A model generated the notes under the pieces. That model was given only the letters and a program-made list of their open reading frames with translations, was not told the origin of the DNA and made no database searches. The position numbers and the translations under genes are program-made. A stretch of 40,282 bases of DNA from an uncultured Selenomonadaceae bacterium (GTDB lineage: Bacteria; Bacillota; Negativicutes; Selenomonadales; Selenomonadaceae), in the NCBI GenBank assembly GCA_905234195.1, contig CAJOFR010000019.1, positions 1-40,282 of the forward strand. Reading direction: 5' to 3'. This document shows, piece after piece, positions 1 through 40,282 of the stretch (its first letter is position 1; each line of letters begins with the position of its first letter).

Positions 1-52
1 TTCAACCACTTACTTTTCTTTTTGACGGTGTATATATTCTCTTATCTGCTTT

Positions 53-100
53 GCGCGCCTTACTCACGACTAAAGTCACGAGTGTGCGGCGCGCCTTTTT
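53..100 (+). terminator. Rho-independent terminator, plus strand
   Basis: GCGCGCC at 53-59 pairs with GGCGCGC at 88-94, with partial pairing of the CTCACGAC and GTCACGAG arms inside. A T run at 96-100 follows directly. It would stop transcription entering from the left of the window. The inner part of the stem is imperfect, so confidence is moderate. Confidence 0.55.
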
Positions 101-106
101 ATCAAA

Positions 107-136
107 CGGGAGGGCAGTTGGGTGATAGCCCTCCCG
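107..136 (-). terminator. Terminator of the minus-strand amidoligase gene
   Basis: A perfect 9-bp inverted repeat (CGGGAGGGC at 107-115, GCCCTCCCG at 128-136, 12-nt loop) lies 10 bp beyond the stop codon of the minus-strand gene. On that strand the stem is followed by TTTGAT, a weak U tract. Confidence 0.6.
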
Positions 137-146
137 CGATTATCTG

Positions 147-2549
147 TTAAATCGTAGCAGTTGCGGCATTATTATTCGTCAAGTGTTTCAAGAGGTGTTG
201 GCGGCAAGTTTCAAATTCCTCGCCTTTAAGCCCCAACCTGTCAAGAATTGACGTCATGCGGTATTTAAACCTATCAGTTTTAAGCCCGTAAATGGTTTTG
301 GATGCTTTTTTTGTAAAGTGGGTAATTGCCAGGCAGAGCTGTATCGCCGTTTTGATTTCCCTTGCGTGCAGGGTGCTGTTGAAAATCCGGAACTCGATTG
401 TGCCTTTGGTGAAAAAGGCGTGCAGGTTGCAAATGGTGTAACGGCTATCATGATAGTGATTGTGAGTTTCTTCGTTATCATTATACCAAATGTGCTTGAA
501 GGCTTCCAGCGTTTTGGGCTTTTTTGTGTTAATCTCTTCGATAATGCGCATATCGGCAGGGCGGCAATATGATTTGCGTTCTTCATGAACGTTAAGAGCC
601 GCGTAGAAAATCTGTTCACGGCTAGCAACGAAATTCAGCAGATTTTTCAGCTTTTGTGCGGTAAAATCTTTCGCGCCAATATGCACATGCAAGCCGCAAG
701 AATCGTTGACTTTAGCCCCCGCTTTACGCAACTTGCGAACAATCTCTTGCAGGGCTTCAATATCGTCATAGTTAAGGATAGGCGTCACCAATTCGCAACT
801 ATAATCCGTGTTATTAGTTCTGACGTAGGTATTGCCTTGCTTGCGGAGGGTGTCAAGACTAGCGTCACGCATGACTTTCCACTTGCGCCCTTTGGTATCA
901 GTCACAGAATAAGTAAGGTACGTTCCTCCGATATATATGGCGATTGTCCCGAAATAATCCGCAACAACATTCGCCGCCTGTTCGCGGGTAATACCGGTAA
1001 ACTCAATTTCAACGCCGATTGTTTGATTCTTCATACTATCGCCGGTTGCGCCGGTGACAGTGGTGTTTTCGGTGTTTTCTTCGACTACGGTAGCGATTGA
1101 CAAGCGGTGGCGCAATTCGCCAGTCATCCACAATGCGAAACGTTCTGCACAGCCAAAATCACTGAATCTAACAACCGTGAACGATTGGGCGCGAATAAAT
1201 TCGCCGTTATAGTCAGCGGCAACTTGCTGAAACAATTCTTTAAATTCGCGATATTGAGAAACTAAAAATTCAGTTCCGTTTATCACGCGCGACCAAACTT
1301 CGGTATAGGTGGAGTAGCAGTCTACTCCGCAACAAATTCCGCCGATTGTAGTACTCCACATTTTACCTCCAACGAAGGTGTGAGGCGTCCAGCCATTATC
1401 TTCAGTCAATACAGTTGAGTTGTTTGCTACTGTAGTTTCGACTTCATGAACTTCCCGATTTTCAGCCGCAATTCTCGCGTTTTCAATCTCGACTTCTGCC
1501 GCCGCGTCGACGTCGCCGGTAATTTCGTCAAGTGCGTCAATTTCTTGCCAATGGGAATAAGCATTAAGGACGTCGTTTGCAAACTTTATCGCGTCCGCGA
1601 AGTCTGCAAAGTCAAATTCGACGTGGTGATTATTGCTATAACGAGGCCAATTCCCGTATGCTACGGTGTATTCATTAATCACTTGAAAGATATAGTTGCC
1701 GAATTCACCGATAAACCCGTCACTGTTATCGACATCAACCGATATTGCGCCGTTCCTGCGCGGGCGATTTATCCCCACGTGTAAACTACTGCAACGATAA
1801 TCCCACCAACGGGAATTGGCGTTATTGTCATCAAGTTCCCAACCATTTTCCGCCGTCAAACCGTTTTTAGTTGCCTCCGCAATTATTACGTTTTCTGCCG
1901 CGTCAACTTCGTGAACTTCCTGATTTTCAGCCGCGTTTTCGACTTCGTGAACTTCGTTAGACCAATCCCAATTAATAAACTCGCCGTTGACGTATTTGCA
2001 GTCGTGTTCCTTCTCGTAGATTTCGAGCGTCATGTCGGCTTTAAGTACACTGATGCCGCTAATGTATACAACTTCGACGCCGTCTTCAACGCAGAATTTT
2101 TTCCGCGTCTTTTTTGTGGTATTACCGCCGGAAAGAGCTGCCCACGCCGTTTTGTGTTCAAAGGTAACGAACTTGTTGCTACGATTAATCACCGTGTAGC
2201 AAATATCTTTCGCAACATACACCTTGCCAACTTCAAATTTCGACGGTACAGCCGCGTCGCCTGTAATATCACGAATCAGATAAACAAAACCTGCATAGTT
2301 ACAACGCGCGCCGTCGTTGCTAATCTCAATCGTGATGATTTTATCGGTATTGTGGTTAATAACGTTGATTCTGGTGATAACTCCGTTTTCGTAGACTTCG
2401 ACGTAGCTGACGTTAAGGGTGCTATCCTTGTAAAAACGATTTTCCGGAGTGCCTCCGATTGTAATTGCGGGAACCTCTTCGACGAAAGTGCCATGACTAG
2501 CCATTCTGATAAGCGTCCTGGCGACTTCAACTTTTTGTACCTTAATCAT
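147..2549 (-). CDS. Composite protein with C-terminal amidoligase domain
   Basis: This 800-residue protein ends in an amidoligase_2-type domain (about residues 506-770). Signatures are GVEIEFTG at 512, SCGLHVHIGA in the middle and the late IEFRIFNSTLHAREI block. The family is a COOH-NH2 ligase group related to glutamine synthetase; such proteins occur in phages and the substrate here is unknown. Residues 1-190 look like an unrelated beta-rich region. Two related modules of about 110 residues follow (about 236-345 and 391-500). Each starts ENGW or DNGW and ends in an FxDFxxAxxFA-like helix, and they are joined by acidic linkers carrying EVHEVE. It is transcribed alone, away from the late operon, from a consensus promoter. 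The RBS AAAGGAG precedes the ATG. Confidence 0.75.
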   Translation of the reverse strand: MIKVQKVEVARTLIRMASHGTFVEEVPAITIGGTPENRFYKDSTLNVSYVEVYENGVITRINVINHNTDKIITIEISNDGARCNYAGFVYLIRDITGDAAVPSKFEVGKVYVAKDICYTVINRSNKFVTFEHKTAWAALSGGNTTKKTRKKFCVEDGVEVVYISGISVLKADMTLEIYEKEHDCKYVNGEFINWDWSNEVHEVENAAENQEVHEVDAAENVIIAEATKNGLTAENGWELDDNNANSRWWDYRCSSLHVGINRPRRNGAISVDVDNSDGFIGEFGNYIFQVINEYTVAYGNWPRYSNNHHVEFDFADFADAIKFANDVLNAYSHWQEIDALDEITGDVDAAAEVEIENARIAAENREVHEVETTVANNSTVLTEDNGWTPHTFVGGKMWSTTIGGICCGVDCYSTYTEVWSRVINGTEFLVSQYREFKELFQQVAADYNGEFIRAQSFTVVRFSDFGCAERFALWMTGELRHRLSIATVVEENTENTTVTGATGDSMKNQTIGVEIEFTGITREQAANVVADYFGTIAIYIGGTYLTYSVTDTKGRKWKVMRDASLDTLRKQGNTYVRTNNTDYSCELVTPILNYDDIEALQEIVRKLRKAGAKVNDSCGLHVHIGAKDFTAQKLKNLLNFVASREQIFYAALNVHEERKSYCRPADMRIIEEINTKKPKTLEAFKHIWYNDNEETHNHYHDSRYTICNLHAFFTKGTIEFRIFNSTLHAREIKTAIQLCLAITHFTKKASKTIYGLKTDRFKYRMTSILDRLGLKGEEFETCRQHLLKHLTNNNAATATI

Positions 2550-2584
2550 TTTTAATTTCTCCTTTACTTTTTATTTCAAGGTTT

Positions 2585-2622
2585 TCTTGATTTGTTTTCT
2601 TGATTATCAAGATTATCTTGAT
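2585..2622. promoter_or_regulatory. Operator-like TCTTGAT repeats
   Basis: TCTTGAT occurs at 2585-2591, 2598-2604 and 2616-2622, and its inverse ATCAAGA at 2606-2612. The middle pair forms the dyad CTTGATTATCAAG (2599-2611). The array lies between the minus-strand -10 box and the amidoligase start, so a bound repressor would block that transcript. The adjacent XRE protein is the natural candidate; this is inferred from position only. Confidence 0.5.
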
Positions 2623-2632
2623 TTATGTGCCT

Positions 2633-2660
2633 ATTATACCAGCTTATTTTGTTTTGTCAA
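2633..2660 (-). promoter_or_regulatory. Consensus sigma-70 promoter for the amidoligase gene
   Basis: On the minus strand, TTGACA (2660-2655) and TATAAT (2638-2633) are both perfect consensus hexamers separated by 16 bp. Transcription would begin near 2626 and pass through the operator-like repeats. Confidence 0.75.
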
Positions 2661-2709
2661 GTATTTTTTCAAAAAAATTTAAGATTTTTTTTGGAAAATC
2701 AAAATAAAC

Positions 2710-2738
2710 TTGTAAATCCTTAAAAAGTGTGGTAAAAT
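2710..2738 (+). promoter_or_regulatory. Promoter of the XRE regulator gene
   Basis: TTGTAA (2710-2715) and TAAAAT (2733-2738) are separated by 17 bp and lie 28 bp upstream of the regulator ATG. The promoter is divergent from the amidoligase promoter. Confidence 0.6.
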
Positions 2739-2765
2739 AGGGAAAAATAGAGAGGAAGATTAAAA

Positions 2766-3059
2766 ATGACTGTAACAGAATCGTTGAAAAGGTTCAGAAA
2801 AGAGAAGAAAATCACCCAAAAGGATATAGCGGAATATCTGAATTTAACTCCGCAAATGTATCAATACTATGAATCAAACGGTGGTTTATCAGCGGATTTT
2901 ATTAGAAAAATAGCGGAGTATTACAATGTATCAGCAGATTATCTTTTGGGTTTGACGGATAAACCGCGCCATGAAGAGTATGACGAGGAAGAAATTAAAT
3001 CGGCGTTTGCATTAAGAGACGCCTTTAAATCCGTTATTCGGGATTCTTTCAAGCAATAG
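2766..3059 (+). CDS. XRE-family (Cro/CI-type) transcriptional regulator
   Basis: This 97-residue protein has an N-terminal HTH_3 domain (about residues 4-62). It includes the recognition segment TQKDIAEYLNLTPQMYQYYE and the usual ADYLLGLTD end. The acidic C-terminal tail (EEYDEEEIKSAF) has no recognised domain. The RBS AGAGGAAG lies 7 nt before the ATG. It is the only regulator next to the divergent promoter region, so it probably controls the amidoligase gene and itself. A CI-like role in lysogeny is possible, but no integrase or antirepressor is visible nearby. Confidence 0.85.
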   Translation: MTVTESLKRFRKEKKITQKDIAEYLNLTPQMYQYYESNGGLSADFIRKIAEYYNVSADYLLGLTDKPRHEEYDEEEIKSAFALRDAFKSVIRDSFKQ

Positions 3060-3080
3060 CCGAATATCTGTTAGCAAAAA

Positions 3081-3107
3081 AAATAGCCGCCTTAGGCGGT
3101 TTTTTTT
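3081..3107 (+). terminator. Rho-independent terminator after the XRE gene
   Basis: CCGCC-TTA-GGCGG (3087-3099) is followed by eight T residues (3100-3107) and preceded by an A run. It separates the regulator from the late operon. Confidence 0.85.
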
Positions 3108-3124
3108 GTGAAAGGAGTATATTA

Positions 3125-3202
3125 ATGATAAAAGATAAATTTCGCGAAAATCCTCTAGCTTATTATGGCTTATCTATCGCGGCTAGCTTGGCGGGCGTCT
3201 GA
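3125..3202 (+). CDS. Short 25-codon ORF carrying the operon's first good RBS
   Basis: AAAGGAG at 3114 precedes an ATG that opens 25 codons (MIKDKFRENPLAYYGLSIAA, then SLAGV) ending in TGA. It overlaps the start of the next gene in another frame. It may be the surviving 5' end of a gene whose middle was deleted, or a leader whose translation feeds re-initiation at 3165. It matches no family I recognise. Confidence 0.3.
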   Translation: MIKDKFRENPLAYYGLSIAASLAGV

Positions 3203-3872
3203 ATCAGTTCAGCGAGTAAAGGCGTTGGCAAGTCAGAAAAAACAACAGCAAAAAATTTATCCGATTTATGATTGGCAGGATAACGATATTTGGCTTTATA
3301 TCAAGGAACATAATCTAGAGTTCCCCGAAATTTATATTCGACTTTACGAAAAAGGAATATCGAAAAACCGGTTACGGCTTTGCAGTTTTTTTGGCGATAC
3401 GACAGTTGCGGGATTGAAGGATATAGCTGAAACGGAGCCGGAATTGTGGGAAAAGATAGAAAGGCGTTATCCCAATGCTTATCTCGTTTTGCTTTATTAT
3501 GATTCAGATATGTTCAAGCGTCAGACGAGAAAACGAACTGCACTTGAAACTGATGACACCGATTATAAAGCCAAACTCTATGATATTCTCTACCTTAATA
3601 CCGCGAAATACAATATTCCGCCGGAAACGAAAAAACTTTTGAGAGATTGGCGACACTTAATCACGATGTTTGGCGAGTACATGACGCCAAAATTATTAAA
3701 GCGTAGCTGTGAAGCGATATTGGCAGGTGACCCTAAAGGACGCAGTCGCCGCGCTGTTATGAATGACGTTTGTATAGAGTTTTGTGAAGTATCACGGAGG
3801 GAACAAGAGGAACGTGATAGACTTATTTCAACCGTTGAAAACGTTGCATTGGGTAGAGCACGCGAAACTTAA
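3165..3872 (+). CDS. C-terminal remnant of an IbrA-like PAPS-reductase-family protein
   Basis: The 235 residues match the part of IbrA/DUF3440 proteins downstream of the PP-loop domain. RASESVQR resembles the family's GIRADES segment, followed by IYPIYDWQDNDIW and a helical C-terminus. The N-terminal nucleotide-binding domain with its SGGKDS loop, normally some 170 residues, is absent. The ATG at 3165 has no RBS of its own; the only good one belongs to the short upstream reading frame. The 3' end overlaps the next gene, an IbrB/ParB-like partner, as in ibrAB pairs. It is probably a decayed gene, though a truncated functional protein cannot be excluded. Confidence 0.6.
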   Translation: MAYLSRLAWRASESVQRVKALASQKKQQQKIYPIYDWQDNDIWLYIKEHNLEFPEIYIRLYEKGISKNRLRLCSFFGDTTVAGLKDIAETEPELWEKIERRYPNAYLVLLYYDSDMFKRQTRKRTALETDDTDYKAKLYDILYLNTAKYNIPPETKKLLRDWRHLITMFGEYMTPKLLKRSCEAILAGDPKGRSRRAVMNDVCIEFCEVSRREQEERDRLISTVENVALGRARET

Positions 3873-4335
3873 AGCTAACAATTACAATTCGAACAAAGTC
3901 AGCAAAGATAATCTTGAACTGCTGAAACAATCAATCTTGACCAACGGCTGGACGTTGCCTATAGTTGCTAGAAAAGATTATACGATTATAGACGGCTATC
4001 ACCGGTGGACGATAGCAGGGCAGGAGCCGCTAAAATCGATGTTAGGCGGTAAAGTTCCTGTGGTTATAGTCAATCACGCAACACGCGACGAAGATATTTA
4101 CGGCACAATCACGCATAACCGCGCAAGGGGTGTTCACCTGCTGGAGCCGATGAAAGCGATAGTAAAGGAACTGATTGACGGCGGAAAATCTGTAAGTGAA
4201 ATAAGCAAACAGCTCGGAATGAAGGCGGAGGAGATTTTTAGATTAAGCGGTTTTACGCGGCAAGAATTTCTGGATTTAATGACTAAAGGTGTTAAAGGTT
4301 ATTCGCGGGCTGTTATTTTTAAAAACGTTAGATAA
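3814..4335 (+). CDS. IbrB/ParB-like nuclease-fold protein
   Basis: The ParB/sulfiredoxin-like domain is shown by LKQSILTNGWTLPIVARKDY and the DGYHRWTIAG motif, followed by a helical segment with an HTH-like KSVSEISKQLGMKAEEIFRL. IbrB proteins are encoded beside IbrA proteins in phages; their role is not settled. GTG 3814 is chosen because GGAGGG lies 12 nt upstream. An in-frame GTG at 3784 would add 10 residues but lacks an RBS. It overlaps the IbrA-like gene and precedes the terminase pair. Confidence 0.7.
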   Translation: MIDLFQPLKTLHWVEHAKLKANNYNSNKVSKDNLELLKQSILTNGWTLPIVARKDYTIIDGYHRWTIAGQEPLKSMLGGKVPVVIVNHATRDEDIYGTITHNRARGVHLLEPMKAIVKELIDGGKSVSEISKQLGMKAEEIFRLSGFTRQEFLDLMTKGVKGYSRAVIFKNVR

Positions 4336-4365
4336 AAATTTTATTCTTTAAAGGGGAGGAGGAAT

Positions 4366-4914
4366 TTGTCAAATGAAAAAATAAAGGATTGGTACAAGAG
4401 AAAAGGCGAAAGCTCGGCGGCTTATGAGGCGTTTACTACCTATCTTGAGTTACAGGACAGGAGTTACGCAAAAGTTGCGCGAAAGTTGCGGAAATCTGAT
4501 ACAATAATTCGCCGCTGGGCTAAAGCGTATGACTGGGAAAATCGCGCCACAATGTGGGATAATTCAATCGTCGAAGAGGCTAGAAAAGCCGCAATTCGCG
4601 ATTTTAAAAAAATGATAGAACTGCAGATAGGGCTGGGGAAAATGCTACAGGCAAAAAGCGCGAAAGCTATCCAGTCTATGGAATTTGACAAAGTTCCTAT
4701 GAAATATCTCCCCGCTATGGTGAAAATGCTCGAAACGGGCGTATCTATTGAGCGTTCGTCAAGAAGTATCGAAGAAGATTATAATAACAAGAGCAAAAAC
4801 GACAAATTGAATATAAATTTGAATTTAGATTTTTCAAAGTTATCGGACGGTGAGTTAAATGAATTGGATAAACTCCTTTCAAAATTGCAAGGAATTAACG
4901 CCGCCGATAGTTGA
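4366..4914 (+). CDS. terS: Terminase small subunit
   Basis: This 182-residue protein has an N-terminal HTH region (SYAKVARKLRKSDTIIRRWA, about residues 28-47) typical of phage small terminases that recognise the packaging site. A coiled-coil-prone middle follows, and a C-terminal region that usually contacts the large subunit. The start is TTG, placed just after GGGGAGGAGGAA. It is followed by, and overlaps by 56 bp, the large subunit gene. Confidence 0.8.
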   Translation: MSNEKIKDWYKRKGESSAAYEAFTTYLELQDRSYAKVARKLRKSDTIIRRWAKAYDWENRATMWDNSIVEEARKAAIRDFKKMIELQIGLGKMLQAKSAKAIQSMEFDKVPMKYLPAMVKMLETGVSIERSSRSIEEDYNNKSKNDKLNINLNLDFSKLSDGELNELDKLLSKLQGINAADS

Positions 4915-6343
4915 AAATGCGCAAAAGGCGTTAAAATCGGAGATAATGAACAGGGCGCGTCAAAATATGGCTAATTTTGCACTTTATATCGACAGCAGTT
5001 ATGTCATGAATTGGCACCACAAATTAATTTGCGATAAGCTAGATAAGTGGATTAAGCGAAAAATTAAAAGGTTAATGATATTTATGCCGCCGCGTCATGG
5101 AAAATCTGAATTAGTATCGCGAAAATTGCCGGCATACATTTTCGGGATAAATCCCGACGCAAAAATAATCAGCACGAGTTATTCAGCGGATTTAGCGACG
5201 GCGATGAATCGCGACGTTCAAAGGATAATCGATAGTGATAAATATTATGAGCTTTTTCCGAATACGACGCTAAACGGTAGGAATATCCGCACAATCGCGG
5301 GGGGAGCACTGCGCAATTCGGATAAATTTGAAATCGTCGGGCACAAAGGCGTTTATCGCTCGGCAGGTGTTGACGGCGGTATTACGGGTTTGGGCGGCAA
5401 TTACGTTATAATTGACGACCCCATTAAAAATCGTAAAGAGGCTAATAGTCCGACTGTTAGAAAAAGCGTTTATGATTGGTACACCTCGACACTTTACACT
5501 AGACTTGAAAAAGACGCTTGCATTTTGCTGACGATGACGCGCTGGCACGAAGATGACTTAGCGGGCAGATTATTGGATTTAATGAGGAAAGATAAAACTG
5601 CTGACCAGTGGGAAATTTTATCTTTACCCGCAACGTTTGAATCAGACACAGCCAAACCTTACGATATACGAACAACAGAAGGCGAGGCACTTTGGCGGGG
5701 GAAATACGACGAAAAGGCGTTAAATTCGATAAAGTCAACAATCGGAACTATTGAGTGGGCGGCACTTTACCAGCAAAGACCTGCGCCTCAGGAAGGCAGT
5801 ATCTTCAAGCGCGAATGGTTTACGAAATTTTATAAGCAACTGCCGCGTTTGAATATGCTGATTCAGTCTTGGGATGAACCGTTCGTTAAATCTGAAGGTA
5901 GTGCAAAATGCGCAGGAATTGTAATGGGTAGACGCGGAGCAGATATTTACGTTATCGATATGGTGAATGAAAAAATGGAATTTACCGAAAGTGTGACGGC
6001 GATACGCGCTTTATCAGCGAAATATCCGCAAGCAACGGCAAAAGTCATAGAAAATAAAGCAAACGGACCCGCAATAGTTTCGTTGCTGAAAAAAGAAATT
6101 CCAGGCTTGATAGAGTTTAATCCTGTAGGCGGCAAGGAAGAGCGCGCAATTTCGATAACTCCTTACTGCGAGGCGGGAAATATTTATCTTCCTGACCCTG
6201 CCGCTAATTCGTGGGTAGGAGAATTTATCAACGAACTTTTAACTTTTCCGAAAGGGAAATATAAAGATGTGACGGACGCTTTTGTACAAGGCGTGCTTTA
6301 TCTGATGAGCGGCTATTCAGATTGGAAACATTTAATTGAATAG
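4859..6343 (+). CDS. terL: Terminase large subunit
   Basis: The packaging motor ATPase and nuclease. The ATPase domain shows Walker A PPRHGKSE (about 77-84), Walker B YVIIDD (182-187) and a TRWHEDD coupling motif (227-233). The C-terminal RNase H-like nuclease has QSWDEPF (336-342), where most relatives have SWDTAF, then VIENKANGP (E398) and a late VTDAF. At 494 residues it is full length. GGTGAG lies 6 nt before the ATG. It translocates DNA through the portal encoded next. Confidence 0.93.
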   Translation: MNWINSFQNCKELTPPIVENAQKALKSEIMNRARQNMANFALYIDSSYVMNWHHKLICDKLDKWIKRKIKRLMIFMPPRHGKSELVSRKLPAYIFGINPDAKIISTSYSADLATAMNRDVQRIIDSDKYYELFPNTTLNGRNIRTIAGGALRNSDKFEIVGHKGVYRSAGVDGGITGLGGNYVIIDDPIKNRKEANSPTVRKSVYDWYTSTLYTRLEKDACILLTMTRWHEDDLAGRLLDLMRKDKTADQWEILSLPATFESDTAKPYDIRTTEGEALWRGKYDEKALNSIKSTIGTIEWAALYQQRPAPQEGSIFKREWFTKFYKQLPRLNMLIQSWDEPFVKSEGSAKCAGIVMGRRGADIYVIDMVNEKMEFTESVTAIRALSAKYPQATAKVIENKANGPAIVSLLKKEIPGLIEFNPVGGKEERAISITPYCEAGNIYLPDPAANSWVGEFINELLTFPKGKYKDVTDAFVQGVLYLMSGYSDWKHLIE

Positions 6344-6353
6344 GGTGATTAAT

Positions 6354-7649
6354 TTGATTGATAATCGGCAGGACGGATTTTATCACGCGCTAATAGAATA
6401 TGCGTTGCGTAATCGTCAATCGATGATTCATACAAATAATTTTCGATACAATGACGATTTGTTCACTAAAAACGGAATAGTGCAGAAAATAATCAGTGCA
6501 CCGGCTGAAGATGCCCTTCGCGCAGGGTTTTTGTTACAAGGCGTTGAAGATGAAGAGCAGGAAAATTTGTTTTCGGTACTTGAAGATTTGGAGGCAAGCA
6601 AAAGTTTTGCAAATGCGCTAAGTTGGGATAGGCTTCACGGAGGAGCGGCAATTTTAATGGTGATTGATGACGGCGGCAATCTCAATGCGCCGGTGAACGA
6701 AAATAAAATCCGCAAAATTGAAAAGCTGGAAATATATTCACCTGAAGATATAATGCCGCTGACTTTTTATTCGGACACGTCAAGTAAAAAATTCGGCGAG
6801 GCTGAAATTTTTTCTCTAGTCAACTATTACGGCAATTCGTTTGAAGTGCACGAAACGCGTCTGTTGATGTTTCGCGGAGGACTAATCTCAAATGTGCGTC
6901 GGCGTGAAAGAAACGGATTCGGCGGTACGGTGATAGAGCAAATATCTGACGATTTGGCACATTACGCGGAAAGCTTGAGATTGTCGATAGCCGCGCTGGA
7001 AAAACTTTCGCAGGACATAATGAAACTTGACGGAATGACCGCACTAATGCAAAATGATTTTGGCGAACAGCAAGTACAAAAACGTCTGCAACTGATTGAC
7101 TTATACAGGCGTCTTGAAAATGTTATCGCACTTGACAGCAAAGATGAGTTTGAGAGAAAAAATTTATCACTCGGCGGCGTGAAAGATATAATCGAACAAG
7201 CCGAATATGCGTTATCGGCGTCAACGGGAATACCCGCAACGATTCTTTTCGGGCGTTCACCCGCAGGAATGAGTGCGACAGGTGAATCAGACTTTGAAAA
7301 CTATTACAATATGGTTGGCAGGATACAGGAAAGAACACTCAGACCAAATTTAACGCGGCTGATTTATCTTTTGAATATCGCGGCGGAATATGACTTGAAG
7401 TTGCCGGAAAGTTATTCAATCGAATTTAAGCCGCTGTGGTTGCCCTCTGAAAAAGAAAAAGCGGAAACTGAAAAGCTGTTAGCTGAAACTCAATCGGTTA
7501 AGGCGTCAACGCTTAAAATTCTTCACGAATTGGGAGCGATGGACGCAATGGAAATACGCAACGAAATAGCCGAAGAATACGAACTTGACAGAACACTTGA
7601 TAAAATCTTGACGGAGCCCGCCGAAAAGCCCGAAGGTGAAGAAGAATGA
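6354..7649 (+). CDS. Portal protein, DUF1073 (anti-CBASS Acb1-like portal superfamily) type
   Basis: A DUF1073-like phage portal of about 431 residues. It has NGIVQKIISAPAEDALRAGF near the N-terminus, SWDRLHGGAAILMV in the stem region, and ASTGIPATILFGRSPAGMSATGE near residue 300 as in this portal family. It forms the dodecameric ring at the capsid vertex. TTG 6354 is preferred because GGGTGAT sits 4 nt upstream, a spacing seen at other TTG starts here. An in-frame TTG at 6336 overlaps the terminase gene. Confidence 0.88.
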   Translation: MIDNRQDGFYHALIEYALRNRQSMIHTNNFRYNDDLFTKNGIVQKIISAPAEDALRAGFLLQGVEDEEQENLFSVLEDLEASKSFANALSWDRLHGGAAILMVIDDGGNLNAPVNENKIRKIEKLEIYSPEDIMPLTFYSDTSSKKFGEAEIFSLVNYYGNSFEVHETRLLMFRGGLISNVRRRERNGFGGTVIEQISDDLAHYAESLRLSIAALEKLSQDIMKLDGMTALMQNDFGEQQVQKRLQLIDLYRRLENVIALDSKDEFERKNLSLGGVKDIIEQAEYALSASTGIPATILFGRSPAGMSATGESDFENYYNMVGRIQERTLRPNLTRLIYLLNIAAEYDLKLPESYSIEFKPLWLPSEKEKAETEKLLAETQSVKASTLKILHELGAMDAMEIRNEIAEEYELDRTLDKILTEPAEKPEGEEE

Positions 7650-8410
7650 TAATTCCAAAAAGAAAATGGCGGTATCCTGTAGCGATAGAACGGGAATATG
7701 CGAAAATGCTTGTTTTAATCGTCAAGAAAAAATTTTCCGTAATAAAAAGTTTTGTTCCCGAAATAGTTAACGCGATTTACAACAACGCAATTCATCACGA
7801 CGGAATAGGCGATTGGCTTGGGAATATCGTCAGCAAAGTCAAGAAAAAAGTCGAAAAAGCTGTTTCCTCCGTACCGATAATCAACAGAATATTTAAGCGC
7901 GTGGATAAACACGTAAAAGCCGAATTGATACAAACGCTTGAAAGTGCAGGAGTAAAGCCGCGTTCAAAAACGAATAAACAAGATTTAGAAATGATGAAAA
8001 CAATTTTCGCGGCGCAAAATACGACACTGATTAAATCGATTGATAATCAAATTATGGAAAAAATCCAATTTTCGCTATCACAAAAAATAATCGGCACGGC
8101 AAGCAAAGAAAAACTTGCGACTGATTTGACAAAGGAAATACAGGAAATGGCGGGCGTATCAGAAAAACGCGCGGCGTTAATCGGGGCAGACCAGGTAGGC
8201 AAGCTAAATGGCAAATTGACGCAATATCGGCAAATGGCGGCAGGGATAAAAAGGTACATTTGGCGAACTATGCTTGACAATAGAGTTAGACCTTCACACA
8301 GAGAAAAGGAAGGTGTCATTTTCCGTTGGAACGACGACGAAGAAAAACCAGGTGAGGCAATTCGTTGTAGATGTGTGGCGCAACCCGTCATCGAAGGTGA
8401 GGAAGACTGA
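7646..8410 (+). CDS. MuF-like minor head / head morphogenesis protein
   Basis: A 254-residue protein overlapping the portal stop by 4 bp (ATGA). The C-terminal third carries the MuF signature: a helical SEKRAALIGADQVGKLNGKL followed by YIWRTMLDNRVRPSHREKEG and a final cysteine pair in AIRCRCVAQP. MuF proteins bind the portal and may be ejected with DNA. The N-terminus is lysine-rich and helical. No toxin domain is attached. Confidence 0.85.
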   Translation: MIIPKRKWRYPVAIEREYAKMLVLIVKKKFSVIKSFVPEIVNAIYNNAIHHDGIGDWLGNIVSKVKKKVEKAVSSVPIINRIFKRVDKHVKAELIQTLESAGVKPRSKTNKQDLEMMKTIFAAQNTTLIKSIDNQIMEKIQFSLSQKIIGTASKEKLATDLTKEIQEMAGVSEKRAALIGADQVGKLNGKLTQYRQMAAGIKRYIWRTMLDNRVRPSHREKEGVIFRWNDDEEKPGEAIRCRCVAQPVIEGEED

Positions 8411-8412
8411 AA

Positions 8413-8511
8413 ATGATAAATCAGATTTTTAACGAAGACTGCCTCGAAGGAATGAAGAGAATCCCCGACGGCTCCGTCGATTTTATTTTGACCGATTTGC
8501 CTTTGACATAA
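8413..8511 (+). pseudogene. 5' fragment of a DNA methyltransferase gene
   Basis: The start codon and 32 codons resemble the opening of a beta-class N6-adenine/N4-cytosine methyltransferase: MINQIFNEDCLEGMKRIPDG followed by VDFILTDLP, the approach to the DPPY motif. The frame then meets TTGACATAA, which is the -35 box of the downstream HNH gene. The rest of the enzyme is missing except for a 3' fragment at 9173-9343, so the gene is broken. Confidence 0.7.
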
Positions 8512-8531
8512 CACATTACAAATGGTATATT
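8503..8531 (+). promoter_or_regulatory. Promoter of the HNH endonuclease cassette
   Basis: TTGACA (8503-8508), a 17-bp spacer and TATATT (8526-8531) lie exactly where methyltransferase similarity ends. The endonuclease gene therefore appears to have arrived with its own strong promoter. Confidence 0.7.
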
Positions 8532-8553
8532 TGTCGTCGAGGAGGCGATAAAT

Positions 8554-9168
8554 GTGTATGAGGAATGGAAACGGCTTTACGTCGACGAATGCTATACATT
8601 ACGCATGATAGCAAAAAAATTTAATACAAATCATCATTTTGTTCGCCGTCGGCTAGTTGAAATGGGCGTTGGAATTACGAACAAAGGGCGCGCTCGTGAA
8701 CCGTTCACTTACGAACATCGGAAGCGCATTTCTGAAAAAGCTAAAGGGCGACCTTCCTACTGGAAAGGAAAAAAACACACCAAGCGTATGCTCTATCTTA
8801 ACATGCTAGCTCATATGCAATGGACGGTTGATTTGGATTTTTTGATGCAATTTGACGACATTGAAAGGCTCAAGGTTTTAAACAGATTATTGACACGTGC
8901 CCGAATTTCAGAGCATTTCGACACAGCAAAGTACATGCGCTTCATTGAAAAATTCTATCACGACGAAAAATTTATTCGACAGCTTGAACTTTTTACCGAG
9001 AGCAACAACAAATACGACCGCCCGTCACTCGACCACATAATTCCTTTGTCACGCGGCGGCACATGGGATTTAGACAATTTGCAAATAATTTCGTGGTTTG
9101 ATAACCGCGCAAAATGCGATATGACACAAGACGAATACGAGGCTATGAAGAAAAGATATTGGACTTAA
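8554..9168 (+). CDS. HNH homing-type endonuclease
   Basis: A 204-residue free-standing endonuclease. An N-terminal HTH (about residues 13-38) is followed by a NUMOD-like region (YEHRKRISEKAKGRPSYWKG). The C-terminal HNH domain is LDHIIPLSRGGTWDLDNLQI (159-178) followed by the NRAK segment. The start is GTG with GAGGAGG 8 nt upstream; ATG codons at 8552 and 8558 are out of frame or later. It lies between two halves of a methyltransferase gene whose middle it replaces, as expected for a mobile endonuclease gene. Confidence 0.85.
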   Translation: MYEEWKRLYVDECYTLRMIAKKFNTNHHFVRRRLVEMGVGITNKGRAREPFTYEHRKRISEKAKGRPSYWKGKKHTKRMLYLNMLAHMQWTVDLDFLMQFDDIERLKVLNRLLTRARISEHFDTAKYMRFIEKFYHDEKFIRQLELFTESNNKYDRPSLDHIIPLSRGGTWDLDNLQIISWFDNRAKCDMTQDEYEAMKKRYWT

Positions 9169-9262
9169 AACCGTTCTTGACGCGACAATCGGGAGCGGTA
9201 GCACGTGCGTTGCGGCGGTGAACACGGGCAGGAAGTTTATCGGATTTGAGACGGACAAAAAG

Positions 9263-9327
9263 TTTTTTGAGATAGCGCAAAAGAGGATAGACGAGGCTTT
9301 TGCTAAGAGAAAGCAAAAGCTTTTTTT
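9263..9327 (+). repeat. Left copy of the methyltransferase-tail/terminator repeat
   Basis: This segment (TTTTTTGAGATA, an AAAAGAG block, GCTTTTGCTAAG and a T7 tract) recurs at 10264-10317 with about 10 bp missing in the right copy. The two copies bracket the Panacea gene pair. Confidence 0.6.
9296..9327 (+). terminator. Rho-independent terminator at the methyltransferase remnant
   Basis: GCTTTTGCT (9296-9304) pairs perfectly with AGCAAAAGC (9312-9320), followed by seven T residues. It lies inside the 3' end of the methyltransferase fragment. Confidence 0.75.
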
Positions 9328-9339
9328 ATACAAAAATAC

Positions 9340-9368
9340 TTGACAGTAAACAAAATCGCTGATAAATT
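9340..9368 (+). promoter_or_regulatory. Promoter of the Panacea antitoxin gene pair
   Basis: TTGACA (9340-9345), a 17-bp spacer and TAAATT (9363-9368) precede the RBS GGAAGGTGAT. It follows a terminator directly, so the pair can be expressed independently of the head genes. Confidence 0.6.
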
Positions 9369-9388
9369 TCTTTTGGAAGGTGATTTTT

Positions 9389-9835
9389 ATGGCTACGGTT
9401 TTTGATGTTGCGAAGTATATTTTGGATAAGTATGGAGAAATGTCAGCGATGAAACTGCAGAAATTAATTTTCTACAGTCAAGCGATGTCGTTGGTATGGG
9501 ATGATGTTCCGCTTTTTGAGGAAGAGTTTGAGGCTTGGGCGAAAGGTCCTGTTTGCAGGGAGCTTTTCAATGCGCACAAGGGAATGTTCATGTTAAAGGA
9601 CAGCAAATTTTTGGAATCTTATAATCCTGACGTTTCGCGATTGAACAAAGAACAGACTGAAACTATTGATGTTGTGGTAAAATCGCTGATAGATTATCCG
9701 CCGTATCGATTGAGCGATATGGTTCATCAAGAAAAGCCCTGGCTGGACGCGCGGGGAAATTGCCCGCAAGGTGAAAGGTGTAGCGAAATAATTCCCAAAA
9801 CGGCAATGCAGGAGTACTACATGAGCAAATGGTAA
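9389..9835 (+). CDS. Panacea (DUF4065/SocA-like) antitoxin
   Basis: This 148-residue protein matches the Panacea/DUF4065 domain over nearly its full length: VAKYILDKYGEMSAMKLQKL, a central FEAWAKGPVC and the late PWLDARG segment. Such proteins neutralise varied toxins in PanAT systems and include the adaptor SocA. The start is ATG 9389, 4 nt after GGAAGGTGAT. An upstream ATG at 9380 lies inside the RBS. The stop overlaps the ATG of the next gene (ATGGTAA), the arrangement of a toxin-antitoxin pair. Confidence 0.8.
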   Translation: MATVFDVAKYILDKYGEMSAMKLQKLIFYSQAMSLVWDDVPLFEEEFEAWAKGPVCRELFNAHKGMFMLKDSKFLESYNPDVSRLNKEQTETIDVVVKSLIDYPPYRLSDMVHQEKPWLDARGNCPQGERCSEIIPKTAMQEYYMSKW

Positions 9836-10272
9836 CGAAAAAATACGGGCGGCAAAATTTACCGAAACCGCGACCTAAATCCATAAAATACGCTTTTCAT
9901 CTGAACAAAGAAATATTCAAGTGGACTTTTGCAAATTGTTTCTGGGAGCATAAAACTTGGAAAGAATGCAAGGAGGTTAGATTTTTCGTCGAACATGTTA
10001 TAGCTAAATTGCAAGAGTACGAAAAGCAAACTTGGCAGGAAATTTTGAATGCGTCGGGCGGGAAATCGACAGGACACGGCAATAATAATCATTTCATCAG
10101 TGGCGACGAGTTACCGCGAGCAGAAAAGAATGAATTTAACAATCTGGGATACATGGAGAAATACGAAAAAGTTTTTTCGCTAAGGTTATCCGGAAAAGAA
10201 CGGCTAATCGGATTTGTTGACTTAAATATTTTTAACGTTTTGTGGTTCGATATTAATCACGAATTTTTTTGA
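9829..10272 (+). CDS. Putative toxin partner of the Panacea antitoxin
   Basis: A 147-residue protein translationally coupled to the antitoxin. I do not recognise its N-terminal part, which is rich in aromatic and lysine residues (FKWTFANCFWEHKTWKECKE). The C-terminus KERLIGFVDLNIFNVLWFDI recalls the closing strands of some RelE-like or RNase-type toxins, but this is only a resemblance. Its role as toxin rests on pairing, overlap and size. The gene ends in the duplicated methyltransferase tail. Confidence 0.6.
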   Translation: MVTKKYGRQNLPKPRPKSIKYAFHLNKEIFKWTFANCFWEHKTWKECKEVRFFVEHVIAKLQEYEKQTWQEILNASGGKSTGHGNNNHFISGDELPRAEKNEFNNLGYMEKYEKVFSLRLSGKERLIGFVDLNIFNVLWFDINHEFF

Positions 10273-10317
10273 GATAACACAAAAGAGCTTTTGCTAAGAA
10301 GGCAAGAGCTTTTTTTA
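10264..10317 (+). repeat. Right copy of the methyltransferase-tail/terminator repeat
   Basis: This copy is homologous to 9263-9327 from TTTTTTGAGATA through the T tract. A gap of about 10 bp relative to the left copy shortens the upstream part. It marks the right edge of the inserted gene pair. Confidence 0.55.
10286..10317 (+). terminator. Rho-independent terminator after the Panacea pair
   Basis: AGCTTTTGC (10286-10294) pairs with GCAAGAGCT (10302-10310), with one G-U pair and a 7-nt loop. A T tract follows to 10317. It is a diverged duplicate of the terminator at 9296-9327. Confidence 0.75.
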
Positions 10318-10331
10318 TTGGAGGAATCAAA

Positions 10332-10589
10332 ATGATTGATAATGAAGTTGAACTCTTCACGGCGCAAAAAGCGATTGAGGAAGGGATATTCGCGGCGATA
10401 AAGCGCGGCGAAACAAGAATTGCAGGGAGTTACGAAATTTTGAGTGACGGGACTTTGAAATTTAATCAGCGGAATTTTACTTTCGTGGACAAGCATGGAA
10501 ATTTTCGCGTAGGGAGATTTAAGGACAGTACGGAGCTTGACGAATTTTTCAGCTGGTTTCATATTCCGCCGAAAAAGGAAGAAGAATAG
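10332..10589 (+). CDS. Small hypothetical phage protein
   Basis: An 85-residue protein with RBS GGAGGAA 7 nt before the ATG. It is alternately helical and strand-rich (ELFTAQKAIEEGIFAAIKRG, then LKFNQRNFTFVDKHGNFRVG) and ends in a lysine/glutamate tail. I recognise no family. It lies between the accessory insertion and the head protease gene, with 2 bp before the latter. Confidence 0.65.
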   Translation: MIDNEVELFTAQKAIEEGIFAAIKRGETRIAGSYEILSDGTLKFNQRNFTFVDKHGNFRVGRFKDSTELDEFFSWFHIPPKKEEE

Positions 10590-10591
10590 AA

Positions 10592-11689
10592 ATGCAAAGG
10601 TACGATACAGTTGCGATAACGGCAACAAAAACGAAGGAAGGATTTATCCGAGACGCGCCGATAATCGGGCGGACAGGTATTCTTCAGTATCAAAAGGAAG
10701 ACGGCACAAACAGATTTGAGTATCGTCCGCCGGAAGAAGCTTTTAACGCTGATTCACTTGCGTCTTTAAAGGGCAAACCGATAACGATTGGGCACAAGGG
10801 ATTCGTCGACGCGAAAAATGCGGCAGAGATAAAGCCGGTGGGAACAGTTTTAAGCGAAGGTCAGCAGGACGGCGACAGCATACGCGCCGAAATTGTGATT
10901 TACAATCTCGACACAACGGCGCGCGAATTAAGTTGCGGATATACGCTAGACCTTGAAGAAACGGCGGGTACCACGCCAAATGGCGAACATTATGACGCTA
11001 TCCAAAGGAATATTCGTTATAATCATGTTGCCGTTGTTCCTAAGGGGCGCGCAGGAGTAGCGCGGCTTAATCTTGACGGAGAACAAGAAATTAACGGAGA
11101 GGGAGAAAAAATAATGACTGAAAAAATGACAAAAATTAAACTCGACGGCGGGCTTGAATACGATGCCGCACCTGAAGTTGCAGTTTATGTTGATAAATTG
11201 CGCGAGGATACGGCGACACTGAATCAAAAAATTTCCGAATTGAATACAGATAATGATAAACTTCAAGCGAAATATGACGCGGCACTTGCAGACAACGAAA
11301 AAATAAAATCCGAAGGCGAAAAGAAATTGGCGGAGCTTAAAGCCAATTTCGACAGTGCGGTAAAAAATCGCGTGGAACTTTTGAACGTGGCGACGAAACA
11401 CAAAGTCGAAAAGGCTGATTCTTTATCGGATAAAGAAATTAAAATCGCGGTGATAAAATCGGTACGCGGAGACAAAATTAATCTTGACGTAAAATCAGAT
11501 GAATATATCGACGCGGCGTTTGATTTATCGAAGGAAGAAATTCAGACACATGAAGACGCGCTGGCTAACCAACGTCAGCAACTGAAAAATTCGTCGTCGG
11601 ACAAAAACGACAGTGATGACGATAGTCCAGAAAACGCGCTGAATAAATTGATTGACTATGAATCGAAACTTTATGAGCAGGAGGGCTGA
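10592..11689 (+). CDS. Prohead protease/scaffold fusion, DUF2213 type
   Basis: A 365-residue protein. The N-terminal half is DUF2213-like (GFIRDAPIIGRTGILQY near the start, ELSCGYTLDL and RYNHVAVVPKGRAGVARLNL) as in phage head maturation proteases. The C-terminal half is acidic, helical and coiled-coil-like (residues about 200-270), as in scaffold proteins, and ends in a Ser/Asp-rich tail. An internal ATG at 11114 has a strong RBS, so the scaffold half may also be made alone. It precedes the decoration and capsid genes. Confidence 0.8.
   Translation: MQRYDTVAITATKTKEGFIRDAPIIGRTGILQYQKEDGTNRFEYRPPEEAFNADSLASLKGKPITIGHKGFVDAKNAAEIKPVGTVLSEGQQDGDSIRAEIVIYNLDTTARELSCGYTLDLEETAGTTPNGEHYDAIQRNIRYNHVAVVPKGRAGVARLNLDGEQEINGEGEKIMTEKMTKIKLDGGLEYDAAPEVAVYVDKLREDTATLNQKISELNTDNDKLQAKYDAALADNEKIKSEGEKKLAELKANFDSAVKNRVELLNVATKHKVEKADSLSDKEIKIAVIKSVRGDKINLDVKSDEYIDAAFDLSKEEIQTHEDALANQRQQLKNSSSDKNDSDDDSPENALNKLIDYESKLYEQEG
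11114..11689 (+). CDS. Nested scaffold protein from an internal start
   Basis: ATG 11114 is in frame with the protease gene and lies 8 nt after GGAGAGGGAG (11096-11105), as good an RBS as any in the window. It would yield a 191-residue product starting MTEKMTKIKLDGGLEYDA, made only of the coiled-coil scaffold region. Nested scaffolds of this kind are known, for example Nu3 inside C of lambda. Use of this start is inferred from the RBS. Confidence 0.55.
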   Translation: MTEKMTKIKLDGGLEYDAAPEVAVYVDKLREDTATLNQKISELNTDNDKLQAKYDAALADNEKIKSEGEKKLAELKANFDSAVKNRVELLNVATKHKVEKADSLSDKEIKIAVIKSVRGDKINLDVKSDEYIDAAFDLSKEEIQTHEDALANQRQQLKNSSSDKNDSDDDSPENALNKLIDYESKLYEQEG

Positions 11690-11691
11690 AA

Positions 11692-12132
11692 ATGAATTGG
11701 TACAGGGATAATGAAAAAGGTTTTGCGGGAATGAAAGCGGATGCTACGCTTGATGTTTGTGATTCTTTTGCAAGCGAAGGCGGAATAGACGCGGGCGAGG
11801 CGGTGATTCGCGGTACAGATAAGGCAAAACAAGTGAAGACCGCTACAACTTCGGATATTGCAAAAATTATTGGAATTGCCCTTCACACGCACAAGGAAAT
11901 TCCCGCGACTGGGAAATATTATGAGGAAGGTTATTGCCTTCCCGTAATGACCTTCGGAGATGTGTACGTTAAAGCGGGCGGCGATGTTACAGCAGGTGAC
12001 AAAGTTTCAATCGCAATCGTTGATGAAGAAATGACGTACGTTAAGGCAACAAGTTCAAATGCGATTGAGGGATTTACTTTTTTGGACAGCGGGAGCGAAG
12101 GCGAAATAGTTCGTGTTCGTATTCGCAAGTAA
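11692..12132 (+). CDS. Capsid decoration / DUF2190-like head stabiliser
   Basis: A 146-residue beta-rich protein, starting 2 bp after the protease stop. Features such as ADATLDVCDSFASEGGIDAG, a central IIGIALH and AGDKVSIAIVDEE fit DUF2190/Gp24-like structural cement proteins that stabilise capsids. Position directly before the capsid gene agrees. The assignment is by pattern and context, without catalytic residues to check. Confidence 0.65.
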   Translation: MNWYRDNEKGFAGMKADATLDVCDSFASEGGIDAGEAVIRGTDKAKQVKTATTSDIAKIIGIALHTHKEIPATGKYYEEGYCLPVMTFGDVYVKAGGDVTAGDKVSIAIVDEEMTYVKATSSNAIEGFTFLDSGSEGEIVRVRIRK

Positions 12133-12145
12133 GGAGGATTGAAAA

Positions 12146-13120
12146 ATGGGGATTCATAACGAAAAAGGACACTACGACGCGACGGAGGCGTCCTATATTC
12201 AAAGTCAAAACAATTTCGATGAAAAGGCAAGCATTTTTCTGGCGCGTGAACTTGCTTACGTCCGCAGTAAAGTATTGGAAATCAAAAAAGCCCCGTTGAA
12301 TGCGTTTGTTGTTTTTCCCGTGCAAACAGACGTACCTGCAGGAGCAGAGGCGGCTTTTCAAAGAATTTATGATTCGGTAGGCGTGGCGGAAATAATTTCC
12401 AACTACGCGGACGATTTAAAGCGCGTGGATATTCTCGGCGAAGAAGTACCGGTAAAAGTTTTCACGGTCGGCGATGCTTACGGATATTCAGTCGTGGAGA
12501 TTGATAATGCGAGATTTGCGAACAAAAACCTGACGCTTTACAAGGCACAGGCGGCAAGGCGCGCGATAGACCAAAAGTTAAATGATTTGGCGTGGCACGG
12601 CGATAAAAGTCATAATATCACGGGATTTTTGAACAACCCGAATATTACCACGTTCGCGCTTAAAGCTGACGGTTCGGGCAATTCGACGAAGATAAAAGAT
12701 AAAACCGTTGAAAAAATTCTTCGTGATTTTAATGAGATTATTGACACGATACCTGAGACGACGCAACAGGTTGAAGAGGCGAACACAGTGATAATGGCGA
12801 CGGAAATTTTCAACCACATAGCGACGACGCCGCGCAATGACAATTCAGATTTAACAATACTCGAATTTTTAAAGAGAGTACACCCCGAAATTAGACGCTG
12901 GCTTAAAATCGGGGAATTGAACGGAGCGGGAACAGGTGGAAGTAATGTGATTATCGCGGGAAAATTCGACCCTGATTATATCAAGTTTGAAATTCCTGAA
13001 AGACTGCGTCAACTTCCCGTACAAGTGCGTAACCTTGAATATGTCGTGAATTGTATAAGCCGAGCGATAGGAGTGACAATAACGTTACCGATGGCGTTTG
13101 TAAAAGCGGAGGGAGCTTAA
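12146..13120 (+). CDS. Major capsid protein, DUF2184 type
   Basis: A 324-residue protein with features of DUF2184 (HK97-fold) capsid proteins: FLARELAYVRSKVLEIKKAP near the N-terminus, DILGEEVPVKVFTVGDAYGY in the E-loop/P-domain region, AARRAIDQKLNDLAWHGD, and a C-terminal NCISRAIGVTITLPMAFVKA. The RBS AAGGAGGA precedes the ATG. It is preceded by protease, scaffold and decoration genes in canonical order. Confidence 0.85.
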   Translation: MGIHNEKGHYDATEASYIQSQNNFDEKASIFLARELAYVRSKVLEIKKAPLNAFVVFPVQTDVPAGAEAAFQRIYDSVGVAEIISNYADDLKRVDILGEEVPVKVFTVGDAYGYSVVEIDNARFANKNLTLYKAQAARRAIDQKLNDLAWHGDKSHNITGFLNNPNITTFALKADGSGNSTKIKDKTVEKILRDFNEIIDTIPETTQQVEEANTVIMATEIFNHIATTPRNDNSDLTILEFLKRVHPEIRRWLKIGELNGAGTGGSNVIIAGKFDPDYIKFEIPERLRQLPVQVRNLEYVVNCISRAIGVTITLPMAFVKAEGA

Positions 13121-13122
13121 AA

Positions 13123-13350
13123 ATGATTCTGAATACAGGCAAATGCGCTATTAAAGCGGACGACGTGCTTTTTGTTCCGAACAAGGCGATTGACGTCGAT
13201 ATTTCTGCGCTGAAGAAAAATTTTCCTCTTATCGGGAAAATGCTGGACGCAAAAATTTTAATCGAAGTCAACAAGTCGACTGCGAAAAAAATTGAGGAAG
13301 AATCAGCAAAGCAGGTAAAATCGAGGCTTGAAGAAAATGACGGAAAATGA
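13123..13350 (+). CDS. Small hypothetical head/neck-region protein
   Basis: This 75-residue protein starts 2 bp after the capsid stop with GGAGGGAG as RBS. It is a short beta-rich protein (ILNTGKCAIKADDVLFVPNK) with a charged C-terminal helix. Genes of this size follow the capsid gene in related myoviruses. Its role is unknown. The 3' end overlaps the next gene. Confidence 0.65.
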   Translation: MILNTGKCAIKADDVLFVPNKAIDVDISALKKNFPLIGKMLDAKILIEVNKSTAKKIEEESAKQVKSRLEENDGK

Positions 13351-13768
13351 GGAGATTTTAACGGCGTTTAGACTTTTCGCGCCCGAATATCAAAGCAAAA
13401 CCGATGAATTTATTTTGGCGAGGATAGAGCTTTACAAAGATTTTTGCAGTAAAAAGTTTTTCGGGCTATACTACGAAAGGGCAATCGCGCTTTTAATTGC
13501 ACACTTTTTGACGCTTGAATCGCTGGTTGAAAATTCAAATGAGGGAATAAGCGGAGCGGCGGGTGGATTTATCACGGGAGCGGGAATAAAATCCGAAAAG
13601 GAAGGCGATTTGGCGCGCGAATATGGAGATGTTGAAATTTCCTCGTCCGCTGATAATCCGGACGCGCTTTTCGATAAGACGCTTTACGGCAAACAATTCC
13701 TGCAACTGCGCTCGATGTGTATTATTCCGGCTACAATTCGTAAGGGATTTGGTTTTCATGCCCGTTGA
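13337..13768 (+). CDS. Head-tail connector, DUF4054 type
   Basis: A 143-residue protein. The helical layout (AFRLFAPEYQSKTDEFILAR, FGLYYERAIALLIAHFLTLE) and the glycine-rich middle before a C-terminal TLYGKQFLQLRS fit DUF4054, an adaptor-like connector bound below the portal. ATG 13337 is chosen over an in-frame TTG at 13328. Both ends overlap the flanking genes, in an operon order typical of head completion. Confidence 0.75.
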   Translation: MTENEEILTAFRLFAPEYQSKTDEFILARIELYKDFCSKKFFGLYYERAIALLIAHFLTLESLVENSNEGISGAAGGFITGAGIKSEKEGDLAREYGDVEISSSADNPDALFDKTLYGKQFLQLRSMCIIPATIRKGFGFHAR

Positions 13769-14201
13769 AGTCAAAGAAAGAGATTCAAACTACAAAAAAA
13801 TCGTGGAAAACTTAAAACGGCTAAACAAAAAATCAGTCAAAGCGGGAGTTTTTTCAGACGCAGGAAAAGAAGATAATGGTACCCCGATTGTTGATGTGGC
13901 GATTTACAATGAATACGGCACAAGATTTATTCCTTCAAGACCTTTCGTCAGAATAGCGACGGAAAAAAATAAAAAAATGTGGCTGGACGGGGCAGAGCAA
14001 GTAGTTGATAACGTAATTGACGGACAAAAAGCCAATTTCTCAAATTTGGGCAAGCAGATGGTGGAAAATATTCGTGAAGTCATAGGCGATAAAGGTTTGC
14101 TTGTACCGAATGCGCCGTCAACAATTCGGAGAAAAGGGCACGATTTGCCGTTGATTGAGACCGGCAAGCTGAAAAAATCGATTAGATTTGAGGTTGGTTA
14201 A
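13758..14201 (+). CDS. HK97 gp10-like head-tail/neck protein
   Basis: A 147-residue protein whose AIYNEYGTRFIPSRPFVRIA is the signature of HK97-gp10-like proteins. A late region with PNAPSTIRRKGHDLPLIETG and LKKSIRFEVG is also characteristic. It acts at head completion or the tail terminator ring. ATG 13758 lies 10 nt after TAAGGGA and overlaps the previous gene by 11 bp. Confidence 0.8.
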   Translation: MPVEVKERDSNYKKIVENLKRLNKKSVKAGVFSDAGKEDNGTPIVDVAIYNEYGTRFIPSRPFVRIATEKNKKMWLDGAEQVVDNVIDGQKANFSNLGKQMVENIREVIGDKGLLVPNAPSTIRRKGHDLPLIETGKLKKSIRFEVG

Positions 14202-14203
14202 AA

Positions 14204-14572
14204 ATGGGCTTTAGAACAACGCAAATTATTCGACGAAAAAGCGGCGGGCACGTCAATGACGACGGGATTTATATTGGCGGGCAATCGCAAGAAATAAAAA
14301 TTCAAGCGTCAGTACAGCCAACGATTTTGAGAGAACGAACACAGCGAACGGGTTATGATAATCCAGGCGGCAGGACAATCAATCTTTTGAAAGTTTATTC
14401 TGATATTGAATTATTTCCGACGAAACAGGCGACGGAGAACACGGAAATAACTGAAGGCGATGTTTTAATTTGGCGAGACAAAACGTGGCGATGTATAGGT
14501 TGCGACGCTTTTAAAAGTAACGTTATTTCTCACTACCGCGCAATTTTTCAAGAGGTAGATTGTGATGATTAA
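14204..14572 (+). CDS. Hypothetical neck/connector protein
   Basis: A 122-residue beta-rich protein, 2 bp after the gp10-like gene. Strands around IYIGGQSQEIKIQASVQPTI and DVLIWRDKTWRCIGCDAF resemble small head-closure or stopper proteins at this operon position. I cannot name a family from the sequence. The role is inferred from neighbours. Confidence 0.6.
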   Translation: MGFRTTQIIRRKSGGHVNDDGIYIGGQSQEIKIQASVQPTILRERTQRTGYDNPGGRTINLLKVYSDIELFPTKQATENTEITEGDVLIWRDKTWRCIGCDAFKSNVISHYRAIFQEVDCDD

Positions 14573-15092
14573 GGAGCAGAAAAAATTTCTTCATGACGTA
14601 ATAGCCGAAATATTAGGCTTACCGTTGAATAAAGTTATCTGGGCTAATCAGACAATGCCGCGACAAATGACGCCTTTTGTGCTGTTGCGATTATTCGGTA
14701 TGAAATCGGAGGCGGCGGAAGAAATTCGCGAAACAGAAAATGACGACGAGAAAAAAATTTTTGTTCCGCAAGCGGTGATTCTCGAAGTGCAATATTTTGC
14801 GGGATATTCAAAGGAAACAGACCCGTCAGCGGAATTGGAAAAACTTTTGCGTCAACTTGAAAATCCTTTAATCGTCGACAAATTTTCTCAAGCAAGATTA
14901 GCTGTTTTCGGCAACGAGATAATTCAAGATTTAACGACGCTGATTGACGGGCAGACGTACGAATATCGCGCGTTAGTCGAATTGCGTATTCGGTATAATT
15001 CGGAAATAGAAAGCAAACTCGGAGTTATAGAAAAAGTGATAATGACAGATGATTTGATAGGAGGGAGAAAATGGCAAACATTGATAGAATAG
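14565..15092 (+). CDS. Tail terminator / neck protein (LIC_12616-like)
   Basis: About 175 residues. LGLPLNKVIWANQTMPRQMT followed by PFVLLRLFG and a C-terminal YEYRALVELRIRYNSEIESK fit the phage neck terminator family placed just before sheath genes. ATG 14565 follows GAGGTAG; a GTG at 14562 is equally in frame. It overlaps the preceding stop and the following sheath start. Confidence 0.7.
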   Translation: MIKEQKKFLHDVIAEILGLPLNKVIWANQTMPRQMTPFVLLRLFGMKSEAAEEIRETENDDEKKIFVPQAVILEVQYFAGYSKETDPSAELEKLLRQLENPLIVDKFSQARLAVFGNEIIQDLTTLIDGQTYEYRALVELRIRYNSEIESKLGVIEKVIMTDDLIGGRKWQTLIE

Positions 15093-16459
15093 TCAACGTG
15101 CAAATATCGCTTAACACGGCGGAAATAAGTCGCGAAGGATTCAGCACAGGATTAATCGTCGGTGCACATGCGCATACCTTAGGCAGGGTGCAAACATATA
15201 CTTCGCTTGACGGAATGATGAATGACGGGTTCACGGTAGCTGACCCGATTTTTCAAGCGGCGAATGATTATTTCGCGCAGATACCGAAACCGAAACACGT
15301 AAAAATCGGCAGACAGAAATGCGCAGTCGAACTTACAGTTGCAGATATTGAAGAGACGGAAACTTATTCCGTGTTTACTTTAACAAAGGACAGCGCGGGA
15401 AATGTTACGACGCTTGCTTATCGTTATAAAAACGTTGGGTACACCGATGTTGAAGATATTTTGACGGGGATAGCGAACTTGATTTTGGCGGACGCGGACG
15501 CGGTTGTTAATCCGGTGATAGGTGGCGGCACGCTGACTTTAGGTGCAAAGGCGGGAAAAGATTTTGCGATAAAAGTTTCGGACAATCTTTCGACACGTGC
15601 TTTAACTTCAACAGAGGCAATTGCAAAGACAATGGCAGAAATTGTAGCTGAAGACAATGATTTTTACGGAATCATGCTTATGAGCCGCAGACAAATTGAT
15701 ATAATGGCGATGGCGGCTTGGACGGAGGCACATACTAAAATTTTTGGCACGGCAATAAACGAAGACGGAGCAAAGGACGCCTCGTCAATGACTGACACGG
15801 GATATTTATTACAGAAAAATAATTATTTCCGTACGTTTTGGTTTTATCATCAAGACGCAGAGAATGATTATCCCGAATGTGCAGTTATGGCAAGATGTTT
15901 TTCGATTTTACCAGGTGGCGAAACGTGGGCTAATAAGCGGCTGGCGGGCGTCACGCCGTCACAGCTCACAGAAACTGAATACCTGTCAATCACCTACAAG
16001 AACGGGAATACGTTTGAAAAATTCCGCAATATCTCGATAACTCAAAACGGGAAGACGGCGGCAGGAGAATGGATAGACGTTATTCGATTCAGAGATTGGT
16101 TGGTAGAGGAAATTTCCAATCGGATATTTACTTTGCTGGTAAACAATGACAAAATACCGTACACGGACGCGGGAATAACGCGGGTTGAAGCGCAGATAAG
16201 GTCGGCTTTGGAGCTTGGGCAAGCTCGCGGGGGTATCGCGCCTACCGAATACGATGAAAACCACAACAGGAATTTAGGATTTACAGTAACGGTTCCTCTT
16301 TCGTCGCAAATTTCATTCGGGCAAAAGGCAAGTCGAATTTTAGAGGACGTCGAATTTACAGCAAGACTGGCGGGAGCAATTCACTGCGTCGAAGTTAGAG
16401 GCAATTTAACTTACGACAATTTGATTGTAGACAGGCTGGCAACAGGAGGGGTAGCGTGA
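15071..16459 (+). CDS. Tail sheath protein, DUF3383 type
   Basis: The 462-residue contractile sheath subunit. It begins ANIDRIVNVQISLNTAEISR, contains GFSTGLIVGAH and a C-terminal IRSALELGQARGGIAPTEYD, which fit DUF3383 sheath-like proteins. RBS AGGAGGGAG. The next gene encodes the tube, giving the sheath-tube order of myoviruses. This gene pair establishes a contractile tail. Confidence 0.88.
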   Translation: MANIDRIVNVQISLNTAEISREGFSTGLIVGAHAHTLGRVQTYTSLDGMMNDGFTVADPIFQAANDYFAQIPKPKHVKIGRQKCAVELTVADIEETETYSVFTLTKDSAGNVTTLAYRYKNVGYTDVEDILTGIANLILADADAVVNPVIGGGTLTLGAKAGKDFAIKVSDNLSTRALTSTEAIAKTMAEIVAEDNDFYGIMLMSRRQIDIMAMAAWTEAHTKIFGTAINEDGAKDASSMTDTGYLLQKNNYFRTFWFYHQDAENDYPECAVMARCFSILPGGETWANKRLAGVTPSQLTETEYLSITYKNGNTFEKFRNISITQNGKTAAGEWIDVIRFRDWLVEEISNRIFTLLVNNDKIPYTDAGITRVEAQIRSALELGQARGGIAPTEYDENHNRNLGFTVTVPLSSQISFGQKASRILEDVEFTARLAGAIHCVEVRGNLTYDNLIVDRLATGGVA

Positions 16460-16923
16460 TGATATTTGATTTACAGAGATTCGGGCAAGTTTTGACGTAT
16501 GACCCCAAAAAAGTTACAGTGTCGTTTGGTACGCATCAGATAACGGGCTTTAGCGAAGATGATTTTTTGAGTTTGGAGCCGTCGGGTGAAGGCGTGCAAA
16601 AAGTCACCGGTGTAGACGGTGAAGTAGGACGTTCGCTTGACCCGAATGAAACTTTTCATATCACAATTCATTTGGCGTCAACGTCGAAATCGAATAAGCA
16701 CTTGAGTGAAGTTTATAACCTTGACAAGAAAACCGGTCGTGGAATGTATGACTTCATGATAAAAGATTTAAGCGGGAGCACGTTATTTCATGCAGAGCAA
16801 GCTTGGATTACAAATTTTCCTTCAGCTGATATGGGGAAAACAATATCAACGTATGATTGGGAGTTTGACACTGGAAAAGTCGAAGACCCAATTATAGGCG
16901 GAGCGGAAGGAGACGATAATTAA
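16459..16923 (+). CDS. Tail tube protein, DUF3277 type
   Basis: A 154-residue protein with DUF3277-like features: DPKKVTVSFGTHQITGFSED, ETFHITIHLASTSKSNKHLS, and FHAEQAWITNFPSADMGK. It builds the rigid inner tube inside the sheath. It begins MIFDLQRFG, a short N-terminal tag that I associate with some Firmicute phage structural proteins. ATG 16459 follows GGAGGGG; GTG 16456 is an alternative. Confidence 0.85.
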   Translation: MIFDLQRFGQVLTYDPKKVTVSFGTHQITGFSEDDFLSLEPSGEGVQKVTGVDGEVGRSLDPNETFHITIHLASTSKSNKHLSEVYNLDKKTGRGMYDFMIKDLSGSTLFHAEQAWITNFPSADMGKTISTYDWEFDTGKVEDPIIGGAEGDDN

Positions 16924-17456
16924 TGGCGCGTGATATATTCGCAAGGAAGAAAATCATTTTCGGCAATGATGTTTTTTATGTCCAGCAATATCCGCCTTTT
17001 GAAGGGATAAGGGTTTTAGGTGAACTGCAAAAGGTGATTTTGCCGGCGATAGGCGGAGCGGCGATTGGCTTTAGCGAACACGGTTTTGGCGAAGGTATTG
17101 CAGGTAGCTTGTTGAATATTTCGGACAATCTTGACGCGGATAAGGTAGAAACTCTTTCGAGAATGCTTTTAAATCCAAAATATGTCGCTGTAGATATAGG
17201 CGGTACAGGTGACAGGAACAAATTTAAGCAGTTGGACGAAGACACGATAGCCGAAATTTTCACCGGCAGATATATTGACATGATAATTTTGATGATAAAG
17301 ATAGCGAAAGAAAATTTCGCGGATTTTACTCAGCTCTGCGGAATCCCAACTGGCGTTGCAAGAGGCATAGAAAACGTAATAGCGCAATTCCAGGAGAGCT
17401 TGACGCAGAGTTTGAACGGCAACTTTTCATCTACAGAGCAATCGACGCAGGAATAG
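16923..17456 (+). CDS. Tail assembly chaperone
   Basis: A 177-residue protein at the standard position between tube and tape measure genes, starting in a TAATG overlap. The sequence has a beta-rich start, a helical core (AIGFSEHGFGEGIAGSLLNI), GRYIDMIILMIKIAKENFAD and a polar C-terminus (SLNGNFSSTEQSTQE). The -1 frame remains open past its stop and encodes a conserved-looking extension, as in G/GT pairs. Chaperones of this type coat the tape measure during assembly. Confidence 0.75.
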   Translation: MARDIFARKKIIFGNDVFYVQQYPPFEGIRVLGELQKVILPAIGGAAIGFSEHGFGEGIAGSLLNISDNLDADKVETLSRMLLNPKYVAVDIGGTGDRNKFKQLDEDTIAEIFTGRYIDMIILMIKIAKENFADFTQLCGIPTGVARGIENVIAQFQESLTQSLNGNFSSTEQSTQE

Positions 17457-17605
17457 TTTCATGGCTTGACGTCAAAGAAGGCAACGTAACTTTAACGGAG
17501 CTTGTAAGAATCAACAATTACTTAGACTTTAAAGCCGACGTGAAATATTTCGCCGAGTTTGACGAAGTAGAAAAGATGAAGAAAGAATCAAGGCGCAGGT
17601 GGTAG
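17396..17605 (+). CDS. Second tail chaperone segment, probably made by -1 frameshift
   Basis: In the -1 frame relative to the chaperone gene, the DNA encodes ELDAEFERQLFIYRAIDAGI, then VSWLDVKEGNVTLTELVRIN, then NYLDFKADVKYFAEFDEVEK, ending in TAG 17603-17605, 2 bp before the tape measure ATG. No ATG, GTG or TTG begins this segment, so it is likely a frameshift extension as in lambda GT. The only strict X-XXY-YYZ heptamer in the right phase is AAATTTC at 17312-17318, which seems early. The true shift site is uncertain. Confidence 0.65.
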   Translation, partial: ELDAEFERQLFIYRAIDAGIVSWLDVKEGNVTLTELVRINNYLDFKADVKYFAEFDEVEKMKKESRRRW

Positions 17606-17607
17606 TC

Positions 17608-17994
17608 ATGGCGGGAACAGCACGCGAACTTGTGACGAAGGTTACGTTTAATGTTGATAACGCAAGCTTGAAACGTACACAAGGCGCGATAACAGATTTA
17701 AAAAAGGAACTAGAGCGGCTTGGTTCAGCTGTGGATAAGTCGGTAAATAGTTCGTTGGTAAAAGTTCGGCAGAATGTTACCAAAACTTCAATGGAGATTG
17801 ACAAATTAAAACAGAAGCTTGATAGTTTGAAAATTAAAGACGTCAATGCAAAAAGCGACGGCGGGAATCGTGGCGGCTTAAAAAGCATGACAGTCAATAA
17901 TCTGAAAGCCACAATCACCAATTTAAACGCAAAAGCGAGCAATGTTGGGGTTAAAGGCACGAAAGTTATCGTTGACGGATTCAAACTCGAATAA
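17608..17994 (+). CDS. Tape measure protein, N-terminal part (frame broken)
   Basis: ATG 17608 follows AGGTGG by 7 nt and 2 bp after the chaperone extension. The 128 residues (GTARELVTKVTFNVDNASLK, then coiled coil to about residue 75) are a standard tape measure N-terminus. The frame ends at TAA 17992-17994 just where the first copy of a 120-bp repeat lacks two bases. Adding the two bases joins it to the frame continuing at 17995, giving a 960-residue protein. Confidence 0.75.
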   Translation: MAGTARELVTKVTFNVDNASLKRTQGAITDLKKELERLGSAVDKSVNSSLVKVRQNVTKTSMEIDKLKQKLDSLKIKDVNAKSDGGNRGGLKSMTVNNLKATITNLNAKASNVGVKGTKVIVDGFKLE

Positions 17995-18140
17995 AGACAA
18001 AACTGAAAGTATCACCAACTTGAAAGCCACAATCACCAATTTAAACGCAAAAGCGAGCAATGTTGGGGTTAAAGGCACGAAAGTTATCGTTGACGGATTC
18101 AAACTGCCGAATAAAGACAAAACTGAAAGTATCACCAACT
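17903..18140 (+). repeat. Tandem 118/120-bp duplication in the tape measure gene
   Basis: Unit 1 (17903-18020, 118 bp) and unit 2 (18021-18140, 120 bp) are identical except that AAACTGCCGAAT in unit 2 reads AAACTCGAAT in unit 1. A third unit begins at 18141 but diverges after about 22 bp. Each 120-bp unit encodes 40 residues beginning LKATITNLNAKASNVGVKG. Confidence 0.95.
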
Positions 18141-20488
18141 TGAAAGCCACAATCACCAATTTGACTGCAAGAGCAAGCAACGCGCAACTGAAGGCAACGA
18201 AAGTGGACGCGAAGTCGAACATAGCAAAGATAACTTCCAGTCAAACGGAAGTAAAAGGCGGCAACGTAAGTGTAGCAGATTTAAAATTGCCGGCGATAGA
18301 TGTAAGCGACGTAAATTTGAGAAATTTGCGTGTCATGCATGCTGACAGGGTTTATATCAAAGGGAATATCAGCGGCGGTGGCGGTTCAGGCGGTGGCGGC
18401 GGCGGTTCAGACGATGATGAAAACACGCCGTCAATCGCAGATTTGGGCTCGAATTTAGCGGCGGGCGGAGCGGCGGCGACTGCTGTTGGAATGGCGATGA
18501 TGGCTCCTACCGCTTACGGCTTGAAAATAGCTATGGACTACGACGCTATAATGTCAATGGTGAAGGCGAAGGCGACGACGGGAATGTCGGAGGAAGACGC
18601 GGCGGCGGCTATGAAAAATCTGGACGAATACGCAAGATATATCGGAACCACGACGAGATTCACTGATATACAAGCGGCACAGGCGACGAATTATGCGGCG
18701 TCTATGGGTTGGAAGACAGAAGAAATTACAGGCGGCGGCTTGAAAGGCGCGGTAGATTTAGCAATAGCAGGACAAGAGGACGTAGCTTTAACGACCAAAA
18801 TTATCGCACAAACTCTGAATGCTTTGCACATGACGGCAAGCGACGCGCCAAAATTGGCGGACGCGATGGCGGCGGCTGTTTCCAATTCAAGTGCGACAAT
18901 AAAAGAATTGGGAGTAGCTTTCGGATATGCGGCGAATGTAGCGGGCAATCTCGGTTATTCTGAAAAGGATTTAATATACGCGCTCAGCTTGATGATGAAC
19001 TCGGGTGTAAACGGTTCAAAAGCCGGCACAGCTTTTCAGACAATCGCAACGAGAATGGCAACTAATCACAAGGCAACTGCAAGGGCAATGGCGATTCTCG
19101 GCATTGACATGAAAAAAGTTGATGAAAATGGAAACGTCGTCATGAAACCTCTTATGGAACTTATAGATGAGGGGCGAGCAAAATTTACTGAAGTCGACCC
19201 CGAAAGAAATTTGGCTATGATAGAGGAGTTGACAGGTTCAAAGGCTACAGATAAGAAAAAGGCGTTGGCTATTCTCACAAAAATAAAAGAAAGTGGCGGG
19301 AAAATTACCGAAGACCTAGATATGGAATTTGCCAATGCGTTTGGCGGTTTGTGGCACATGGGCGGCGCGCTTGCCTTGTTCACGGGGCCCGAAGAGCGAA
19401 AAGAAATAATAAAAAACGCGATAATTAACAGCGAAGGTGCGGCGGCGAAAATGGCGGAAACTACGCAAGACAACTTGCCAGGTTCACTCGTTTTGTTACA
19501 ATCGGCGATAGACGCGTTGGCACATCAGATAGGAGATATTTTCTCGCCTATTTTGAAAGACTTAGCTGACACGCTTACACCGATAATCAGAAGTATAGGC
19601 GAATTTGCGAAGGAACATCCGAAATTAACGGCGGCGATTTTCGGTACGGTGACAGCTGTTGGTGCGCTGTTAGTCGTGCTTGGTTCTTTGGGAATGTTGG
19701 TTGGCAATATCATGCAGTTGGTTCCGGTATTTACGGCTTTGGGCGGATTATTGGGCGCGGGCGGCTGGAGCGGATTATTCGCGGGTATGGCGGCGTCGAT
19801 ACGAGCTTTGTTGACGACGCTTTTGACGCCGTTCGCTTTTTTAGGCGGAAAGATAAAAGCGTTAATAATGACATTACTCACGCCTGTGCGGGCAGTTGCT
19901 AATTTGTTGGCAATAATTTTTAGAGCTACGATTGGTGAATGGCTCACGGCGCGGTTACCTCTGATAACGCAATTTTTGAGGACGATAGTTGCGGCTTTAG
20001 GCGGACCCATAATGGTGGCGATTTTGGCTTTGGGCGCGGCTTTATACTATGTTTATAATCACTGGGAAGAAGTGAAAGCATCGTTTGCTGAAAGTCTGCC
20101 TGAACTGGAGGCGGCAATTAATAAAATCAAGTATGCGTGGGAATCGATACAGCCGGCGGTTGATACTGCGGCGTCAGTAATTTCATATTTGGTTGACTTA
20201 ATCGGCAAGGGCTTAGTTTTTGCGATAGAAATAATGTGGAAAGCGGCAGTAAAAGCTTTTGGCGCGCTTGCTGAAGTGATAAACACGGCGGCTTGGGCTT
20301 TTAACGGGATAAAAGAATTTTTCGGGAATACAGCGAAGGCGGCGGCTAATCAAGCGACAAGCAATTATAGTTCGCCGAGTTACAACTATAATACTTACGA
20401 GCAGAATAATCAGTTTTCGGGATATAGTCCGGGACAAGCGGCAGATTTTGTACGCAATTCAATGCCGACAGCATATGCTAATCGTTGA
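17942..20488 (+). CDS. Tape measure protein, main part (TP901-type core)
   Basis: The frame carries the rest of the tape measure: repeat units, a GGGGSGGGGGGS linker (near 18376-18411) and a TP901-1-like tape measure core (YDAIMSMVKAKATTGMSEED, TRFTDIQAAQATNYAASMGW, SGVNGSKAGTAFQTIATRMA). Hydrophobic segments follow (GTVTAVGALLVVLGSLGMLV) and a Tyr/Asn-rich tail. The formal ATG 17942 has no RBS and lies inside repeat unit 1, so it is probably not a natural start. It sets tail length and occupies the tube lumen. Confidence 0.85.
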   Translation: MLGLKARKLSLTDSNSNKDKTESITNLKATITNLNAKASNVGVKGTKVIVDGFKLPNKDKTESITNLKATITNLTARASNAQLKATKVDAKSNIAKITSSQTEVKGGNVSVADLKLPAIDVSDVNLRNLRVMHADRVYIKGNISGGGGSGGGGGGSDDDENTPSIADLGSNLAAGGAAATAVGMAMMAPTAYGLKIAMDYDAIMSMVKAKATTGMSEEDAAAAMKNLDEYARYIGTTTRFTDIQAAQATNYAASMGWKTEEITGGGLKGAVDLAIAGQEDVALTTKIIAQTLNALHMTASDAPKLADAMAAAVSNSSATIKELGVAFGYAANVAGNLGYSEKDLIYALSLMMNSGVNGSKAGTAFQTIATRMATNHKATARAMAILGIDMKKVDENGNVVMKPLMELIDEGRAKFTEVDPERNLAMIEELTGSKATDKKKALAILTKIKESGGKITEDLDMEFANAFGGLWHMGGALALFTGPEERKEIIKNAIINSEGAAAKMAETTQDNLPGSLVLLQSAIDALAHQIGDIFSPILKDLADTLTPIIRSIGEFAKEHPKLTAAIFGTVTAVGALLVVLGSLGMLVGNIMQLVPVFTALGGLLGAGGWSGLFAGMAASIRALLTTLLTPFAFLGGKIKALIMTLLTPVRAVANLLAIIFRATIGEWLTARLPLITQFLRTIVAALGGPIMVAILALGAALYYVYNHWEEVKASFAESLPELEAAINKIKYAWESIQPAVDTAASVISYLVDLIGKGLVFAIEIMWKAAVKAFGALAEVINTAAWAFNGIKEFFGNTAKAAANQATSNYSSPSYNYNTYEQNNQFSGYSPGQAADFVRNSMPTAYANR

Positions 20489-20489
20489 C

Positions 20490-20518
20490 TTGATTTAGTG
20501 TTTTAAAAACGATAAAAT
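20490..20518 (+). promoter_or_regulatory. Promoter of the hicAB module
   Basis: TTGATT (20490-20495), a 17-bp spacer and TAAAAT (20513-20518) start at the tape measure stop codon and lie 20 bp before the hicA ATG. Confidence 0.6.
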
Positions 20519-20538
20519 AGGTGCGGGGAGCGATAAAA

Positions 20539-20727
20539 ATGCCGAAGGTTTCAGAGCTGATAAGAAAAGTGAAAAAAGCGGGTTGCAAGTTTGAAAGTCA
20601 AGGGACGAATCACGAATGGTGGTATAGTCCGATAACAGACAAAAAATTTCAAATACCGCGTCATCAATCTCAAGAAATCGACACAAGAACATATTATTCG
20701 ATTTTGAAACAGGCAGGGATTAGATAA
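20539..20727 (+). CDS. hicA: HicA-family mRNA interferase toxin
   Basis: A 62-residue protein, full length for HicA. It has the double-stranded RNA-binding-like fold signature KVSELIRKVKKAGCKFESQG followed by TNHEWWYSP with the catalytic histidine (H25), then IPRHQSQEIDTRTYYSILKQ. HicA cleaves mRNA in a translation-independent way. ATG 20539 follows GGGGAG by 9 nt; a GTG at 20521 would add six residues. It precedes hicB by 15 bp. Confidence 0.88.
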   Translation: MPKVSELIRKVKKAGCKFESQGTNHEWWYSPITDKKFQIPRHQSQEIDTRTYYSILKQAGIR

Positions 20728-20742
20728 AGAGGGGTGGTTTAA

Positions 20743-21099
20743 GTGAAATACGTTTATCCGGCGATATTTTACAAAGTTATTGAAGGCGGTTATTCAGTCG
20801 AGTTTCCTGATGTTGAAGGAGCAATAACTTGCGGTAAAACACTTTATGAGGCGTTAGAAATGGCGGAGGATTCACTTGCAGGAATGTTGGTTTGCTGGGA
20901 AGATTTTAAGGCGGGAAAATCGCAATATCCTATGGCGAATAGAATAGTTGACCCGACGCCGATAGAAAAAGTTGTGGTGGAGACGGACGAATATTCGACA
21001 AGTGCGTTTGTTACACTGATTAAAGTTGATACGGACGCTTACAGGAAAGAACTTGCGTCAATGCAGGTGAAAGAATCGGCGACAAAAGGTGCGGCGTAA
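20743..21099 (+). CDS. hicB: HicB-family antitoxin
   Basis: A 118-residue protein with the HicB N-terminal partial RNase H fold: YPAIFYKVIEGGYSVEFPDV, ITCGKTLYEALEMAEDSLAG. The C-terminus lacks a clear Arc/HTH repressor domain, and VVVETDEYSTSAFVTLIKVD is a strand region. The start is GTG with AGGGGTGG upstream. It neutralises HicA and may not be a strong autorepressor. Confidence 0.85.
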   Translation: MKYVYPAIFYKVIEGGYSVEFPDVEGAITCGKTLYEALEMAEDSLAGMLVCWEDFKAGKSQYPMANRIVDPTPIEKVVVETDEYSTSAFVTLIKVDTDAYRKELASMQVKESATKGAA

Positions 21100-21107
21100 A
21101 AATAAAC

Positions 21108-21138
21108 AGTACTTGCTAATAAAGGCGGGTACTTTTTT
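21108..21138 (+). terminator. Terminator after hicB
   Basis: AGTACTTGC (21108-21116) pairs with GCGGGTACT (21125-21133) including two G-T wobbles, then a T run to 21138. It closes the hicAB module 17 bp before the next tail gene start. Confidence 0.7.
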
Positions 21139-21155
21139 GTGAGAGGTGAAAAAAT

Positions 21156-22361
21156 TTGGCAACGAGACCGAAAATTCCTTACGACGTCAAAGAGCGTGCA
21201 ACAATCGGAGATTTAAAATGCGATGTTATTATCGAGAGGACGGTTAATTTAGAAAATGAAGTTACACAATATCCGGTAGAGGACGGATTTGCGATAAGCG
21301 ACCATGTTACGAGGAAACCAATAACTTTGAACATGACGGCTTTTTTCACTCCAACACCGGTAACTTTTTTTTCGGAAATAGGGAACAATCAGAATCGCCT
21401 TGCCGAAGTTTTCACCGCGTTACATGAGATTTATCGAAGAGGCGAGCCAATAACGATAAGGACAACCGACGCAATTTTCTATGATATGGTAATGACAAAT
21501 GCACCTTTACCGCGAAACGTCCGAGACGGATTGGCTTATTCAGCACAGTTATCTTTCGTGCAGGTTAGGCGAGTGTTTCAAAAGACAGAGGCTTTACCTA
21601 ATGCAGAGGCAGATGGCAAAAACGGTGAAACGGAACTAGACGCAGGGTACAGTTCGCAGACGGAAATAGGTACAGGAATAAAAGTTATTTACAATACGGC
21701 GACGACTGAAATAAACACGCTGGCAATATCTCAACCACAATCCGGAGATATTACTACCGGCAACGAGCAAAAAGCAAAAGTAGCCGCTGATTCTGTTCAT
21801 GAGAGTTTAAGCCCCGAAACAGCGGCTACGAACGGCGCAAAAGTTATTTATCCTAATCATACGGTAAGAGCTTTTACGTCGAGCCAAATAAAAACCGGAA
21901 TGCTGGAAGTTTTTTTGGAAGGGCTAATAGTGCAAGGGTATACAATAGCGTCGACGAATATCGATTCAGCAGGCGTCAAGTATTATTACTTGAAAAATCC
22001 GAAAAAAGAGTGCACGAAGATAGTTTATCCGAATGGAACGACGATAAACTTCTTAAAATCGGCTGTAGACAGCGGGCAATTGGAAAGGCGATTAAATCAG
22101 CTGAAAGGACAAGGATATGAAGTTGCATCAACCAACGCCGAAAACGGCACGACTTATTATTATTTGAAAAATCCGTCTGAAGGTAATGCTAAAATTATTT
22201 ATCCGAATGGTTCAAGTCGGGTATTCTCAAAAAGCAACGTTGACAATGGAATTTTAGACCAATTTTTAAATCAGCTGAAGGAAAACGGTTACGAAGTTGC
22301 GTCCAGTAATACCGATGAAAGCGGTACAACGTACTATTTCTTGAAAGAAAACTCGGAGTGA
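21156..22361 (+). CDS. Dit-like baseplate/tail protein with C-terminal repeats
   Basis: A 401-residue protein starting at TTG after GAGAGGTGA. Residues 1-145 resemble distal tail (Dit-like) baseplate proteins: DVIIERTVNLENEVTQYPVE, a FFSEIGNNQNRLAEVFTAL segment and LAYSAQLSFVQVRRVFQK. A polar linker leads to three tandem repeats (229-287, 288-345, 346-401). Each opens K(V/I)(I/V)YPN and closes YYYLK or YYFLK. The repeats are not part of the usual fold and could contact other baseplate parts or the cell surface. Confidence 0.7.
   Translation: MATRPKIPYDVKERATIGDLKCDVIIERTVNLENEVTQYPVEDGFAISDHVTRKPITLNMTAFFTPTPVTFFSEIGNNQNRLAEVFTALHEIYRRGEPITIRTTDAIFYDMVMTNAPLPRNVRDGLAYSAQLSFVQVRRVFQKTEALPNAEADGKNGETELDAGYSSQTEIGTGIKVIYNTATTEINTLAISQPQSGDITTGNEQKAKVAADSVHESLSPETAATNGAKVIYPNHTVRAFTSSQIKTGMLEVFLEGLIVQGYTIASTNIDSAGVKYYYLKNPKKECTKIVYPNGTTINFLKSAVDSGQLERRLNQLKGQGYEVASTNAENGTTYYYLKNPSEGNAKIIYPNGSSRVFSKSNVDNGILDQFLNQLKENGYEVASSNTDESGTTYYFLKENSE
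21840..22358 (+). repeat. Three tandem 58-59-residue coding repeats
   Basis: Units start at 21840, 22017 and 22191. Shared features are KIIYPNG, an F-x-K-S-x-V-D-x-G helix start, QLKxxGYEVASxN and TTYYYLKNP. The protein is conserved but the DNA is diverged, so the duplication is old. Confidence 0.85.
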
Positions 22362-22366
22362 TACTG

Positions 22367-22759
22367 ATGAAAATATTAGATTTGATAGACGCGAATGACT
22401 TTGTGACGTCGGCGATTTTAGATGGGGTGAATTATAAATTGCACTTCAGCTGGAATGACGGTTGCGACGAGGGATTTTGGACGATAGATTTGAGGGACAG
22501 CGGAAATTCGGATATCATACGAGGATTAAAACTGGTACCGAATTTTCCTTTGTTGAATCAGTATAGGCGATTATCGGACAAGATACCGCGAGGGGAATTT
22601 TTAGTTGGGGTAGTTAATCAGACTATGACGGTGAATCAGATGATACCGCGCGACGGATTTTCAAAGGGAACTTTTTCATTAATTTATCTACCTGCGGAGG
22701 AATTAAAAAATGTATTGGCGGAGAATGTATCGAATAGTTTTTCCGGATTTAGGATTTGA
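22367..22759 (+). CDS. Baseplate plug-like protein
   Basis: A 130-residue beta-rich protein between Dit-like and hub genes, where myoviruses of this type encode a small baseplate plug protein (DUF6983-like). Visible features are LHFSWNDGCDEGFWTIDLRD, GLKLVPNFPLLNQYRRLSD and GTFSLIYLPAEEL. ATG 22367 lies 8 nt after GGAG; a GTG at 22358 is in frame. Family assignment rests on pattern and position. Confidence 0.65.
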   Translation: MKILDLIDANDFVTSAILDGVNYKLHFSWNDGCDEGFWTIDLRDSGNSDIIRGLKLVPNFPLLNQYRRLSDKIPRGEFLVGVVNQTMTVNQMIPRDGFSKGTFSLIYLPAEELKNVLAENVSNSFSGFRI

Positions 22760-23618
22760 GTTTAATAATCTCGACGAACAAGAGGCATTGAATATAAGTT
22801 TTAGCATAGACAAAGACTTGACAGAGGCAACGAACAAGTCGAAGCTGACGATAATAAATTTATCGGAGGAAACTATTCGTAAAATAGAAAAGGCAGATAC
22901 GGCGGTTGAGATTTACGCAGGGTACAGGGATAATGGCGGCGCGCTACAAATATTCAGCGGGAGTATAATAGAATGCGAAACGAAAGATGAAGGCGTTGAC
23001 GTAGTGACCGAGATGACTTTATCTGACGGGCAAGTTTCGGTGCGTGACACGATGGTTACATTGAATTTTGCGCCGGACACGAACTCGAAAGTTATTGTAG
23101 AAATGCTGGCAAAGGAAATGAATTTGCCGCTGGTGTTGGGAAAAGACGTTACCTTCAAGAGTTATCCGGAGGGCTATTCTTTTTACGGAAAAGCGGCGGA
23201 CGCTTTATCGGAAGTATGCAAGGGAAATAAATTAACGTGGTCGATACAAAATGGCGAACTGACGATAATTTTAAATGGCGGGATAACGGCGCAGAGGGGA
23301 ATAGTTTTTTCGGCGTCAAGCGGGCTGATAGGTGCTCCCGAAAGAGTAATTAACGCTAATCAGTACGAAGATTTGATGACGATAGCGCGGGAGATTGACC
23401 AAAAGGAATTGAAGGAAAAGCCGAATAAGAGCGAAGGCTGGCGGATAAAAGTTTTGTTATCCCCGACAGTACAAGCCGGAGATTATATCAAAGTTGAATC
23501 GCGGCGAGTGCAAAGTTGGATGCGCGTCGAAAAAATCAAACACAGCGGGAATTTGGACGGCGGAGAATGGATAACCGAGCTTGAGTTAGTGGAGGTTGAT
23601 TTAAATGCAGACGGATAA
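22710..23618 (+). CDS. Baseplate hub protein (gp44/gp27-like)
   Basis: A 302-residue protein overlapping the plug gene, with RBS GGAGGAA. Features fit late control D/hub proteins: LNISFSIDKDLTEATNKSKL, AVEIYAGYRDNGG, GYSFYGKAADALSEVCKGNK and a C-terminal GDYIKVESRRVQSWMRVEKI. The hub adapts the tube end to the central spike encoded next. Confidence 0.8.
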   Translation: MYWRRMYRIVFPDLGFEFNNLDEQEALNISFSIDKDLTEATNKSKLTIINLSEETIRKIEKADTAVEIYAGYRDNGGALQIFSGSIIECETKDEGVDVVTEMTLSDGQVSVRDTMVTLNFAPDTNSKVIVEMLAKEMNLPLVLGKDVTFKSYPEGYSFYGKAADALSEVCKGNKLTWSIQNGELTIILNGGITAQRGIVFSASSGLIGAPERVINANQYEDLMTIAREIDQKELKEKPNKSEGWRIKVLLSPTVQAGDYIKVESRRVQSWMRVEKIKHSGNLDGGEWITELELVEVDLNADG

Positions 23619-24225
23619 CGAATTTAAAACCGTCGTGAAAGAGTGGACGGAGGAAAGATTATCGAATGTGCATACCGCATTACCCGCGAAAGTTGTTGGG
23701 GTGCTTGACCCCGAAAAGGAAAAGGACGACCCTTGCGTAAATGTACAACCTTATGGGAAATTTAAGACTGCAGACGGCAGGCGGTTACCTTATCCTATTA
23801 TCCGCAGAGTTCCTATAGTCTTTCCTTGTGGCAATGATGGCAACAGCGGCTTAACTTTTCCTGTTTACAAAGGCGATACCGGCTTGATTGTTTTCGCCGA
23901 AAGTCAGATAACGGATTTTATGTTCGGTGAAAAATATAATTGTGATGACCCGCGAAGATTTTCGCTGAATGACGCCGTATTCTTTCCAGGTCTTTATTCA
24001 CGTGAAACATCTAAAAAAATTTCGCGTGGTAGCGGCGTTTGTATGTTTCATAACGGCAGTTTTGTTAGGCTTACAGGTAGTGCGTTGACAGGAACAATCG
24101 GAGCGACGAGTTTCAGTTTCAGCAACGGTGATTTAATTGTGAACGGAGTTTCTCTTAAGAAACAGCGGGAGGATTTGAATTTATTACAATATATCTACGG
24201 GCGAGGCGGGGTAAATGGCGTATGA
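23605..24225 (+). CDS. Central spike protein with Gp138 N-terminal OB domain
   Basis: A 206-residue protein. HTALPAKVVGVLDPEKEKDD and VFPCGNDGNSGLTFPVYKGD, then DTGLIVFAE, are typical of the Gp138/phage spike OB domain. The C-terminal SGVCMFHNGSFVRLTGSALT and strands after it could form the triple beta-helix tip. It overlaps both neighbours, which supports co-translation with the hub and gp25-like protein. Confidence 0.82.
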   Translation: MQTDNEFKTVVKEWTEERLSNVHTALPAKVVGVLDPEKEKDDPCVNVQPYGKFKTADGRRLPYPIIRRVPIVFPCGNDGNSGLTFPVYKGDTGLIVFAESQITDFMFGEKYNCDDPRRFSLNDAVFFPGLYSRETSKKISRGSGVCMFHNGSFVRLTGSALTGTIGATSFSFSNGDLIVNGVSLKKQREDLNLLQYIYGRGGVNGV

Positions 24226-24589
24226 TTTAGCTTTAGATTTTGACAGCTGGGATTTGGAACTTGAAAACAATGATTTGATTCTGATAGACGGAGCGGAAAG
24301 AATAGCGCAACAGATTTTAATTACGTTGCGTTTTTTTTATGGCGAATGGTTTTTAGATTTAACTGACGGCACGCCTTATCTCGAAGAAATTTTAGTAAAA
24401 ACCCCCAATCTTGCTCACGTAAGACAGATAATTTCTGAAAAGATTTTAAGTGTCGAAGGCGTTGATTCGCTTGATTCGTTAACGCTTGATTATGACGTAC
24501 AGAAAAGAAATTTAGTTATAGAATACGAGACGAGTACAAGCTACGGCTTAATAACGCGGCGGGAGGTGATAAACTATGGCACTGGTTGA
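24215..24589 (+). CDS. Baseplate wedge protein, DUF2634/gp25-like
   Basis: A 124-residue protein with the gp25/DUF2634 pattern: ERIAQQILITLRFFYGEWFL, a DLTDGTPYLEEILVK segment and a closing helix-strand region. Gp25-like proteins seed sheath assembly at the baseplate. The gene overlaps spike and J genes. Confidence 0.82.
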   Translation: MAYDLALDFDSWDLELENNDLILIDGAERIAQQILITLRFFYGEWFLDLTDGTPYLEEILVKTPNLAHVRQIISEKILSVEGVDSLDSLTLDYDVQKRNLVIEYETSTSYGLITRREVINYGTG

Positions 24590-26018
24590 ATACGGATTAT
24601 CGGCGACAGGATTTAGGCGAAAGAGATTGCCTGAAATAATTCAAGATTTAAATGAAAGAGTTTCAGACAAACTTGGTGTACCGATAGAAACCGGAGCAAA
24701 CTCTATTTTCGGACAACTTCACGGTGTTTACGGATTTGCACTTGCCGAAATTTGGGAAAACTTAGAGAAAATCTATAACGCGATGTATCCGAGCACAGCT
24801 AACGGAGTATCGCTATCAAACGCGGCGGGATTAGCGGGGATTGCGCAAATATCGGCAGAAAAAACGACGATTATTGCCACGTGTTACGGGAATGAAAGCG
24901 TGTTGATTCCGTACGGGGCAAATATCGCGTCAAGAATAGATAATTCAATGATATTCACTAATCTTGAAGTGGATAAAAGAATTTCAGCAAGTCAAGCATG
25001 TGAAATAAATCTGACAATACCGACCGTTGAAGTGGGCAAAACTTATCAGATAAATCTAGACGGGGAGCAAGCGAGTTACAGGGCGGCTGATTCTGATACG
25101 AGCGTGGATATTTTTTCGGCGTTGGCTTTACAATTTGAGTTTGATGACAAAGAATTTGTAATTGACGATGACGGATTGACGATAGAAATGAATGACGCGG
25201 AGGAAACTTTTTCGCTGTCAACGAGCACGATTAATATTGCGAGAATAGGAACGCCATATAAATTTGAGTGCGTGAACTACGGGGCGAATGCGCCGCCAAT
25301 AGGAACGGTGACGCATATTATAACTAATTATTCCGGTTGGACAGATGTTGTTAATAACAAAGTGGCGAATGTGGCGAGGAATGCTGAAACGGACACTGAA
25401 TTACGTCAAAGGTGGGCGCGGAGCGTCTATGCAAGGGGTTTAATGATGACAGACGCAATAGCCGCTAGTATTTACCAATACTGCGACGGGGTAACTTTGG
25501 CGAGGGTGTACGAAAATACGTCAGATGAAATGGATTCGGACGGGCGACCGCCACACTCGATAGAGGCTGTTGTTGAAGGAGGAGACCCGCAAGAAATTTG
25601 CAAGGTTATACTCGAAAAGAAGGCGGCAGGAATTGACACATACGGTAGCATAAAGCGAACGATAACCGATATTCAAGGTGTTTTTCATCCGATTTATTTT
25701 AATCGTCCTGTAGATTTAAAAATCTGGTTGAAGATTGAATTATCGACGGAAGATAATGAAGTAAACGAGATTTTAAGTGGATTACAGAATATAAAAAAGG
25801 CGATACTCGAACGCGGCGCGACGTATGAAGTTGGACAAGATGTGAAGGTACAAACGTTTTATCAAGATGTTTATAACAACACGACGGGCGTTGGTTACGT
25901 AACGATAACTTCAGCGACGGGCGAAACACCCAGTCTTTATTCGGCAAAAAATATTAAAATAGATTGCAGACACCGAGCAGTTTTTGACGAAAGCAGAATT
26001 GAAGTGATTGAGCTTTGA
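24576..26018 (+). CDS. Baseplate J-like protein
   Basis: A 480-residue J-like wedge protein. The N-terminus (GLSATGFRRKRLPEIIQDLN) and GANSIFGQLHGVYGFALAEI are characteristic. ETDTELRQRWARSVYARGLM and HSIEAVVEGGDPQEICKVIL belong to the conserved core, ahead of the PVDLKIWLKIEL strand. It links gp25-like and fibre-carrying parts of the wedge. RBS GGGAGGTGAT with ATG 7 nt later. Confidence 0.9.
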   Translation: MALVEYGLSATGFRRKRLPEIIQDLNERVSDKLGVPIETGANSIFGQLHGVYGFALAEIWENLEKIYNAMYPSTANGVSLSNAAGLAGIAQISAEKTTIIATCYGNESVLIPYGANIASRIDNSMIFTNLEVDKRISASQACEINLTIPTVEVGKTYQINLDGEQASYRAADSDTSVDIFSALALQFEFDDKEFVIDDDGLTIEMNDAEETFSLSTSTINIARIGTPYKFECVNYGANAPPIGTVTHIITNYSGWTDVVNNKVANVARNAETDTELRQRWARSVYARGLMMTDAIAASIYQYCDGVTLARVYENTSDEMDSDGRPPHSIEAVVEGGDPQEICKVILEKKAAGIDTYGSIKRTITDIQGVFHPIYFNRPVDLKIWLKIELSTEDNEVNEILSGLQNIKKAILERGATYEVGQDVKVQTFYQDVYNNTTGVGYVTITSATGETPSLYSAKNIKIDCRHRAVFDESRIEVIEL

Positions 26019-26746
26019 AAGAGAAATTAATCAGTCAATTTCAAGAAAAGCCGATAATCGCGGCGGAGCTTGAGGCTCTGGAAGAGGAGCTGGCGGAAAT
26101 AACAACGGCAATGAACGACCTGCAGGAAAAGCGATGGATAGACACAGGCGCAGGGGTACAACTTGACGGAATAGGTGAAATTGTAGGCAAGGACAGGACG
26201 TTATTTAATGTGCTGGTGTTGCCTTTTTTTGGATTCAGAGACCAACCGGACACGTTGACTTTCGGCGAAGGAAGGTTTAGAGACAGCGGGGAAAATTGGC
26301 TGGCGTCAACGGAATTATCGGATGCGCTTTATCGACTTATCCTATGGGCAAAAGTTTTAAAGAATACGTCTAAATGCAACGTGAATGACACGATACGCGC
26401 TTTGAAGTACATTTTCAACTGCCACGAGGCTATAGTTGAAGACGTAGGCAATGCGAAAATTAAAATAGGGATTGGAAGAAAATTAACTGCGTCAGACTTA
26501 ATGATTTTCCAGGCGTTTAATTTGATGATACGCGCAGGAGGCGTGGGAATTGAATTGGCGGAAAGCTATCACGCGGGATATTATTTTGGTTTTAGAGACC
26601 AACGAAATGCGCAAGGCTTTGAAATAGGAATTTTCGCAGACTTAGTGGACTTGTACAACACGCCGAAAAGCGAAACTTATTATTTTGGATTCAGTGACCA
26701 AAAGAATGTTCGTACTTTCGGCGAAGGAATTTTTAGAGAGGAGTGA
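26015..26746 (+). CDS. Baseplate wedge / tail-fibre adaptor, DUF2612 type
   Basis: A 243-residue protein starting with TTG that overlaps the J stop (TTGA). RWIDTGAGVQLDGIGEIVGK, LILWAKVLKNTSKCNVNDTI and IGIGRKLTASDLMIFQAFNL fit DUF2612 proteins, which occupy the gpI position and hold fibres. A FGFRDQ-type block of about 20 residues occurs three times, near residues 71, 190 and 223, an unusual repetition in this family. Confidence 0.78.
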   Translation: MKEKLISQFQEKPIIAAELEALEEELAEITTAMNDLQEKRWIDTGAGVQLDGIGEIVGKDRTLFNVLVLPFFGFRDQPDTLTFGEGRFRDSGENWLASTELSDALYRLILWAKVLKNTSKCNVNDTIRALKYIFNCHEAIVEDVGNAKIKIGIGRKLTASDLMIFQAFNLMIRAGGVGIELAESYHAGYYFGFRDQRNAQGFEIGIFADLVDLYNTPKSETYYFGFSDQKNVRTFGEGIFREE

Positions 26747-26752
26747 TTTTTT

Positions 26753-27529
26753 TTGGCAAAGCCGACAACAACTTTAGATTTCGGGGAAATTTTTGCGTCA
26801 CAATCGCCGCGAACGCCTTATACGTGGGCTAGCACGAATTACTTGCGGGGTTGGGATTATGTAGGAAGTGAACCGCCTTTACGTGAACAATTTGACGCCT
26901 TGCAAAAACTTTCAGACCAAAAGGATAAATATTTGTTTGACTACTGCAATTATCTTGACCAAAAAACTGTACCGTCGGAGTTACTTGACTTGACGAATTT
27001 AAATTTGTTGGGCAGTCCGACGGTGCCGACGCCGCCTTTAACGGACAATTCAAAGAGGATAGCGAACACAGAATTTGTTCAAGGTGTAGTAGCAAACAGT
27101 TTGAACAGTCCGATATTTACAGGCAGTCCGACGGCGACAACTCCTGCACTTACGGATAACAGCAACAGACTGGCGACGACGGCTTTTGTTAAGGCGATAT
27201 GCGATGATTTAATCGGCGTAGACTTCAATGACAATTTAATGGCAGGCTATATCAAGTTCAAGAATTCGCTACTTTTCCAATGGACGGAAGGTTACACGGA
27301 TTCTGACGGATATTTGACTTTCCATTTTGCGACTGATTTTAGGGCGTCGAATACCTTTAACTGCATACCGTTTTTCATGGCGCAGACTGATGACAGGAGG
27401 AGCTTGGTATTTAACGTTTTGCAGGACACGAGGACGAAAAATTCGGTGAAGATTGTAGCTTGGGATACGGAGGATAAATCCGTACCGCCTACAGGAACTT
27501 TTGTAGGTATCTTCGCTTTTGGTTTTTGA
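26753..27529 (+). CDS. Tail fibre protein
   Basis: A 258-residue protein that begins at TTG after GAGGAGTGAT. It has two copies of a phage tail fibre repeat, one near residue 86 (GSPTVPTPPLTDNSKRIANT) and one near residue 123 (GSPTATTPALTDNSNRLATT), each leading into FV. The C-terminus from about residue 150 is beta-rich (LMAGYIKFKNSLLFQW) and resembles fibre tips of the gp53-like kind. It is the first fibre gene after the wedge. Confidence 0.75.
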   Translation: MAKPTTTLDFGEIFASQSPRTPYTWASTNYLRGWDYVGSEPPLREQFDALQKLSDQKDKYLFDYCNYLDQKTVPSELLDLTNLNLLGSPTVPTPPLTDNSKRIANTEFVQGVVANSLNSPIFTGSPTATTPALTDNSNRLATTAFVKAICDDLIGVDFNDNLMAGYIKFKNSLLFQWTEGYTDSDGYLTFHFATDFRASNTFNCIPFFMAQTDDRRSLVFNVLQDTRTKNSVKIVAWDTEDKSVPPTGTFVGIFAFGF

Positions 27530-27545
27530 AAGGAGGTGATGCTTT

Positions 27546-27995
27546 ATGAGAATGGATACAGTAACCGATTCTCCAAAACAACTGCTTGAAACTTCCGCTA
27601 TAGTGAAAAATATGGGTAATATCGCGATTACCCTTCGTGTAGTCAACACAAGGACATCAACTTTGACGATTTACCCGCAACAAGATGCGAAATACGTCAA
27701 TTCGACCGCCTATGTACAGGCGACGCAAGCGGGGGTAAGAGTACCGATTCAGATAACACCGTATAAGACGTCGAGCACAGACGGCGAAAGTGCGGAGTTA
27801 TCGGGATTTTTGCCGCTGACAGGGGGAACGCTTGAAGGCGATTTGAACGTAAACGGGAATTTAATGATTTACGGGAAAAGTATAACGACGCTGATTGACC
27901 AATCGGTGGCGTACTCGTTTTCAACGCAGTTAAATTTCCGCGCGGCGACGGACGCCGAAATAACAGATATGTTAAATGACGTATTCGGAAATTAG
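27546..27995 (+). CDS. Tail-fibre-associated protein with C-terminal ATDAEI motif
   Basis: A 149-residue protein with RBS AAAGGAGGTGAT. Residues 1-80 form a beta domain (NIAITLRVVNTRTSTLTIYP). SGFLPLTGGTLEGDLNVNGN is a common fibre repeat, and the end AATDAEITDMLNDVFGN matches the C-termini of three other proteins of this locus. Probably a fibre or collar component. Exact role unknown. Confidence 0.65.
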   Translation: MRMDTVTDSPKQLLETSAIVKNMGNIAITLRVVNTRTSTLTIYPQQDAKYVNSTAYVQATQAGVRVPIQITPYKTSSTDGESAELSGFLPLTGGTLEGDLNVNGNLMIYGKSITTLIDQSVAYSFSTQLNFRAATDAEITDMLNDVFGN

Positions 27996-28008
27996 GGAGG
28001 TTAAAAAA

Positions 28009-28296
28009 ATGTTAGGAGAAACTAAGCTGGCAAGCTATGAAGAAATGGTGAATGGGAATTTTTCGCAGAAAGTAGCGACGGCGCGCAGTGTGATTGAGAG
28101 TGCGGAGCTTACGGGCGCGAGGTACAGGGTGGTTGCGTACTACGGAACTCAACCGGTGCGCGGGACAAATTATTTGTTTATCGCGGAGCAGACGCTGACG
28201 ACGGCTAAGATTGAACGTCATCTCGTCAAATTGGCAGTGAATGAATTTCAAGGGGAATTTACGCTTGTGGGCAAGTCCATTGAGCGTATTGATTGA
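28009..28296 (+). CDS. Small cystatin-like protein in the fibre locus
   Basis: This 95-residue protein begins at ATG 28009 with GGGAGG as RBS. It resembles stefin/cystatin in layout: an N-terminal helix (YEEMVNGNFSQKVATARSVI), a strand, then YYGTQPVRGTNYLFIAEQ containing Q48-P-V-R-G52-T-N-Y, the position of the QxVxG protease-binding loop, and closing strands (EFQGEFTLVGKSI). No signal peptide is present. Function in a tail locus is unknown; it could be a structural cystatin-fold protein rather than an inhibitor. Confidence 0.55.
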   Translation: MLGETKLASYEEMVNGNFSQKVATARSVIESAELTGARYRVVAYYGTQPVRGTNYLFIAEQTLTTAKIERHLVKLAVNEFQGEFTLVGKSIERID

Positions 28297-28311
28297 TTGA
28301 AGGGAAAAATC

Positions 28312-28959
28312 ATGAGCTACGATACAAGCGATTTTGTAAGGGTATCAAATTTAAAGGTATTCGCGGAACAAGTCAACAATAAAATTACCACAGTGAACGA
28401 AAACGCTGATAAAGGATTTAAAGCGTTAGAAGTCGTTGACAACGTGGTTTATTTTTATAACTCGACGGACACGACTACAACACCTGTTGCGAGCTTTAGT
28501 TTTCCCGAAGAGATTTTTCTTGACCAGGCGAAGACGACGATTGTTGAGAATTTCAGTTTTTCGACGTCAATTTATCCTGGCGCGGTTAATCCGAATTTAG
28601 ACGGAAAACCTGTTTTGGTGCTTGCGATTAAGGGTGATAATGCGATAAATCCGACGCTTAAGTACAGCTTTTTGAGTTTAGACAAACTTTTGAAGGCTTA
28701 TTCTGCGGGTGATGAATCAATCACGCTGGACGACTACACAATCAAGGTAAAAATCTCGGAGGAGGCGGGAAACGCGCTCGTGCTTAAGAATGATGGCTTA
28801 TATGTTGATATAAGCGGGAAGATGAATAAAGCGACAGGAACGACTGCTGGACATATAGCGACGTTTGATTCAAACGGGAATGTGATTGACAGTGGGGCGA
28901 AACTGGCGACGGACGCTGAAGTAACTGAAATGTTAAATGAGATTTTCAGCTCCGTCTAA
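28312..28959 (+). CDS. Tail-fibre-locus paralogue 1, ATDAEV C-terminus
   Basis: A 215-residue protein; ATG 28312 after GAAGGGA. It shares with the genes at 31745 and 32413 an N-terminal helix (LKVFAEQVNNKITTVNENAD), the block FPEEIFLDQAKTTIVENF, the signature YPGAVNPNLDGKPVLVLA, fibre-like G-x-I-x-x-F-D-S-N-G repeats and the end ATDAEVTEMLNEIF. The family is not known to me by name. The layout suggests an elongated trimeric tail component. A terminator follows. Confidence 0.65.
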   Translation: MSYDTSDFVRVSNLKVFAEQVNNKITTVNENADKGFKALEVVDNVVYFYNSTDTTTTPVASFSFPEEIFLDQAKTTIVENFSFSTSIYPGAVNPNLDGKPVLVLAIKGDNAINPTLKYSFLSLDKLLKAYSAGDESITLDDYTIKVKISEEAGNALVLKNDGLYVDISGKMNKATGTTAGHIATFDSNGNVIDSGAKLATDAEVTEMLNEIFSSV

Positions 28960-28974
28960 AAAAGAATGACAGAA

Positions 28975-29000
28975 GGCGCAGATAAAAATCTGCGTCTTTT
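28975..29000 (+). terminator. Intrinsic terminator between fibre genes
   Basis: GGCGCAGAT (28975-28983) and ATCTGCGTC (28988-28996) form a 9-bp stem with one G-T pair and an AAAA loop. TTTT follows. The next start codon is 22 bp away. Confidence 0.75.
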
Positions 29001-29021
29001 CTGTTTGAAGGAGGTGTTTTT

Positions 29022-29390
29022 ATGGCGGAAGCAATAAATGTTGTACCGCTGATTGCGCAACTTCAGCGAAGTTTAATTTTTGTGCGTGATTTTGTGATTG
29101 AAAAATTCGTCCTCAAGCCGAAAATAAACGCGGTGACAATATCAGTTAGCGGCTGGAGTTACAACAACAATGAAACTTCAGACTACAAATACTATTACGA
29201 TATACCTGCCGCAGGGGTAACGACGAATCATATAGCCGAAGTAAATTTTGCGCCGGTAAGTGTTGATATAGCGGCAGACGCTGAAGTTTGCCCGACGAAT
29301 CAAACACTTGCGGGCAAAATAAGGTTACGCGCCAAAAATGTACCGAGTTACGCTTTAACTGCCGAATATCACGTTATTGAAGGGTGGTAG
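29022..29390 (+). CDS. Hypothetical tail-fibre-locus protein
   Basis: A 122-residue protein with RBS GAAGGAGGTG. An N-terminal helix (INVVPLIAQLQRSLIFVRDF) leads to a beta domain with KINAVTISVSGWSYNNNETS and a C-terminal IRLRAKNVPSYALTAEYHVI. It looks like a small fibre cap or chaperone, but I recognise no named family. Its stop overlaps the region before the large MBG-repeat protein. Confidence 0.6.
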   Translation: MAEAINVVPLIAQLQRSLIFVRDFVIEKFVLKPKINAVTISVSGWSYNNNETSDYKYYYDIPAAGVTTNHIAEVNFAPVSVDIAADAEVCPTNQTLAGKIRLRAKNVPSYALTAEYHVIEGW

Positions 29391-29394
29391 TTTA

Positions 29395-31725
29395 ATGGCG
29401 TATGGCAAAGTTAAACTCCCATTTGCACGAAAGAAAATTTTCGTGACCTTGCCGACGATGGCGGAGGTGCTGACGTACAACGGGAAGGCGCAAACTCCAA
29501 CGTGGAATAACTATGATTCATCACAGCTGATAATCGGCGGGGTGTATCATGACCAAACGAATGCGGGAACTTATTACGCGACTTTCACGCCGGCAAGTGG
29601 TTATTGTTGGAGCGACGGCACTACCACGACAAAAAGCGTTGCCTGGACGATAAACAAGGCGGCGGGAAATATTTCGATAAATCCGACAAGCGGCAGTATC
29701 AATTACGGGGCGACGAAAACTTTCACCGTAACCAAAACAGGCGACGGGGCTTTAAGTGTAGATTCTTCAAACAAGAATGCGATAACCGCGTCTTTAAGCG
29801 GCAATACGGTAACCTTGACGGGTGTTGGCTCCTCAAGCGGAAATATCACGATAACAGTTTTCATGCCCGAAACAGCAAACTACACGGCGGCAAGTGCTAC
29901 TTATACGGCAACAGTCAGCAAGTTGCAGGTGGCAGTACCGACGGTAACGAGCAATTTGACTTACAACGGGCAAGCACAATCGCCGACAATTTCTGCATAC
30001 GACACGAATTTAATTTCGGTAAGCGGGAACAGCGCAATTGACGCGGGAACTCACACCGTAGTTTTCTCGCTGAAGGACAAAAATAATTACACGTGGGCGG
30101 ACGGTACGACTGCAAATAAAACCGCCGATTGGAATATCGCGGTGATGAAACTGCCTAAGCCGACGGCTACAACTACTTCGTTTAATTATTCGGCAAGCGG
30201 GAATAGTTTGGAAGTTAAGAATTATAATCCAGAGTACATGATACAAAGCGGCGATGTTTCTGCTGTAAATCCAGGTAATTACACGGCAACTTATACGCTT
30301 AATTCAGCAAATATTGCGTGGGTTGACGGTACAACTGCGCCCGTAAATATCGATTGGAGTATCGGCACTCTGAAACTGCCTAAGCCGACAGCTACAACTA
30401 CTTCGTTTACCTACAACGGCGAGGAACAAACTCTCGACGTTAAAAATTATAATCCAGCGTACATGACGCAGAGCGGGGAAGTTTCTGCGACGAACGCAGG
30501 AACGCGCTATGTTACCTACTCTTTGAAGAATAAAGACGCAACGACTTGGAGCGACGGAACTACCAATGATGTTACTATTGAATGGACGATTGGTAAAATG
30601 ACACCTACTCTTACTTTAAGTCCGTCAATTATAGCACTTAGCTCCTCTACCCGCTCGCGTACAGTTACGTACAATTACACGGGCGACGGCGAAATTACCG
30701 TTACTCCAGCCAATAATAAGATTTCTACTTCAGTTGAAGGTAACGTTATCACCGTCAATTATATTTCCGGTGTTGCTGGCAATAGGATTACCTTTACTGT
30801 TAACGCATCTGAAACGGATAATTGCAAACCGGTAAGTGCGCAAGGCACTGTTAATATTGCTTCTGCGTCAATTACCGCATCAGCAACTGAAATTAGGGAT
30901 ATTATACGCGCAGGGTTGGCTCCTTCAACTTGGAATGTCGGCGACTACTTCCCTATAACTTTAAACGGTGACACCGGTTGCGGATTAAGTTTCAACAATA
31001 AGCAAGCCTATGCGATTATTTTGGGTTTTGACCACAACATGGCTTTGGAAAGTGGCGGTGCACATTCGGTACACTTTGCGCTTAGTACCAGTACATCACT
31101 TGTAGCTTTTAAGAGTTCCTTCGCTTATGAAAGCGATATCCTAAGTAATCGTTATTATATTAACTACAATGGAAACGGGTTCCAATACATAAAAAAGCAT
31201 GCTGAAGGACACGAAGCCGCTAATACAAAAAATCCCACAACAACTGCAGGAGGCTGGAACGGCAGTCACTTACGTAACACAGTTATGACGGGGTTCCTTA
31301 GTGTGTTGCCGACCGAATGGAAAAATGTTATAAGTACGTGCACAAAATATACCGATAATCACGGCTATTATTGGAGTTCAAGTCATGACGGAATAGGTTA
31401 TGCAGGCAATTACAAACAATATGTTGGACTTGAAGAACATGTAACAGCTACTTCAGATAAAATGTTCACGTTAGCCCCGTTTGAATGTTGGGGCAGTACA
31501 GGTGGTGCTAATACGCATGAGCCGACAAAGCAAAGCAGATACAGTTATTTCGCTCAAGGAGGTAGCCCCCCAAAAAATATGGAATGGTGGACACGTTCAA
31601 TAGCTGTAGGCGAGCGTTTCTATGCCCAGTGCGCCGTTAGTGGTAATACAACAGGTAGCTCAATGAACAATAAACTTGTGTACGCCGATAAAATGGGCGT
31701 TGTACCTTGCTTTATGATTAGTTAA
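29395..31725 (+). CDS. Large tail fibre/receptor-binding protein: MBG/Ig-like repeats and DUF6273
   Basis: A 776-residue protein. Residues about 15-330 and on hold bacterial Ig/MBG-like modules (LTYNGKAQTP, DAGTHTVVFSLKDKNNYTWA). Two adjacent modules, starting near residues 252 and 327, both open KLPKPTATTTSF and are 75 residues apart. From about 490 a DUF6273-like domain follows (IRDIIRAGLAPSTWNVGDYF, WNGSHLRNTVMTGFLSVLP, WWTRSIAVGE, ending GVVPCFMIS), resembling C-type-lectin-like ligand domains. ATG 29395 follows AAGGGTGGT. It probably binds a host surface glycan or protein. Confidence 0.75.
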   Translation: MAYGKVKLPFARKKIFVTLPTMAEVLTYNGKAQTPTWNNYDSSQLIIGGVYHDQTNAGTYYATFTPASGYCWSDGTTTTKSVAWTINKAAGNISINPTSGSINYGATKTFTVTKTGDGALSVDSSNKNAITASLSGNTVTLTGVGSSSGNITITVFMPETANYTAASATYTATVSKLQVAVPTVTSNLTYNGQAQSPTISAYDTNLISVSGNSAIDAGTHTVVFSLKDKNNYTWADGTTANKTADWNIAVMKLPKPTATTTSFNYSASGNSLEVKNYNPEYMIQSGDVSAVNPGNYTATYTLNSANIAWVDGTTAPVNIDWSIGTLKLPKPTATTTSFTYNGEEQTLDVKNYNPAYMTQSGEVSATNAGTRYVTYSLKNKDATTWSDGTTNDVTIEWTIGKMTPTLTLSPSIIALSSSTRSRTVTYNYTGDGEITVTPANNKISTSVEGNVITVNYISGVAGNRITFTVNASETDNCKPVSAQGTVNIASASITASATEIRDIIRAGLAPSTWNVGDYFPITLNGDTGCGLSFNNKQAYAIILGFDHNMALESGGAHSVHFALSTSTSLVAFKSSFAYESDILSNRYYINYNGNGFQYIKKHAEGHEAANTKNPTTTAGGWNGSHLRNTVMTGFLSVLPTEWKNVISTCTKYTDNHGYYWSSSHDGIGYAGNYKQYVGLEEHVTATSDKMFTLAPFECWGSTGGANTHEPTKQSRYSYFAQGGSPPKNMEWWTRSIAVGERFYAQCAVSGNTTGSSMNNKLVYADKMGVVPCFMIS
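30148..30597 (+). repeat. Two tandem 225-bp coding repeats in the MBG fibre gene
   Basis: Units begin at 30148 and 30373 with nearly identical DNA (AAACTGCCTAAGCCGAC, then ACTACTTCGTTTA). Conservation falls off towards the ends. It indicates recent module duplication compared with the other, diverged modules. Confidence 0.75.
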
Positions 31726-31744
31726 AAAAATGGAGGGAAATAAA

Positions 31745-32332
31745 ATGGCTTATGATGTTAAAAATCTTTACACGTTAGGAAATGCGAAAGTTTTTGCACA
31801 GTACGTAGTTGCCGCTATGCAGAAGACGGTTAAGTCTATCGAAGTTGAAGGCAACGCGATAAAAGTTTACAAGACGACGGATAAGAGTGACGCGCCTATA
31901 TCGATTGAAATTCCGTCTGCGAGCGCGCTTGAGGCGGAGAAGACGACTTTTGTTGAAAATTTTGTTTTTTCAGCGGCGACGTATCCAGGCGCGACGAATC
32001 CGAATTTAGATGGGAAACCGGTGCTTGTACTTGCGTCAAAAAGCGGTGACAACGCGACGAGTTACAATTTTGTTAATCTCGAAAGATTAGCGGCGACCAC
32101 GACTGTGGATAACGCGACTGAAGGGAATTTGGTAGGACTGGACAGTGACGGCAAACTTACGGACAGTGGAGTTGCGGCAAATGACGTTATCGGAGCGGTT
32201 AGCGGAGCAACTGAAAATAATTTTGTACTCTTCGACGCTAATGGAAAAATAAAAGACGCTAACTTTGGAGTGGCGACAGACGCGGAAGTTCGCGAAATGC
32301 TTGATGAAGTAGGACTTACCGCCACGATTTAA
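31745..32332 (+). CDS. Tail-fibre-locus paralogue 2, ATDAEV C-terminus
   Basis: A 195-residue protein from ATG 31745 (RBS GGAGGGA). It aligns with paralogue 1: NAKVFAQYVVAAMQKTVKSI, the signature YPGATNPNLDGKPVLVLASK, and the end GVATDAEVREMLDEVGL. The C-terminal half contains two G-N-x-V-x-x-D-x-x-G-K-x-x-D-S/A-type repeats. The N-terminal FPEEIFLDQ block is replaced here by another sequence (IPSASALEAEKTTFVENF). Confidence 0.65.
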   Translation: MAYDVKNLYTLGNAKVFAQYVVAAMQKTVKSIEVEGNAIKVYKTTDKSDAPISIEIPSASALEAEKTTFVENFVFSAATYPGATNPNLDGKPVLVLASKSGDNATSYNFVNLERLAATTTVDNATEGNLVGLDSDGKLTDSGVAANDVIGAVSGATENNFVLFDANGKIKDANFGVATDAEVREMLDEVGLTATI

Positions 32333-32412
32333 CTTGAATTTTACGCGACAATCGGTGCGCAACGGTTGAAACGCGTTAAATAAAAAATTTTATTATGGAA
32401 GGAATTTTAAAA

Positions 32413-33159
32413 ATGGCAGATTATAATGTTAATGAATTGGTAAAACTTCAGGGGTTGAAAGACCTTGCACAGCGTGTAAATTCCAGAATCACCGCGCTTG
32501 AAAACGACAATACGGCTATTCGTTCGGTAGCAACCGAAGGCAATACGGTTTATTTCTACAATGTTGCTAATCCGACGACGGAGACTGCGGTATATACCGT
32601 CGATTTTCCGGAGGAGATTTTCCTCGACCAGGCAGGAACGACGCTTGTTGAAAACTTCGCATGGAGCGCGGCGACGTATCCTGGTAGCACTAATCCGAAT
32701 TTGGACGGCAAAACGGTTTTGGTTTTGGCGGTAAAGGGCGACAAGGAAACTAATCCGACGACGAAGTACAGCTTTGTTAATCTTGAAAAGCTTATCGATA
32801 CTTATACGGCAAGCGATACGTCGATTGTTATCGACGGGTACAAAGTCAAGGTTAATATTAACCCCGACGCGGGAAACATGCTGAAACTCGGCGCGAACGG
32901 CTTGATGGTAGACGGTAGCGGGAAGGTAGACAAAGTTACGGGCGCGACTACGGGCAATGTTGCATTGTTTGATTCTGACGGCGGGATTGCGAACAGCACG
33001 ATAGTTGGCGCGAATATTTTGACAAAGATTGCGAATGCGACTGCAGACCATATTGTTTTGGTAAACGCAGACGGCACGATTAAAGACGGCGGAGTAGGGA
33101 TTGCGACGGACAGCGCGGTAAATGCAATGCTTGATGAAGTGCTTGGTTCCGCAGGCTGA
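32413..33159 (+). CDS. Tail-fibre-locus paralogue 3, ATD-type C-terminus
   Basis: A 248-residue protein from ATG 32413 with GGAAGGAATT upstream. It shares FPEEIFLDQAGTTLVENFAW, YPGSTNPNLDGKTVLVLAVK and YSFVNLEKLI with paralogue 1. Extra fibre-like repeats follow (GNVALFDSDGGIANSTIVGA, DHIVLVNADGTIKDGGVG). It ends IATDSAVNAMLDEVLGSAG, a diverged form of the motif. A strong terminator follows the stop. Confidence 0.65.
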   Translation: MADYNVNELVKLQGLKDLAQRVNSRITALENDNTAIRSVATEGNTVYFYNVANPTTETAVYTVDFPEEIFLDQAGTTLVENFAWSAATYPGSTNPNLDGKTVLVLAVKGDKETNPTTKYSFVNLEKLIDTYTASDTSIVIDGYKVKVNINPDAGNMLKLGANGLMVDGSGKVDKVTGATTGNVALFDSDGGIANSTIVGANILTKIANATADHIVLVNADGTIKDGGVGIATDSAVNAMLDEVLGSAG

Positions 33160-33179
33160 TAAATTTTTTCCTTTGCAAG

Positions 33180-33212
33180 GCGCAGGGCTTTTCGTCCTGC
33201 GCTTATTTTTTT
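33180..33212 (+). terminator. Intrinsic terminator after paralogue 3
   Basis: GCGCAGG (33180-33186) and CCTGCGC (33196-33202) form a perfect stem with a 9-nt loop, followed by TTATTTTTTT to 33212. The next ATG is 15 bp on. Confidence 0.85.
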
Positions 33213-33226
33213 AAGGTGGAATTTTT

Positions 33227-33562
33227 ATGATTCTAAAGTTAAATCAGTTGCGCAACACAGTTGAAAGACTGAACAAAATGATTCCTCGTTTTGTAATATG
33301 TTCGACGGCGGCGGGAACAACCGCGAAAACTGCTAACTCGGAAGGATTCAGTTTAGTGAAAGGTTCACGAGTAACAGTTAAATTCACCAACACGAACACA
33401 GCGGCTAATCCGACGTTGAATATTAATTCGACGGGGGCTAAGGCAATTTATTACAGGGGTTATGCAATTCCCGCAGAGGCTTTGCAAGAAAACTCGATAA
33501 TAGATTTTGTTTACAACGGCGCGCAGTGGGAAGTAATAGGCACGCTTGCCTGGACGGAATGA
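33227..33562 (+). CDS. Small tail-fibre-domain protein
   Basis: A 111-residue protein: an N-terminal helix (LKLNQLRNTVERLNKMI) followed by a beta domain with GFSLVKGSRVTVKFTNTNTA, NPTLNINSTGAKAIYYRGYA and FVYNGAQWEVIGTLAW. The same domain forms residues 42-134 of the protein at 34989-36575. I know it as a recurring phage tail-fibre domain without being able to give its fold. Confidence 0.7.
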   Translation: MILKLNQLRNTVERLNKMIPRFVICSTAAGTTAKTANSEGFSLVKGSRVTVKFTNTNTAANPTLNINSTGAKAIYYRGYAIPAEALQENSIIDFVYNGAQWEVIGTLAWTE

Positions 33563-33572
33563 GGTGTAGGCA

Positions 33573-34973
33573 ATGGCTGTAAATCCAAATGATTATCTGG
33601 TTAGCTGGTTACGTTTCGATGAATCGACGACAAAGGACGAGTGTGGGAATACGTGGGCAGATGATTCAAACGGCACTCTTACCGAAAGTTATTTTATGAA
33701 GGGCACTGGATTAACAGGAGCTAAACTGAAAACAACGACGCCGATAGAATTAGGCGGGCAAGATTTCACGGTTGATTTTTGGTGGAGGCACTCTGATCAA
33801 AACTGGCACGGGGTATATCTAAGCAGGAGTGATGAAACTGTAACTTTAGCCAATCGCGGTTTGTTTGGTATAGAGTTTTCGCCGAGTGATACTTCGGGGA
33901 ATTGGTGGACAGCACGAGGAGCGGGAACTGCAAATGGAACGGTTATGGCTATATCAAGCAAAATAAATCATATAGCTATTGTTTATCTGCATGAATCTCA
34001 AAAAATGCTTTGTTTTACCAACGGAACTTTGACATATCAGGCTACAACGACAATAAACAGAGTGGCTCACGATGTACAACTTAACGTTTATGCTGATACG
34101 ATAGACGAGTTCAGAATTTATGACGGATTAGCAAGGTGGACGAGTAATTTTACAGCGCCGACAACTGAAGATTACGAAATTGACGCAAAAAAATATTTGG
34201 TTTCGTGGCTGAAATTTGATGAATCGGCGACGAAGGACGAATGCGGAAATAGTTGGCAAAATTTAGGGGAACTTACCATAAGCTCCGCTAACGCCTTCAA
34301 GGGCAATGCTTTGCAAAAGAAAATAGGAGCAAAGTCAAGTATTTACATAGAAACGCCTTTTGAATTAGGCGGGCAAGATTTTACGATTGATTTTTGGCTA
34401 TATGTTTCTGCCGCTAATAGTCGCGGTTGGTATTTCAGTTTATCACATAGTGCGACAATAGGTTTTTGCCAACGTGACAGCACACAACTGCAAGTTTACG
34501 GGAACGAAAGCGCGAGGACTATATCAAAAAACTTAATTAACAAGCAAAGTCATATTGCCTTTACTTACAAGTACAACATTTCTGCGCTTTATTTTTTCGT
34601 CGACGGCGTACTAACTTCGACGTGGAGTGGCAAAGTTATTTCGCGGCAAATGCTGAACAATATACAGATTGGGCGATTTAATAGAGATGATGATATTTTT
34701 AAATGGTCAGGTGCCGTTGACGAGTTCAGGATTTATGACGGACTGGCACGGTGGACGACAGGTTTCACGCCGCCGACAGATGATGACTATATCATAAAAC
34801 AATTTGCCGGCAATTTATTTTACGTGCACAAAGGCGCGGTAAAATCTCTTAATCTGTTTGATACGGATTCTGATGAAGGTACTGCCTACGCTGATTTGAT
34901 TGATAAAACGTCAAGTAGTGCAAGTAATTTACGCATGGTGAAAAATGGTACTGCTTTTGCCATAGCCAGTTAA
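33573..34973 (+). CDS. Tail protein with two LamG-like (concanavalin-type) domains
   Basis: A 466-residue protein. Two homologous modules (about 1-205 and 206-405) each contain YLVSWLxFDES-TKDECGN, ELGGQDFT(V/I)DFW and (I/V)DEFRIYDGLARWT, typical of Laminin_G_3/LamG-like domains of the concanavalin fold, which often bind glycans. A short C-terminal domain (NLFYVHKGAVKSLNLF) follows. RBS AATGAGGTG. It is paired with the similar protein at 36984. Confidence 0.75.
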   Translation: MAVNPNDYLVSWLRFDESTTKDECGNTWADDSNGTLTESYFMKGTGLTGAKLKTTTPIELGGQDFTVDFWWRHSDQNWHGVYLSRSDETVTLANRGLFGIEFSPSDTSGNWWTARGAGTANGTVMAISSKINHIAIVYLHESQKMLCFTNGTLTYQATTTINRVAHDVQLNVYADTIDEFRIYDGLARWTSNFTAPTTEDYEIDAKKYLVSWLKFDESATKDECGNSWQNLGELTISSANAFKGNALQKKIGAKSSIYIETPFELGGQDFTIDFWLYVSAANSRGWYFSLSHSATIGFCQRDSTQLQVYGNESARTISKNLINKQSHIAFTYKYNISALYFFVDGVLTSTWSGKVISRQMLNNIQIGRFNRDDDIFKWSGAVDEFRIYDGLARWTTGFTPPTDDDYIIKQFAGNLFYVHKGAVKSLNLFDTDSDEGTAYADLIDKTSSSASNLRMVKNGTAFAIAS

Positions 34974-34988
34974 ATTGGAGGTTTTTTT

Positions 34989-36575
34989 ATGCTCATTAGA
35001 TTAAATCAGTTACAACAATCTTTGCAGGGCTTGATGGCTCTACTTGCTGAAATATTAACCACTACGACAGCGGCAATAGAGGAAACTAATCAGAGAATAT
35101 CACAAACAAAAACGGGCTATTTTGGCACGTGCAACACCGCCGCCGCAACTGCCGAAAAAACGGTTGGTGTAACGGGGTTTTCTTTGGTGACGGGGGCAAA
35201 AATAACGGTAAAGTTCACCGTGACGAACAAGGCGGCTAATCCGACGCTGAACGTTAATTCGACGGGGGCAAAGCCGATTTTTTATCGCGGGTATGCTGTT
35301 CCTGCGGAGGCGTTGCGGGCAAATACCACTCTTGACTTGGTGTACAACGGCGCGCAATGGGAAGTGGTGGGCTCGCTTATCTGGACAACGGAACCGCAAC
35401 CGCAAAATCTGACAGTCGACAAAAATAATATCACGCTGGAATATGACAGCAGTACCGAAACAATCAACGCCACTCGATTAGGGGACGGGGCTGTCACAAT
35501 TTCGGCGGCTAATTATCCTTCCGCGCTGAATATCGTCAAGACAGGCGACACTACCTTCACGATTAATCAAACAGGCATCGTTCGTGACACAGATACTTTG
35601 ACGGTGACAGTTGCCGCGACGGAAGAATATCAATCGGGAACGGCGGAGATAAATATCACGCTGACAGCGGCTCCTCAACCGCAGAATTTAACGGTGGACG
35701 ACGACGACATAACCATTGAGTTCAACGGCAGTTCAATCCCCCTCGTTTTCGGGCGTTCAGGCGACGGGGCAATTACTTTGACTGCGGATAATTATTCCGA
35801 ATCAATCAGTATTACGAAAACCAACGACACTACCTTCAACGTGGCGCAAATCGGTATCGTTCGTTCGTCGACAACTCTGACTGCAACGGTAGCCGCGACT
35901 GAAGAATATCAATCCGCCACGAAGATTATCCACGTGACCTTGACTGCCGCGCCGCAACCACAAACTTTGACGCTGAATCCGAATAGTTTGACGCTTGCTT
36001 ACGACGAGGATAGCGATACCGCGACGATTAACGTGACGAAACTCGGTAGCGGGGCTGTGACTATGACGTCCGACAACACCGACGTGACCGTGACTAAAGT
36101 TTCTGACGCTGAATTTACTGTCGCGCAGGTGACTAACGCAAGCGGCACTGCTACTTTGACGGCAACTGTTGCGGGGACTGAGGAATATCAATCCGCAACT
36201 GCAACTGTGACGGTGACTTTGACGAAGACGGGCAATTCCCCGCAACTGACTTTGACGCCGAACGTTGTGAGTAACACGACAAGCACAAGTGCAACCGTCA
36301 ATATTTCTGCGCTCGGTTCAGGCGCGGTGAAAGTGACTGTGGTCGAAGTGTCGAAGACTAAAGCAATGAGCATAGACGGCAATGCTCCTTTGGGTGGAAC
36401 TGTTGGTGCCGAGTTCACGCTGAAAGATAGGACACAATTGCCAATCAGCATGAGCGGTTATTCGAGTGGGATTATCACAGCAAAACTTTTGGTAACGGTC
36501 TTGAGCGACGGGACGTACGATGAAGAATCTGTCGAGTTAAACGTCACGTTGAAAGATAATGACGCCGTATGGTAA
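34989..36575 (+). CDS. Tail fibre protein with Ig-like repeats
   Basis: A 528-residue protein. An N-terminal helix (residues 1-40) and the domain shared with 33227 (42-134) are followed by Ig-like repeats starting at residues 136, 229 and 322, exactly 93 residues apart, each opening PQPQ(N/T)LT and closing A(T/G)TEEYQSxTA. A fourth diverged unit begins near 415. Such repeats extend the fibre and may bind carbohydrate. RBS TGGAGG. Confidence 0.75.
   Translation: MLIRLNQLQQSLQGLMALLAEILTTTTAAIEETNQRISQTKTGYFGTCNTAAATAEKTVGVTGFSLVTGAKITVKFTVTNKAANPTLNVNSTGAKPIFYRGYAVPAEALRANTTLDLVYNGAQWEVVGSLIWTTEPQPQNLTVDKNNITLEYDSSTETINATRLGDGAVTISAANYPSALNIVKTGDTTFTINQTGIVRDTDTLTVTVAATEEYQSGTAEINITLTAAPQPQNLTVDDDDITIEFNGSSIPLVFGRSGDGAITLTADNYSESISITKTNDTTFNVAQIGIVRSSTTLTATVAATEEYQSATKIIHVTLTAAPQPQTLTLNPNSLTLAYDEDSDTATINVTKLGSGAVTMTSDNTDVTVTKVSDAEFTVAQVTNASGTATLTATVAGTEEYQSATATVTVTLTKTGNSPQLTLTPNVVSNTTSTSATVNISALGSGAVKVTVVEVSKTKAMSIDGNAPLGGTVGAEFTLKDRTQLPISMSGYSSGIITAKLLVTVLSDGTYDEESVELNVTLKDNDAVW
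35394..36230 (+). repeat. Three 279-bp Ig-like coding repeats
   Basis: Units begin at 35394, 35673 and 35952, a constant 279-bp period without any indel between units 1, 2 and 3. Unit ends share GCGACTGAAGAATATCAATC-like DNA. Confidence 0.8.
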
Positions 36576-36599
36576 AAATTTTTTTAGGAGGAACTAATT

Positions 36600-36980
36600 A
36601 TGGCTGCAAATGAATATGTTAATGTTTATTCGGGGAACCCGACTGCGGGAGGAACTGACGGCACGAGGACTGAAAATATCACCGTTGAGTTGGACGCCAG
36701 TCGGAATGAAAGCGTGATAGTCAAACTTGCCGTGCGCGCAGAAACAGGCTACAACGCGAAGGCAGGGAGTACTGTCGTGACGGTATCGGGGGCGACTACC
36801 GCTAAATGGGGATTGAGTTTAACTGAAAACGGGACTTTCACGTCCTCGTTGACCTTCCCCGACGCGATAACCACGACCAACACGATTTTCTACGCGAAGG
36901 TTACCGCAACAAGCGACGAACGCCCGCTAAACGATACGACCGTCACTCTGCCTGTCACTGCCAAAATTAAGGCGGTGTGA
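36600..36980 (+). CDS. Small beta-rich tail-fibre-locus protein
   Basis: A 126-residue protein with RBS TAGGAGGAA. It is strand-rich throughout (TENITVELDASRNESVIVKL, NAKAGSTVVTVSGATTAKW, TVTLPVTAKIKAV) and may be a single Ig-like domain or an adaptor between fibre proteins. No named family recognised. It ends 3 bp before the next LamG-like gene. Confidence 0.6.
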   Translation: MAANEYVNVYSGNPTAGGTDGTRTENITVELDASRNESVIVKLAVRAETGYNAKAGSTVVTVSGATTAKWGLSLTENGTFTSSLTFPDAITTTNTIFYAKVTATSDERPLNDTTVTLPVTAKIKAV

Positions 36981-36983
36981 CAA

Positions 36984-38015
36984 ATGGCTGTCAATCCAAA
37001 TGATTATCTTGTTGCGTATCTGAAGTTCGACGAATCGACGACGAAGGACGAATGCGGGAATACGTGGACTGCTTACAACAATCCGACAATCAGCACAACG
37101 AACGCGGTTTATGGCGGGAAGGCACTACAACTGACAGGGACAAATTACATAGAAATATCGAATGGGCTAAATCTCGGTGGTCAAGATTTTACAATAGACG
37201 GCTGGTTTTATATTCCGTCAACAAACTCAGGAAATACAAGAGGCTTTGAACTTTCAACTGGCGCAGGTAATGATACGTATTTGCTGATGGTATCGTTAGC
37301 CGGCATTAGCAACAAATTGATTCAGGCTTACGGAATGCGCGGGTCTCTCTTTATTACGGCTACTGCACCTACGGTAATGGCTCATAGTGCATTAGTCTAT
37401 GTGCATAGCACTACCACAATAATGTTTTTCGTGAACGGGGTAAAAGTAGGAAGCAAAATTTTAAATGTTCCGCGCAACAATTATTTGAATCTTAGATTAG
37501 GCAGGTCTAGTTTTAGCGATAATACTTGGCTAAAAGGCTCAATCGACGAATTTCGCGTGTATGACGGGCTAGCAAGGTGGACGAGCGATTTTACGCCGCC
37601 CGATGCAAGCGACTACATAACGGAGTTCGATACGAGTTTTGAGTTGGGTACGAGCAGGGTAATAGTGCGGACTGAAGGATTGAGTTTGGCTACGACGAGG
37701 CAGATAGCTAACGTGACTAATCTGGAGCTTGCTACGGAGAGGAAATTGGCGAACGTAATAGGTTTAGAGGTTGCGACGAACAGGCAGTTGATGAACAAGA
37801 CTGAACTTGAAGTTGGTACGAAGAGAAAACTTTATTCGCGGTTGTGGTATCCAGGCAGTGACGGAATTGACAGCGCGAAAATTTTTGCTCCGGAAAACTC
37901 AAGCGACAAGCTGAACGTCATCAGCAACGGCGAAGTCTACCAAGCGAATTTGAGTAATTCATCGTCGAGTAAACTCAAGACGGCTAAAGGCGGAATTGCT
38001 TGTTTTGTGGGTTGA
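36984..38015 (+). CDS. Tail protein with LamG-like domain and 14-residue repeats
   Basis: A 343-residue protein. The LamG-like domain (about 1-212) is closely related to those at 33573, with the same MAVNPNDYLV start, LGGQDFTIDGWFY and IDEFRVYDGLARWT. Residues about 219-284 form a run of 14-residue repeats (consensus L-E-L-A-T-x-R-Q-L-A-N). The C-terminal domain (LWYPGSDGIDSAKIFAPENS) is unique. It is the last fibre gene before lysis. Confidence 0.72.
   Translation: MAVNPNDYLVAYLKFDESTTKDECGNTWTAYNNPTISTTNAVYGGKALQLTGTNYIEISNGLNLGGQDFTIDGWFYIPSTNSGNTRGFELSTGAGNDTYLLMVSLAGISNKLIQAYGMRGSLFITATAPTVMAHSALVYVHSTTTIMFFVNGVKVGSKILNVPRNNYLNLRLGRSSFSDNTWLKGSIDEFRVYDGLARWTSDFTPPDASDYITEFDTSFELGTSRVIVRTEGLSLATTRQIANVTNLELATERKLANVIGLEVATNRQLMNKTELEVGTKRKLYSRLWYPGSDGIDSAKIFAPENSSDKLNVISNGEVYQANLSNSSSSKLKTAKGGIACFVG
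37638..37838 (+). repeat. Tandem 42-bp (14-residue) coding repeats
   Basis: Five consecutive units begin FELGTSR, LSLATTR, LELATER, LEVATNR and LEVGTKR, spaced 14 codons apart. The DNA is diverged, but the protein register is exact. Confidence 0.8.
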
Positions 38016-38024
38016 GATTTTTGA

Positions 38025-38058
38025 TAGCGGTTGGGTAAATCCAGCCGCTATTTTGTTT
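38025..38058 (+). terminator. Intrinsic terminator before the lysis genes
   Basis: TAGCGGTTGG (38025-38034) pairs with CCAGCCGCTA (38041-38050), 10 bp with one G-T pair, followed by TTTTGTTT. The RBS of the next gene starts immediately after. Confidence 0.8.
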
Positions 38059-38072
38059 AGGAGGCGATGCAT

Positions 38073-38426
38073 TTGGAAGACGTGATTCAAGTTATCTTTG
38101 CCGCGTTCACGACAATCATGACGAGTTTGGTCAGCTATCTTTTCTACAAGCTCAAAAAGCGGGAGGATAAGCAGGAAGAGCTAGTCAAAAAGCTGGAGGA
38201 AGAAAGAAAAATTCATGATGACGGAGTAGACGAGGCGTTGCGCGCGCTGTGCCGCGACAGGATTTTGCAAGGGTGGAGATATTTCCACAAGCACGAGGGG
38301 ATAACAACGCGGGATTTGGAGACAATGACGAAGTTAAACAACGCCTATCATAAATTGGGCGGCAACGGAACAACTTCCGCTGTTTACGATAAAATTCTAG
38401 AGCTGCCGTTGAAGGAGAGCGATTGA
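38073..38426 (+). CDS. Membrane-anchored coiled-coil protein of the lysis region
   Basis: A 117-residue protein. One N-terminal membrane segment (VIFAAFTTIMTSLVSYLFY) is followed by a charged coiled coil (KKREDKQEELVKKLEEERK) and a helical C-terminus. TTG 38073 lies 8 nt after AGGAGG; ATG 38067 overlaps the RBS and is less likely. Similar proteins sit beside phage holins. Either holin-related or an accessory lysis protein. Confidence 0.65.
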   Translation: MEDVIQVIFAAFTTIMTSLVSYLFYKLKKREDKQEELVKKLEEERKIHDDGVDEALRALCRDRILQGWRYFHKHEGITTRDLETMTKLNNAYHKLGGNGTTSAVYDKILELPLKESD

Positions 38427-38430
38427 TTAG

Positions 38431-38637
38431 ATGAGAAATTGGAATACCGATAAGATAGTCGGCGCGGGGTTGATACTCGCGCTGATTTTTTCGCTTTTGG
38501 GCTGGTTGGTTATATCCGTAGTCACGGGGAAAATTCCTGCGCTGGATTTTCAGACAAATTTAGTGACAGGGCTGGCGGGATATATGGGCAGGAGTTTGCT
38601 TGAAAGAAAAACGGATGGAGAGGAGAAATTAAAATGA
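38431..38637 (+). CDS. Small holin-like membrane protein
   Basis: A 68-residue protein with a long hydrophobic segment (GAGLILALIFSLLGWLVISV) and a second weaker amphipathic helix (TNLVTGLAGYMGRSLL). Its C-terminus is charged. Size, topology and the place 4 bp upstream of, and overlapping, an amidase gene suggest a holin. No holin family can be assigned from sequence alone. Confidence 0.65.
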   Translation: MRNWNTDKIVGAGLILALIFSLLGWLVISVVTGKIPALDFQTNLVTGLAGYMGRSLLERKTDGEEKLK

Positions 38638-39434
38638 AAGTATTTTTAAATCCAGGACATACACCGCAATGGCAGATTGACGCGGGGCTAGACAACGATT
38701 GTGGGACTTATGGCAACGGCTTGTATGAAAATATTATCGCCGCTGAAGTATGTGAACTAATTGCGGCGGAAAGTGAAAATTTCGGGATTAAAATTGTCGA
38801 CGTTTATCAATCGATGAACTTGAAAGATATAACCGACGTAGCCAACTCTACCGACGCAGATATTTTCGTTTCAGTTCACTGCAACGGCGGAAGTCCGTCA
38901 GCGAAAGGTGCAGAAACTTTTTATTGCGCGGGAAGTGTTGAAGGGAAGAAATTAGCCGGATATGTGCAGAAAAATATTGTGGCGGAATTGCAGATGATTG
39001 ATAGAGGGGTGAAGGACGACACACAGACGCAACACAGCAGGATTCACGTTTTGAGAAAATCGGTAATGCCCGCGATTTTAATTGAGTTAGGCTTTTTGAC
39101 AAATGGAGATGACGCGAAAAAGTTGCGCGATAATCAGATTGACTTTGCAAGGGCTATAGTCAAGGGCATTGCGGAATATGGAGGGATTATCGCGGAAAAT
39201 AAAAAAATCGGCAATTACGAAAAAGTAGCCGAAAAATTGAAGGGGGCGAATTTTAATTTAGAAAGACACACCGACGCGATAAAGCTCATGGCGATTTTAA
39301 GCGGGGAAGAATGCGTCAATCTTTTGGAAAGTGCTTGTAAGAATCTCGGTTATCCGAATTTGAGTTATGTAGACCATTCCTATTTCGACGGGATGTTAAT
39401 CCACGAAAGTTTAAAAATCCTGCAGAAAAATTGA
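38634..39434 (+). CDS. N-acetylmuramoyl-L-alanine amidase (endolysin)
   Basis: A 266-residue Amidase_3-type Zn enzyme that cleaves the bond between MurNAc and L-alanine of peptidoglycan. Zn ligands are H9 (FLNPGHT), E32 (LYEN) and H82 (SVHCN); the catalytic glutamate is E151 (ILIELGFL). The catalytic domain covers residues 1-185. The C-terminal 80 residues (YEKVAEKLKGANFNLERHTD) are a helical region, possibly cell-wall binding. RBS GAGAGGAG. Confidence 0.9.
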   Translation: MKVFLNPGHTPQWQIDAGLDNDCGTYGNGLYENIIAAEVCELIAAESENFGIKIVDVYQSMNLKDITDVANSTDADIFVSVHCNGGSPSAKGAETFYCAGSVEGKKLAGYVQKNIVAELQMIDRGVKDDTQTQHSRIHVLRKSVMPAILIELGFLTNGDDAKKLRDNQIDFARAIVKGIAEYGGIIAENKKIGNYEKVAEKLKGANFNLERHTDAIKLMAILSGEECVNLLESACKNLGYPNLSYVDHSYFDGMLIHESLKILQKN

Positions 39435-39452
39435 AAACTGACAAAAAAATTA

Positions 39453-39477
39453 CCCTCCGATAAGGAGGGATTTTTTT
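39453..39477 (+). terminator. Bidirectional terminator between convergent operons
   Basis: CCCTCC (39453-39458) and GGAGGG (39464-39469) with T7 to the right and A7 to the left. It serves the end of the late operon and the end of the minus-strand regulator gene, whose stop is at 39476. Confidence 0.85.
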
Positions 39478-39904
39478 AATTGCAGATAATGTTTCTTAGA
39501 ATTAGATTATGTTTCCAGTAAATCCAATTTTCGGAATAACCCATGAGATAACCAATATCACGAAAATATTTGCAAGCCACATAACGATAAATTATAAGCG
39601 TTTGTTCAGTGCTATCTTTAATTTCCGCTTGAATTTTTGTTGTGAGTTCGGAAACTGCCTCAATCAAACGCGCTTGCAAATTATTTATTTCTGATTCGGT
39701 ATCGACAATCAGCGCGATTAGGACTTCGATTTTTGAATCGGGATTTTTCCCTTTAGGTGAAACGTCCAAAGCGGTATAATTTTTTTCGCGTGTGTATTTT
39801 GTTGTAGTTGATTCGACACATTCACGCAGAGCAGATAATTTACTTTGGGTAGCGGCGATTTGCTTTTTAAGTCGACGCACTTCGTTGAGTTCCTCTTTCG
39901 TCAT
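39476..39904 (-). CDS. DUF1492/ArpU-like transcriptional regulator (sigma region 4-like HTH)
   Basis: A 142-residue protein. Residues 1-95 are long charged helices (ELNEVRRLKKQIAATQSKLS). The C-terminus EQTLIIYRYVACKYFRDIGY followed by LMGYSENWIYWKHN has the shape of sigma-70 region 4, as in ArpU/RinA/DUF1492 late-gene activators. ATG 39904 is set by a perfect AAAGGAGGTGATTTA just before it. It faces the late operon and is read from the right. It may activate late transcription, which is inference. Confidence 0.7.
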   Translation of the reverse strand: MTKEELNEVRRLKKQIAATQSKLSALRECVESTTTKYTREKNYTALDVSPKGKNPDSKIEVLIALIVDTESEINNLQARLIEAVSELTTKIQAEIKDSTEQTLIIYRYVACKYFRDIGYLMGYSENWIYWKHNLILRNIICN

Positions 39905-39917
39905 TAAATCACCTCCT

Positions 39918-40148
39918 TTAGACGAAATATTTAATAGCGACAAGAATGCAGTCTATACCCAGCAAAACCAACACCGTCATATAAAAATCTCGTTTCAGAA
40001 AAAACTCTAATCTATTACACGATTTATTGAGTTTCGGAATGAAATAGCTTGAAAATGCAAAAATTAACCACAACACTATCAGAATCAGAAAAATAGCTGT
40101 AAAAAGCAATGTAGTCATTAAACAAGACTGCAAGACAAAATCCAACAA
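39918..40148 (-). CDS. Small two-helix membrane protein
   Basis: A 76-residue protein. The hydrophobic segments are TTLLFTAIFLILIVLWLIFA (about residues 12-36) and YMTVLVLLGIDCILVAIKYF at the C-terminus, with a basic loop between. TTG 40148 is chosen because AGGTGGTGAT lies 4 nt upstream; ATG 40118 has no RBS. Its stop overlaps the RBS of the regulator gene, so the two are co-transcribed. Function is unknown; it could be a second holin or an exclusion protein. Confidence 0.6.
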   Translation of the reverse strand: MLDFVLQSCLMTTLLFTAIFLILIVLWLIFAFSSYFIPKLNKSCNRLEFFLKRDFYMTVLVLLGIDCILVAIKYFV

Positions 40149-40184
40149 CTTAATCACCACCTGCCGCAATATCCTTGAATTTCC

Positions 40185-40282
40185 TGAACCTCCCACGATT
40201 AAAATCGCGGGGTTCTCGGGACTAGTGAGCCATTGCCCACTTCATTACCGAGCTATCCCCGTAGTTCCTACGGTTCTTATAT
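40185..40282 (-). ncRNA. Omega-RNA-like end of an IS200/IS605-family element
   Basis: Read on the minus strand this is a compact folded RNA region ending in a hairpin and GGAGGTTCA, the layout of TnpB-associated omega RNA at the right end of IS605/IS1341 elements. Hairpins are at 40192-40211, 40225-40240 and 40259-40273. CTCGG (40215-40219) can pair with CCGAG (40248-40252), a pseudoknot-like contact. The tnpB gene would lie beyond 40282. The guide would be the minus-strand sequence just left of 40185. Confidence 0.55.
40185..40282 (-). mobile_element. Partial IS200/IS605-type element, right end only
   Basis: The proposed element enters the window from the right and ends at TGAACC (40185-40190, minus strand GGTTCA). 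It inserted about 37 bp upstream of the TTG start of the small membrane protein gene. No transposase sequence is inside the window, so the element type rests on the end structure. Confidence 0.5.

Follow-up and report, generated by a model that had tools for sequence, protein, structure and literature searches.

Short direct repeats can give rise to tandem duplications through slippage or unequal exchange. For tape measure genes, length changes have been described in the lactococcal siphophage TP901-1. The available part of that study reports that an N-terminal duplication in the tape measure gene left the titre undiminished and made the tail longer, that the N-terminal 154 residues are required for infectivity, with N-terminal deletions giving no plaques, and that an amber mutation in the gene lowered infective efficiency; it also suggests that the tape measure repeats ease duplication and deletion (PMC5099701). 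Because the amber mutation reduced TP901-1 infection and did not abolish it, loss of tape measure function need not be complete.

The locus studied here lies in the window, i.e., the whole analysed stretch of 40,282 nucleotides, which makes up all of contig C19 (CAJOFR010000019.1) in the draft genome of an uncultured Selenomonadaceae bacterium (GCA_905234195.1). The window ends (1-126 and 40178-40282) match repeats on other contigs of the genome, and on contig C2 an IS605 OrfB HTH domain (PF12323) directly follows the left-end match. The two ends are arranged as one element closing a circle, or as two flanking copies. At the left end, the minus strand at 147-2549 encodes a protein of 800 aa whose amidoligase domain matches PF12224 (E 2.1e-70), and a protein with a SocA/Panacea antitoxin-like domain (PF13274) is encoded at 9380-9835 among the head genes. 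The Rfam search of the window gave nothing at gathering thresholds, and the search for 16S gave no match in the genome, so the host was placed through its genus-mate (G037, below). The genes around the break are the following:

15071-16459, sheath (phrog_205)
16456-16923, virion structural protein (phrog_280)
16923-17456, tail assembly chaperone (phrog_1613, PF21822)
17608-17994, + strand, N-terminal piece of the split tape measure gene, 128 aa, starting at ATG 17608 with AGGTGG before it (phrog_36805, E 2.9e-6)
17927-20488, + strand, downstream tape measure piece in another frame, opening at 17927 with its first ATG at 17942, 848 aa (phrog_28, E 7.1e-68)
18317-18376, + strand, motif LRNLRVMHADRVYIKGNISG after the variable linker, with similar motifs in the related loci L032, L033 and L024

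TAA 17992-17994 closes the reading frame that starts at ATG 17608, and in the window the gene is not a single uninterrupted reading frame. Both pieces matched tape measure families, the N-terminal piece more weakly than the downstream one, which also matched phrog_1533 (E 1.2e-67), and both lie where a tape measure gene is expected, after the sheath and tail assembly chaperone genes. The chaperone gene (16923-17605) is arranged for a -1 frameshift like lambda G/GT: the heptamer AAATTTC occupies 17312-17318 in the right phase, and the -1 frame continues to TAG 17603-17605. In L024, AAATTTT occurs at 10554, again in that phase. The tail operon also contains a HicA/HicB toxin-antitoxin pair (PF07927, PF15919), at 20539-21099 between the tape measure and Dit-like genes. 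L033 and L024 have no room for such a pair there, as their next ORF begins 11-12 nt beyond the end of the tape measure gene.

Two IMG/VR contigs, L032 and L033, gave the clearest view of the undivided protein. Their sheaths are 65% and 62% identical to that of the window, and in each the tape measure gene is one open frame (806 and 791 aa, respectively) that matches both sides of the repeat. The N-terminal piece is 49% identical to L032, 41% to L033 and 36% to L024 over 71-78 residues, and the L032/L033 motif HAD(R/K)V(Y/F)(I/V)KGNI matches the downstream piece. Because the N-termini of L032 and L033 match the upstream piece and their motif matches the downstream piece, the two pieces in the window represent one protein. 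L024, together with L025, comes from contig CAJOFG010000056.1 of genome G037 (uncultured Selenomonadaceae bacterium, isolate Red_deer_3_mag_64), which belongs to the same genus as the genome of the window. The sheath type of the window was found in two of 66 genus genomes, its own and G037, with 63% sheath identity between them. Like the window, the L032, L033 and L024 modules have sheaths 62-65% identical to it and the tube, chaperone and tape measure genes in the same order. Unlike the window, all three tape measure proteins lack the 40-aa repeat; the gene is open in L032 and L033, whereas in L024 (10845-13179) it is split near the C-terminal end into 643 + 138 aa, a different position from that of the break in the window. 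The last 110 bases of the G037 contig presumably resemble the start of a transposase gene; the 33 aa encoded there had no match in Pfam.

We extended the comparison to 87 related loci. Sixty-three entered the ORF test (the other 24 were mostly short), and 12 of these were dropped for having less than 4500 nt beyond the sheath match, including L025 of G037, whose tape measure gene is split. All 51 testable loci had a single ORF of 524-806 aa at the tape measure place, an ORF being called tape measure by place and size, and several of the 51 being near copies of one another.

The break lies within a short tandem duplication, whose parts are as follows:

17903-18020, + strand, repeat unit 1, 118 nt, 2 nt shorter than unit 2 (TRF and unit alignment)
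18021-18140, + strand, repeat unit 2, 120 nt or 40 codons (TRF and unit alignment)
17903-17924, + strand, left outer copy of a 22-bp direct repeat
18021-18042, + strand, middle (junction) copy of the 22-bp repeat, its left flank like that of the right outer copy and its right flank like that of unit 1
18141-18162, + strand, right outer copy of the 22-bp repeat
18141-18208, + strand, diverged third copy of the unit start, its first 22 nt identical and 63% at the protein level

TRF reported two arrays in the window, one of 13 bp and the other at 17903-18180 (period 118, 2.3 copies, score 503). The sole difference between units 1 and 2 is a 2-nt gap in unit 1, with no substitutions, leaving exact tracts of 85 nt to the left of the gap (17903-17987 against +118) and 55 nt to the right (17988-18042 against +120). 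Apart from these tracts, the window has no exact non-overlapping direct repeats of at least 25 nt within 500 bp, and the duplication is not a chance match. A 22-bp exact repeat stands at the starts of unit 1, unit 2 and the diverged third copy. The direct repeat at both unit ends and the hybrid junction are the marks of a tandem duplication and point to slippage or unequal exchange between short direct repeats. The original prediction, made from the sequence alone, had described a tape measure gene whose frame is broken inside a tandem duplication of two adjacent units, identical except for the gap, which closes the frame at TAA 17992. The phrog_28 and phrog_36805 matches, the fit of both pieces to one protein in relatives, TRF and the unit alignment all agree with it, and the remainder of the gene is indeed open in the other frame (17927-20488). 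Its sums are also right: 2881 nt from start to stop, and 961 or 921 codons (stop included) with two bases added or one unit removed. It overlooked the 22-bp repeat with its third copy, and the condition that an exchange must fall left of the gap to give an open frame.

Such a clean duplication is uncommon in this genome, since a control sample of 20 stretches of 20 kb (400 kb of the 2.09 Mb) contained one TRF array with a period of at least 100 (L130, 149 bp, 88% match, score 450). The same 400 kb held 21 exact local repeats of at least 25 nt, the longest of 99 nt, and nine of the ten longest were in L130. This locus, on contig C11, is a cluster of long local direct repeats (1057-2949, up to 99 nt exact), with spacings of 259-441 nt among those listed.

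We consider it probable that a recent in-frame duplication followed by a 2-nt deletion constitutes a loss-of-function lesion in this copy of the gene. The element would be a contractile-tail phage, probably a prophage, whose tape measure protein has a variable, internally repetitive linker between the N-terminal region and the motif ending HADRVYIKGNISG. The starting point would have been a pair of 22-bp direct repeats spaced 120 bp apart in this linker, and slippage or unequal exchange between them may have produced the in-frame tandem duplication of 40 codons. The duplication is in frame because the unit equals 40 codons, and it appears recent because no substitution separates the units. By itself it would only have lengthened the protein. 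A later, separate 2-nt deletion in unit 1 would then have broken the frame, leaving the 128-aa stub and the 848-aa remainder in another frame, and the element as sequenced may be poor at, or incapable of, normal tail building. If the siphophage TP901-1 is a guide to a contractile-tail phage, the duplication would have been tolerated, whereas tail building would be impaired or lost through the frame break. As with any unstable tandem duplication, a unit could also be lost by the mechanism that created it and at times leave an open frame, which we would regard as incidental mutability and not as an evolved switch.

Some points count against this lesion. With a draft genome, an artefact may underlie either the gap or the duplication. 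The account also requires two recent events within 240 nt, and no second copy of the phage was found to confirm the lesion. The downstream protein had no relative in genome_contigs or viral_contigs. Megablast of 10500-26500 against 50,697 phage records gave no match, and the 22-mer was present in none of the contigs of viral_contigs. In the 66 genus genomes, the DNA of 17600-18420 matched itself; its further matches, one elsewhere in its own genome and others in three more genomes, were short and lay at 18372-18420. Records of the window's own or a very near genome may be missing from these searches. Of the 189 family genomes, the one with the repeat peptide was its own. More distant tape measure proteins are widespread, with matches in 32 of 99 genomes (the best besides its own at 31-33% identity) and in 582 records of a tblastn search against phages, all below 60%. 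No relative with a different unit number was found, the search having yielded no same-species phage and more distant relatives without the linker repeat.

A related possibility, which we hold tentatively, is that the prophage is decaying and the tape measure lesion is one step of a general loss. The two readings are compatible and our confidence in them overlaps, as decay would account for tolerance of the lesion. Each end of the contig falls within a copy of an IS200/IS605-type element, the sole tyrosine-integrase match in the genome is on contig C6 with none on C19, and the split tape measure gene of the same-genus relative G037, although broken elsewhere, may point to general decay. However, it is common for assembly to stop a contig in an IS copy, and the early genes of the phage, integrase included, may sit on another contig; the integrase search covered the tyrosine type. 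The neighbouring genes also speak against general loss. The 37 window genes were compared with the fetched loci, taking the best hit among the top three shown, and 12 had no relative there; among the 23 others that had one, the alignment covers at least 85% of the shorter protein for 22 and 81% for the remaining gene (21156-22361). Because 22 of these 23 align so fully, the tape measure break looks isolated. The blastx scan for further frame breaks reported none, but it also missed the known tape measure break and is therefore insensitive.

The main rival to the lesion is a mixture of variants in the draft assembly. On this account, which we regard as rather unlikely, a population with unit-number variants, or with a minor 2-nt deletion variant, was merged into one draft contig and the real gene is open. 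The genome is in 47 contigs and 88% complete, the 85-nt and 55-nt exact tracts can tangle short-read graphs, the break looks isolated and the gene is open in every testable related locus, all of which favour this account. Assemblers collapse repeats more often than they expand them, which counts against an artefact. Moreover, the identity at the hybrid junction extends over no more than 22 nt, and unless the assembly used a very small word size, a true duplication should be present in some of the reads. Nor does the genome show a general excess of indels. Greedy ORFs in the 400-kb sample averaged 325 aa with 93.5% coverage, making a general indel error of the assembly unlikely, although ORF length and coding fraction are an indirect measure, used here with no comparison genome. 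We infer that the lesion is present in the DNA and is not a consensus of mixed variants.

The original prediction further proposed that a single exchange between the units would restore an intact gene, so that the gene could be reversibly off. The first part holds for exchanges to the left of the gap (85 of the 140 aligned nt), where the geometry does allow in-frame unit loss, and fails for those to the right (55 of 140), which keep the break. The second part lacks support: in-frame loss is automatic whenever one copy of a 120-nt duplication lacks 2 nt, and is therefore no evidence for a switch or for design. No variation was seen. A phase-variable gene would be expected to keep its repeat in related elements. 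This repeat was not found in relatives, being confined among the family genomes to its own, with its 22-mer missing from viral_contigs and the peptide from L032, L033 and L024. Among the listed titles matching tape measure, phase variation and prophage, none concerned a tape measure gene switch. It is accordingly very improbable that repeat number turns this gene on and off, and we give as little credence to a scheme in which unit exchange silences the gene in most lysogens while part of the population has it open, with tail assembly gated by repeat recombination.

The original prediction also named alternatives. Two of these, a sequence or assembly error and a decayed prophage, are the readings weighed above. 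The third, a rare recoding event in which a frameshift in the overlap (17927-17991) or a restart at ATG 17942 yields a working or two-piece protein, is as improbable as the switch. The two frames do overlap by 65 nt and the adjacent upstream chaperone gene has a -1 frameshift layout, but the tape measure frames need a +1 shift, for which we know of no strong site recognisable by eye among the overlap codons (a GGGG run comes closest). Nor is there a clear ribosome-binding site for ATG 17942, and the gene is a single open frame in L032 and L033.

The break is most likely ordinary in kind, the result of an ordinary mutation or a draft-assembly fault and not a switch. When a draft genome shows a broken frame within a repeat, the break should not be taken for a switch unless read evidence supports this. 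If the lesion is real, it would be a snapshot of tape measure linker growth by short-repeat duplication, spoiled by a small deletion. As in the described short-repeat tandem duplications, a 22-bp repeat stands at both unit ends, the junction copy is a hybrid and the units are identical; only the added 2-nt deletion sets this locus apart from a plain case. As in lactococcal phage TP901-1, to the extent covered by the available part of the study (PMC5099701), the length change is in frame, lies within the tape measure gene and involves repeats. Unlike TP901-1, for which the same part gives an 11/18-residue repeat, the window has a unit of 40 codons in the N-terminal linker and a frame-breaking 2-nt deletion in one of its units.
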